From positions 1 to 45,172 of the forward strand of contig NZ_WBKP01000030.1 in the NCBI RefSeq assembly GCF_009602465.1: a stretch of 45,172 nucleotides of DNA, given 5' to 3'. The position numbers were made by a program, and so were the translations under genes. The stretch is from Cumulibacter manganitolerans. GTDB lineage: Bacteria > Actinomycetota > Actinomycetes > Mycobacteriales > Antricoccaceae. Below the pieces are notes generated by a model that was not told the DNA's origin, did no database searches, and saw only the letters and a program-made list of their open reading frames with translations. Each line of letters begins with the position of its first letter. Position 1 is the first letter of the stretch. Below, piece after piece: positions 1 to 45,172 of this stretch.

Positions 1-85
1 TCGAAGGATCCACCTGGTGGCCGCGCCTACGTTGGAGGCACGCGCTCACTCAGGTCCGTCGTACACCACTCTGCTGGACTCCACT
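1..85. repeat. 85-bp inverted repeat, left copy; probable end of an IS lying outside the window
   Basis: Positions 1-85 are identical to the reverse complement of 45088-45172; identity stops at base 86. On the inner side this copy abuts a truncated istA, while the right copy abuts a truncated small gene, so each repeat marks a breakpoint. The inner edge reads, outward, GTGGAGTCCAGCAGAGTGG, which resembles the inverted-repeat style of actinobacterial IS256-family (mutator) elements as I remember them. The simplest reading is that the same end of one IS lies at both edges of the window in opposite orientation. A true terminal inverted repeat of a linear replicon is a less likely alternative. 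Confidence 0.6.
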
Positions 86-1195
86 GTACCGAAGGCGTTG
101 GTCTGGGACGGCGAGGCCGCCGTCGGTAGATGGCGCGCTCGAAAGCCGGAGCTCACCGCGGACTGCCAGGCATTCCGCGGAGTGCTGGGGTCCAAGGTGA
201 TCATCTGCAAGCCTGCTGATCCCGAGGCCAAGGGCATGCTCGAGCGGCTCCACGACTACCTCGAACGGTCCTTTCTGCCGGGCAAGGACGTTTACGTCGC
301 CGACAGGCTTCAACGCCCAGCTGACCGAGTTCTTCGTCAAGGCCAACGCTCGGAGGATGCGGGTTCTGGTTTGCACGCCGGGTGATCGGGTCGCCACGGA
401 TCGGACCGCGATGCTCCCGCTACCGGTGCGGCCCGAGGTGGGTTGGCGTCAGACGCTGCGGCTGCCGCGTGATCACTACGTCCGACTCGACTCCAACGAC
501 TACTCGGTCCACCCCGGCGTGATCGGACGCCGGGTCGAGGTCCACGCCGCCTGCCTACAACGCGAGGTCTCCGCCCGAGAAGCCCACGGCGGGGAGGGCC
601 GCATCCGCGCCGCCAGGTTCCCCTCCCGCAAGTCCTTGGAGGACTTCGACTACGACCACGCCCGTGGCCTGAAACGCGAGACCATCGCCCACCTCGGCAT
701 CCTCGACTTCGTCGCGGCCAAGGAAAACGTGGTCCTGCTCGGCCCGCCCGGGACCGGGAAGACCCACGTGGCCACCGGTCTGGCGATCCGTGCCTGCCAA
801 GCCGGGCACCGGGTCCATTTCGCCACCGCCTCCCAATGGGTCGACCGGCTCGCCGCGGCCCACCACGCCGGCCGGCTCCAAGACGAGCTGCGCCGCCTGG
901 ACCGCTACCCCGTGCTGGTCATCGACGAGGTCGGCTACATCCCTTCGAACCGGAAGCGGCCAACCTGTTCTTCCAGCTGGTCTTCTCCCGCTACGAACGA
1001 GCCAGCCTGATCGTCACCAGCAACAAGAACTTCGCCCGCTGGGGCGAGGTCTTCGGCGACGACACCGTCGCCGCCGCGATGATCGACCGGCTCGTCCACC
1101 ACGCCGAAGTCATCGCCCTCAAGGGCGACTCCTACCGGCTGAAGAACTGCGAGCTCGGCCGCGTCCCGGCGGCCGTCACCGAAGAGAACCCGTGA
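86..1195 (+). pseudogene. IS21-family istA/istB, fused and frameshifted
   Basis: The start is the C-terminal half of an IstA transposase (VPKALVWDGEAAVGRW, then KPADPEAKGMLERLHDYLERSFLPG). A frameshift near 290-300 is followed in another frame by FNAQLTEFFVKANARR and later DSNDYSVHPGVIGRRVEVHA. Around base 545 the reading frame runs straight into IstB (ACLQREVSAREAHGGEGRIRAARFP), so the end of istA and the start of istB have been deleted and fused. IstB is the AAA+ transposition helper; its Walker A (GPPGTGKTH) and Walker B (VLVIDEVGY) are visible. A probable one-base loss near 944 shifts the rest into a third frame (FEPEAANLFFQLV ... VIALKGDSYRLK), which ends at 1195. The element cannot encode an active transposase. 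Confidence 0.85.
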
Positions 1196-1204
1196 ACAGG
1201 GGGT

Positions 1205-1226
1205 CGGTTTTCGACCGTCGTTGACA
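1205..1226 (+). repeat. IS21-type right terminal inverted repeat
   Basis: A short segment reading GTTTTCGACCGTCGTTGACA lies just after the istB stop and matches the usual ...TTGACA end of actinobacterial IS21 elements. It marks the right boundary of the first IS21 copy. Its left partner is missing because the copy is truncated at base 86. Confidence 0.55.
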
Positions 1227-1600
1227 GCGCCGCCGGCCTGCCGGCTCGCAAGAGCCTGGACGAGTTCGACTACACGCCGCAACCAGCCGCCCGGGATCGT
1301 GCTGCTCGGCCCGCTAGGAACCGGTAAGACCACTTGGCGACCGGGCTGGCGCTGTACGCGACGGGCGCCGCGTGCTGTTCGCGACCGCGACAGACCGGAC
1401 CACTCGCCTGTCCGAGACCATCGCCGCGGTCATGATCGACCGGGATCGTGCACCACACCGACGTCATCGCCCTCAAGGGCAACAGCTAACGCCTGCAGCG
1501 TCGGCGCCCTGGTCTCAGCGCGAGCGGAAAACCTACACTGACCAGCACACCAACTGTTCATTCTTCGAAGGCCGAAATTGTTCAGTTTTCGAGCGGCGTC
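1227..1600 (+). pseudogene. Second, heavily decayed istB relic (IS21 family)
   Basis: Several short IstB-like segments occur in order but in different frames: LPARKSLDEFDY near 1240, a degenerate P-loop (IVLLGPLGTGKT) near 1300, and HHTDVIALKGNSY near 1450. The distances between them are much shorter than in intact IstB, so large internal deletions have occurred. The tail near 1560-1600 (TTCAGTTTTCGA) resembles an IS21 end. It therefore represents another IS21 copy in tandem with the first. No usable reading frame remains. Confidence 0.6.
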
Positions 1601-1866
1601 GACAACCGCAAACGCCGCGGGGCACGAGGCGGCAGACCCGTCGGGCTCGAGACCGTCGATTAGAAGAACCGCAACGTGATCGAACCCCAGTACTGGCACC
1701 ATAAGCAATGGCGATGAAATACCTCGGGACGAGGCCAGCGCTTTGCCGCATCGTCGACAGATAGGTCGAGGGGTTTCTCAGCGATGGTGGGGTGCCCGGT
1801 GCTGGGGAGGCGGGGAGGAACTCGGTGACCGTTCGATAGCGCCCAGGCACCTCGCCTGAAGGATGT
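1601..1866. other. Region without recognisable gene
   Basis: These 266 bases separate the IS21 debris from the crcB operon, whose last gene ends at 1867. No reading frame in either direction resembles a known protein, and no clear terminator hairpin or promoter was seen. Confidence 0.4.
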
Positions 1867-2253
1867 TCACGGTCCACTCGCGAGGGCGGTGAGCGCGTAG
1901 CCGGCGGCGGCCGCGGCGACGCTGATTACCAACATGCCGACGCCGTTGGCGACCGCGGCGATGACGCGGCGCTGCTGAGCGAGGCGGATTGTTTCGAAGC
2001 TCGCGGTACTGAAGGTGGTGTAACCACCGAGCAGCCCTACGCCGATCACGAGCCGGTATTCGTCGGAAAGTGCCGCAGTCATCCCCAGCGCGGTGATTGC
2101 TCCAAGCAGTAGAGAGCCGGTGACATTGATGATGGTGGTGCCGAGCGGGTAGGTGGTCCTGGTGCGGGCGCGGACGAGCCCGTCGATGAGGAATCTTAGG
2201 TTGGCCCCCACGCCGCCCGCTATACAGATCGCCGCGAACAGTAGCGGCGTCAC
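1867..2253 (-). CDS. crcB: CrcB/Fluc fluoride channel, second subunit
   Basis: This 128-residue membrane protein of the CrcB (Fluc) family exports fluoride across the cytoplasmic membrane as a dimer. Visible family features are the Asn-Gly segment TTIINVTGSLLLGAI, the hallmark GVGLLGGYTTFSTASFE, and about four hydrophobic helices. The GTG start at 2253 overlaps the TGA stop of the upstream crcB by four bases, so the two are translationally coupled. An upstream in-frame extension exists but lies inside the other gene. In many actinobacteria crcB occurs as such tandem pairs that form a heterodimer. Length and motifs are normal and the gene looks functional. Confidence 0.9.
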   Translation of the reverse strand: MTPLLFAAICIAGGVGANLRFLIDGLVRARTRTTYPLGTTIINVTGSLLLGAITALGMTAALSDEYRLVIGVGLLGGYTTFSTASFETIRLAQQRRVIAAVANGVGMLVISVAAAAAGYALTALASGP

Positions 2254-2747
2254 CGGTTTCCCTCCCGCCGGATCAGCGCACCGATTGCGATTCCGGCTGC
2301 GGTCGCCGCAGCTCCGAATAGGATTGTGCCCAGCGCATACGCGACACCGATGAGCGGCGCGTTTTTGATGAGGAGCACCGTGTCGGTGGCCAGAGCGCTG
2401 TAGGTGGTGAACCCTCCCAGCAGCCCAGTGCCAGCGAAGAGACGAATGGTCCGGCGCACGCCGGCGTCCTCGCCACTGGCAACGAGCGTCTCGAGGAGCA
2501 AACCGAGAATGAAAGCGCCGGCGACGTTGATCGCGCATGTCGTGAATGGAATGCCGGCAACGGGTGGCATAGCGAGGCTGAGCGTTTCGCGCAATCCAGT
2601 ACCGATCCCGCCACCGGCGGCAACCAGTGCGAGATATCGGCGCTCTAGGTATACCGGACGCGGGCCAGGCTCAGGGGACTTCTCGACCTTCACGTCGTTG
2701 TCCAGCGGTAGCGCATCGCAATCGACCGGTTCGCGCCTGCTTCTCAT
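2250..2747 (-). CDS. crcB: CrcB/Fluc fluoride channel, first subunit
   Basis: This 165-residue CrcB-family protein has four predicted membrane helices and the conserved GTGLLGGFTTYSALATD segment. The first 35 or so residues (rich in Asp, Pro and Glu) are a soluble extension of a kind common in actinobacterial CrcB proteins; the membrane part begins near LERRYLALVAAGGG. The Asn that lines the pore is likely in TTCAINVAGAFILG. It is the proximal partner of the overlapping second crcB. I looked for a fluoride riboswitch upstream and did not find a convincing one. On a plasmid, the pair would give fluoride tolerance. Confidence 0.9.
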   Translation of the reverse strand: MRSRREPVDCDALPLDNDVKVEKSPEPGPRPVYLERRYLALVAAGGGIGTGLRETLSLAMPPVAGIPFTTCAINVAGAFILGLLLETLVASGEDAGVRRTIRLFAGTGLLGGFTTYSALATDTVLLIKNAPLIGVAYALGTILFGAAATAAGIAIGALIRREGNR

Positions 2748-2831
2748 GTGAGACCAAACCGAGTCACAGTGGGAATCCCTGCTCGCGGAGACTCGCTGTA
2801 TCGAGGGCGGATAGCAGCGCTCGGGTGCGCG

Positions 2832-3356
2832 TCATGCCTGGTGCTCCCATGGCAGCGGACCGCTGACGGTGGGAGCTTGCGGAACGACGAGCACGGGTCG
2901 ATGCTGTCGGTGCGCCAGATGTGCCGCGACGGACCCTGCGAAGAACTCGTCGACCACGCCGCGGAGCCCGGGCCGGCGGGTTCCGACCACGATCATTACT
3001 GCATGCATCAGTTCGGCTAAATGCGACAAAGCAGTCGCCGGGTCACCGGCCAACTCTCGCATCTCCCCCGCGACACTCGAGAGCGCAAATACGGATTCGA
3101 GTTGGTGCCGAAGCGTCACCGGGAACGGTGCGGGGGCACTGTCCGCCACATCGGGGTCAATCGGCGCCGACGACACCGAACCGTCCGGATGCTCGTGCAC
3201 CACATACCGTCCGGTATTAACGTGCGCACACACAATCCGTGTGGGACCGCGAAAGGAACGAGCCAACCCGACCGCGGCTTCCACGACGCGCACGCCATAG
3301 TCAGGTACGACGCCCGCTACGAGCGTTGCGGTGGGATGGTCGGCGGGCTGGTTCAT
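2832..3356 (-). CDS. Universal stress protein (UspA family)
   Basis: A 174-residue single-domain Usp-type protein. The C-terminal nucleotide-binding signature is clear: GTRRPGLRGVVDEFFAGSVAAHLAHRQHRPVLVVP, matching the G-2x-G-9x-G(S/T) pattern of ATP-binding Usp proteins. The N-terminus shows the usual VVEAAVGLA helix after the first strand. It lies 84 bases upstream of the crcB pair on the same strand and may be co-transcribed, suggesting a small stress/fluoride operon. The start ATG at 3356 has GGAG seven bases upstream. Its physiological role cannot be told from the sequence. Confidence 0.85.
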   Translation of the reverse strand: MNQPADHPTATLVAGVVPDYGVRVVEAAVGLARSFRGPTRIVCAHVNTGRYVVHEHPDGSVSSAPIDPDVADSAPAPFPVTLRHQLESVFALSSVAGEMRELAGDPATALSHLAELMHAVMIVVGTRRPGLRGVVDEFFAGSVAAHLAHRQHRPVLVVPQAPTVSGPLPWEHQA

Positions 3357-3363
3357 GGGCTCT

Positions 3364-3396
3364 CCTATCTACGGGCACTCCAAATGCCGAGATAGG
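3364..3396 (-). promoter_or_regulatory. Hairpin in the 5' leader of the usp-crcB operon
   Basis: CCTATCT (3364-3370) pairs with AGATAGG (3390-3396), and the inner GGCA/TGCC bases extend the stem to about eleven pairs around a seven-base loop. It lies directly upstream of the usp Shine-Dalgarno and partly includes it. It also overlaps the stop codon of the upstream relic, so it could be a terminator of the former gene or a leader structure limiting usp translation. It does not match the fluoride riboswitch consensus. Confidence 0.5.
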
Positions 3397-3676
3397 GACC
3401 GTTGTCGGCGAGATCACCGAAGTTGAGTACGGCGAGCCCCACCGCCGCGGCACCACAATCAGTGCCTTCACCATCTTCGCATGACCGGGCCGCTCCCTCC
3501 AAATCGCTGGCCCCGATCCCGAAGGCGCTTGTTATCGGTCTCGCCGTTCGGGTCTCGAACAGCGAGAGCTTCACGTCCTCCTTCGAGGCATCGCCCATGC
3601 GGGTGACGACGATGGTGCCGCCCTTGCTGGTGAGGTCCGTGCAGGCCTTGATGTCCTCACCCTGGAGGTGTCTCAA
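3365..3676 (-). pseudogene. Relic of a zinc/NDMA-type alcohol dehydrogenase
   Basis: The first half of this open frame contains KGGTIVVTRMGDASKEDVKLSLFE, which closely resembles the stretch after the Rossmann fold in class III/NDMA-dependent alcohol dehydrogenases (GGTIVVTGMGD..DVKLSLFE). The residues after it do not continue like that family, and there is no catalytic domain upstream, so only a fragment of some 30 recognisable residues remains. The rest of the open frame, up to a TAG at 3365, is not recognisable. The only initiator is a weak TTG, consistent with a fragment rather than a gene. Confidence 0.5.
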
Positions 3677-3694
3677 CTACTTGATGGTGCCTGC

Positions 3695-4027
3695 TCAGGC
3701 ATGGTCACTGGCCCGTGTTTGTGGGGACGACGAGGGGTGCCGGCTGCGGATCAGGCGCGGGTCGATGTCGAGCAGCTGCGCGATTTCCTTCTTCGACTTG
3801 CCGAGTGACCGGAGGTCGTCCACGGCAGCGTTGAGGCCGCTTTCGGCGGCGCGCTGTTGTTCGTCGAGCGTGGCGAGCAGCTGGTCGCGTTCCCGCTGGA
3901 CCTTCTCGAGGTGCTCGACGGCCTTGATGCCGTCCTCAACGGCGGAGGTGAGCCGGTCGATCTGGGCCTGCAGGTGATCATTGACGCGTTGCCGGGCCGC
4001 TACTGCCGCGCTGCGATGAGTCGCCAC
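3695..4027 (-). CDS. Small coiled-coil protein with C-terminal helix-turn-helix-like segment
   Basis: A 110-residue hydrophilic protein. Residues 10-70 form a heptad-rich coiled coil (QAQIDRLTSAVEDGIKAVEHLEKVQRERDQLLATLDEQQ). It is followed by LGKSKKEIAQLLDIDPRLIR, which has the look of a helix-turn-helix. It is transcribed divergently from the relaxase with 185 bases between the two starts. That position is typical of small accessory or regulatory genes beside actinobacterial MOBF relaxases, so a relaxosome accessory or transfer regulator role is inferred. I do not recognise a named family. Confidence 0.65.
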   Translation of the reverse strand: MATHRSAAVAARQRVNDHLQAQIDRLTSAVEDGIKAVEHLEKVQRERDQLLATLDEQQRAAESGLNAAVDDLRSLGKSKKEIAQLLDIDPRLIRSRHPSSSPQTRASDHA

Positions 4028-4212
4028 GTGGGAATCCCCTCCCTGATTTGTCGCTGTCTGTCTCTGTCATGCCTCATAGTCTTCGGCTGCCCAAAGCTTT
4101 CCTCGTATGTCCCCGAATGCTGATGCCACCCAGGACTCCAACCCTAACCCAACCCAGAAGAATCCGAAGCCCTTCACACCTTAGGCATTCCAATGTGGGA
4201 TAGGCTGCGGGC
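4028..4212. other. Divergent intergenic region upstream of the relaxase; oriT candidate
   Basis: These 185 bases separate two divergent genes. They are less GC-rich than the relaxase gene and contain a short C-rich direct repeat (AACCCTAACCCAACCCAG near 4139-4156). A TAGGCT hexamer at 4201-4206 sits seven bases before the relaxase GTG and could be a -10 element giving an almost leaderless transcript, but no good -35 is seen. In MOBF systems oriT normally lies close to the relaxase gene, so this is the most likely place. No nic site could be identified by eye. Confidence 0.35.
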
Positions 4213-7200
4213 GTGACGGCGACCCTGCATCGGATCGGCGCTGGCGACGGGTATCGCTACTACACAGCGATGGTCGCCAGTGCGGATGAGCGCCGTGAGC
4301 CCGGCGAGCGGCTCGGTGACTATTACGTGCGCAGCGGTAACCCGGCCGGCGTGTGGATGGGCGCCGGGCTGACGGCGCTCGGGGTGTCTGGTGAGGTGCG
4401 TGAGCAGCAGCTGGCGAACCTGCTCGGACTCGGCCTGCACCCCGACACGGGCGAGCAGCTGGGTTCGCGGTACCGGCTCTTCGCGACCGTGGACGAGCGG
4501 ATCGCGGCACGGCTGGCGAAGATGGGCCCGCTGTCCCCCGCCGACGAGGCCGCCGTACGGGCGGAGGAAGAACGCAAGGGTGAGCGGCAGGCGGTCGCCG
4601 GGTTCGACAGCACCTTCTCCCCCGTCAAGAGCGTGTCCGTCGCCTGGGCCTTAGCGACTCCCGCGGTCGCCGCGCAGATCGAGGCGGCCCACGAGGCCGC
4701 CGTCGCGAGCACGCTGGCGTGGATCGAGCGTGAGGCGATCACCGCCCGCACCGGCGCCGACGGCATCGGGCACGTGAACGTGAGCGGGCTGATCGCGGCG
4801 GCGTTCACGCACCGCACCAGCCGCGCCGGCGACCCGGACCTGCACACCCACCTGGTGATGTCGAACAAGGCCCTTGCGACGCTGCCGGACGGGTCGCAGC
4901 GGTGGCTGACCCTGGACTCCCGCGGCCTGTACAAGGCGAACGTGGCGTTCAGTGAGCGGTACAACCGGGTCCTGGAGGACGAGCTGCACACCCGGCTCGG
5001 GTGGACGTTCGCGGTCCGCTCGGACCAGCCGGCGGACGCGGTCGCGCCGATCCGCGAGCTCGCGCAGATACCGGAGCCGCTGATTGTCGCGTTCAGCCAG
5101 CGGCGCCAGCAGATCGAGACCGACTACGCCGCCCGGGTACGCGACTACCGCAACGCGCATGGGCATGAGCCGCCGAAGGCGGTGCAGTACGAGCTGGCGC
5201 AGACCGCCTGTCTGGCGCAGCGGCCGGAGAAGGACACCGGCAGCACCGAGGCGAGCGAACGCGCGGAATGGGAACGGGTCGCCGCGAACATCCTCACCCC
5301 CGCAGAACGCGCGCAGCTGGCGGCGGACCTGGCGCCCGGCACCCCAGGGAGGACCGTGGACCGCCTGGGTGAGGCGGAGATCGCGCGGATCGCCGGCGAG
5401 GTGGTGGCCGAGCTGCAGGAGCGCCGCTCGGACTGGACCGAACGGCACATCGCCGCCGCCGCGCAGCGGCACACCGCGACCATCCACCTCCCCTCCCCGC
5501 ACGCCCGTGACGAGCTGATCGCCGCCATCACGACGGCCGCGGGGCGCCTCGAGGACGTTATCGAGGTCTCCGCACCCGAGCGCGTCCGCACGCCGGCCGA
5601 GCTGAGGCGCGCGGACGGTGCCCCGATCTGGGAAGCACCCGCCTCGCGCCGCTCCTCCACCCGCACCCTGCTGGCGGCGGAGGCGCGGCTGCTGGACGCC
5701 GCCCGCGAGCACACCCCCGCCCGGCTCCCGGGGGCCTCGGTGAGCCTGGTGCTGGGTGATCACGACCTGGCGAGAGACCAGCTCGCGGTGGTGCGGCAGC
5801 TCGTCTCGGGCGAGCGGCGCGTGCAGCTGCTCGTCGGGCCCGCGGGCACCGGGAAGACCACGACCATGAGAGCGCTGGTGGACGTGTGGCAGCGCGCCGG
5901 TGGCCGGCCCGTGCGCGGCCTCGCCCCCACCGCGGCTGCGGCGTCGGTGCTGCGCACCGAGACCGGGATGGACCAGGCCGCCACCATCGACTACTGGGCC
6001 ACGCTGCGGCGCGCCGGCCAGCCGGCCGCGCAGTTCCAGCGCGGCGAGCTCGTCATCGTGGACGAGGCCGGCATGGCCGGCACGCTGAATCTGGACCGCG
6101 TGGTGCAGGCCGCGAGGCGGGACGGCGCGCACGTGGTGCTGGTCGGTGACCCGCGGCAGCTGGCCGCGATCGCCTCCGGCGGTGGGCTGCGGCTGATCCA
6201 GAACGAGGTCGGCGCCGCGCAGCTGTCCACGGTGTGGCGGTTCGCCGACGTCGACCCGGTGACGGGGAAGCGGGTGCTGCGGGAGTGGGAGGCCGAGGCC
6301 AGCCTCGGGTTGCGGGCCGGGGACGCCGAGGCCGTCGAGGCGTACGTGGAGCACGACCGGGTCCGCTCCGGTAGCCGGGAGGCGATGCTTGAGGACATCT
6401 ACATCGCCTGGCAGCGCGACCAGGCCGGTGACGTGGAGTCGGTCATGATCGCCCCCGACAACCAGACCGTGCAGGCACTGTCTGACCGGGCGCGCGCGGA
6501 CCGGATCGCCGCTGGCCAGGTCGCCGGCCCGGGCGTGGGACTGCGTAACGGCAGCCGGGCCAGCGTCGGGGACATCATCGTCACCCGCCGCAACGACCGC
6601 ACGCTGCGGGTCGGCGGGGACTTCGTGAAGAACGGCGACCTTTGGAGGATCACCGGCCTCGGGTCGGACGGCGCCCTGGCGGTCACCGGGCGGCATGGGG
6701 TGTGCGTGCTGCCGGTCGGGTACGTGCAGGCGAACGTCGAGCTCGGGTACGCGATGACCGCGCACCGCGCCCAAGGCCTCACCGTCGACCACGTGCACGC
6801 CCTGGTCGATGACACTCTCACCCGCGAGGTGCTGTACGTCGCGGCCACGCGCGGGCGGTGCCGTAACCAGCTCTACACGGTCACCGAGCACCTGCTCGAT
6901 GCCGAGGCCGAACGCCCCGCGGACCCGAACCAGCCCGCGCGGGCGGTGCTGCGCGCGGTGCTGGAGCGCTCGGATGCGGCGGTGTCGGCGACCGAGTCCA
7001 TTCGCGAGGAAGACGAGCGGGCCGCCAGCATCACCACCCAGCTCCAGCGATGGCGGTACGTGCGCGAGCACGCCGGCACCGACGACGCCCTCCTCGACGT
7101 GGCGCTGCCGGCGCACGTCGCGGCCGACGTGCGCGGTGACGAGGCGTGGCCTTACCTGCGCGAGGTCCTGCACTGGCGCGGTGACCAGGCCGTCGAGGAC

Positions 7201-8340
7201 CTGCGCCGCGCCTACCAGTCCCGCACCCTCGCCGGCGCCGACTCCCCCGCCCGCGTGCTCGCCGCCCGCCTGGAGGCGCAGGAACACCCCACTACGGAAA
7301 TCTACGGCGAGTGGCTGCCCGCCGGCGGGGTCGACGCGTACAGCGACGCCCTCCTCGCCGCCGCACGCGACCGCGCCGCCGAGCTCGGTGCCCGCGCAGC
7401 CGTCGAGCAGCCAGCCTGGTCCAGGCAGCTGGGGCCGATGCCGACAGAGCCGGCCGAGCGTGAGGAGTGGCAGCAGCGCGCGGGGATGATCGCGGCGTAC
7501 CGCGAGGCACACGACGTGACCTCGCGCGAACCGCTCGGCCCGGCGCCGGCGGACCCCCTCGGCCGCGAGCGGTGGGAGCGGGCCCGCACGGCCCTGACGG
7601 TGCCGGACGAAGCCGCGGCGACTGCTGATCGACGACCGTACGGAGACCTCACCATCAAGGACCTGCAAACCCAGCTGATCGACGCCCAGCGTTACGCCGA
7701 GCGGGCCGCACGCCGGTTGGAGGCGGCGCGTGCGGCGCAGCAGGCGACCAACGCGGGCGACGAGGGGCCGCGCACGCGGCGCGTCGACAGTGACGTCGCG
7801 ACGTGGACGGCAACCCTGGAGCGGTTGGACCAGGCCGAGCAGCTAGCCGCAGTCGCTCGCCACGCCGAGGAGCAGGCAGCCGATGTCTCGACCCGGCTCG
7901 CGGAGCTCGAAGCACACTCGCCGCGGCGCCGCGACCGTGAGCGGTGGCCACAGGACGTGGCCGCGGCACGAGCCGAGTGGGACGAGGCGCAGCAGCGTGC
8001 TCAGGAGGCCACGGCCCAGGCCGCGCAAGGTGCCGCCGGCTTGCCCCAACCGCGTCAGTGGCCCCAGATGCGCGAGCATGCCCGTGCAGGGCTGCAAGAC
8101 GCCGCCGCGCGGCGCGAGCAGGCCGTCTCGGAGGATCAGGACGAACGCGAGCAGATCACCGCGAGCCTCCCGAACCTGGCGCGCCAGGTCGCGACATTCC
8201 AGAAGCAGCGCCAAGACCTACGCGCCGAGCTCGAGCGGCGTCCCAGCAGTGATGCTGCGGAGGCCGCGACGTATCTGCGGGAGGGTTTAGATGACCCACG
8301 GCGCCAGATCGAGCGTCGTCATGACCGTGAATACGGCTAG
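4213..8340 (+). CDS. MOBF-type conjugative relaxase-helicase (TraA/TrwC-like)
   Basis: This 1375-residue protein nicks oriT and unwinds the transferred strand in conjugation. The N-terminal TrwC relaxase domain (about 1-290) has tyrosines near the start (YRYY, residues 14-17; DYY, 36-38). It also has the metal-binding histidine motif HRTSRAGDPDLHTHL, with His200, 211 and 213. A RecD/TraI-type helicase follows: Walker A GPAGTGKTTT near residue 541, Walker B VIVDEAGM near 613, and the late motif YAMTAHRAQGLTVDH near 845. The last 230 residues or so are an Arg/Glu/Ala-rich coiled coil, duplicated in the remnant at 22771-23550. GTG at 4213 is the first in-frame start and brings in the whole relaxase fold. 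The gene appears intact. No coupling protein or type IV secretion genes lie in the window. Confidence 0.95.
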   Translation: MTATLHRIGAGDGYRYYTAMVASADERREPGERLGDYYVRSGNPAGVWMGAGLTALGVSGEVREQQLANLLGLGLHPDTGEQLGSRYRLFATVDERIAARLAKMGPLSPADEAAVRAEEERKGERQAVAGFDSTFSPVKSVSVAWALATPAVAAQIEAAHEAAVASTLAWIEREAITARTGADGIGHVNVSGLIAAAFTHRTSRAGDPDLHTHLVMSNKALATLPDGSQRWLTLDSRGLYKANVAFSERYNRVLEDELHTRLGWTFAVRSDQPADAVAPIRELAQIPEPLIVAFSQRRQQIETDYAARVRDYRNAHGHEPPKAVQYELAQTACLAQRPEKDTGSTEASERAEWERVAANILTPAERAQLAADLAPGTPGRTVDRLGEAEIARIAGEVVAELQERRSDWTERHIAAAAQRHTATIHLPSPHARDELIAAITTAAGRLEDVIEVSAPERVRTPAELRRADGAPIWEAPASRRSSTRTLLAAEARLLDAAREHTPARLPGASVSLVLGDHDLARDQLAVVRQLVSGERRVQLLVGPAGTGKTTTMRALVDVWQRAGGRPVRGLAPTAAAASVLRTETGMDQAATIDYWATLRRAGQPAAQFQRGELVIVDEAGMAGTLNLDRVVQAARRDGAHVVLVGDPRQLAAIASGGGLRLIQNEVGAAQLSTVWRFADVDPVTGKRVLREWEAEASLGLRAGDAEAVEAYVEHDRVRSGSREAMLEDIYIAWQRDQAGDVESVMIAPDNQTVQALSDRARADRIAAGQVAGPGVGLRNGSRASVGDIIVTRRNDRTLRVGGDFVKNGDLWRITGLGSDGALAVTGRHGVCVLPVGYVQANVELGYAMTAHRAQGLTVDHVHALVDDTLTREVLYVAATRGRCRNQLYTVTEHLLDAEAERPADPNQPARAVLRAVLERSDAAVSATESIREEDERAASITTQLQRWRYVREHAGTDDALLDVALPAHVAADVRGDEAWPYLREVLHWRGDQAVEDLRRAYQSRTLAGADSPARVLAARLEAQEHPTTEIYGEWLPAGGVDAYSDALLAAARDRAAELGARAAVEQPAWSRQLGPMPTEPAEREEWQQRAGMIAAYREAHDVTSREPLGPAPADPLGRERWERARTALTVPDEAAATADRRPYGDLTIKDLQTQLIDAQRYAERAARRLEAARAAQQATNAGDEGPRTRRVDSDVATWTATLERLDQAEQLAAVARHAEEQAADVSTRLAELEAHSPRRRDRERWPQDVAAARAEWDEAQQRAQEATAQAAQGAAGLPQPRQWPQMREHARAGLQDAAARREQAVSEDQDEREQITASLPNLARQVATFQKQRQDLRAELERRPSSDAAEAATYLREGLDDPRRQIERRHDREYG

Positions 8341-8555
8341 CAACGATGGCGGGATCTGGACGTCATTGCCGTTCTACAGCCCGAGGGTGATGGCGAGATG
8401 GGTGTGTCGTCAACGGTCGAACTTCCGCGGAAGCCTCAACACCCAACATCAGGAGCCACCGAGCCCCCGAGCTGCGCAGAGCCACGAGCCGTCAGACGCC
8501 CGCCACTGAGACCCAGCGTCGCCCGCAAAGGTGGCCCCGGCATCGCCCGTGGTGA
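8341..8555. other. Region without recognisable gene
   Basis: This stretch lies between the relaxase stop and the start of the ORF split by IS1380. Open frames are present but have no familiar features or good start signals. It may be a degraded remainder of whatever gene originally followed the relaxase. Confidence 0.35.
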
Positions 8556-8681
8556 ACAAGATCGACCCTCGGCGAGTACGTCGGTGTAGACGTCGAGCGG
8601 ATGCTCGCCGACGGCCGTCACGCACGCGAGGACCAGCCCGTGCTCGGCGTATCGAAGAAACAACCCGAGACTCCGGATGCG

Positions 8682-8685
8682 CTAG
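8682..8685 (+). repeat. CTAG target-site duplication, left
   Basis: CTAG directly precedes the left inverted repeat of the IS1380 element. The same four bases follow the right repeat at 10353-10356. A four-base duplication is usual for the IS1380 family. Confidence 0.85.
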
Positions 8686-10352
8686 CCTCGATGTTTCACG
8701 AGGTCGGTTGTTGAGCTGTTGTCTGGCTGTGCGGGCTGGGTCGTGCCTTGGGCGTGGGTGATGGCCGGCGCTGGTATCGCCGGTTCTCCGTGGTCCTCGT
8801 TGGTGGGACAGGGGCTGGCTGTTCAAGCGGTCCGGAGCGTGTTCCAGCCGCGATCGATGAGGTGGTTCCAGGGCCAGTCGCGTGGCAGGCGCAGATGTCT
8901 TCGTCGCCCGGTGCGAATGATCCGCCCGGCCACGGTGAACAGGCGGAAACGTAGTCGTTTGGGTTCCCAGCGGCGCGCCGGGTGACGGGTGTCGAAGGCG
9001 AGTGTCTGCATCCAGGCCAGCAGGTCGGCGGCGAGGGCGATGACTTCGAGCCAGAGCCTGTTCTTGGCGTACTGGTGAAAGGGCAGGTTCTGTAGCCCGG
9101 CGTCTTTGAGGGCGCGGATGCGGTCCTCGCAGCGGGCGCGTTGGCGGTGTCTGACCTCCAGCAACGGCAGGCTCCAGCCGCGGCCGGTGGTGTTGGTGGC
9201 GAAACAGGTGATCCGCCAGCCGTTGTGGTCGGTCAGGCGCAGCTGCGCGCCGGGGTGGGGCCGTTCACGGCGGGCGATGACCCGCATGCCGGCCGGCCAC
9301 CGCTTCGGGCCCGGCCGGGATGCGCGGTCGTGGTTGATCGGTGCCGGCATCCACGCGGTGAGCTCGGCGACCTGGGCATCGGCACGCGGCTGCCCGTCGC
9401 CGTCGATCGCCGCGCGCCAGGCTTGCTCGGGGATCACCGCGATCGCGGACGCGACGGTGTCTTGGGCGGTGAACCCGATCGAGTACTCCAGGCCCAGATC
9501 GGTGACGTGGTGCAGGAACGCCTTCGAGCAGGCGCCGGTATCGGCACGCACCAGCACCTGCGCCCGCTCGCCGTCGGGCAGCTGGGCCAGGGCGTTGTCC
9601 AGCGTCGTGATGTGATCGGCGCTGATCCACGGCGAGGCCTTCCCCGGCCGCAGGTCCAACGCGAGGGGTTCGCCGGTGCCGTGCTCGCCGTGGTCGACGA
9701 AGCTGCACATCGGCGCGAACCCGAACCCGCGTTTGAAGGTCGGCTCGGCGCCTTCCTTGTCCGAATGCGCGCCGACCAGCGTGGCATCGATGTCGACGAT
9801 CACCTGGCCACCGGCCCGCGTGCCGGGCACGCCGGCCAGCGGCCGGCGCCGGGCCCACACCACCGCGCGGGCATCGGCACGAGCGGTACGAATAGCGCTG
9901 ACCGCGGCATCGACATCACCAGCCAGAGCGGCGAACACGCGGCACACCGTCGGGTCGGACGCGACCGCGCCGAACACCTCCGGCTGAGCCCGCAACGCCG
10001 CGATGTCTGCCAGGCAGTCCCCACCGAGCGCGACCGCGACAGCGACATCGAGCAGGACCTTGCCCGGCTCGTGGATCGCCCGCGCCGGGCGCCACGGCGC
10101 CAGCGCCCGAGACAGGCCCCGATCCAGGCCAGCGACCCGGACCACCTCGTTGATCAGCAGCGCCCCTGAGGAGGAAATCAACGACTCGCGGACAGGATCA
10201 AGAACCAGACTCGGAACACGGCTACGCTTCACCTACGGAGTGCCTCTCTGCGTGAGGGAACTTGAGCTTTAGCAACCCAAGAATCCCGCGCCAGATAGGC
10301 ACTTCCGTGCTTTACACGCCGCACTCAACCCCGACGACGTGAAATCCCGAGG
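8686..10352 (-). mobile_element. IS1380-family insertion sequence, complete
   Basis: The 1667-bp element is bounded by imperfect inverted repeats. The left end reads CCTCGATGTTTCACGAGGTC; the right end, reverse-complemented, reads CCTCGGGATTTCACGTCGTC. Both ends are flanked by CTAG. It carries one transposase gene on the minus strand. Intact ends, a perfect target duplication and an uninterrupted transposase point to a fairly recent insertion. Confidence 0.9.
8823..10232 (-). CDS. IS1380-family DDE transposase
   Basis: The 469-residue transposase moves the surrounding element. Features seen include VIVDIDATLVGAHSDKEGAEPTFKRGFGFAPM (first catalytic Asp region in a D-x-D-A-T-L pattern), VLVRADTGACSKAFLHHV (second Asp) and a C-terminal ENR-type signature replaced here by CEDRIRALKDAGLQNLPFHQYAKNRLW, which carries the Glu and is typical of IS1380 proteins. 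Length is normal and the frame is uninterrupted. The start chosen is the in-frame start at 10232, giving MKRSRVPSLVLDPVRESLISSSG, a common N-terminus for actinobacterial members. Confidence 0.9.
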   Translation of the reverse strand: MKRSRVPSLVLDPVRESLISSSGALLINEVVRVAGLDRGLSRALAPWRPARAIHEPGKVLLDVAVAVALGGDCLADIAALRAQPEVFGAVASDPTVCRVFAALAGDVDAAVSAIRTARADARAVVWARRRPLAGVPGTRAGGQVIVDIDATLVGAHSDKEGAEPTFKRGFGFAPMCSFVDHGEHGTGEPLALDLRPGKASPWISADHITTLDNALAQLPDGERAQVLVRADTGACSKAFLHHVTDLGLEYSIGFTAQDTVASAIAVIPEQAWRAAIDGDGQPRADAQVAELTAWMPAPINHDRASRPGPKRWPAGMRVIARRERPHPGAQLRLTDHNGWRITCFATNTTGRGWSLPLLEVRHRQRARCEDRIRALKDAGLQNLPFHQYAKNRLWLEVIALAADLLAWMQTLAFDTRHPARRWEPKRLRFRLFTVAGRIIRTGRRRHLRLPRDWPWNHLIDRGWNTLRTA

Positions 10353-10356
10353 CTAG
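10353..10356 (+). repeat. CTAG target-site duplication, right
   Basis: CTAG immediately follows the right inverted repeat of the IS1380 element and duplicates the bases at 8682-8685. Confidence 0.85.
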
Positions 10357-10484
10357 CGGCGTGGGTGCGGCAGCTCAACGACACGTTCCAGGCTGGCGGT
10401 CATGCACCCGTCGACCCGGGACCGATGGCGCCGCACACCCACGCCGACGGGACCGTGCACAGCCACCGATAGCGAATCGGTGCG

Positions 10485-11193
10485 CCGCGCGCGTGCTCGT
10501 CTTCTCCCCTGACGCTGGCTGCCGAAGGTGGCGCGCACCAGTCGATCAAGACACCGTCGATCGGTATCGACCAACCGTCTTGCACGGCGTACGAGCCCGC
10601 TTTCGCCATCGAGGTCGAGTGGTGCCTTCTCGCGGCCCTGGACAAGCTCGATCGTCCGGCGGTGAGTCGGCCTACTTCCGGCTGTCAACGCGACCGGTAG
10701 ACCAGGGCCTAGCTGCCCTGCCCTCCGATGAGGCGGCCCCCGAACATCGCCGCCAACACGTGCTCTCTGGTGCTTATGCCATTCGGCGCACACTCGCGCC
10801 CCCCACGTGCGACGATCTGCGCAGTAGGGGCGATGGTCCCCAACGCTCTGGAGGCGGCGGAAACGTTAGCCGATACGGGCATCGACGTGGACGTGATCGT
10901 CGTGACGAGCGCGGATCTTCTCTACCGGGCACTTCGGGGCCCGAACGGGGCGCGGTGCCGCGACGAACGTGGGCGTCCTGGACGCGGTGTTCCCGGCCGA
11001 TCGCGCGGCCCCGATGGTCACGTTGCTCGATGGTCATCCGCACGCTCTGAGCTTCATGGCGGAGATCAACCGGGTTCGCGCCATCCATCTTGGAGTGGTG
11101 CAGTTCGGCCAGTCAGGTGAGCTCGACGCGGTGTACGCCCATCACGGCCTCGATGCAATTTCGGTGGCTAACGCCGTGCGCGACCTTCTATAG
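10485..11193 (+). pseudogene. Pyruvate dehydrogenase E1 (AceE-like) C-terminal relic
   Basis: Fragments in several frames line up with the last third of the homodimeric pyruvate dehydrogenase E1 family. From 10509 onward one reads LTLAAEGGAHQSIKTPSIG and CTAYEPAFAIEVEWCLLAALDKL. After a frame change come ESAYFRLSTRPVDQGLAALPSDEA, then VGAMVPNALEAAETLADTG and VVTSADLLYRALRG. The last part is VFPADRAAPMVTLLDGHPHALSFMAEIN ... VQFGQSGELDAVYAHHGLDA, ending at a TAG. At least three frameshifts break it and the thiamine-diphosphate domains upstream are absent, so it is dead. Confidence 0.75.
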
Positions 11194-11253
11194 GCTCAGT
11201 CCGGGCGATCGCGAGCCATTTCCGCATCCAGGGAACTCTGCTGGCCGCCATCG

Positions 11254-11574
11254 GTGGCACCGACGAGACCTCGATGCTCTGCGGTAACCGCCCTGCGTCA
11301 GCGAGTCTCGTTCTACCGAAGTACGCCGGCGTACAGCGGCGTCCTGACGCACCACGGCTGGGAGGACCTCGGGCGAGACCTCAACGCTATGTCGAAGTCG
11401 GATGACCCGAAGCGCCGGGAAAAGATGGCCGCGATCGTCCCGGAGAAAGTCCTGAACACAATCGGCATCATCGGAACCACGGACGAGGTTCACGCGCTGT
11501 TGCAACGCCGGTTTGTAGGGATCGTTGACCGCCTGCGTTGCGATTCTCTGCTCGGGCTCGCAGGTCCAGTCTGA
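11254..11574 (+). pseudogene. Luciferase-like (LLM class) monooxygenase C-terminal relic
   Basis: From about 11281 the frame reads ALRQRVSFYRSTPAYSGVLTHHGWEDLGRDLNAMS, then VPEKVLNTIGIIGTTDEVHALLQRRFVGIVDRL. That is the C-terminal part of the F420/flavin-dependent luciferase-like oxidoreductases (the VSFYASTPAYRPVLE ... pattern). The N-terminal three quarters of the barrel is missing, and the preceding sequence does not match. It follows the E1 relic directly, so this stretch is a junction of several truncated genes. Confidence 0.65.
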
Positions 11575-11716
11575 TCTCAACTGCCGTCCGGAACAATGCA
11601 CTCGTGCCGGGATCGGCACCACCAGGAAGACCGGGCCGAGCAGCCGGGACTATTAGGTTCTCTGCTGCCGCTCAGGACCGTCCGAGCGACAGCTGGCCTC
11701 CATCGCCAGATAGCGG

Positions 11717-12985
11717 CTATTTCTCGTACGGGGCCTTGTACTTCTTGGCCTCCTCGGACGCCTTCAGGTCGCCGACCTTCGTGAGCCCACCCTCGACGTT
11801 CTCGTCAAGCTGGAGGACGTAGCTTTCGCGAGTGGTCGGTGCGCCCGGCTCCGATACGTCGATCGTGCCGGACAGCCCGTCGGCGTCGATCTTGCCGAGG
11901 TTTTCGAGGGCCGTGTGAACGCCGCCGCGGGTGAGGTCGCCGCTCGTACATGCGTGCTCAAGGATCGACTGCCAGAGCATGCCACTCAGGTAGCCTGCGA
12001 ACACCTTCGGCGATGGCGGATCGGTGACGTTCATGGCTGCGTACGCTGCGCGCACCTTTTCCGCCGACGGGGTCTCGATCGTCCATGGCGGTGTCGAGGT
12101 CGACACGTAGTAGATGTCCTTCAACGCCGATAAGGTCTCAGCGTTCGCGAGCATCGTCGGGGCGAACGTCGGCGAGCCGCCTACGAGCGGTACGTCGAGC
12201 CCTTGGGATTTCATCTGCACAGCGAGGGAGGTAGTCGCGGCCGAGGAGGCGCCCGTATAGACGACCTTCACGCCGGCGGATTTCAACTTCGTGACCAGCG
12301 CGGTCATGTCGGTGTCATTGGCCCCAATCGCGCTCTCTACGACCTGCATATCGTGCTGTTTGGCGAATGCCTTGGCCCCGCTCAGCATGTTCTGGCCGGC
12401 TTCGTTGTCGATATAGACGGCGCCGAACGTGTTGCCGTCTTTGAGAGTCCCCTTCTCAAACTGGTACGAGAGCCCGTTGATTGCTTCGATGTCGTACGGC
12501 GCGGTCACCGAGATTAGCGACTTCGTATCGAGGCTGTTTGAGGCGACGGACTGGACCGTGGTCAGCATCTGGTCGCTGTCGATCTTGGTCTTGATCGCGG
12601 CCAGGACTGGGGTACCCAAGAGCTGGATCAGTCCCAGGTCCTTATTCCGCATGATCTCGTACTGTGGCACGGCATTATCGGCCTTGTAGCCATGGTCCTG
12701 GATATCGAGAGCGATCTTGCGCCCACATACACCACCGGCCTTGTTCACCTCGTCGAGCCAGATCTGATGTCCAGTGTTGAATGCGAGACCACCGGACTTG
12801 AAGGGACCCGACAGGTCAGAAAGGACTCCGAGGGTGATTGTGTCGTCGGTGACGCCGACTCCTGTTTTGACCGATCCCGCTTCGCCGCTCGAGTCTGACC
12901 CGCTCTGGGCCTTCGTTGAGCAGCCGACGAGAGCGAGCCCGATCGAGCCGATCACGAGGCTACGGGTCCACGTCTGCTTCTGCAT
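11717..12985 (-). CDS. Branched-chain amino acid/carboxylate-type ABC transporter solute-binding lipoprotein
   Basis: A 422-residue periplasmic-binding protein of the LivK type. A signal peptide ends in the lipobox LVGC (Cys at residue 22), so the protein is tethered outside the membrane. The body has the family opening GVTDDTITLGVLSDLSGPFKSGG and later AINGLSYQFEKGTLKDGNTFGAVYIDNEAGQNM. Such proteins bind amino acids, aromatic acids or other small carboxylates. It is the last gene of the minus-strand catabolic operon of block A, 131 bases below the thiolase-like gene, and has a strong AGGAGA ribosome site. No permease genes lie next to it, so it may feed the Liv importer at 23605-27041 or a permease elsewhere. 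Confidence 0.9.
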   Translation of the reverse strand: MQKQTWTRSLVIGSIGLALVGCSTKAQSGSDSSGEAGSVKTGVGVTDDTITLGVLSDLSGPFKSGGLAFNTGHQIWLDEVNKAGGVCGRKIALDIQDHGYKADNAVPQYEIMRNKDLGLIQLLGTPVLAAIKTKIDSDQMLTTVQSVASNSLDTKSLISVTAPYDIEAINGLSYQFEKGTLKDGNTFGAVYIDNEAGQNMLSGAKAFAKQHDMQVVESAIGANDTDMTALVTKLKSAGVKVVYTGASSAATTSLAVQMKSQGLDVPLVGGSPTFAPTMLANAETLSALKDIYYVSTSTPPWTIETPSAEKVRAAYAAMNVTDPPSPKVFAGYLSGMLWQSILEHACTSGDLTRGGVHTALENLGKIDADGLSGTIDVSEPGAPTTRESYVLQLDENVEGGLTKVGDLKASEEAKKYKAPYEK

Positions 12986-13116
12986 GTGCTTCTCCTAATG
13001 TCCCACCAGCGTGCGGATCACACCGGTATTGGAAGTGTGGTTAGTCGATCGGACGGCAAGACTGCTGGCCGGGCAGGCTTCGGATCAGCCGCCGTGCGTG
13101 GTTCTAGTAACCTGAG

Positions 13117-14271
13117 TTATCGCCCGGGAGCGGCCAGGACATGCGCCAGGCACACCGCGCCCAGTCCGACAAGATGGGCGAGCCCGTAAATCGCGTCCGG
13201 CTGCTGGCGCGCTCCCGATTCGCCGCGCAGCTGCTTTGTAATCTCGACGATCTGGCCGACGCCGGTCGGGCCGATCGGATGACCCATTGCCAGCAGTCCA
13301 CCCGACGGACTGACCGCTACTCTGCCGCCGATCGCGAACTCGCCGTCCCGGAGACGATGCGGGGCCTGACCCTCCGGGCATAGCCCCATCGCTTCGATGT
13401 ACTGCAGTTCTTCGATCGCGAAGGCGTCATGCAGTTCGACAACGTCCAGCTGATCTGGGCGGATACCGGCGTCCTGCAGAGCATCGGCGGTGGTCAACCG
13501 GGTCAGCTCCGCATCGTAGCTTCTGGTTCCATAGAGTTCCTCGGAGTGCTGCGCCGTCGACAGCACTCGAACGGCCCGATCTCGCGAAATGCCCAATCTG
13601 TCGAGGGCCTCCCCGGATACGAGGATCGCTGCGGCAGCACCTTCGCCGACCGGGCAGCATTCCAGGCGGGTCAGCACGCCCGCGATCGGACGGTCCTCGA
13701 CGATCTCTTCGAGAGAACGCTCCTTTTGCCGCTGTGCGAACGGATTCTTGGCCCCGTTCGCATGGTTCTTCACAGCGACCCGCGCCATGTCCTCGGTCGT
13801 CGCATTGCACGTCCGGAGGTACTCCTCAGCCAGCAACGCGAAGTGGATCGGGGGGACAACGACTCCCTCGTCGTACCCGTGTACGCCGGTCAGCGTCTCC
13901 GCTCGGACGCCGGGGGCAACCTTATCGACGCCCGACGCAAGTGCCACGTCGGCGAATCCTGCGGCGACGTCGCGTACCGCGAGCCGGAATGCCGAGGATC
14001 CGGACGCCGAGGCGTTCTCCACCTGCGTGGTAGGAATGCCGGTCACTCCGAGGTGGCGCAGGATAGGCTGAGAGACCGCCATCCCGAGCCGCGTCGAGCT
14101 GGTGTACGCGGCCTCGACCTCTGTCCACGCAATCCCGGCATCCGTCAGCGCGGCCCGGATCGCGGACAAGGCTAGGTCCACGAAGCTGGTTTCGGTGGCT
14201 CGCTGGTAGCGATGGAGCCCGACGCCCACGACATAAACGGGCCGTAGTTCGCTTAGCTTGATGACGCTCAC
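13117..14271 (-). CDS. SCP-x/Ltp2-type thiolase-like protein, probable retro-aldolase
   Basis: A 384-residue thiolase-fold protein of the SCP2/lipid-transfer group. The position that normally holds the nucleophilic Cys (ENACASG) reads ENASASG here, with Ser88. The HDAF motif (His281), GHPIGPTG (His331) and a late Cys374 remain. Its GTG start overlaps the stop of an upstream DUF35 gene by four bases. Thiolase-like proteins paired with DUF35 partners, such as Ltp2 with ChsH2 in steroid side-chain degradation, act as aldolases that cleave beta-hydroxyacyl-CoA rather than as thiolases. By that analogy it would split the product of the hydratase in this cluster. Ordinary thiolase activity is unlikely without the Cys, but this is inference. 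Confidence 0.8.
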   Translation of the reverse strand: MSVIKLSELRPVYVVGVGLHRYQRATETSFVDLALSAIRAALTDAGIAWTEVEAAYTSSTRLGMAVSQPILRHLGVTGIPTTQVENASASGSSAFRLAVRDVAAGFADVALASGVDKVAPGVRAETLTGVHGYDEGVVVPPIHFALLAEEYLRTCNATTEDMARVAVKNHANGAKNPFAQRQKERSLEEIVEDRPIAGVLTRLECCPVGEGAAAAILVSGEALDRLGISRDRAVRVLSTAQHSEELYGTRSYDAELTRLTTADALQDAGIRPDQLDVVELHDAFAIEELQYIEAMGLCPEGQAPHRLRDGEFAIGGRVAVSPSGGLLAMGHPIGPTGVGQIVEITKQLRGESGARQQPDAIYGLAHLVGLGAVCLAHVLAAPGR

Positions 14272-14612
14272 GCGATCTCCTTGGAATCATCGGCAATGAA
14301 CTGCACCACGTCGTCGCCGGTCACCTCGGCAACGACCGGCACGCCAGCGGGAAGATCGCCGTCCAGGCGGGCGCGCACGACCGGCCCATCGCTCAGATGC
14401 ACACTGCCGATCACCAGCGGAGCGGCGATCGCACTGTTTGGGTGCTGGTAGACGGTGACAGCCGCGAGCAATAGTCCGTGCGGATTGAGTTCTACGACGG
14501 GAAGGTCGTCGCCGTGCGCCCCGCACTGCAGACAGCCGAACGTCTGGGCCGGTACCGAGACAAAACCGCAGACGCGGCAATGAACGCCTCGTAGTGAACG
14601 AGCCTTACCCAT
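14268..14612 (-). CDS. DUF35 OB-fold protein with zinc ribbon, partner of the thiolase-like protein
   Basis: A 114-residue protein. The N-terminus has a four-cysteine zinc ribbon (HCRVCGFVSVPAQTFGCLQCGAHG, two CxxC pairs). The remainder is an OB-fold (ELNPHGLLLAAVTVYQH ... PLVIGSVHLSDGPVVRARLDG) typical of DUF35. Such proteins bind next to thiolase-like subunits and are needed for their activity or stability. GGAGG lies five bases before the ATG. The gene overlaps the thiolase-like gene by four bases, implying co-translation of an obligate complex. It is 78 bases below the CaiB-family gene in the same operon. Confidence 0.88.
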   Translation of the reverse strand: MGKARSLRGVHCRVCGFVSVPAQTFGCLQCGAHGDDLPVVELNPHGLLLAAVTVYQHPNSAIAAPLVIGSVHLSDGPVVRARLDGDLPAGVPVVAEVTGDDVVQFIADDSKEIA

Positions 14613-14690
14613 CGGGCCTCCGTAGTTCGATGTCGAGTGAGAGGTATGCCTCAGACAGTGAGGCTAGCAACTTCCTGGACGGCCAGCAAG

Positions 14691-15737
14691 TCATAGCAAA
14701 GGGGTTGCTCGCACCCGAACGGGAAAGCGCAGAAACGGCCCAAGGGCCGACTCGTGGTCGACAAGCACGGGGTCGGTGTCGGCCAGTGCCTCGCGTGGTG
14801 AACGGATGACGGACGCCGGCACACCCGCCGCATTCAGGACGCTCAGGACCTCCTCCGAGTCACATCGCGCAAGTACCGTCGCGATTGCAGAGTTGATGCG
14901 GGGTGCCGCTGCCCTTCGGTCTTGCGACGTCGTCCACTCGGGTCCGTCCCATTCGCGCAGCTCGAGGGCATCAACCAACGCGGCCCAGAAGTGGTCCTCG
15001 AGCGCAGCGATGGCGACCAGAACCCCGTCGCGACAGCTGAACACGCCGTACGCCGCACGCACCAGGGCAGCGGACCGTTGACTGTCGAGATCGACGAGCC
15101 CAGCGGCATAGAAGTCGCCGAGCCTGGGGTTAAGCCAGTGCGCGAGGCTGCCCCGGATACTGATGTCAAGATGAGCACCTCGACCCGTGCTTTGGGCGCG
15201 CAGTAATGCGGCCAGTATTCCCGACAGCCCGTACGCAGAGGCGGCGAGGTCGGCTACCGGAACACCGGGTCCCCACGTCGGCGACTGCCCAGGGACTCCC
15301 GCCAGAGCGAGCACGCCGGCGTCTGCCGCGTAGGTGATGTCATGCCCAGGCAGGTTGCGTTTCGGCCCGGTACTGCCGAAGCCGGACAGCGAGGCATAGA
15401 CGAGCCCCGGGTGCTCTGCGCACAGTCGCTCGGGCCCGAGCCCGAACCGGGACATCACCTCGGGCCGAAAGCCCTCGACGAGAACGTCCGCGCCACGTAC
15501 TAGGTCGCGGGCTGCCGCCTTGCCGTCCTCAGACTTCAGATCGAGCCGGAGTGCCTGCTTGCCCCGGTTGCAGGCCGCGTGCAGGCCGGGCGCCATGGCA
15601 CGTGCCGGATCGCCACCCGGCCGCTCGACCTTGATCACCGTAGCTCCGAGCTCGACGAGATTCTGGGTGAGGAATGGTCCGGGCAGCAGCTCGCTGAAGT
15701 CGACCACTCGGACGCCGGCTAGCGGCTCATCGCTCAT
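14691..15737 (-). CDS. CaiB/BaiF family III CoA-transferase or alpha-methylacyl-CoA racemase
   Basis: A 348-residue protein with the family start LAGVRVVDFSELLPGPFLTQNLVELGATVIKVERPGGD. It has GHDITY (His132), like GHDINY in alpha-methylacyl-CoA racemases, and PVADLAAS with Asp163, which lines up with the catalytic Asp of both racemases and CoA-transferases. The length is at the short, racemase-like end of the family. The racemase reading would suit a methyl-branched acyl-CoA substrate; the transferase reading would load CoA onto the substrate. The start ATG overlaps the stop of the synthetase gene upstream (ATGA), so it is in the same operon. The sequence alone does not decide between the two activities. 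Confidence 0.85.
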   Translation of the reverse strand: MSDEPLAGVRVVDFSELLPGPFLTQNLVELGATVIKVERPGGDPARAMAPGLHAACNRGKQALRLDLKSEDGKAAARDLVRGADVLVEGFRPEVMSRFGLGPERLCAEHPGLVYASLSGFGSTGPKRNLPGHDITYAADAGVLALAGVPGQSPTWGPGVPVADLAASAYGLSGILAALLRAQSTGRGAHLDISIRGSLAHWLNPRLGDFYAAGLVDLDSQRSAALVRAAYGVFSCRDGVLVAIAALEDHFWAALVDALELREWDGPEWTTSQDRRAAAPRINSAIATVLARCDSEEVLSVLNAAGVPASVIRSPREALADTDPVLVDHESALGPFLRFPVRVRATPLL

Positions 15738-17890
15738 GCGACGGCGCCGCTCGGGACGACGAGCGCATCGAGGACGACGATGCCTTCGCCAGCTGGACGA
15801 ACGAGGACAGGATTGAGATCAATCTCCTCGATCTGATCTGCGGACGATTCGACCAGGTCGGAGATCCTGACCAGCAGATCGATCAAAGCGTCGATGTCTC
15901 GAGGCCGTGCACCGCGGGGGCCGTCTAGCACGGGGCGCATCGACAGCGAGTCGACCATGTCACGCGCCACCCGCTCGTCGATCGGGAGCAGTCGGCTGCT
16001 GACGTCGGCGAGGAATTCGACGAGCACCCCTCCCGCACCGACCGTGATCACGTGGCCAAAGACGGGGTCGCGGTGCACGCCGACGATCATTTCCAGCGCG
16101 TCACCGCCGATCATCTGCTCGAAGAGCACGCCCTCGATCGGCCGATCCGGGGCCAGTCGGCGAACGTTCTCAAGGATCTTGTCCCGCGCCGCGTCGGCGT
16201 CGTTCGGGCCATCGACTCCGACGATGACGCCACCAACGTCCGACTTGTGGGCAATATCGGCGCTAACCACTTTCGCGACCAGTCTGCCGCCAAGCTCGGC
16301 AACCGCCTCGCGAGCGGACATGCCTTCGCCGACGAGAACACCGGAAGGGACGGAAATCCCGTGCTCGGCGAGCCATGCCTTCGCCTTTGGTTCGGTACGG
16401 AGGTCTAACGGCGCACCACGGCGCGGCGCGCACACCGCAGGTTTGGTGGCCGGCACGGCGCCCCCATACGTTGCGCGCCAGCGACCGTGGGCCGCCCAGC
16501 GCTGGATCGCAGATATCGCCTTGGTCAGGCTGCGGGGCGGGCATAGCCGCGCCTCGGCAAGTATTTGAAACCCGGGCCCGCGGCCGTCGCTCATCCAGAC
16601 CGGAACGATCGGAGTCGACACCGACTTTTGGGCCGCGGCTATGCCCGAGCTAATGGGGATCGACGAGTCGCCGTAATCCAGGGGATCGGGAATCAGAACT
16701 AGGTCCACGTTCGGGTCGTTGGCGACGATCTCCAGGGTGCGCAGAACCTCGGGATCGGTGATGACGGACGCCGTCACATCGACGGGGTTGTCGACCGATC
16801 CGAAGTCCGGCAGCAACTTCTCGAGTTCGGCGGTCGTCGTCGGGCTGAAGGTCGCCATCGTCAGACCGGCTTGACCGACTAGGTCTGCAGCCAGCGATAG
16901 GGCTCCTCCTGAGGCTCCCCACACGGCGATCCGCGTCTGTTCCGACGGCTTTGCCCGCGACAGCAGCCAGGACACGTCGACGAGCTCGTCGACGTCATCG
17001 ACCTCGATCGCACCGTATTGTGCGAGCACCGCACTGTTGACCGCCGCCGATCCAGCGAGTGCGGCCGTGTGTGACTGAACTGCTCGCACGCCGTACTCCG
17101 AGCGCCCCACCTTCAAGGCGACCACCGGCTTGTCGGCCTCGGCCGCGGAACGAAGTGCAGCGACCAGCGCAGGACCGTCGTTGATGCCCTCGAGCAGCGC
17201 CGCAATGACCAAAACTCGCGTGTCCTGTGTGAAGTACTCGATTATGTCGGGTACGTCGAGATCGACAGCGTTGCCGACCGACGCCCACATGGCCGCGCCT
17301 CCGCCCCGGAATCCAGATTGCAGCAGGTTTCGGCCGAGGCCCCCGCCCTGGGTGGCGAGGCCGAGTGGGCCGGGGAAGTTGTCGTGCCGGTGACCCGGCG
17401 AGAACGTCATCCCGATCCCGTCGACGAGGTTCGTCAGGCCGGGGCAGTTCGGTCCCACGATGCGCATTCCCGACTCATCGGCGATGCGTCGCATCTCGTG
17501 CTGGGCGCGCTGGCCGTCCTCTCCCGTCTCGCCGAATCCCGACGAGAGCACGATCGCGAACGTGCACCCGGCGGCTGCACAGTCACGCAGTGCAGCGATC
17601 ACGTGCTGCGATGGGATAACGACAACCGCCACGTCGATCGGCGCATTGATTTCGGCCGCCGAGGTGAAGCAGGTCTTACCGGCGATCTCGCCGCCGCGCT
17701 GATTGACGAGGTAGAGCTCGCCATCGTAATCGGAGTACTCGATCAGGTTGGACATGACGCGGCCGCCGAGGCTCTCGGGGCGCGCGGAGGCACCGATGAT
17801 GGCGATCGATGTCGGCCGGAAGAGACGTGTCAGATTGGTGGTGCCGGTCTCGGTCACCACTAGCCGCTCCGCGACAGGATGGGTCGCCAT
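15734..17890 (-). CDS. ADP-forming acyl-CoA synthetase (acetate-CoA ligase/pimeloyl-CoA synthetase type)
   Basis: A 718-residue two-part enzyme that makes acyl-CoA from an acid, CoA and ATP, giving ADP and phosphate. The N-terminal CoA-binding fold is clear (LFRPTSIAIIGASARPESLGGRVMSNL). The central ligase domain follows, with SHTAALAG near residue 274 carrying the probable phospho-histidine. The C-terminal half is an ATP-grasp domain (RTEPKAKAWLAEHGI ... AKVVSADIAHKSDVGGVIVGV ... EIDLNPVLVRP). It is the first gene of the minus-strand operon (synthetase, CaiB-family, DUF35, thiolase-like, binding protein). The operon faces the TetR gene across an intergenic region with an operator-like palindrome. 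The acid substrate is not known. Confidence 0.88.
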   Translation of the reverse strand: MATHPVAERLVVTETGTTNLTRLFRPTSIAIIGASARPESLGGRVMSNLIEYSDYDGELYLVNQRGGEIAGKTCFTSAAEINAPIDVAVVVIPSQHVIAALRDCAAAGCTFAIVLSSGFGETGEDGQRAQHEMRRIADESGMRIVGPNCPGLTNLVDGIGMTFSPGHRHDNFPGPLGLATQGGGLGRNLLQSGFRGGGAAMWASVGNAVDLDVPDIIEYFTQDTRVLVIAALLEGINDGPALVAALRSAAEADKPVVALKVGRSEYGVRAVQSHTAALAGSAAVNSAVLAQYGAIEVDDVDELVDVSWLLSRAKPSEQTRIAVWGASGGALSLAADLVGQAGLTMATFSPTTTAELEKLLPDFGSVDNPVDVTASVITDPEVLRTLEIVANDPNVDLVLIPDPLDYGDSSIPISSGIAAAQKSVSTPIVPVWMSDGRGPGFQILAEARLCPPRSLTKAISAIQRWAAHGRWRATYGGAVPATKPAVCAPRRGAPLDLRTEPKAKAWLAEHGISVPSGVLVGEGMSAREAVAELGGRLVAKVVSADIAHKSDVGGVIVGVDGPNDADAARDKILENVRRLAPDRPIEGVLFEQMIGGDALEMIVGVHRDPVFGHVITVGAGGVLVEFLADVSSRLLPIDERVARDMVDSLSMRPVLDGPRGARPRDIDALIDLLVRISDLVESSADQIEEIDLNPVLVRPAGEGIVVLDALVVPSGAVA

Positions 17891-17930
17891 ATGTCCTCCG
17901 CCTGATCGTTAAAGGTCTTGCAAACAAAAT

Positions 17931-17952
17931 ACTTGCTAATCGGCCAACAAGT
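17931..17952. promoter_or_regulatory. Operator-like imperfect palindrome 1 (probable TetR site)
   Basis: A 22-bp element ACTTG ... CAAGT with core GCTAATCGGCCAA lies between the divergent synthetase and tetR genes. An almost identical copy lies at 19869-19890 between the acyl-CoA dehydrogenase and SDR genes. The shared part is CTTGCTARYCRGCCAACAAG. TetR regulators usually bind such palindromes next to their own gene, so the neighbouring TetR is the likely ligand. Confidence 0.7.
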
Positions 17953-18075
17953 CCAGTGCAACCCCGGTGCGTCGCGCCCCTGCGGTAGTCCAGCGGGTAA
18001 TCTCGTCATGCATGCCGACAAATGTGTCGCGCGGCGGTGCACACGATCAGGAAGGGCGAGGCAGACGTTACGGCG

Positions 18076-18687
18076 ATGCTGACACAACAACAGCGCGCAG
18101 ATGCAGCGCGCAGGTCCATCCTCGACGCAACGATTCGGGTGCTCGCCAACGAGGGATACCGCCGCGCCACGTTCACCCGTATCCAGGATGTCGCGGGCAT
18201 GAGCCGCGGGCTGATCGGCTACCACTTCGGGAATAAGCAAGCCCTCATCGAAGCCGTGGTGCAGGCACTCCGTGACAATTATCATGACGAGACCGCCGCC
18301 GCGACAGCGCAGGCGGCGACCGGACGCGAGGAACTTGAAACCCTCGTCGAGACCTACCTGTCACGACTCGGCGATGATTCGGGCCCTGCCCAGGTGATGC
18401 TCGTCCTCGGGGTCGAGTCCATTAACGAACATCCCGGAATGCGAGATGCCGTGCGAGCAGCGTACGCCGCACTGCGGGCGGATATCGTCCGTATGGTCGA
18501 GCGAGGGCTCGGCGACGGTTCGATCGTGGATGAACAAGAGCCGAAGGCGATCGCCGGGCTCGTCGAGGCGGTTCTGCGCGGAACGGTGCTGCAGTATCTC
18601 GTAGACGCCGACGCGTTCGACCTCGTTGCAGCCCGGCGGGCTGCAATGGCAGTCGTCCGGTGCCTCGCCCAACCGAGTACTACTTGA
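18076..18687 (+). CDS. TetR-family regulator of the acyl-CoA catabolic genes
   Basis: The 203-residue regulator has a clear N-terminal helix-turn-helix (RRSILDATIRVLANEGYRRATFTRIQDVAGMSRGLIGYHFGNKQALIEAVV). A ligand-binding C-terminal domain follows. The ATG at 18076 was chosen because residues before it (in an upstream in-frame extension) are not TetR-like and have no better ribosome site. It diverges from the synthetase operon and converges with the acyl-CoA dehydrogenase gene, overlapping its end by eight bases. The two matching palindromes at 17931 and 19869 suggest that it represses both arms of block A. Regulators in this setting often respond to the acyl-CoA made by the pathway, but the ligand here is unknown. 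Confidence 0.9.
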   Translation: MLTQQQRADAARRSILDATIRVLANEGYRRATFTRIQDVAGMSRGLIGYHFGNKQALIEAVVQALRDNYHDETAAATAQAATGREELETLVETYLSRLGDDSGPAQVMLVLGVESINEHPGMRDAVRAAYAALRADIVRMVERGLGDGSIVDEQEPKAIAGLVEAVLRGTVLQYLVDADAFDLVAARRAAMAVVRCLAQPSTT

Positions 18688-19825
18688 TGGCCGACAGGCC
18701 GAGGATCTCGCGGCCGACGACCAGCGTCTGGACCTCGGTCGTCCCCTCAGGAATGCTCGCCCCGCGGGTATCACGAAACAGGCGCTCGATCGGATACTCA
18801 GTCGAGTAGCCCATGGCGCCGTGAACCGCGACCGCCGCATCCGCGATTTCGTGCGCGACGCTGCACGTGTAGTACTTGGCAATCGAGGTCTCCAAGCGCC
18901 CCGAGTCACCGCGGTCTAGGGTCTCCGCGGCATTCAGGCACAACGCGCGTGCCGCGTCGAGTTTGGCGCGCATCTCGACGATGTGCGCCTGCACGAGCTG
19001 GAAAGAGCCTATGGGTCTCCCGAACTGGTGGCGGGTCTTCGCGTATTCCACCGACAGGTCGTACGCGCGACGAGCCGCGCCCAACGCACCCATCGCGACA
19101 TTGATGCGGGCCACGCCGAGGAACACCAACGTGTTCTTCAATGCCGCACCTTCGTCACCGAGAAGATTGCCTGCAGGGACCTTGCAGTCGCGGAAGGTCA
19201 GCTCACCGGTGCCGCTGGACTGCAGGACCATGGTGTCGACTCGACCCGCGTCGAACGGAGACACCGCCTTGTCCACCAGGAAGGCCGAGAGCTCGCCGGC
19301 ACACGTCGGGCTGAAGGTGCGCGCGATCACCACTCCCCATTCGCCCCAGGCGCCGTTCGAGATCCAGAGCTTCTGGCCATTGATAACCCACTGGGTGCCG
19401 TCCCAGTCGGCCCGCGTCTTGATTTCCGCCACATTCGAGCCGACGTCGGGCTCGGTGATGGCGTTGAACACCTTGGCCTCGCCAGCAAGCAGCGGCGGCA
19501 GATACTTGTCGCGCACGTCCGGCTGCGCCTCAACGAGCCGGTCGATCGGCCCGTTAGTGATGTTGATCATCGTGCGCAGCGACGGCCACCAGTAGCCGAG
19601 CTCCTCCATCATCAACGCCCAGGTCACTCGATCGATCCCGAGGCCCCCGCGCGCTTCGGGCAACCAGCCCCCGATATAGCCGAACTCCGCCAGCCGCGGC
19701 AGCAGCTCGAATGGAAAAGTCTTGTTTCGCTCGTGCTCGGCGACGATCGGGTCGATCTCCGCCTTGCAGAATCCGCGGATGCTCGCTAGAAGGTCGCGCC
19801 TTTCCGCTGTCTCGTGAATGCTCAT
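18680..19825 (-). CDS. Acyl-CoA dehydrogenase
   Basis: A 381-residue FAD enzyme that forms the alpha,beta double bond of an acyl-CoA. Family segments are FNAITEPDVGSNVAEIKTRADWDGTQWVINGQKLWISNGAWGEW and RHQFGRPIGSFQLVQ. The C-terminal IPEGTTEVQ carries the catalytic Glu360 in the usual YEGT place. Length and motifs are normal. It is divergently transcribed from the SDR-hydratase operon, and operator-like palindrome 2 lies between the two. The substrate preference cannot be read from the sequence; the neighbours suggest an unusual or branched acyl chain. Confidence 0.92.
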   Translation of the reverse strand: MSIHETAERRDLLASIRGFCKAEIDPIVAEHERNKTFPFELLPRLAEFGYIGGWLPEARGGLGIDRVTWALMMEELGYWWPSLRTMINITNGPIDRLVEAQPDVRDKYLPPLLAGEAKVFNAITEPDVGSNVAEIKTRADWDGTQWVINGQKLWISNGAWGEWGVVIARTFSPTCAGELSAFLVDKAVSPFDAGRVDTMVLQSSGTGELTFRDCKVPAGNLLGDEGAALKNTLVFLGVARINVAMGALGAARRAYDLSVEYAKTRHQFGRPIGSFQLVQAHIVEMRAKLDAARALCLNAAETLDRGDSGRLETSIAKYYTCSVAHEIADAAVAVHGAMGYSTEYPIERLFRDTRGASIPEGTTEVQTLVVGREILGLSAIK

Positions 19826-19868
19826 GTATCCCTCCGAGGGGTTGTGATTTAGTCGGCCGGTACATGAT

Positions 19869-19890
19869 ACTTGCTAGCCAGCCAACAAGA
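19869..19890. promoter_or_regulatory. Operator-like imperfect palindrome 2
   Basis: This 22-bp element, ACTTG then CTAGCCAGCCAA then CAAGA, matches the first copy at 17931-17952 in 19 of 22 positions. It is placed in the 99-bp gap between the divergent acyl-CoA dehydrogenase and SDR genes. Its arms can be read further outward as GATACTTG/CAAGATAT. It probably lets the block A TetR control both promoters. Confidence 0.7.
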
Positions 19891-19924
19891 TATGGCCCAA
19901 GAAGGACCGCAGAGGAGTACAGAC

Positions 19925-20713
19925 ATGCAGGACCTACTGGATCTCAAGGGGCGTACGGCCTACATCACCGGCGCCGGCCAAGGAGTCGGCCGCCGAGTAG
20001 CGCTCCATTTCGCAGACCACGGTGCCGGCGCAGTGATCATCAACGACTTCCGCCTGGAACGCGCCCAGGCCGTCGCCGAAGAGGTCCGTGCCACGGGCGC
20101 TAAGGCTTTGGCCGTCTCCGGTGACGTCTCCGACTTTGACGGTGTCGCTGCCTCGGTGAAGACAGCGATCGACGAGTTCGGCGGCATCGACATCCTCGTC
20201 AACAACGCCGGAAACGCCGGCCCAAACCCGACCGACGCGATGGATCGCCCGTTCTGGGAACAGCAGCCGTCCGAGTGGCAGGGCTACCTGGGGACCAACC
20301 TTTACGGCGTACTCAACACCGTCCACGCCGTCGTCCCCGCCATGATCAAGCGTAGGTACGGCCGCATCGTCAATGTGATCTCGGACGCCGCCCGCTTCGG
20401 TGAACCGAACCGGGAGTGCTACGCCGCCGGCAAGGCCGGCACAGCCGGTTTCACCCGGTCCCTGGCTGCGACCGTCGGCAGGTACACCATCACGGCGAAC
20501 TGCGTGTCGCTGGCCGCTACCCGGACCCCTCGCACAGAGGATAAGTTCACCGACGAGGCCGCGATGAAGAAGTTGCTGTCGCATTACATCATTCGTCGCA
20601 GCGGTGAGCCCGAGGACGCCGCGAACATGATTCTGATGCTGGCATCCGATGCGTCGTCGTGGGTCACCGGTCAGGTCATGCCGGTGAACGGCGGCTACTC
20701 GTTCGCGCTGTGA
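19925..20713 (+). CDS. Short-chain dehydrogenase/reductase, probable 3-hydroxyacyl-CoA dehydrogenase
   Basis: A 262-residue classical SDR. It has the cofactor motif TGAGQGVG, the NNAG motif (ILVNNAGNAG), a Ser in NVISDAARFG and the catalytic YAAGK. These enzymes oxidise hydroxyl groups with NAD(P). In this operon the likely job is oxidation of a hydroxyacyl-CoA, though if the thiolase-like protein is an aldolase the SDR may act on another step. The ATG at 19925 has GAGGAG upstream; an earlier in-frame start has no such site. Its stop overlaps the hydratase start by four bases (GTGA). Confidence 0.88.
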   Translation: MQDLLDLKGRTAYITGAGQGVGRRVALHFADHGAGAVIINDFRLERAQAVAEEVRATGAKALAVSGDVSDFDGVAASVKTAIDEFGGIDILVNNAGNAGPNPTDAMDRPFWEQQPSEWQGYLGTNLYGVLNTVHAVVPAMIKRRYGRIVNVISDAARFGEPNRECYAAGKAGTAGFTRSLAATVGRYTITANCVSLAATRTPRTEDKFTDEAAMKKLLSHYIIRRSGEPEDAANMILMLASDASSWVTGQVMPVNGGYSFAL

Positions 20714-21507
20714 ACACCAATGCGACGACGTCGTCGGCAGACGACGTCGTACTGCAGGATATTCGAGGCGAGGTCGGCATTGTCACGCTCAACCGACCTT
20801 CACAGAGAAACGCGCTCAACCTCGCATTGCGCACGGCGATGCAGCACGCTTTGGAAGCGATGGACGCCGACCCACGGGTCCTCGCCGTCGTTCTCACCGG
20901 CGCCGGCGGCAACTTCTGTGCCGGACGGGACCTAAAGGCTGCTCGCGATGGTGAGCCGATGTACGCGACCCGAGATGACGCGCAGAAGTCGTTCAATCGG
21001 TCATCGATACGCAAGCCGGTCATTGCCGCCATCGAGGGCTACGCGCTCGCCGGAGGACTTGAGCTTGCGCTTTCTTGTGACTTACTGATTGCCTCCCGTG
21101 AGGCGAAGTTTGGACTTCCCGAGGCGAAGCGCAACCTGGTGGCAATCGGCGGCGGGTTGATCCGGTTGCCGCGACGGATGCCTTACCACGTGGTCATGGA
21201 GATGGCATTGCTGGGTGATCACGTATCCGCTGACGAGCTATACCGCTTCGGCGTCCTAAATCGACTGGTCGATCCGGGAGCAGCGATCGAGAATGCAGTG
21301 GCGCTCGGCGAGCAGATCGCCGCGAGTGGACCATCGGCGGTCCGCGCGACGAAGCAGATCCTACGGCGTAACACCGAATGGACATCTGAGGCGACGGCTT
21401 TCGACGCACAACTAGCGATGGCCGAGCCAGCGTTGAACTCACCGGACAGCAAAGAAGGCATCGCGGCATTTATCGAGAGGCGCGCTCCGCGGTGGACCGA
21501 CCGATGA
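20710..21507 (+). CDS. Enoyl-CoA hydratase/isomerase family protein
   Basis: A 265-residue crotonase-fold protein. Signatures are GIVTLNRPSQRNALN and LTGAGGNFCAGRDLKAARDG (oxyanion hole), AIEGYALAGGLELALSCDLLIAS and the FGLPEAKRNLVAIGGG segment. The usual catalytic Glu pair is partly visible (Glu at FGLPEAK), but the second position needs an alignment. Hydration of a double bond made by the neighbouring dehydrogenase is the obvious role. GTG at 20710 is chosen because it couples to the SDR stop; further upstream the frame lies inside the SDR. The stop at 21505-21507 is followed two bases later by insertion-sequence debris. Confidence 0.88.
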   Translation: MNTNATTSSADDVVLQDIRGEVGIVTLNRPSQRNALNLALRTAMQHALEAMDADPRVLAVVLTGAGGNFCAGRDLKAARDGEPMYATRDDAQKSFNRSSIRKPVIAAIEGYALAGGLELALSCDLLIASREAKFGLPEAKRNLVAIGGGLIRLPRRMPYHVVMEMALLGDHVSADELYRFGVLNRLVDPGAAIENAVALGEQIAASGPSAVRATKQILRRNTEWTSEATAFDAQLAMAEPALNSPDSKEGIAAFIERRAPRWTDR

Positions 21508-21508
21508 C

Positions 21509-21572
21509 TGAATCGCCCCCGACAGCAGCCGCTGCCGGGAGAACTCGCCTCCACTAAACCCGGGGCGATTCA
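21509..21572 (+). mobile_element. 64-bp internally deleted IS3-type relic (MITE-like)
   Basis: It begins TGAATCGCCCC and ends GGGGCGATTCA, an 11-bp perfect inverted repeat. The inside of the right part is the same, except one missing C, as the 3' end of the IS3 element at 34840-34893. The middle of the element (orfA and nearly all of orfB) has been deleted. The same left-end sequence is missing from the larger copy at 33960-34893, so the two pieces complement each other. The first three bases outside it on the left are GAC, the same as the three bases outside the right end of the larger copy. Confidence 0.7.
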
Positions 21573-22414
21573 CAGTGTTGCATCTCGAAGGCCACGGGGC
21601 TGATCTGGCCTATCGAGGAGTGCCGTCTGCGGCGGTTGTAGCGGTCCTCGATCCAGGCCCCGACCTCCCGCTTGGCTCGGGTCTTGGTGGGCCAGACCCG
21701 TCGGTAGTAGAACTCGGTCTTCAGCGTCGCGAAGAATGACTCGGCCATCGCGTTGTCCCAACAGATCCCGGTCAATCCCATCGAGCGGGTGATGCCGTTC
21801 TCGCTCGCGTACTTCGTGATCTGCGCCGAGGCGTATTGCGTGCCCCTGTCGGTGTGGAACACGACCGTGGCGGGCAGCTCACCGCGCAGCGTGATCGCCA
21901 TCTTCAACGCGTCCTCGACCAGGTCGGTGCGCATGTGCTCGTCGATCGCCCAGCCGATCACCCGACGCGAGTGCGCGTCGATCACGGTGGCCAGATAGAG
22001 CCAGCCTTCCCACGTCCTCAAGTACGTGATGTCGCCGACCCAGACGGCGTTGAGGACACCGGTGTCCCACTGACGCTTGGCGGCGTCGACCGGGTAGGTA
22101 TCGGCGGGGTCCGTGATCGTGGTCGTGCGCCACTTCTTGGGGCAGATCCCGCGTAAACCGAGCTTGCGCATCGTCTTGGCGACCGTCTTGCGTGAGATCA
22201 CCTCACCGTCCTCGCGCAGGTCGGCCAGGATCCTCGGGGACCCCGACACCTCGTCGGACTCGCCGTGGAACCAGGTGATCTTCGCCTCGATCCGCTCCGC
22301 TCGGACCGCCCGGGGCGAGGGCGCACGCTTGCACCAGGCGTAGAAGCCCGAGCGGGAGACCTCAAGCAGTCGGGCCATCCGCGCCACGCTGTAGTTGCTC
22401 TTCTCCACCAGCAT
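21554..22414 (-). CDS. IS3-family OrfB transposase (copy A), 3' end altered
   Basis: A 286-residue integrase-core (rve) transposase. The DDE residues are visible in VGDITYL, HTDRGTQYAS and NAMAESFFATLKTE. The N-terminal HTH_21 region (SVARMARLLEVSRSGFYAWCKRAP) is intact. The last codons and the stop lie inside the neighbouring MITE-like relic, so the true C-terminal few residues and the right inverted repeat of this IS are lost. It is normally produced as OrfAB by -1 frameshifting from orfA. Catalytic residues are present, but transposition of this copy is doubtful without its second end. Confidence 0.85.
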   Translation of the reverse strand: MLVEKSNYSVARMARLLEVSRSGFYAWCKRAPSPRAVRAERIEAKITWFHGESDEVSGSPRILADLREDGEVISRKTVAKTMRKLGLRGICPKKWRTTTITDPADTYPVDAAKRQWDTGVLNAVWVGDITYLRTWEGWLYLATVIDAHSRRVIGWAIDEHMRTDLVEDALKMAITLRGELPATVVFHTDRGTQYASAQITKYASENGITRSMGLTGICWDNAMAESFFATLKTEFYYRRVWPTKTRAKREVGAWIEDRYNRRRRHSSIGQISPVAFEMQHCESPRV

Positions 22415-22737
22415 CAGTGCGAACGCTTCTCGTTCGTATCCGATGCTTCCTGGGCGAAGAAGAGCGACGCTTTTTTTAGGAACGCCCGGTCCATCTTCAG
22501 TTCCGAGTTCTCCTTACGCAGCCGCGCCAGCTCGACCCGTTCGGTCTCGCTCAAAGCGCCGTCCCCGCACTCCTGGCGGGCCTTGTAGGCCAGCACCCAC
22601 CGGCCCAACGTCTGATCCTTGACGCCGAGCTCGCGGGCCACCGTGGCTACCGGCCGGCCTGTGTTCATCACCAACTTCACGGCCTCGTCCTTGTACTCAG
22701 GACTGAACTCTCGACGCTGACTTCCCATGAGGGACAT
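22414..22737 (-). CDS. IS3-family OrfA
   Basis: A 107-residue helix-turn-helix and leucine-zipper protein (RREFSPEYKDEAVKLVMNTGRPVATVARELGVKDQTLGRWV ... LARLRKENSELKMDRAFLKKA). It directs DNA binding of the IS3 transposase. A run of seven A followed by G (plus strand T-run 22471-22477) lies just before its end, a typical -1 programmed frameshift site for OrfAB synthesis. The ATG at 22737 has GAGAGG upstream; an internal ATG at 22728 is possible. Confidence 0.85.
   Translation of the reverse strand: MSLMGSQRREFSPEYKDEAVKLVMNTGRPVATVARELGVKDQTLGRWVLAYKARQECGDGALSETERVELARLRKENSELKMDRAFLKKASLFFAQEASDTNEKRSH
22471..22477 (-). promoter_or_regulatory. Probable -1 ribosomal frameshift site (A7G) of IS3 copy A
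   Basis: On the minus strand the orfA sequence contains AAAAAAAG, in the Lys-Lys region of FLKKASLFF. IS3 elements use such slippery runs to fuse OrfA to OrfB. The downstream frame leading into orfB is open, consistent with this use. Confidence 0.65.
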
Positions 22738-22770
22738 CCTCTCTTACGAGGTGTCCACCGGACGGGGTCA

Positions 22771-23550
22771 AAGCCACAATGGAACCGCGCCTGCACCGCG
22801 CTACCGCAGCCCCAGCCCGAGCAGCGCGAGCTCGACAGGCCGTATGGCGACCTCTCCGTCGAGGACCTGCAGACACGGCTGGTCGACACCGAGCGCCTCG
22901 CAGCGCGCGCCGAACGCCGACTCCAGGCGGCGCGCTCGGCGGAGCAGGAGGCCGCCGCCGTGGGCGGCGATGGGCCACGCACGCAGCAGGTCAACCGCGA
23001 CGTCGCCACGTGGATGGCAACCCTGGAGCGTCTCGACCAGGCCGAGGAACGCGCCGCAGCGGCACGCCAGGCCGTAGACCAAGCGGCAGAGCTCTCCACC
23101 CGGCTCGAGCAGCTCGAAGCACACACGCCGAGACGGCGGGAACGCGAACAATGGGCGCACGCCGTCGCCGCGGCACGAGCTGAACGGGAAGAGGCGCAGC
23201 AGCGCGCCCAAGAGATCGCGGCCCAGGCCGACCGGACCGCTGCGGGACTACCCGAGGCGCAGCACTGGCCACAGATGCGCGCCCACGCATCCGCCGGTCT
23301 GCACGATGCCCCAGCGCGCCGCGAGCGGGCCGTCACTGAGGACCGAGCCGAACGCGAGAGCGCTGCCTATAGCATCCCGGACCTGACCCAGCAGATCGAG
23401 ACGTTGCAGCAGCAGCGCAACGACCTGCGCATGGAACTCGAGCTGCGGACCGACGACTACGGCACAGTCTCGACATCGCCCACCCACGTGAACGAGCCAG
23501 ACAGTCGGCGATACGAAATCGCGCAGGATCGTCACCGCGAACGCGACTAA
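22771..23550 (+). pseudogene. C-terminal remnant of a second MOBF relaxase
   Basis: The frame that is open from 22771 reads RPYGDLSVEDLQTRLVDTERLAARAERRLQAARSAEQE, then RDVATWMATLERLDQAEERAAAARQAVDQAAELSTRLEQLEAHTPRRRERE. It lines up end to end with the last 235 residues or so of the intact relaxase (RPYGDLTIKDLQTQLIDAQRYAERAARRLEAAR ...). The two are clearly related but far from identical, so this is a paralog or a piece of another plasmid, not a recent duplicate. The relaxase and helicase domains are missing, cut off at the IS3 left end. A start at 22960 could give a 196-residue coiled-coil protein, but there is no reason to think it is made. Confidence 0.85.
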
Positions 23551-23604
23551 ACGCTCCCAACCACTCCACTGGCGGTTCCAGCCAGAACTACCCTCGCGCC
23601 GGTC

Positions 23605-24312
23605 CTAAACACCGAGATAGGCGTGGATGACCTTGTCATCGGCGAGCACAGTCTCCGGAGGACCTTCTAGGGTGAGGTTTCCTCCTTCGAGGACGACAAC
23701 GCGGGTCGCGCACCGGGCGGGGACCAGAAGGTTCTGCTCTACGAGCAAGATCGTGGTCGATGTGCCGATCTCGGCGATTGTGTCGGCGACTTGCTCGATG
23801 ATGATAGGGGCCAGGCCCTGGGAGGGCTCATCAAGCATCAACACCTGGGGCTCGGTCAGCAAGGCCCGTCCGATAGCCAGCATTTGCCGTTCGCCACCAG
23901 AAAGAGTGCCGGCCATTTGCTGACGCCGTTCACCGAGCCTCGGGAAGAGACCGATCACCGAGTCAATCTTCGTTGATACGGAGCGGTTGCTTCGGTTTAC
24001 CGCCCGGGCGCCTAGTTCTAAGTTCTCCAAGACTGACATTGCCGGGAATGAGAGCTGCCCTTCGGGAACGAGCGCTAAGCCACGACGCACTCGCTGGTGC
24101 GCGGACTGATGCGTGACGTCGTGGCCATCGAGCTTGATCACCCCTGCGGTCGGGGTTAGGAGGCCGGCCAGAGTCCTTAGAAGGGTCGACTTGCCGACAC
24201 CGTTCGAGCCCAGGACTGCAAGTACCTCGCCGGGTTCCACGCTGAGGTTGATGCCATGCAGTACCTGCCGTTGGCCATACCCTGCGATGAGGCCCTCAAC
24301 GAGTAGGCTCAT
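23605..24312 (-). CDS. livF: LivF-type ABC transporter ATPase
   Basis: A 235-residue ATPase of the branched-chain amino acid (HAAT) importer family. Walker A is GSNGVGKST, the signature LSGGERQ, and Walker B VLMLDEPSQGLAP; the GLAP ending and short length mark it as LivF rather than LivG. It overlaps livG by 17 bases and ends the importer operon. It powers uptake with LivG, LivH, LivM and a binding protein. Confidence 0.92.
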   Translation of the reverse strand: MSLLVEGLIAGYGQRQVLHGINLSVEPGEVLAVLGSNGVGKSTLLRTLAGLLTPTAGVIKLDGHDVTHQSAHQRVRRGLALVPEGQLSFPAMSVLENLELGARAVNRSNRSVSTKIDSVIGLFPRLGERRQQMAGTLSGGERQMLAIGRALLTEPQVLMLDEPSQGLAPIIIEQVADTIAEIGTSTTILLVEQNLLVPARCATRVVVLEGGNLTLEGPPETVLADDKVIHAYLGV

Positions 24313-25027
24313 GGCTGCTCCCTAGGTAGGACGCGCGAACACGTTCGTTCGATTGGATTTCCGCGGGGCTGCCCTCAGCGATCATTTGCCCACTCTCGAG
24401 CGCGACGACGTGGTCGACTGTGCTCATCAGGAAGCGCATGTTGTGATCGACGAGCAGAACGCTCGTACCGTCCTCACAAATGGAGCGGATGAGCTCACCG
24501 AGAGTGTCGAGATCTGCGCCGGTCATGCCAGCCCCAGGCTCGTCCAGGAGTAGCACTTTCGGTGCGGTAGACAGCGCAATCGCGACGCCTAGGCGACGTA
24601 GCTCGCCGAAGGACAGGCTTCCGGCTACGTCAAGAGCTCGATGCTCCAGCCGGACCTTACTTAAGACGGCGTGAGCATCTACCTCACGGCGGGAGTTAAG
24701 GCCGCCGATCGCCACGTTCTCGATGACTGTGAATTCACTGAAGACCGTCGATGCCTGAAAGGTCCGTGCGACGCCTATTCGAGCAGCGCGACTCAACGTC
24801 CAGCGATGTGCCTCACCGTTGAAGAGCACGCGTCCCTCGGTAGGTTGGATCAGTCCGCTCAGCACATTGACCAAGGTGGTCTTGCCCGCGCCGTTGGGCC
24901 CGATGAGTCCGAGCACAGTTCCTGGATCAATCGACATTGTGACGTCTCGAACGGCGGTTAGGCCTCCGAAGCGGACAGTCACACCTTCGGCTTGGAGTCG
25001 GCAGCCCTCCGCCATCACGGTTGTCAC
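24296..25027 (-). CDS. livG: LivG-type ABC transporter ATPase
   Basis: A 243-residue ATPase paired with LivF. It has Walker A GPNGAGKTT, LIQPTEGRVLFNGE, the RTFQ motif (IGVARTFQAS) usual in LivG, signature LSFGELRRLGVAIAL and Walker B VLLLDEPGAGM. Its start overlaps the livM stop by four bases. The signature LSFGE departs slightly from LSGGQ, which is common in LivG proteins. Confidence 0.92.
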   Translation of the reverse strand: MTTVMAEGCRLQAEGVTVRFGGLTAVRDVTMSIDPGTVLGLIGPNGAGKTTLVNVLSGLIQPTEGRVLFNGEAHRWTLSRAARIGVARTFQASTVFSEFTVIENVAIGGLNSRREVDAHAVLSKVRLEHRALDVAGSLSFGELRRLGVAIALSTAPKVLLLDEPGAGMTGADLDTLGELIRSICEDGTSVLLVDHNMRFLMSTVDHVVALESGQMIAEGSPAEIQSNERVRASYLGSSHEPTR

Positions 25028-26163
25028 TCTTCCTCCTGCGGGTTCCGTCGGCTGCGACCCGTGACCCGGTTCGTGACCGTCCGGAGCAGCCCCATGACCC
25101 CCGCCGGCATAACAAGCATGACCAGTAGCAGGATCGCTCCGTAGGCAAACGTGGAGAGCTCTTGCAGGTCGCGGAATATCTCCGGCATGCCAGCGACGAC
25201 CATGGCGCCGATGATTGGTCCGACAACCGTTCCGCTACCGCCGATGACGACCATGGCGAGGGGACCGAATGAGGCCCCGGCGAAGGTGAAGTTCTCAGGC
25301 AAGATGTACCCCAGCCAGTGGCCGAATATGACGCCGACCATCGCGACTGTCACCGAGGCTGCGACGAACGCGATTCGTTTTTCACGCGCTACGGCGATTC
25401 CGACGCTGGCGGCGAGAACCTCGTCTTCTCGGATTGCTCTCCACGAGGCGCCCGTCTTTCGTCGACGAATGACCGACACGGCCACGCATAGTGACGCGAG
25501 GAGGACAGCTCCGAGCGCGAGGTAGTCGAGGGGCTCCTCGATGGTGATTGGCTCTAACGTGAGCGGCTTAGCCGCTCCCCCGAGCTCAATCGGCCCGGAG
25601 GTCGAGATCCCAGCGGTGCCTCCGGTAACAGGTGTCCACACCCCTGCTACCTCATATGCCACCAGAGCGAGGCCTGTGGTCAACAGGGCGAAGTAAAGAC
25701 CGCGCGCCCGGAAGATGACCGCACCTAGCAGCCAGGTGAGGACACCTGCAGCGAGCCCTGCCACCGCGAGGGACAGCCATCCGTTCCACCCAAATCGACC
25801 GGTGCCGAGCACGCCGATGTACGCGCCTAGCGTGAGGAATGCACCTTGCCCCAAGGCAAGCTGCCCCGCTAGTCCGAACACTAGGTTCAGGCAGGATGCA
25901 ACGAGTGCCCACATGAGCACCGACGTGATCACGTACTGGCCATGGCTGTTGGCAGACGAGCCGATGGCGATGACTGCGACCGCGGCGACGGCGGCAATGG
26001 CTGCACGCCAGCGGAACCGTATCCCGAAGTCATCCCATAGCCATGGCTTCGAGCGCTTCGAGCGCTGGTGCTCTGTGCCGTCACGCGCGCCGTGGTCGTC
26101 GGTCCGCTGGATCTCCGTCGCGCTTTTCGCGTCGTCTTGTGCGTCACGCGTTGGTGTACTCAT
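25024..26163 (-). CDS. livM: LivM-type ABC transporter permease
   Basis: A 379-residue membrane protein with about ten hydrophobic segments after a charged cytoplasmic N-terminus of some 50 residues. Family hallmarks are LVFGLAGQLALGQGAFLTLGAYIGVLGTGRFGW and, near the end, GASFGPLAMVVIGGSGTVVGPIIGAMVVAGM. It forms the channel with LivH. ATG at 26163 overlaps the livH stop (ATGA). The Arg/Lys/Ser/Glu-rich N-terminal tail is longer than usual, and a later start cannot be excluded. Confidence 0.9.
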   Translation of the reverse strand: MSTPTRDAQDDAKSATEIQRTDDHGARDGTEHQRSKRSKPWLWDDFGIRFRWRAAIAAVAAVAVIAIGSSANSHGQYVITSVLMWALVASCLNLVFGLAGQLALGQGAFLTLGAYIGVLGTGRFGWNGWLSLAVAGLAAGVLTWLLGAVIFRARGLYFALLTTGLALVAYEVAGVWTPVTGGTAGISTSGPIELGGAAKPLTLEPITIEEPLDYLALGAVLLASLCVAVSVIRRRKTGASWRAIREDEVLAASVGIAVAREKRIAFVAASVTVAMVGVIFGHWLGYILPENFTFAGASFGPLAMVVIGGSGTVVGPIIGAMVVAGMPEIFRDLQELSTFAYGAILLLVMLVMPAGVMGLLRTVTNRVTGRSRRNPQEEE

Positions 26164-27041
26164 AGGGTCACCTTCTGTGTCGCGCGCTGTCGGATCGCGC
26201 CTTCCGGTCGGAGGGTTAGGAACAACACCAGGAGGGCGAATACGACCACACCTTGCGCCGTATCCGAGACGTAACTGCCTGCCATCATCTCGATGACGGC
26301 CAAGCCGAAGCCGCCTAGAACTACGGCGACCATCCGGCCGCCTCCGCCGATGATCACTAGGATCATGAAACCGACCAGCGTCGGGTGGAATCCCATGCGC
26401 GACTCCACGGCGACGGTAGGCGCGAGCAGTGCACCGGCGATGCCAGCCACGCCGGCGCCGAAGGCAAATGTCAGGGTTCCAAGGGTTTTGACGCTGATCC
26501 CGGTGAGTTCAGCGACCTCTCGGTTCTGGGCTAGAGCGCGAACTTGTTTTCCGTAGTTGGTCCGATAGACGACCCATCCCACCAGCGCAGATACTGCGAG
26601 CACGACGGCGATGATGAAGACGCGATAGTTCGTCACTCGTACCGCGCCTATGCTCATCATCCCGCTAATCGGCGAGGGGACCGCCAGCACGTCCTTTCCC
26701 CAGACGAGCACTAACAGCTCCTGGATAACGATCGACAGGGCGAGCGAGCCGACGAGCACCGCGACGAGTGTTCGACTCGCCAGACGTCGGAAGACCCCCA
26801 CTTCGAGCAGAGCTCCCACCAGCGCCACTCCGGCGGCACTGAGCACGATGCTTAAGAAGAAGTTCAGCCCAAGGCCGACGACGAAGGCGTACTGAAGGAA
26901 CGCTCCGAGAGCGAACATCTCGCCATGTGCGAAGTTCGGGATGTGTAGGGCGGTGAACACCAGGAACAACCCAAGGGCCACCAGAACGTATGCACCCCCG
27001 AGCACAAGGCCATTCACTACCTGCTGAAGAAACAGCGCCAC
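26160..27041 (-). CDS. livH: LivH-type ABC transporter permease
   Basis: A 293-residue permease with eight or so membrane segments. The opening FLQQVVNGLVLGGAYVLVALGLFLVFTALHIPNFAHGEMFALGAF is the standard LivH pattern, and the EAA-type loop region GFHPTLVGFMILVIIGGGGRMVAVVLGGFGLAVIE is clear. GTG at 27041 starts the gene 50 bases below the binding-protein gene. Together with LivM it lines the import channel. Confidence 0.92.
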   Translation of the reverse strand: MALFLQQVVNGLVLGGAYVLVALGLFLVFTALHIPNFAHGEMFALGAFLQYAFVVGLGLNFFLSIVLSAAGVALVGALLEVGVFRRLASRTLVAVLVGSLALSIVIQELLVLVWGKDVLAVPSPISGMMSIGAVRVTNYRVFIIAVVLAVSALVGWVVYRTNYGKQVRALAQNREVAELTGISVKTLGTLTFAFGAGVAGIAGALLAPTVAVESRMGFHPTLVGFMILVIIGGGGRMVAVVLGGFGLAVIEMMAGSYVSDTAQGVVVFALLVLFLTLRPEGAIRQRATQKVTL

Positions 27042-27091
27042 GGTCTTACCTCATTGCCAGACGGGCCACTACCACCGGGGGGAGCATTTGG

Positions 27092-28285
27092 TCATTGGCC
27101 ATTGGTGATGGCCCAACCTTTGCCCATCTGCCACTTTGCGGTGAAGGCGGGGACGTGCACTTTTCGGTCCTTGAAGACCAGTCCGTTGTCCTGGGGTTTG
27201 AACTGGTTCAGCGTGCTCTTGTTCAACTCGTCGGCCTTAAGCGCTGCGAGGGCTTTGGAGAGCGCTTTCTTGTCCACGCCGTCGGCGGACTTGAGCGCCT
27301 CGATGACTGTCATCATGGCGTCGTAGGCGAATGCGCTGTACCCGCCGGCCTTGTCGCCGAGTGCGTCGTTGAGCTCAATCGCCTTCTGGTTGTCTGCTGC
27401 GACGAAGGTGTCGAGGCTGTACGGAGAGGCCACGCGGTACACCTCCGTCATCTCCGCCTCGCCGCCCATGATCTTGAGCTGCTGGTTATTCGTCAGGGTC
27501 GCGCTCCACAGCAAGGGCACGGTCCCCCCGAGGCTGCGAATCTGCTTGGTCAGCAGTGCTGCTTCCGTTGGGTTCAGCCGAAGGATGTAGAGGTCTGCGT
27601 CAGCGGCCATGACCTGGGCGATCTGAGAGCTGAAGTCTGTGTCGCCAAGCTTGGCGCCCTGGTCAGCCACGACCTTGCGCCCTTGTCCCTCGATGGCCTT
27701 CACTAGATCACCCTTGGAGGCCATGAGCGCGGTATGCGTCTGGTCAGTCACCATGGCGATCTTCTGCATCTCCGGGTGAGCCTTCAAGAAGACCGCCGTC
27801 TCGTCGAGCGACGCCTGCTGGTCCCCCGCCGTCTGAAAAACGTTGGGGTTCGCGGTGGCGCCCTCGACAGTGGCGGAGTAGATCATCCAAACGGCGTCAG
27901 ACTTGCCCATTTGCGGCTGAACGGCGCTGGTCGAACCCGAGTTGAACGGGCCGAGAATTACCGAGTTGCCATCATCCAATGCCTGTCGCGTGACAGAGAC
28001 TGCGCCTTCGGCCTTGCCCTCGTCGTTGTAGACGTTGAGCTTGAGCTTGCGCTTTTCTCCGCCGACCTCGACGCCACCCTTCGCGTTGACGTCGTCCACT
28101 ACGTGCTGGAACATCGCGACGTTGGTTTCGCCGTAAACGGCCGACGGCCCGGTCATGGGTGCTATCGACGCGATCGCGATGGGCCCATTGTCTGCACCCG
28201 AGGCACTGCCTGAACATCCAGTTAGCGTCACCGCGACTGCTGCCATTGCCGCCACCAGAAGACGGCGATCACCGACCTTGAACAT
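27092..28285 (-). CDS. LivK-type solute-binding lipoprotein
   Basis: A 397-residue extracytoplasmic binding protein with a lipobox (LTGC, Cys at about residue 24). Its Peripla_BP_6 body begins IAIASIAPMTGPSAVYGETNVAMFQHVVDDVNAKGGV, then VILGPFNSGSTSAVQP and AVWMIYSATVEGATANPNVFQTAGDQQA. It is the first gene of the importer operon (livK, livH, livM, livG, livF). Its relation to the other binding protein at 11717-12985 is only at family level. HAAT systems beside acyl-CoA genes often import aromatic or dicarboxylic acids; the substrate here is unknown. Confidence 0.92.
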   Translation of the reverse strand: MFKVGDRRLLVAAMAAVAVTLTGCSGSASGADNGPIAIASIAPMTGPSAVYGETNVAMFQHVVDDVNAKGGVEVGGEKRKLKLNVYNDEGKAEGAVSVTRQALDDGNSVILGPFNSGSTSAVQPQMGKSDAVWMIYSATVEGATANPNVFQTAGDQQASLDETAVFLKAHPEMQKIAMVTDQTHTALMASKGDLVKAIEGQGRKVVADQGAKLGDTDFSSQIAQVMAADADLYILRLNPTEAALLTKQIRSLGGTVPLLWSATLTNNQQLKIMGGEAEMTEVYRVASPYSLDTFVAADNQKAIELNDALGDKAGGYSAFAYDAMMTVIEALKSADGVDKKALSKALAALKADELNKSTLNQFKPQDNGLVFKDRKVHVPAFTAKWQMGKGWAITNGQ

Positions 28286-28359
28286 ATGACTCCTCAGGGA
28301 CCGTTGAAGATTCGGGATGAGTGAAATCTCGACCCCGGGTTGCGATGACTATAGGACGG

Positions 28360-28380
28360 ACCTTACAGTCCGGTAAAGGT
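28360..28380. promoter_or_regulatory. Operator-like palindrome between livK and the acyl-CoA ligase
   Basis: ACCTTACAGTCCGGTAAAGG lies in the divergent gap of 230 bp. Its arms (CCTTAC and GTAAAGG) are inverted with a one-base slip, and an overlapping CGGAC/GTCCG pair is also present. The second TetR gene at 33326 is the last gene of the right-hand operon and is the natural candidate to bind here. It does not resemble the block A operator. Confidence 0.45.
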
Positions 28381-28516
28381 TCTGTGTCAACTTTTCTAAG
28401 CAACCTATTTACGCCTCAGGAGGCGTCGATCCGGACCGTCAGCGTCCTGCTTATGCAGCCAGCTTCCCGGGCTGCTTCGAGCGTTGAGTCCATATATGCA
28501 GAGGATTGGGGCCTCC

Positions 28517-30127
28517 ATGGCGCGACTTCCCAACTTTGATGACCGCACCCTGAGCTTTGCGTTCGAGCGCGTGCTCAACGATCGTCCAGACGCGGTCGCC
28601 TTCATTGACAACAATCGTCAACTGACCTTCGAGCACTCCTACCGCTTGAGCCTGCAATTCAGCGGCGGATTGGCGAACCTTGGAGTCGGGCGCGCAGAAC
28701 CGGTAGCGCTCCTGCTGGACAACTCCCTCGACATGCAGCACGCGTGGTCGGGTATCGGCCTCGGTGGTGGTATCGAGGTACCGATCAATACCGCCCACAG
28801 AGGGCACTTCTTGACGCACATGCTTAACGACTCCAGCGCGCGGACGCTGGTGGTGGAGGACGCGTACGTCGATCGGCTGACCCTGATCGCCGAGGAGCTC
28901 CAGAGCCTGCAGACCCTCGTCGTGCGCGGCGATGTCCGCGCAGCTGACGAGCTCCGCGGTCGTTATCGCGTGATCCCGTTGGAAGAAGTCCAGTCGGCAG
29001 CCCCGATCAGTCCGCGACCGAATGACCCGAGTGAGCTCATCGCCTACATGTACACGTCGGGGACCACTGGGCCCTCGAAGGGCGTTGAGATCAGCCATGT
29101 GCACGCGTACACGTACTCATCTCGCGAGGACGGGCCCTACGCCCCCACGCCTGCAGATCGAGTACTCGTGACGCTGCCGATGTTCCACCTCGCCGGGCAA
29201 TGGGTCGGCTGCTATGGATCGGTCATCCACCAGAATTCATGTGTGATCGAGACGGGCTTCTCGGCTAGCCGTTTCTGGCCCACCGTTCGTCGTCACGGTG
29301 TCACCTATACGACACTGCTCGGAGCGATGGCCGAGATCCTCCAGCAACAGCCGCGGCAGGACGACGACGCCGACAACCCACTGGTCTACGCCACAATGCA
29401 TCCCCTAGCGACCGACGTCTACGGCTTCGCAGAGCGGTTCGACATCGAGATCGGCACAGGGTACGGGATGAGCGAAATTGGCGCCGTCATGTCGAACACG
29501 TGGGCGACCTTGGTTCCTGGTGAAGCTGGACTCGGTCGCGAGGGATACGAGTTGAAGGTAATGCGAGCAGACGGCTCACCGGCATCGGTCGGTGAGGTCG
29601 GTGAGCTTTGGGTCCGCCCCGAAGACCCTCGGATGGTCATGCGGGCGTATCACGGTCTCCCCGAGAAGACTGCAGAAACAATCGTCGATGGATGGGTGCA
29701 CACCGGTGACGCCTTCAAAGTAGACGCGGACGGTCACTTCTTCTTCATCGACCGGATGAAGGACGCCTTGCGACGCCGCGGGGAGAACATCTCCAGCTTC
29801 GAGGTCGAGAAGGCCATCAACGAGCATCCACAGGTCTACGAAAGCGCAGTGGTGGGCGTGCCGTCAGAGCTGTCCGAGGACGACATCAAAGCGGTTGTGG
29901 TCCCCCGCCCGGGCGAAGTCATCGATTTCCGCGAGCTCACCGAGTTTCTTGCTCAGCGGATGCCGTACTTCATGGTTCCGCGCTACTTCCAAACAACGAC
30001 CGACCTACCGCGAACACCGACGCTGAAGGTGCAAAAACAGGTGTTGCGCGATGCAGGATCCACCGCAGACGTCTGGGACCGTGAGGCCGCCGGCGTACGA
30101 GTTACCAAGGACGGCCGAGTTGCCTAG
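28517..30127 (+). CDS. AMP-forming acyl-CoA ligase (acyl-CoA synthetase)
   Basis: A 536-residue member of the adenylate-forming ANL superfamily that activates a carboxylic acid to its CoA thioester through an acyl-AMP. The P-loop motif YTSGTTGPSKGVE lies near residue 178, the A5-type GYGMSEIG near 315, and the late motifs VDGWVHTGDAFKVDADGHFFFIDRMKD and RRRGENISSFEVEKAI follow. The PTLKVQKQ end carries the catalytic Lys. The ATG at 28517 was chosen because it has the conserved start region and AGAGGA upstream; 28496 is an alternative. It is the first gene of a three-gene operon with the carboxylase and TetR. Its CrotB/caiC-like short N-terminus suggests a medium or carnitine-like acid, but this is not firm. 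Confidence 0.9.
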   Translation: MARLPNFDDRTLSFAFERVLNDRPDAVAFIDNNRQLTFEHSYRLSLQFSGGLANLGVGRAEPVALLLDNSLDMQHAWSGIGLGGGIEVPINTAHRGHFLTHMLNDSSARTLVVEDAYVDRLTLIAEELQSLQTLVVRGDVRAADELRGRYRVIPLEEVQSAAPISPRPNDPSELIAYMYTSGTTGPSKGVEISHVHAYTYSSREDGPYAPTPADRVLVTLPMFHLAGQWVGCYGSVIHQNSCVIETGFSASRFWPTVRRHGVTYTTLLGAMAEILQQQPRQDDDADNPLVYATMHPLATDVYGFAERFDIEIGTGYGMSEIGAVMSNTWATLVPGEAGLGREGYELKVMRADGSPASVGEVGELWVRPEDPRMVMRAYHGLPEKTAETIVDGWVHTGDAFKVDADGHFFFIDRMKDALRRRGENISSFEVEKAINEHPQVYESAVVGVPSELSEDDIKAVVVPRPGEVIDFRELTEFLAQRMPYFMVPRYFQTTTDLPRTPTLKVQKQVLRDAGSTADVWDREAAGVRVTKDGRVA

Positions 30128-33100
30128 AATCCTCATCGCGAACCGTGGCGAGATCGCCATTCGCCTCATCGACGCTGCGCACGGACTGGGTTTCGAGACC
30201 GTCTCGGTTGCGCCGAAGGACGATGAAAAGTCGCCTCACGCGTCCCGTGCGACGGAACGTATCGAGCTCCCTGGTGCCGGGCCCGCTGCCTATCTCGACA
30301 TCGACGCGGTATGTGCAGCAGTCAAGGAAGCAAACGTCGATGGGGTGCACCCTGGCTACGGATTCCTCTCCGAGAACGCCGAGTTCGCGCGCCGCTTGAC
30401 GGCTTCGGGTGTCACGTTCATCGGTCCATCGTCAGAGGCTCTGGAGATCTTCGGGAACAAGGCCACGGCCCGTGAGCTTGCTGCGGCCAACTCCATACCG
30501 ATGCTGGCGGCCACCGATGGACCCATCACCGCGTCCGAGGCACGAGCATTCCTCGAGCACCTCGGGCCCGACGGGGCGATGATGCTTAAGGCGGTTGCCG
30601 GAGGCGGGGGCCGTGGAATGGCGCCGGTGACCGCGAGCAGCGACATCGCCAAGGTGTTCAAGCGGTGTTCTTCCGAGGCCACCGCGGCCTTCGGCGAAGG
30701 TGCGCTATACGCAGAACAACTGCTACGCGACGCTCGACATGTCGAGATGCAGGTCGTCGCTGACGCTCAGGGCAACACCGTTGTGCTTGGCAGCCGGGAT
30801 TGCTCAACGCAGCGCCGGCGGCAGAAGATTATTGAGATCGCCCCAGCAATCTGGACCTCCCCCGACCTGCTTGGGCGCATGAAAGAGGACGCTCGCCGTC
30901 TGGTGTCATCAACGTGTTACTCCGGCCTAGCCACTGTGGAGTTTCTTGTCAGTGAAGACCGCTACTACTTCCTCGAGGTAAACCCACGACTTCAGGTGGA
31001 ACATACCGTGACCGAAGCCGTCACCGGAGTTGACCTCGTGGACGCCAGCATCCGGATCGGCTTCGGAAGCTCTCTAGTGGACCTGGGCCTGAGTTGCCCG
31101 CCCCCGGAGAATGGAGTTGCGATCCAGGCGCGGGTCAACGCCGAGACGCTCAGCGCAGATGGCACCGTCGTCCCCAGTGGCGGCTTCCTGCAGCAGTTCC
31201 AACCGCCGCTGGGCGCGCACGTGCGAGTGGATACCTACGCCCGCGTCGGAGTTCCAGTTAGCGCCCGTTACGACAGTCTTCTGGCGAAGGTCATTGTGAC
31301 GGGTGACGATTTCACCGCAGCCAATCAGCGGCTCGGTCGTGCTCTGACCGACTTGTCGGTTGAGGGCACCCGAACGAACCGGTCACTGTTGCACCGCCTT
31401 TCTGGTTCGGAGGACTTCCGGGCAGGACGCATCAGTACATCCTTCGTCGATGACAACCTTCCACGTCTTCTCGCGGACGATGCTGGCCCGGACGGCTCAC
31501 CGCTTCTGGAAGAAGAGGCCCGTGATGCCGAGCGGTCTCGCCTTCACGGCAATGTGGAGCTTCCCGATGACGCTTTCGGCCCACCCCTTCACCTCAGCGG
31601 CGTCGTGGTCCAGATCAACGTTCGTGAAGGCGACGTTGTGACAGCTGGAACGGAGCTGCTGATTGTTGAAGCCATGAAGATGCAGCATGCGGTTGTGGCT
31701 GACCAAGGTGGTCGAGTGACGGCGATCGTCGCGGAGGTGGGAGAGTTCCTCGAGACCGGCAATGTAGCGGTATGGCTGACGCCCGAGGACCTGGCCGAAT
31801 CGGACGAGCAGGCCACCCCAGAGACCGACCTCGATGAGATCCGCGCGGATCTTGCCCAGGCCATCGAGCTGCATCAGTACGGCCTTGATGAGGGTCGTCA
31901 TGATGTGGTCGCGGGATGGCATGCGAAGGGACGCCGCACAGCTCGAGAGAACATCGATTCTCTGGTCGACCCGGGCACCTTCGTCGAGTACGGGGCCCTG
32001 GCTATCGCCGCCCAGCGCGGTAGACGCTCCGAACGAGATCTCATTGAAAACACGCCAGCGGACGGCATCGTGCTCGGCACCGCCCAGGTCCACGGAACGC
32101 CGATCGCGGTCTTCGCGTACGACTACACGGTCCTGGCGGGCACCCAGGGCTATGCCAATCACCGCAAGATGGACAGGCTCTTCCGCGTCGCGGAGAAGCT
32201 GAGCCTACCGATCGTGATATTCGCCGAAGGTGGTGGCGGCAGGCCAGGTGACACAGACAAGCCGGCCGGACCGGGCCTGATCAGCGATACGTTCCTGCTG
32301 GTCTCCAGCATGGCCGGACGCGTTCCGATCATCGGCGTAGTGGCCGGATACAGCTTCGCCGGAAACGCAGCACTGCTCGGAGCATGCGACGTAGTCATCG
32401 CCACCAAGGACAGCAGCATCGGAATGGGTGGTCCGGCAATGATCGAAGGTGGCGGACTCGGCGTCCACCATCCCGCAGATGTCGGCCCGATAAATGTCCA
32501 GTACGCCAACGGTGTCGTTGACATCGTGGCCGATGACGAACACCATGCGGTCGCCGCATGCAAGAAAGTGCTGGGACTTTTGTCGAACCAGCACTGCCCG
32601 GCCACCGCCCCAGTTGACCAGCGACTGCTCCGGCACCTCGTGCCGGAGAACCGGCTACGCAGCTACAACATGCGCCCCGTGATCGAAACAGTCGTCGATC
32701 CCGACAGTCTCATCGAGCTCCGGCAGGGATTCGGACAAGGGATCATCACAAGCCTGGCACGTATCGGAGGTCAAGTCGTCGGAATTCTTGCCAACAACCC
32801 CCACCACCTCGGCGGCGCAATCGACGCCCCCGGCTCCGATAAGGCAGAGCGTTTCCTCACCATGTGCGAGGCCCGAGGTCTCCCAGTGATCAGCTTCTGT
32901 GACACACCTGGATTCATGGTCGGACCGGATTCAGAACGCGAAGCCACGGTGCGACGATTTGGTGCGATGTTCGTTGCCGGCGCCCGGTTGACGACACCCC
33001 TGATCATGATCGTTACTCGCAAGGGATATGGGCTCGGCGCGATGGCGATGGCCGGTGGCAACATGCACGCGCCAGTTCTGACCATCTCGTGGCCCACCGG

Positions 33101-33332
33101 CGAGTTCGGCGGGATGGGCTTGGAGGGTGCCGTACGACTGGGATACCGCAAGGAACTCGACGCTATCGAGGACCCACAGAAGCGCAAGCAACGCTACGAC
33201 GAACTACTGGCCGAGATGTACGACGCCGGAAAAGCGGTTCGGATGGCGGCCGCGTACGAGATTGATGACGTTATCGACCCCGCAGACACCCGTACCCTGA
33301 TCCTCCAAACGCTTAAAGTGGCAAGATGCTGA
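30120..33332 (+). CDS. Single-chain biotin-dependent acyl-CoA carboxylase
   Basis: This about 1070-residue protein carries all three parts of an acyl-CoA carboxylase in one chain. The biotin carboxylase (about 1-450) shows RILIANRGEIAIR, GGGGRGM near residue 160 and FLEVNPRLQVEHTVTEAVTGVDL near 283. The biotin carrier has VEAMKMQHA near 515, with the biotinylated Lys in AMKM. The carboxyltransferase (about 570-1065) has ARENIDSLVDPGTFVEYGALA, GYSFAGNAALLGACDVVIAT and FCDTPGFMVGP. Such one-chain enzymes (the long-chain acyl-CoA carboxylase class) form large homo-oligomers. TTG at 30120 is preferred: AAGGA lies upstream and it overlaps the ligase stop. An ATG at 30051 gives a longer form. The substrate is not known. 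Confidence 0.9.
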   Translation: MPRILIANRGEIAIRLIDAAHGLGFETVSVAPKDDEKSPHASRATERIELPGAGPAAYLDIDAVCAAVKEANVDGVHPGYGFLSENAEFARRLTASGVTFIGPSSEALEIFGNKATARELAAANSIPMLAATDGPITASEARAFLEHLGPDGAMMLKAVAGGGGRGMAPVTASSDIAKVFKRCSSEATAAFGEGALYAEQLLRDARHVEMQVVADAQGNTVVLGSRDCSTQRRRQKIIEIAPAIWTSPDLLGRMKEDARRLVSSTCYSGLATVEFLVSEDRYYFLEVNPRLQVEHTVTEAVTGVDLVDASIRIGFGSSLVDLGLSCPPPENGVAIQARVNAETLSADGTVVPSGGFLQQFQPPLGAHVRVDTYARVGVPVSARYDSLLAKVIVTGDDFTAANQRLGRALTDLSVEGTRTNRSLLHRLSGSEDFRAGRISTSFVDDNLPRLLADDAGPDGSPLLEEEARDAERSRLHGNVELPDDAFGPPLHLSGVVVQINVREGDVVTAGTELLIVEAMKMQHAVVADQGGRVTAIVAEVGEFLETGNVAVWLTPEDLAESDEQATPETDLDEIRADLAQAIELHQYGLDEGRHDVVAGWHAKGRRTARENIDSLVDPGTFVEYGALAIAAQRGRRSERDLIENTPADGIVLGTAQVHGTPIAVFAYDYTVLAGTQGYANHRKMDRLFRVAEKLSLPIVIFAEGGGGRPGDTDKPAGPGLISDTFLLVSSMAGRVPIIGVVAGYSFAGNAALLGACDVVIATKDSSIGMGGPAMIEGGGLGVHHPADVGPINVQYANGVVDIVADDEHHAVAACKKVLGLLSNQHCPATAPVDQRLLRHLVPENRLRSYNMRPVIETVVDPDSLIELRQGFGQGIITSLARIGGQVVGILANNPHHLGGAIDAPGSDKAERFLTMCEARGLPVISFCDTPGFMVGPDSEREATVRRFGAMFVAGARLTTPLIMIVTRKGYGLGAMAMAGGNMHAPVLTISWPTGEFGGMGLEGAVRLGYRKELDAIEDPQKRKQRYDELLAEMYDAGKAVRMAAAYEIDDVIDPADTRTLILQTLKVARC

Positions 33333-33898
33333 AAGACCGCCGACGTGCGATCGCCGACGCTGCGAGTCAGGTGTTCGCCGAAGCGGGATACGCGCAAGCG
33401 AGCATTACGGCAATCGCGGATGCAAGCGGCGTCACCCGTCCCACGATTTATACCTACTTCGAGTCCAAGTACGACATCCTGCGCGCGGTCGCTGAACAGG
33501 TCCGTGACGAGGTTCTTCAGGCCCAGGAAAACGTCGGCGAGGACCCCGAAGAAATTCTTCGGACAACGACGAGCGCTAACCTTCGACAACGGGCACGTCA
33601 CTATGGGGTCTTGACTGTCATCCAGCACGAAGCTCTGAGCGATCCCGTATTCGAGCGGCTACTTGATGATGTAAACGCACGAGCAATGAAACGGCATCGC
33701 CGGTTCATCGAGCGCCTGCAAGCGCAGGGGAGAGCACGACCACTCCTCACCCCCGAGGCCATCGTCGAGATCAACCTCGGGACCACCCAACGCATGGCGC
33801 AACTAGTGTGGCGCGATCCGGCACGTGAGGAATGGTGTGCGGAAGTAATCTTCCAGTCCCTAACGCAGATGATCAATCTCGTGAACGACCCAAGCTGA
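33326..33898 (+). CDS. TetR-family regulator of the ligase-carboxylase operon
   Basis: The 190-residue protein starts with a clear TetR DNA-binding domain (RRRAIADAASQVFAEAGYAQASITAIADASGVTRPTIYTYFESKYDILRAVA). The second domain is the variable ligand-binding part. The ATG overlaps the carboxylase stop by seven bases, so it is co-transcribed and translationally coupled. A likely target is the palindrome at 28360 in the divergent promoter region of this operon. The last 20 residues run normally to a TGA, and the IS3 junction begins just after. Confidence 0.88.
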   Translation: MLKDRRRAIADAASQVFAEAGYAQASITAIADASGVTRPTIYTYFESKYDILRAVAEQVRDEVLQAQENVGEDPEEILRTTTSANLRQRARHYGVLTVIQHEALSDPVFERLLDDVNARAMKRHRRFIERLQAQGRARPLLTPEAIVEINLGTTQRMAQLVWRDPAREEWCAEVIFQSLTQMINLVNDPS

Positions 33899-33959
33899 GC
33901 GCTCGGTGACTGGCTGGCGTCGTTTGAGCTCGAGCGCCACCTGGGCATGGTGCCGGCCT

Positions 33960-34893
33960 CCGAGACCGGTTCGGCGTCGAGCCGATCTGCCGGGTGCTCA
34001 CCGAGCACGGCGTGTCGATCGCTCCGTCCGGTTATTACGCGTTCAAGAAGCGCCCCGTCTCTGGGCGGTCGGTGCGGGATGCTGAGCTGCTGGTGGCGGT
34101 CGAGCGGGTGTTCTGGGACCGCCGGCTCGGGCGCGGGATCAGCGGCGCCCGCAAGGTCTGGCGGCTGCTGCAGCGCGAGGGCATTGTGGCCGCGAAGTGC
34201 ACCGTCGAGCGCCTGATGCGCCAGCACGGGCTGCGCGGTATCCGCCGCGGCAAGCAGGTCATCACCACCCGCCCCGATGACACCGCGACGCGGCCGCCGG
34301 ATCACGTGCAGCGCGAGTTCCGCGCCGAGCGGCCCAACGAGCTGTGGGTCGTGGACTTCACCTACGTCCCGACATGGTCGGGAATGGCGTTCACCGCGTT
34401 CGTCACCGACGTCTACTCGCGGCGCATCGTGGGTTGGCGGACGATGTCCAGAATGCCGACCGATCTGCCGCTGGACGCGCTCGAGATGGCCCTGTGGGTC
34501 CGCGACCGCGCCGGCGAGGACGTCACCGGCCTCATCCAGCACTCGGATGCGGGGCCTCAATACACCGCTCTGCGCTACTCCGAGCGCCTGGCCGAGGTCG
34601 GCGCGATCGCCTCGATCGGCACCGTCGGCGATTCCTACGACAACGCCCTCGCCGAGACGGTCGTGGGGCTCTACAAGACCGAGTGCGTGAAGATCGACGG
34701 CCCGTTCCGGACCGCCGACGAGCTCGAGCTCCCCACCCTGTCATGGGTGCACTGGTTCAACGAGAAACGGCTCCACTCCTCGATCGACTACCAGACACCC
34801 CTCGAGGCTGAGCAGCAGTACTACCGTCAAAACAACCCCCGACAGCAGCCGCTGCCGGGAGAACTCGCCCTCCACTAAACCCGGGGCGATTCA
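33960..34893 (+). mobile_element. IS3-family element (copy B), left end and orfA missing
   Basis: The right end is intact: the sequence closes with CCCGGGGCGATTCA, the terminal repeat also present in the 64-bp relic at 21509. The left repeat, orfA and the first part of orfB are absent; homology to an IS3 orfB begins near 33960 (RDRFGVEPICRVLTEHG). The bases before that (33899-33959) belong to neither. The element is in direct orientation with the relic, about 12.4 kb apart. Confidence 0.75.
33961..34878 (+). pseudogene. IS3-family OrfB transposase (copy B), 5' truncated
   Basis: The frame reads RDRFGVEPICRVLTEHGVSIAPSGYYAFKKRPVSGRSVRDAELL, then VVDFTYVPTWSGMAFTAFVTDVYSRRIVGWRT, with catalytic Asp in VVDFTY. 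HSDAGPQYTALRYSERL and NALAETVVGLYKTE give the other two acidic residues. The core is therefore complete, but the frame has stop codons upstream of 33960 and no orfA. An ATG-like start within the fragment (33994) could give a 294-residue product without the normal N-terminus. It belongs to a different IS3 branch from copy A. Confidence 0.8.
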
Positions 34894-35781
34894 GACTTCG
34901 TGCGCGACCTCCCGCCCGCGCCGGCGCGGGGCTGGCGCCGGCTCGTGCACACCCTCACCGGCGGCAGCATCAACCCCGGCCCCTCCCCTGCCGAGCAGCG
35001 CCACCGCGAGCTGCTCGAGGCCGTGCGCACCCGCGCCACGCAGCCCGAGGTCATCGCGACCATCTGCCTCAAAGGCGGCATCGGCAAGACCAGCACCACC
35101 GCCGGCGTCGGGCTCACCCTCGCCCGCCACCGCGGCGACCGCATCATCGCCCTGGACGCCAACCCCGACGCCGGCGACCTGTACGAGCGGACCTGCCCCG
35201 GCACTCCCCCCGCCACCCTCACCGACCTCGCCGCCCACGCCAGCGACGTGGCCAGCATGACCGACCTCAACCGCTACGCCGGCATCGCCGACCGGCTGTC
35301 GGTCATCGCCGGCGACCAAGAACCCACCATCAGCGAATCGCTGTCCGCCGACGACTTCGTCACCGCCCTACAGGCCGTGCAGCACTACTACAACGTCGTC
35401 ATGGTCGACTGCGGCACCGGCGTCACCCACCCCTCCATGGTCGGCATCCTCAGCAACGCCCGGCACGTCCTCATCGCCGGCGGCTACGCCGTCTCCGGCG
35501 CCCGCCGCGCCGAAAGCACCCTGCGCTGGCTCACCGCCCACGGCTACCACCACCTCGCCCGCACCGCCGCCGTCGTGCTCACCCAGACCACCACCGTCAG
35601 CAACATCGTCGACACCGCCGCCATCGAGAACACCCTCGCCCAGCACTCCGCCACCGTCATCCGCGTCCCCCACGACCAAGCCGTCGCCGACGGCACCACC
35701 ATCAGCCTCGACCGTCTCCAGCCCGCGACCGCCGACGCCTACCTCCAGATCGCCGCCAGCATCGCGCGCAACTTCCACTGA
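34894..35781 (+). pseudogene. MinD/EspI-like ParA-fold ATPase, N-terminus lost to IS3
   Basis: The frame enters from the IS (DFVRDLPPAPARGWRRLVHTLTGGSINPGPSPAEQRHRELLEAV). It continues with the P-loop CLKGGIGKTSTTAGVGLTLA, ALDANPDAGDLYERT and VVMVDCGTGVTHPSMVGIL. This is the MinD-like ATPase type with a proline-rich N-terminal region that is common in actinobacterial plasmids and related to EspI. The WRR ... LTGGSINPGPSP linker that usually precedes the ATPase core is present, but the region before it has been cut by the insertion. The whole ATPase core (about 260 residues) is intact. A GTG at 34900 might still start a shortened protein. Confidence 0.75.
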
Positions 35782-35870
35782 AGTGCAATGACCACCGGCG
35801 AACATGGATCGCCGCAGGCGTTCGGCGTGTCCGCCAAGCGCTAGCGGTATACACCCCTTAGGTTCACATC

Positions 35871-36083
35871 ATGGCCAAGTACCTCTCCGACGAGCTGCGT
35901 TCCGTGCTGATCCGCATCAGCAAGGAACAAAAGGCACAGCTAGAGGAAGACGCCCGCAAGGCTGGAATGCGCCAGAACGCCTACATCGAGTACAAGCTGT
36001 TCGGCGCGATCCGGCGACGCGAAGGCGCAGGCCCCGCTCCCTACCTGAAGCCTCAGAATGAGGAGCTGCCCCTGACCGGCTAG
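35871..36083 (+). CDS. Small ribbon-helix-helix-like plasmid protein
   Basis: A 70-residue protein, MAKYLSDELRSVLIRISKEQKAQLEEDARKAGMRQNAYIEYKL, followed by a short tail. The pattern of one beta-like strand (VLIRIS) and two helices matches MetJ/Arc/CopG-type regulators, which bind DNA as dimers. It precedes the replication region and could control copy number or partition. TATACA and CTAGCG motifs lie in the 90 bases upstream, and a plausible -10 is present, but the promoter is not certain. Confidence 0.65.
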   Translation: MAKYLSDELRSVLIRISKEQKAQLEEDARKAGMRQNAYIEYKLFGAIRRREGAGPAPYLKPQNEELPLTG

Positions 36084-36444
36084 AAAGACGCTCACAAGCG
36101 CCGAGGCGTCCGAAGGCAACCCCACGGGGTTCCCGGCCTCGTGACAGGCCCCTTTCGTCTGACCGGCTCAAAGTCTCCGGAAAAGACGAGAGCCACCCGG
36201 CTAGAAAATCTTGGCGGATTTTCCGGGTGGCTGTCATCGCAAATAACGACAATCGGTCTGCGTCGAGGATAGCACCTCGACGCGGATTGGGAACCTCCTT
36301 GCCGCGCAACGTCTCGTTGCGGCGCGTCGCCCTACCCTCGGGACGCCGCGGCATCGCACTCTCGCCCCGTCGCCACTCCCCCGGCGCAGACTCCACTCCC
36401 GCTCACCGCCCCCGGCGGTGATGCGGCGTACCCGGAGTCACCGC
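36084..36444. other. Hairpin-rich non-coding region before rep
   Basis: This 361-base gap has no gene. It holds several inverted repeats: AACCCC/GGGGTT at 36118-36131, a large hairpin at 36191-36232 and CGCAACG-TCT-CGTTGCG at 36305-36321. It also has an AT-richer patch near 36230-36275. Such a layout directly upstream of a Rep gene is typical of origin or rep control regions. Confidence 0.5.
36191..36232. repeat. Large hairpin upstream of rep (terminator or origin element)
   Basis: AGCCACCCGG (36191-36200) pairs perfectly with CCGGGTGGCT (36223-36232). Inside, AAAATC (36205-36210) pairs with GATTTT (36217-36222) around a six-base loop, with a small CTAG bulge on one side. Sixteen pairs in total make it the strongest structure near the replication region. 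It may end transcription of the small upstream gene or form part of the origin. Confidence 0.6.
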
Positions 36445-37695
36445 ATGGCGACCACCACCGACACACACACCCACCTCCTCACCCCGCGCCGGATCGACCA
36501 GCTCGTCATCGAGCACTACGACCCGCCCGGCTACGCCGGCTACCCAGCCGAACTCATCGACGCATACGAGGCATGCTGCGCCGAAGCAGACGACCTGGCG
36601 GTCGCCGGCAGCCAGCTCGCTGCCGCTGGTCTCGGCGTCCTCGAGAACCCCGAACACGCCGACAGCACCGCGCACCTGGCACGGGTCGCCGCGCTCGATG
36701 AGCGCATGCGCTCCCTGGAAAGCCAGATCACCCACCAACTCGCCCAGCGGCGCGAGCACCTCGAGCAGCTCTACCGCGCTCTACCGCCGGTAGCCGCCGA
36801 ACGCCAGCAACTCCAAGCCGCGCGCTACCTCGGCGCCCAGCAGTGGCTGCTGCACGTCACCGCAGCCTGCGCCGAGGTGCGGCGCAGCGACCAGCGCGCC
36901 AACATCCTCGCCGTCGCCGCCGCACTCGCCGAACATGCCCGATCCGACGGAATCTTCCTCGCCGGCGTGGTCGACGTCCAGGCGGCCGCCGGCATCGCGC
37001 ACTCCACCTGGACGCGCGCCTACACCTGGCTCGCCCACCGCCGCCTGGCAGCGACCCTGCACGCTGCCAGACCCCTGACCCTTCCTGAACGGGCGCTGGC
37101 CGTAGGCACCGAGAAGCACGCGCACGTGCGCCGCTGGAGATCCGTCATCCAGCTTCAACATGCACCCGCACGGATCTGCCGACCGGCGAAATGGGTTCCC
37201 CCCAGCCGGAGGCTGGGTACAGCTCTTCTCTTACGTAATGAGAATGGTTCTACAGACCTACGGCCTGTGGACAACGGCGCTTCGCGCCGCAAAGGCGCTC
37301 CTTCGTCGCGCCCGGCACCCAGAGGGCCAGCCAGGCGCCGGTGGCGCCAGTTCGACGCCGCCACCAGCGTCCTTTGGAAACGCCTCCAGCTGCTCGCTGA
37401 GCGCCAAACCCGCACCTACCTGGGAAATCACCCCGACGTACGGGCGCTTGGAACGCAGATCGACGCTCAACGCACTGCGATCATCGGGTGCCTCCTGCGC
37501 TGCTCACCGCAGCGCGTCATGCCCCACCTGGTGCGTCTGGCCGCCGCCGGCATCGAGCCAACCCAGCTCATCACAGCGATAGAGGCCGCGGAATACCGGG
37601 CCGGCCGCGATCCGGCTCGGCGCACCTGGAACCCCGATCGCCGTCTCATCGCCGCACTACGAAACCTCACTCCGGACGATGTCGTTCCCTTCTGA
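36445..37695 (+). CDS. Putative plasmid replication initiation protein
   Basis: A 416-residue basic protein with no clear hit by eye. It has an N-terminal helical part with Glu/Ala-rich coiled coil (SLESQITHQLAQRREHLEQLYRAL) and a winged-helix-like segment (VQAAAGIAHSTWTRAYTWLAHRRLAATL). A low-complexity Arg/Pro/Ser linker (about 245-310) is followed by a conserved-looking C-terminus (RYLGNHPDVRALGTQIDAQRTAI, VMPHLVRLAAAGIEPTQLITAIEAAEYR). Position between hairpin-rich DNA and a par locus, and an origin-like patch inside the linker codons, argue for Rep. The ATG at 36445 has CGGAG eight bases before it; GTG/ATG at 36418/36421 are alternatives. The function is inferred, mainly from context. 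Confidence 0.5.
   Translation: MATTTDTHTHLLTPRRIDQLVIEHYDPPGYAGYPAELIDAYEACCAEADDLAVAGSQLAAAGLGVLENPEHADSTAHLARVAALDERMRSLESQITHQLAQRREHLEQLYRALPPVAAERQQLQAARYLGAQQWLLHVTAACAEVRRSDQRANILAVAAALAEHARSDGIFLAGVVDVQAAAGIAHSTWTRAYTWLAHRRLAATLHAARPLTLPERALAVGTEKHAHVRRWRSVIQLQHAPARICRPAKWVPPSRRLGTALLLRNENGSTDLRPVDNGASRRKGAPSSRPAPRGPARRRWRQFDAATSVLWKRLQLLAERQTRTYLGNHPDVRALGTQIDAQRTAIIGCLLRCSPQRVMPHLVRLAAAGIEPTQLITAIEAAEYRAGRDPARRTWNPDRRLIAALRNLTPDDVVPF
37201..37274 (+). other. Origin-like patch inside the putative rep gene
   Basis: CCCAGCC-GGA-GGCTGGG (37201-37217) forms a perfect seven-pair hairpin. Close behind, an AT-rich near-palindrome TTCTCTTACGTAATGAGAA (37226-37244) stands out from the GC-rich surroundings. 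TGTGGACAA at 37266-37274 is the exact complement of the DnaA box TTGTCCACA. All three fall in the codons of a low-complexity linker, where the protein tolerates such DNA sequence. Several plasmids have their origin inside the rep gene, so this is a candidate oriV. Confidence 0.45.
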
Positions 37696-37883
37696 AGCCG
37701 GTGTTATGTGGGCTGATATCCGCGCTGATATAGCCGCTGCTATTTACAGCGATAGACCAATACAGTCGGTGGCATACACGTGTATGTACGCCCGTAAGGT
37801 GCGACACGCCTACGTACATCCCCGGGTCCGTGGATACGGACTGATACATCTAGCGACTAGACGGCATACGAACGGGGGACAGA
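37696..37883. promoter_or_regulatory. Candidate centromere/operator region upstream of parA
   Basis: This 188-bp stretch is AT-richer than the flanking genes and full of repeats. GCTGATAT occurs twice (37712-37719 and 37724-37731, a 12-bp period). CATACACGTGTATG (37773-37786) is a perfect 14-bp palindrome, and CTGATACATC and GGATACGGAC resemble its half-sites. In plasmid par loci the centromere and the autoregulatory operator often lie just upstream of parA. Confidence 0.55.
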
Positions 37884-38795
37884 GTGATAGATGACGCGGC
37901 AACCCTCACCCGGGACGACCTATCTCGAGTACTAGTAGTCGGCAACGGCAAAGGTGGCGTTGGGAAGACGTCGATCTGCGCGAACGTCGCTGGCCTGGCG
38001 GCAACAGCCGGCTACCGCGTACTGCTCGTGGACCTCGACCCCCAAGGAAACCTGCTCGACGACCTCGGGCTCGTCGGCAGCGACATCGACGATGGGGGAG
38101 AGGCCCTTGCCCAAACCCTGCTGCGCGGCGTCGACCTCGCGCCGAAGCCCACGGGACGAGCGAATCTAGAGCTTGTCGTCGGCGGGGAAGCGCTGCGCGA
38201 CGTGCCGAGCATGCTGGCTGGCCGGGCCGCGCGCGGCGCAGGCATCACGAACATTCTCGCGAAGCCGCTCCAGAACTATCTCGAGCAGCACGGGCCCTAC
38301 GACCTGGTGCTCATCGACACGCCGCCAGGCGACGTCCTGCTCCAGCGCGCTGCTCTCGAGGCGGGTCGTTGGCTGCTCATCCCCACGAAATCGGACACCG
38401 CAAGCCTGCGCGGAACCGAGAAAATCGTGCAGCAACTGGTAGCCGCGCGCGACATCAACCCGGAAATCGACCTGCTCGGCGTCGCCCTCTTCGACATTCC
38501 TACCTCGGCAACTGCCCTGCGCCGCGAAGTCCAACAGAATCTCGAGACCATGCTCGGGGGAGTGGCGCCCATGCTCACCAGCGTCGTCCGCTCGACCGTC
38601 GCTGGCGAGAAAGCCCGGCGCGCCGGAAAGCTTGTACACGAATACAGCGACTCGCTCAGCAGCGAAAAATTCTGGCAAGCGCTTCGCGAGAAACGCAAAC
38701 CCACGAACCCCGGCGCCGCGCCCGACCTTGCGCGCGACCATTTCGAACTCACTCACGAGCTGCTTACCCTCATCTCCGCGAAGGAGAAGTCATGA
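37884..38795 (+). CDS. parA: ParA-family partition ATPase
   Basis: A 303-residue ParA/Soj-type ATPase. It has the deviant Walker A VVGNGKGGVGKTSICANVAGLAA near residue 20, the DLDPQGNLLDDL motif (Walker A' Asp) and Walker B YDLVLIDTPPGDVL. A short N-terminal extension (about 15 residues) suggests the small type Ib-like group without a DNA-binding domain. GTG at 37884 is preceded by GGGGGA. The gene overlaps the next one by four bases (ATGA), giving a ParA-ParB type operon. It would drive plasmid segregation with its partner. Confidence 0.9.
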   Translation: MIDDAATLTRDDLSRVLVVGNGKGGVGKTSICANVAGLAATAGYRVLLVDLDPQGNLLDDLGLVGSDIDDGGEALAQTLLRGVDLAPKPTGRANLELVVGGEALRDVPSMLAGRAARGAGITNILAKPLQNYLEQHGPYDLVLIDTPPGDVLLQRAALEAGRWLLIPTKSDTASLRGTEKIVQQLVAARDINPEIDLLGVALFDIPTSATALRREVQQNLETMLGGVAPMLTSVVRSTVAGEKARRAGKLVHEYSDSLSSEKFWQALREKRKPTNPGAAPDLARDHFELTHELLTLISAKEKS

Positions 38796-39349
38796 CAACT
38801 CCGCTGCCTGACCTCGCCGGCGCCCTCGCCCGCAAGCCCCCAAAGGCGAAGCCTCAACCCGTCGCGGATCTAGCCAAGGACGCCCCCGCTCCACCGGTCG
38901 ACCGCACTGTCGCACGCGTCCAGACCGGGGGAGGGGTCGGCCCGCGACAGCCGCGGATCTCCCGGCGCCGGAAGGCCGTAGAAGCGGCGCCGGACGTCGT
39001 GTGGACTCGGACCATCGGCTACAACCTGCCGCGCGACGTGCACGCGCGCGCCAAAGAGCGGGCCCGCGCCGAAGGAGTCACTCTGACCACGTGGCTGCTC
39101 GAAGCGGTTAACGCTCACCATGCCAGCCTTGGAGAGCGGCTCGAACCTGCCCCGGTCAGCGCCTCTGGACTGTTCGCGATTCCGCAGCACCGCGGCGAAC
39201 GAAGCCCCGCCACGCAAAGCACCATGCGCGTCACGGATCAGCAGTTCACAGCGATCGAGGAACTCGCTAACCAGTTAGGGACCAATCGCAGCGCCCTACT
39301 CGCCGTCGCAGCGGAAGCTGCCCTCGACGAACAGGATGATGCGCCTTGA
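38792..39349 (+). CDS. ParB-like centromere-binding protein
   Basis: A 185-residue protein. It has a proline/lysine-rich N-terminus, a possible DNA-binding part (VVWTRTIGYNLPRDVHARAKERARAEGVTLTTWLLEAVNAHHASLGERL) with a ribbon-helix-helix look, and a second similar segment near the end (MRVTDQQFTAIEELANQLGTNRSALLAVAAEAALDEQ). The ATG overlaps the parA stop, so it is translationally coupled. Such genes next to small ParA proteins encode the centromere-binding partner. It lacks the long ParB nuclease-fold domain. Positional inference plus the RHH-like fold. Confidence 0.7.
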   Translation: MTTPLPDLAGALARKPPKAKPQPVADLAKDAPAPPVDRTVARVQTGGGVGPRQPRISRRRKAVEAAPDVVWTRTIGYNLPRDVHARAKERARAEGVTLTTWLLEAVNAHHASLGERLEPAPVSASGLFAIPQHRGERSPATQSTMRVTDQQFTAIEELANQLGTNRSALLAVAAEAALDEQDDAP

Positions 39350-39565
39350 CGTGTGCGGTTGGGTACCCGCCTGGGGAACGGCCCTCGGCCGGCTCGATCG
39401 CGACCCGAGTACGCACTGCCTATCAAGCAACAGCTCTGCTGCTTCGAGCAAGTGCGTGAACGTTACGGCCTAAGCCCCATCTGCATTGGTAGACCCGTAG
39501 AGAAGGGCTTGTGTCGCCCTAACCCAAGGGCTATCCAAGCTGCAGGATTCAGGATGTGATCCGGC
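39350..39565. other. Intergenic stretch before the toxin-antitoxin promoter
   Basis: These 216 bases follow the ParB-like gene and carry no recognisable gene. An AT-rich downstream end leads to a promoter at 39566-39594. Confidence 0.35.
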
Positions 39566-39594
39566 TTGTTACATGGGATGGTGTGGGGGATAAT
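39566..39594 (+). promoter_or_regulatory. Promoter of the Xre-RES operon (leaderless)
   Basis: TTGTTA (39566-39571) and GATAAT (39589-39594) are spaced by 17 bases, close to the sigma-70 type consensus. The antitoxin ATG starts at 39601, six bases after the -10, so transcription would start on or beside the A of the start codon. No Shine-Dalgarno is present, in line with a leaderless mRNA. Confidence 0.7.
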
Positions 39595-39600
39595 TGCAGC

Positions 39601-39990
39601 ATGAGTACGGCGACAGCGCGCGGAGACCTGCAGGCCCACCAGGAGTCGGTGAGCCTCTCGGTCGCCGACATCACCTCGCGGCTGCGGGACATGCTCGGCG
39701 CGACGCTGGTGGCGTACTTGGGTGAGGTCAAAGAGACCCGCGCGGTGGCGCAGTGGGCTGCGGGGACGCGCGCTCCGTCCAACGCGATCGAGACCCGACT
39801 GCGCACCGCTTATCAGGCGGCAGCCTTGCTGCGCGCCAAGGACAGCGCCGGCGTCGTGCAGGCATGGTTTCAGGGCATGAACCCCCAGCTGGGGGATGTC
39901 GCTCCAGCGCGCGTGCTGCGTGAGCGGCCACTGCAGGACGCTGGCCCGGCCGTCATCGCCGCGGCTCGCGTTTTCGCAGCCGAAGGATGA
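39601..39990 (+). CDS. Xre/MbcA/ParS-type antitoxin
   Basis: A 129-residue protein of the antitoxin type that pairs with RES toxins. The N-terminal HTH-like part (VADITSRLRDMLGATLVAYLGEVKETRAVAQWAAGTRAPSNAIETRLRTAYQAAALL) is followed by the MbcA/ParS toxin-binding segment (VVQAWFQGMNPQLGDVAPARVLRE). The stop overlaps the toxin start (ATGA). The ATG at 39601 is chosen because of the promoter six bases upstream; an earlier in-frame start at 39556 lies within the promoter. It probably binds its own promoter and the RES toxin. The gene looks intact. Confidence 0.85.
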   Translation: MSTATARGDLQAHQESVSLSVADITSRLRDMLGATLVAYLGEVKETRAVAQWAAGTRAPSNAIETRLRTAYQAAALLRAKDSAGVVQAWFQGMNPQLGDVAPARVLRERPLQDAGPAVIAAARVFAAEG

Positions 39991-40503
39991 CGTCGGGGAC
40001 CTCGGCGCCGAGCCCGGTCACGGTGGCCGTGGACCGGCAGGTCTGGCGGGTGGGCTTCCTGCCTGATCCGTGGGCGTGGCCCTCGTGGCAGTACTCCACC
40101 GATGGACGGTTCGGTGGCCGTTGGGACGACCGGGACGGCAACTTCCGCACCATCTACGCCGGCGCTGACCTGCTCGGGTGCCTGCTGGAGGTCCTCGCCT
40201 GCTTCCGCCCGGACCTGACCTTGGCCGCCGACCTCGCGGGCATCGAGGACAACGACCCGCAGGCGCCCCGCACTCACCCAGGCGGTCGCGACCTACCTGT
40301 ACGAGATCACAGACCTTGCCGGCATCCAGTTCCTGTCCCGCCACGGTGACGAGCGGCAGCTATGGGCGCTCTTCGAGCGGCCAGGCGACGGAGAGGTCAG
40401 CCCCCGGCTCAGCGACCCCGCGGCCGTCGCGATGACTGAGCACTCGCCAGAGATTCTCGAGGCCTTCCGCTTGCACGGTCTGGCGTGGGCAGACGAGCGC
40501 TGA
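39987..40503 (+). pseudogene. RES-domain toxin, frameshifted and probably inactive
   Basis: The first part reads RQVWRVGFLPDPWAWPSWQYSTDGRFGGRWDDRDGNFRTIYAGADLLGCLLEVLACFRPDLTLAADLAGIEDN. That gives the R and E of the RES motif. From 40273 another frame continues with LTQAVATYLYEITDLAGIQFLSRHGDERQLWALFERPGD ... LEAFRLHGLAWADER and a TGA at 40501-40503; the Ser of RES lies in FLSRHG. Between 40240 and 40275 a frame change and probably a short deletion break the gene. RES toxins degrade NAD+. The present toxin could not be made whole, so only the antitoxin would be functional. A sequencing error cannot be excluded. Confidence 0.75.
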
Positions 40504-41105
40504 CCTGAGCGCTCCTTCGCAGCCGTAGAAGCGGTCAGCACTTCACGACGGCCTCGACCCCGCAGACGCGGATGGTGCAGTGAAGGCGCCGCCAGCACAG
40601 CAACCCGGTCATGCCGGCGGCCAGCTCCGTCGACAGTCGGACACCCGTGCTTCATTAGTCAGCAGACCTCAGGCGGCGGGAGCCGGAGTGGATGGGCGCG
40701 CCCGGGTCACGACATCCACTCATCATCCGCCCCAACCCAGCGACCGCCCCGGTTCACCGCCATGCTGTCCTCGCTCCCGCTCGGTCACGCGCTGTCCCGC
40801 TCGCGACGCCTCCTGCGTCGGCTCTGCTCGCTCGATGAGTGTGTGGCTGCCTACCACCTGCGCACCCACCACCTAGGGCACGGCCCGACAAGATCCTCGG
40901 CGCCACCAGTGCCTGCTGGCCCGGGCCACGGCGCTTCGCTCCCGGCCCGAGCGCGGGGGAGGGGTGGCTTATTTCCTCGGAGATCTTCTCGGTCCTCAGC
41001 TGCGCTGTCCCTAGGTCGCGGGGCCCTCGCTTCGGTGGCTTCTCGGCAGTACGGCAGGCACAGGGCCTGCCGGGCAGCAACGCCCCACACCGAAGGAGCA
41101 CCGAC
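40504..41105. other. 602-bp stretch without recognisable gene
   Basis: No frame in this region resembles a known protein; open frames exist but have neither features nor good starts. It contains a GGCAGGC/GCCTGCC hairpin at 41053-41071, just before the ardC gene. It may hold the promoter and control elements of the ArdC-side gene cluster. Confidence 0.4.
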
Positions 41106-42197
41106 ATGAGCGAGCAGAGGATCGACCACGCCGCGACCCGGGCGGCACTGACCGAGCACGCGGCCGCGTTCATCGCCAACCCCGCGGGGTGGCCTGCGGC
41201 GATGGCGGCGCGGGCGCTGCGGCTGCGTACCGGGCACCCCGCCTACTCGCCGAACAACCAGGCGCTGATCGTCGGCCAGCTGTGGCACCGGTTCGCCCGC
41301 GACGGCATGGGCGAGGATGCCGCGTTCTCGGCCGCGATCACCGCCGCCGCGCAGGAGATCGCGCCCGCGCACGTCTGGCGCCAGCGCGGGTTCACCCCTC
41401 GCGGTGCGGCGCTGTGCATCTACTCCCGGCCGATCCCGCTGTGGATCGACCCCGACACGGGCAAGAAATGCACCGCCGAGACTCCCGGCGCCGTCCGCAA
41501 GAGCGTGTTCCGGATCGAGCGGACCTACCGCGCCGAGGACGTCACCAACGAGCACGGCCAGAGCGCCACCAGCGCCTACGCCGCGCCGGAGCTGCCCGAG
41601 GGGGAAGCGCGCGAGGTGTATGAGCGGCTCGCCGGGTGGATCACCGCGCAGGGCTGGAGCATCACCCGCACCACCCGCGACACCGCCGAGGCAGGCGTCA
41701 CCCGGCACGCCGGCCGCTCCATCACCATTCACGGCGGGCTGGGCGAGTGGGCGGCCGTGGAGACGCTCACCCACGAGATCGCGCACGCCCTGCTGCACGG
41801 CGCCGACGACGAACGTCCCTACGCCGGAGAGCACCGCGGCGACATGGAAGCAGAAGCCGAGGCGGTCGCGTACGGGCTGCTGCGCTCCTACGACCAGCAC
41901 GCCCTCGCGCGAGGATCCGCCCGGTACGCCGCGGAATGGACCCGCGACCCCGCCCGGGTCGCCGTCGCCTACGAGCGCGCCTCGCACGTCCTCGACGCGG
42001 TCGCCGCCGTCGCGCACGGCGCCCCCGGCGTCACCGTACAGGAATCGGCCAAGGCCGCCAAGGCCGAGCAGGCCGCGCGGAACAAGGAGATCGCCGCCGC
42101 GCTGCGCGCGGCCGGCCTCGAGCCCCGCGGCGAGGCGTGGGCCAGGGCGAAAGCCGGGGAACCGGTCGCCGCCATCGTGGCCGCGCTGAGCACCTAA
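41106..42197 (+). CDS. ardC: ArdC-like antirestriction protein
   Basis: A 363-residue protein of the ArdC type. The N-terminal single-stranded DNA-binding part (PAGWPAAMAARALRLRTGHPAYSPNNQALIVGQLWHRFARDG) has the conserved YSPNNQ-like motif. A zinc metalloprotease-like C-terminal part carries the TLTHEIAHALLHG motif, with His near residues 223 and 227 and Glu at 224, and a downstream EAEAEAVAYGLLRSY helix with a possible third ligand. Plasmid ArdC protects incoming DNA against restriction during transfer. The ATG at 41106 has AAGGAG upstream. The extra C-terminal Ala/Lys-rich helix (about 310-363) is an addition common in actinobacterial versions. Confidence 0.88.
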   Translation: MSEQRIDHAATRAALTEHAAAFIANPAGWPAAMAARALRLRTGHPAYSPNNQALIVGQLWHRFARDGMGEDAAFSAAITAAAQEIAPAHVWRQRGFTPRGAALCIYSRPIPLWIDPDTGKKCTAETPGAVRKSVFRIERTYRAEDVTNEHGQSATSAYAAPELPEGEAREVYERLAGWITAQGWSITRTTRDTAEAGVTRHAGRSITIHGGLGEWAAVETLTHEIAHALLHGADDERPYAGEHRGDMEAEAEAVAYGLLRSYDQHALARGSARYAAEWTRDPARVAVAYERASHVLDAVAAVAHGAPGVTVQESAKAAKAEQAARNKEIAAALRAAGLEPRGEAWARAKAGEPVAAIVAALST

Positions 42198-42210
42198 ACC
42201 CCTTGCGACC

Positions 42211-42246
42211 GGTGCCCCGCATCCGCTCAGCCGGCTGCGGGGCACC
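42211..42246 (+). terminator. Terminator hairpin after ardC
   Basis: GGTGCCCCGCA (42211-42221) and TGCGGGGCACC (42236-42246) form a perfect eleven-pair stem with a 14-base loop, 13 bases after the ardC stop. No U-tract follows, as is usual for actinobacterial terminators. Confidence 0.75.
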
Positions 42247-42656
42247 CTCGCGTGCGCGGGCGCCGGCCAGCGCGACGCAGGACGCCGGGCCGGCGGAAGA
42301 CCCTGCAGGAGCTCGACCCGCCGGGCCTCGCACTGACACCGGCCGGTGACTCCCTGCCGGTCGCACCGGCCCGAACCACCGCAGCGGGGCGGCCTGCCGG
42401 CCGCACTCAACACCCCCGAAGTGCCCGCGTGGTGGGGGAGGGGGAGCCGTACAGAGCCGCCAAGGGTAGCGGCCTGGGGGCCCGAGCGCGCAAGGCACGC
42501 TCGCCCGGTGCGCTCGGCGCTCCTGCGTCGCTTGTTTCCTCCCGCCCCGGACTCACTCTCCGGCCGTTGCGCGCCCACCCTCAGCCCGCTGGGGCAGGGG
42601 GCATCTGCACACACGGTGCAGGTCGGCGCGCAGCGCCGAAAACGCCGGGAGGCACC
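42247..42656. other. 410-bp non-coding stretch between the ardC terminator and the next gene
   Basis: No gene is recognised. The sequence is very GC-rich and ends in a good ribosome site (GGGAGG) before the ATG at 42657. A CGCTCGGCGCTCCTGCGTCGC segment near 42508-42530 loosely resembles a segment near 40795-40820 upstream of ardC, so both could be plasmid leader or promoter regions of the same kind. Confidence 0.35.
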
Positions 42657-43178
42657 ATGTTCCAGAACATCACCACCGTCATCGCCGAGGTCGCCGGTCA
42701 GCAGGCCGAGAACATCGTCACCAGCACCGGCCGCGCCGGCAGCGTGCAGGTCCAGACCGGATCGGTGTGGATCACCTGCCTCGACCTGGGTGCGGTCACC
42801 GCGCACGCCTACGCGTGGGCGACCGCCAATGCTGAGGCCGCCGAGTACCTGCCGGCGGCGACGAACGTCGCGCCGCTCCGGCGCAGCAGCGAACCGACGC
42901 TGATCCTGCGCCAGACCGGGTACGCGCAGCCGCAGGTCTACCGCAGCCGCGACAAGCACACCGACGCGCCCTACGTGGAGGTCATCGTCGCCGCGATGCG
43001 CACCCGCGTCTACGACCGCGCCGCGGCCGCCTCGATCGAACAAGCCTGGGCACGGGCCCTGCTCATGGCACGGCCCGTCTTCGCCGCCGCGCCACCGCGA
43101 CTCGACCCCGCCCGGGGCGACCAGCTCGCCGGCCGCCGGCAGGCCATCCGCCGGCCCGGACCAGCCCCAGCACCCTAA
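42657..43178 (+). CDS. Conserved-looking plasmid protein of unknown function
   Basis: A 173-residue protein: MFQNITTVIAEVAGQQAENIVTSTGRAGSVQVQTGSVWITCLDLGAVTAHAYAWATANAEA, then YLPAATNVAPLRRSSEPTLILRQTGYAQPQVYRSRDKHTDAPYVEVIVAAMRTRVYDRAAAASIEQAWARALLMARP. The pattern suggests beta strands, then helices, and a disordered Pro-rich tail. A GGGAGG site precedes the ATG. A terminator hairpin lies 22 bases after the stop. It follows ardC on the plasmid and may belong to the early-transferred region. I do not recognise a family. Confidence 0.65.
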   Translation: MFQNITTVIAEVAGQQAENIVTSTGRAGSVQVQTGSVWITCLDLGAVTAHAYAWATANAEAAEYLPAATNVAPLRRSSEPTLILRQTGYAQPQVYRSRDKHTDAPYVEVIVAAMRTRVYDRAAAASIEQAWARALLMARPVFAAAPPRLDPARGDQLAGRRQAIRRPGPAPAP

Positions 43179-43199
43179 GAAGGGGTACTAGCAGCACCG

Positions 43200-43228
43200 G
43201 GGGCCCGCGTCACGACGACGCGGGCCCC
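43200..43228 (+). terminator. Terminator hairpin after the 42657 gene
   Basis: GGGGCCCGCGT-type arm (43200-43210) and ACGCGGGCCCC (43218-43228) form an eleven-pair perfect stem with a seven-base loop. No U-tract follows. Confidence 0.7.
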
Positions 43229-43237
43229 TACCGCTGT

Positions 43238-43266
43238 TCATCCACACGGCTTCGCCGCTGTCCACA
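43238..43266 (+). promoter_or_regulatory. Two DnaA-box-like 9-mers in tandem
   Basis: TCATCCACA (43238-43246) and CTGTCCACA (43258-43266) each match the DnaA box TT(A/G)TCCACA in eight of nine positions. They lie in the same orientation, 11 bases apart, next to the terminator hairpin. They may be chance, or part of a second origin or a DnaA-controlled promoter. Confidence 0.35.
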
Positions 43267-43346
43267 GAACCGGCCGCGGGCAGCGACAACCACCGCCGGT
43301 CGCGCGACGATTCCCGCACTTACACCTATCGAGAAGGGCCACTGGC

Positions 43347-43652
43347 ATGCACACGAACACGTGGACGGTCCTCAGCCGCGACGGCCAGCAGCACACCCGC
43401 ACGATCCAGTACGACACCGACCTCGCTGCTCTCGTCGCCTACCAAGAGGCCATCAACGCGATCACGCCGCTGCCCGTGGACGCCGGGCCGGGGGAGTACC
43501 TGCACGTCACAGTGCAGCTCGAGGACTGTCTGGTCGTCGCCCAATGGCACCACGTCACCGCCGCCGGCGAGCTCGTCCTCACCCCCGAGGACGACGTCCT
43601 CGCGCAGCTCACCGACCACCTCGTCCACCAGATCACCGACACGCTGCACTGA
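43347..43652 (+). CDS. Small plasmid protein of unknown function
   Basis: A 101-residue acidic protein: MHTNTWTVLSRDGQQHTRTIQYDTDLAALVAYQEAINAI, then VDAGPGEYLHVTVQLEDCLVVAQWHHVTAAGELVLTPEDDVLAQLTDHLVHQITDTLH. It looks like a compact alpha/beta protein. GAGAAGG lies nine bases before the ATG. It belongs to the row of small genes following ardC. Not recognised. Confidence 0.6.
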   Translation: MHTNTWTVLSRDGQQHTRTIQYDTDLAALVAYQEAINAITPLPVDAGPGEYLHVTVQLEDCLVVAQWHHVTAAGELVLTPEDDVLAQLTDHLVHQITDTLH

Positions 43653-43821
43653 CCCAGCCCGGTGAGCAACCCTCCGGCCGCGAACGAGACCCCGCCCGGC
43701 AGGCCACGGCAGTGGAGGGGAGCGTCAGCCCCGCTGCGGGCGCCGGCACCAGGCGGACTCGCAAAGAGATGTCCCTGCTGACCGGCACAATCAGCGCCAG
43801 GAAGGAGGGAGGTGCGGGGCG

Positions 43822-44169
43822 ATGATGCAGACCTACCCGCGCGGGTTCGAGCGGATCTACGACTGTCCCGCCGGCCGCCGCATCCTGCGCATGACCCGCC
43901 ACCAGCCCCCACGGATCACCCGGGCCAGCGACGGCGCGGTCGACTGGGCCGCGCCGCACAGCGACCCCGACCTGCTCTCCAGAAGCTGGAGGCCACCCGC
44001 TGGAGCCTGCCGCGAATGCGCCAGCCCCATCACCGCCGGCTGGGTCGACTGTGACTGTCCCGGCGCCGAGAACGGCGGGCACCGCACCGAGCACTGCGAG
44101 GCGTGCAACACCCGCGGCTACACAGCCCGGCACACTGAACACACCAGCGACCAGAACGAGCCGACATGA
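43822..44169 (+). CDS. Small cysteine-rich (zinc-ribbon-like) plasmid protein
   Basis: A 115-residue protein with a Cys cluster in its second half: CRECASPITAGWVDCDCPGAENGGHRTEHCEACNTRG, which has CxxC-type pairs that could bind one or two zinc ions. The first half has an Arg-rich part (RRILRMTRHQPPRITRASDG). A start at 43822 or the codon after it is possible; GGAGGG lies upstream. The end overlaps the next gene by four bases (ATGA). Function unknown; a nucleic-acid or chaperone-like zinc ribbon is possible. Confidence 0.6.
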   Translation: MMQTYPRGFERIYDCPAGRRILRMTRHQPPRITRASDGAVDWAAPHSDPDLLSRSWRPPAGACRECASPITAGWVDCDCPGAENGGHRTEHCEACNTRGYTARHTEHTSDQNEPT

Positions 44170-44513
44170 CCCTCGAGCACGACATCCAGGCCATCACCGA
44201 CACCGGGCGCGCGATCTGCACCGACCCGCCGCAGCTGCTCGCGCCTGCTGCGCTCTACACCATCCTCGCCACCCTCAAGGACGGCTACGGGCACATCGCC
44301 AGCGAAGCGCTCACCCGAATCGCCCGCGCCGCCGCCGAAGCACCGCAGCAGCTCGAGCTCACCAACGACAACGGCCGGGCACACCCCGAGCTCGAGATCC
44401 GCGACGCCGTCACCCTCATCCAGCAGGCCAGCATGAAAGCCGCCGAGATCGGCGACCTGCTCGACGCCGCGCAGAACGTGATCGCCGGCACCGGCCACCG
44501 ACCGGGCCCCTAA
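44166..44513 (+). CDS. Small helical plasmid protein of unknown function
   Basis: A 115-residue mostly helical protein (LLAPAALYTILATLKDGYGHIASEALTRIARAAAEAPQQLELTND, then IRDAVTLIQQASMKAAEIGDLLDAAQNVIAGTG). It is translationally coupled to the preceding zinc-ribbon-like gene, so the two probably act together. I do not recognise a family. Confidence 0.6.
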   Translation: MTLEHDIQAITDTGRAICTDPPQLLAPAALYTILATLKDGYGHIASEALTRIARAAAEAPQQLELTNDNGRAHPELEIRDAVTLIQQASMKAAEIGDLLDAAQNVIAGTGHRPGP

Positions 44514-44589
44514 CACCCGCTGCCCGGGGGCAGGCGGTTCCGCCCGCCGAGCTGGCAGCACCCGCCGATCGACGAGAGGACCAAGGGCT

Positions 44590-44787
44590 ATGAGCGCGCG
44601 CCCCGACCGACGGCTGTACCGGGCACTCACCATCCTCAGCGACACTGCAATCCTGATAGGCACGATCATGCTCGTGCTCGCCTTCACCGCACCGACCGTC
44701 AGCCCAACACCATGGATCATCAGCGCCGGCATAGCCGGGGCAGTCGTCATCACGGCACGAGTCATCGCCCTGCACTACGGACCGTGA
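44590..44787 (+). CDS. Small membrane protein with two transmembrane segments
   Basis: A 65-residue protein. After a basic start (MSARPDRRLYRALTILSD), it has two hydrophobic stretches (TAILIGTIMLVLAFTA and WIISAGIAGAVVITARVIAL) separated by a Pro/Thr turn. GAGAGGA lies upstream. It is a typical small plasmid membrane protein; the role is unknown. Confidence 0.6.
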   Translation: MSARPDRRLYRALTILSDTAILIGTIMLVLAFTAPTVSPTPWIISAGIAGAVVITARVIALHYGP

Positions 44788-44851
44788 GAAGCCAAGCAAG
44801 TACCCCGGCCGGTGAGCGGTACAGCCGTCCACAGAGCAGAATTGAGGGACG

Positions 44852-45087
44852 ATGCCCGAGCGGGCTAAAACCACCGAATTCCTGACGTTACGTGAGGCCG
44901 TAGAGGTTCTCAGTCGAGAAACCGGTCGGTCGGCCTCATACGTGTCCTACCGAGATCAGGCAAAGCGGCGCGGCAGGGTGCATTTCACCGACTCGGCGAA
45001 TATAGCCGTTCTTAAGATCGGACGGGCCTGGATGGTTGAGCGCGTCCAAGTGACCCGCGCCCGAGAAGCGATTCGATCAGAACGGGA
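44852..45087 (+). pseudogene. Small DNA-binding-like gene, 3' end cut by the right-edge repeat
   Basis: The protein starts MPERAKTTEFLTLREAVEVLSRETGRSASYVSYRDQAKRRGRVHFTDSANIAVLKIGRAWMVERVQVTRAREAIRSERE. This resembles excisionase/MerR-like winged helix proteins (TLREAVEVLSRETGRS as helix-turn-helix). At 45088 the 85-bp repeat begins, and the frame runs on into it for 13 codons before a stop, so the real C-terminus is missing. Confidence 0.6.
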
Positions 45088-45172
45088 AGTGGAGTCCAGC
45101 AGAGTGGTGTACGACGGACCTGAGTGAGCGCGTGCCTCCAACGTAGGCGCGGCCACCAGGTGGATCCTTCGA
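45088..45172. repeat. 85-bp inverted repeat, right copy
   Basis: This is the exact reverse complement of 1-85. On the inner side the small DNA-binding-like gene is cut. Together with the left copy it suggests that the window ends inside the same insertion sequence at both edges. Confidence 0.6.

Follow-up and report, generated by a model that had tools for sequence, protein, structure and literature searches.

A clade of DUF35-linked thiolase-like proteins with serine at the cysteine nucleophile position: candidate retro-Claisen enzymes of a beta-oxidation-like module

A nucleophilic cysteine is generally considered the hallmark of thiolases. SCP2-thiolase type 1 (6hsj, 6hrv) carries this cysteine and a second one within an HDCF motif, and BbsB, the thiolase-like half of the benzoylsuccinyl-CoA thiolase BbsAB (7pxp), uses a Cys nucleophile next to a DUF35 partner. 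BbsAB acts in anaerobic toluene degradation via benzylsuccinate (bbs), whose genes encode a CoA-transferase, an acyl-CoA dehydrogenase, a hydratase, an SDR and the thiolase, the same operon logic as in the module described below. The aldolases Ltp2-ChsH2 (6ok1) and Sal-Shy (9myr) likewise join a thiolase fold to a DUF35 partner and lack the nucleophilic Cys; according to PMC12329534, the base of Ltp2 is Tyr294 of YDHF and its acid is Tyr344, and in Sal these roles fall to Tyr302 and Cys304 in YDCY. Where thiolases have their Cys, Sal has Gly. Serine at the nucleophile site is described for the priming ketosynthase DpsC, which has a Ser-His-Asp triad in a thiolase fold and self-acylates (PMC12664062). 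Engineered Cys88Ser was inactive in PhlC of two species, according to PMC6392133 and PMC12955522, so Ser is not automatically competent and a natural clade bearing it must have adapted or work otherwise. A solved Cys-to-Ser variant of the Leishmania SCP2-thiolase (3zbl) appeared in our fold search, and ibuprofen IpfD/IpfE and phdB/phdC may be similar pairs. We found no description of a Ser variant among DUF35-linked thiolases in the open-licence literature.

The window analyzed here is the whole 45,172-nucleotide contig NZ_WBKP01000030.1 of Cumulibacter manganitolerans, in which a thiolase-like/DUF35 pair lies among the following genes, several with relatives at a Pseudonocardia locus (L007):

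11717..12985, minus strand: branched-chain amino acid type substrate-binding protein (Peripla_BP_6, E 8.3e-49), adjoining the module
13117..14271, minus strand: Ser88 thiolase-like protein, 384 aa, GTG start; ENASASG at 85-91, HDAF at 281-284, GHP at 330-332
14268..14612, minus strand: DUF35 partner (zinc ribbon CxxC-x11-CxxC plus OB fold), 114 aa, ATG start; weak in Pfam, E 7.8e-7 to the DUF35 protein of 6esq
14691..15737, minus strand: CaiB/BaiF family III CoA-transferase, 348 aa (Pfam CoA_transf_3, E 3.9e-90); 52% identical relative in L007
15734..17890, minus strand: NDP-forming acyl-CoA ligase (acetate--CoA ligase family), 718 aa; 54% identical relative in L007
18022..18687, plus strand: TetR regulator, 221 aa; TetR genes recur next to the module
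18680..19825, minus strand: acyl-CoA dehydrogenase, 381 aa; 62% identical relative in L007
19871..20713, plus strand: SDR, 3-hydroxyacyl-CoA dehydrogenase-like; YxxxK intact, with PDB matches
20659..21507, plus strand: enoyl-CoA hydratase family protein; Glu at both positions where hydratases have it

The pair thus sits in an apparent acyl-CoA chain-shortening module, in agreement with the acyl-chain shortening proposed by the first-pass annotation. The two best PDB matches of the window SDR are a (3R)-hydroxyacyl-CoA dehydrogenase (1.2e-46) and BbsD (6.8e-44), and since general FabG-type reductases and hydroxysteroid dehydrogenases match almost as well, its substrate can only be suggested. 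The substrate-binding protein possibly serves uptake of the module's substrate, judging from its position.

A DDE transposase (8823-10232) lies on one side of the module and an IS3 transposase (21554-22414) on the other; by visual inspection, the large ORF at 4213-8340 is relaxase-like and ParA-like proteins are also close, which makes the module probably mobile or plasmid-borne. Several relatives are on plasmids. The stretch from 10361 to 11622 appears to be gene debris, with one frame (10728-11120) resembling a transketolase C terminus (E 3.1e-7) and another (11254-11574) weakly similar to luciferase-like monooxygenases (E 1.3e-3, below cut-off). A second acyl-CoA cluster lies at 23605-33898. 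By eye, it has a TetR gene and genes for a Liv-type ABC transporter; it also encodes an AMP-forming ligase and a biotin carboxylase/carboxyltransferase that is a single chain of 1093 aa.

The Pfam Thiolase_N and Thiolase_C models match the thiolase-like protein (Thiolase_C_1, E 9.9e-30), and its top solved relatives by sequence are zebrafish SCP2-thiolase (E 4.4e-63), BbsB (1.1e-56) and an archaeal acetoacetyl-CoA thiolase (6.2e-49); among the best 25 of 48 NCBIfam families, none scored above its cut-off. HMMER alignment to solved structures pairs Ser88, in the middle of ENASASG, with the catalytic Cys of 6hsj (SCP2-thiolase, NNNCSTG) and with that of BbsB (QSACSAG), bearing out the first-pass claim that it replaces the acyl-accepting Cys. 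HDAF lies at the site of the SCP2-thiolase HDCF, and GHP is intact. The possibility, raised at the same time, that the nucleophile sits at Cys374 or Cys205-206 instead did not survive alignment. Cys205 is invariant across Cys- and Ser-enzymes together (alignments of 22 rows and 13 rows), position 206 is Cys or Thr, and position 374 is Cys, Ser, Ala or Gly within the Ser clade; because Cys205 is common to the Cys-enzymes and the other two are not conserved, we rejected all three as alternative nucleophiles.

The DUF35 gene ends and the thiolase-like gene starts within a shared GTGA, so the overlap on which translational coupling had been proposed is real. At 26.8 bits, the partner scores weakly and falls just short of the Pfam DUF35 cut-off (27.1), and in NCBIfam a single family matched, below cut-off; its assignment is nevertheless supported by its best match, at E 7.8e-7, to 6esq_E, the DUF35 subunit in the thiolase/HMG-CoA synthase complex of archaea.

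The predicted monomer of the Ser88 protein, modeled from 13 input sequences and without the DUF35 partner, reached a pLDDT of 82.2 and a pTM of 0.88, with residues 121-139, 194-203 and 246-251 under 50. Among the families that it listed, a fold search with this monomer gave Z scores of 52.2 for SCP2-thiolase, 51.5 for a Pyrococcus thiolase, 51.4 for BbsB and 51.1 for acetoacetyl-CoA thiolase, but only 42.8 for Ltp2 and 41.4 for Sal, and together with the alignment this speaks against the Ltp2-like reading first given to the protein.

Ser88, HDAF and GHPxGP are common to all 18 members of the clade that we assembled, counting the window protein, and Ser88, His281, Ala283 and His331 are identical throughout, at 39-77% identity to the window protein and pairwise identities as low as 37%. 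This recurrence led us to reject a sequencing or annotation accident as the source of Ser88. The members include Actinobacteria, Alphaproteobacteria and Betaproteobacteria, among them Pseudonocardia kujensis (77% identical to the window protein) and Bradyrhizobium (57%), and plasmid copies 49-54% identical are found in Sulfitobacter, Pseudosulfitobacter, Roseomonas, Comamonas and Variovorax; the plasmid records examined label the key gene just "thiolase family protein". The clade is rare, with matches below the E-value limits in 3/396 genomes of the window's phylum and in 4/289, 2/297 and 4/299 genomes of further sets, the centre genome included each time. Members were chosen by E-value limits in whole genomes (1e-85, 1e-120 and 1e-95), a plasmid search and a genome-contig scan, so Cys-bearing intermediates could be missed; in the plasmid search, identity steps from 50.5% to 41.5% among the matches listed (30 of 217 records). 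Loci fetched repeatedly, such as L008/L032/L052, L053/L056, L054/L057 and L055/L058, were counted once.

A 36-row tree holds 15 of the 18 Ser members (L053, L054 and L055, the last 39% identical to the window protein, were left out), and in it all 15 Ser rows form one side of a 100/100 branch with a stem of 1.01 changes per column. The Ser clade branches in this tree from the same fork as Cys-bearing enzymes that are likewise linked to DUF35, from Azospirillum, Salipiger, Novosphingobium and others. Several residues changed alongside Ser88, including 116 (Glu to Asp), 210 (Asp to Glu), 335 (Ala to Pro) and 287 (to Glu). Ala283 is also present in 8 of the 13 Cys relatives compared, a set from which the Gly rows L003, L004, L011-L014 and L017 and the Cys row L016 were excluded. 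Judged from sequence, this is a Cys-less, Ser-bearing, DUF35-linked thiolase clade rather than an isolated oddity.

The gene context recurs as well. DUF35 is adjacent to the Ser enzyme in 17/18 loci, having been detected by its zinc motif in 13 of 15 scanned, by annotation and Pfam in L022 and by similarity in L029, L056 and L057; the stretch fetched around L058 contained none. An SDR and an enoyl-CoA hydratase are near the Ser enzyme in 14/18 loci, and an acyl-CoA ligase in the same number, where "near" refers to the sequence retrieved around each Ser enzyme, which for most loci reached some 8 to 12 kb in either direction. Within those stretches, SDR and hydratase are absent near L008, L020, L036 and L058, and no acyl-CoA ligase was found at L020, L023, L036 and L058. 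Pseudonocardia (L007) has the whole set of hydratase, SDR, acyl-CoA dehydrogenase, NDP-forming ligase, CaiB transferase, DUF35, Ser enzyme and TetR, and a common compact layout places ligase, SDR and hydratase divergent from DUF35 and Ser enzyme, with a TetR gene (L037, L038, L039, L045, L056 and L057). YxxxK of the SDR and the first Glu of the hydratase are kept in 13/13 loci compared and in the window, and the second Glu in 12/13 and the window, L029 being the exception. At L021-L024, the SDR shares only 32-37% identity with that of the window and may not be an orthologue. Transporter neighbors vary by locus (Liv-type, family 3 binding protein, NMT1-type, tripartite tricarboxylate, MFS), and Pfam found no ring-cleaving family among 40 neighbor proteins of L007, L008, L028, L038, L039 and L056. 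The nearest Cys relatives, 38-42% identical, show the DUF35-thiolase-SDR-hydratase layout in 4/6 annotated records (L025, L046, L047 and L051), with L048 lacking it and L050 having an SDR without an annotated hydratase; L049 carries no annotation and stands outside the six.

We propose, with a probability of roughly 0.55, that the pair is a DUF35-dependent retro-Claisen enzyme closing a beta-oxidation-like module, with Ser88 as the probable nucleophile. This reading draws on the position of Ser88 and its invariance, the intact histidines, an SDR that would form the keto group and the Ser precedent of DpsC; we infer the substrate class, the order of steps, the roles of single residues, the covalent part played by Ser and the nature of the acceptor. 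A carboxylic acid would be converted to its CoA thioester by the ligase or the CoA-transferase and desaturated where an acyl-CoA dehydrogenase is present, after which the crotonase-family hydratase would add water and the SDR would oxidize the product to a 3-oxoacyl-CoA, the substrate implied by the recurring SDR, as in the benzylsuccinate pathway. The DUF35/thiolase-like complex would then cleave the 3-oxoacyl-CoA in a retro-Claisen reaction, with DUF35 contributing to the shape of the substrate cleft, a role it has in the complexes of the steroid aldolases. Ser88, aided by His331 of GHP as base and with His281 keeping the oxyanion hole, would attack the 3-oxo group, so that the acyl-CoA enolate leaves and the other half is held as an acyl-serine ester, to be released by CoA (thiolysis) or by water (hydrolysis). 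Against this count the inactivity of engineered Cys88Ser in the two PhlC relatives, the absence of the second Cys of HDCF (HDAF), although BbsB and other Cys relatives have Ala there as well, the four loci at which no SDR and hydratase were found nearby, one of them (L058) also without DUF35, and the broad matches of the SDR. Only tentatively do we go further and suggest a natural serine thiolase, that is, a DUF35-dependent clade in at least two phyla, partly on plasmids, which would cleave 3-oxoacyl-CoA through an acyl-serine with a Ser-His pair.

The pair was originally read as a retro-aldolase, which we now regard as unlikely. On this reading the hydratase would make 3-hydroxyacyl-CoA for the pair to cleave directly, and the SDR would have a different task, such as converting the aldehyde or ketone set free. 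Several points favor it: Cys is lost next to a genuine DUF35 partner, as in Ltp2 and Sal, the chain-shortening context includes a hydratase, and Cys-to-Ser kills acyl transfer in engineered PhlC relatives (PMC6392133 and PMC12955522); four of the 18 loci also have no nearby SDR, though these lack the hydratase too. The retro-aldol step itself finds no support: in none of the 18 members does a Tyr stand at the HDxF position or replace GHP. Where Ltp2 and Sal have their YDxF/Y Tyr, the window protein has His281, and with GHP intact and Ala283 it has no counterpart of Tyr344 or Cys304; these replacements hold in 18/18. The Cys position is Ser and not Gly, whereas Ltp2, read through its alignment with L004, has Gly there and has lost GHP. 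Thiolases are nearer both by fold and by sequence, and the same layout is seen in Cys-bearing relatives. The SDR recurrent in 14/18 loci counts against the aldolase route because a hydratase and an aldolase would need no SDR. On sequence evidence, a retro-aldolase is not the best reading of the Ser88/DUF35 pair. Proteins of the Sal/Ltp2-type aldolase pattern were seen separately in the genome that contains the window: L004 (C8:100221-101324) and L003 (C7:23809-24882) have Gly at the Cys position with YDCY or YDSF, and L004 matches 4u4e (3.7e-66) and Ltp2 6ok1 (2.5e-61).

A hydrolytic retro-Claisen reaction without a covalent intermediate, in which Ser88 would position water and a 3-oxoacyl-CoA hydrolase would yield a free acid and acetyl-CoA, seems improbable to us. 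Hydrolytic retro-Claisen steps are known in the crotonase and amidohydrolase families, and both His are retained here. According to PMC6392133 and PMC12955522, Ser replaces Cys poorly in engineered relatives, which would suit such a role, but Ser88 lies exactly at the covalent-nucleophile site and, among the sequence features found, none favors water over CoA. An inactive pseudo-thiolase serving as scaffold for DUF35 or adjoining enzymes is very improbable, since the four residues Ser88, His281, Ala283 and His331 are fixed in 18/18, unlike the drift at the archaeal HMG-CoA synthase-linked thiolase for which a comparable loss is suggested.

The archaeal order to which the Methanomassiliicoccaceae MAG L011 belongs had a match in 99/120 genomes, and the Cys position was Gly in 25, Glu in 2, Asp in 2 and Ala in 1 of the best 30 of the 99 matches (loci L011-L014, L062 and L064-L092 were read), a sample leaning towards relatives of the Gly-bearing query. 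HDCF has drifted there as well, and by eye the thiolase follows an HMG-CoA synthase-like gene (L011-L014), with a DUF35-like ribbon gene next in L012-L014. An SCP2-type thiolase query gave no second match at E 1e-5 in the four MAGs L011-L014, whose completeness may be partial, and the source of acetoacetyl-CoA in archaea with a Cys-less mevalonate-complex thiolase becomes a question. We count the contrast between a drifting position in these archaea and a fixed one in the Ser clade in favor of a functional Ser88.

A conserved Ser clade that keeps both histidines and has co-changed residues (D116, E210, E287 and P335 among others) could reveal what it takes to adapt a thiolase pocket to an oxygen nucleophile, and the clade defines a catabolic module around the Ser enzyme. 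The retro-Claisen and aldolase readings predict different substrates and products. The serine thiolase suggested above may free its acid by hydrolysis, which would make it the thiolase-fold counterpart of serine hydrolases.

Compared with known systems, the window protein has its best sequence and fold match in SCP2-thiolase type 1 and keeps GHP and the HDxF His, but has Ser and HDAF where that enzyme has its two Cys, and is accompanied by DUF35; Ala at the second-Cys position is shared by the Ser clade with BbsB and other Cys relatives. Ltp2 and Sal have the catalytic Tyr and Gly where the window protein has His281 and Ser88. DpsC, compared here by literature description only (PMC12664062), is alike in its thiolase fold and in the triad Ser where FabH-like priming enzymes have Cys, but it belongs to a distant polyketide-biosynthesis family. 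BbsAB resembles the window pair in joining a thiolase-like protein to DUF35, in HDAF and GHP, and in 34% identity over the aligned fold (Z 51.4), and its genes resemble those of the window and L007 in placing a CoA-transferase, an acyl-CoA dehydrogenase, a hydratase and an SDR near the pair. It differs in its Cys nucleophile, the window has a single CaiB gene plus a separate acyl-CoA ligase, and the window proteins fall short of the NCBIfam cut-offs for BbsB (221.1 vs 750 bits) and BbsA (25.2 vs 250 bits). The Ser clade probably works most like a BbsAB-type thiolase. We nevertheless class it neither with the SCP2 thiolases nor with the BbsAB equivalogs or Ltp2/Sal aldolases, because for each of these a feature that defines it was looked for and not seen.
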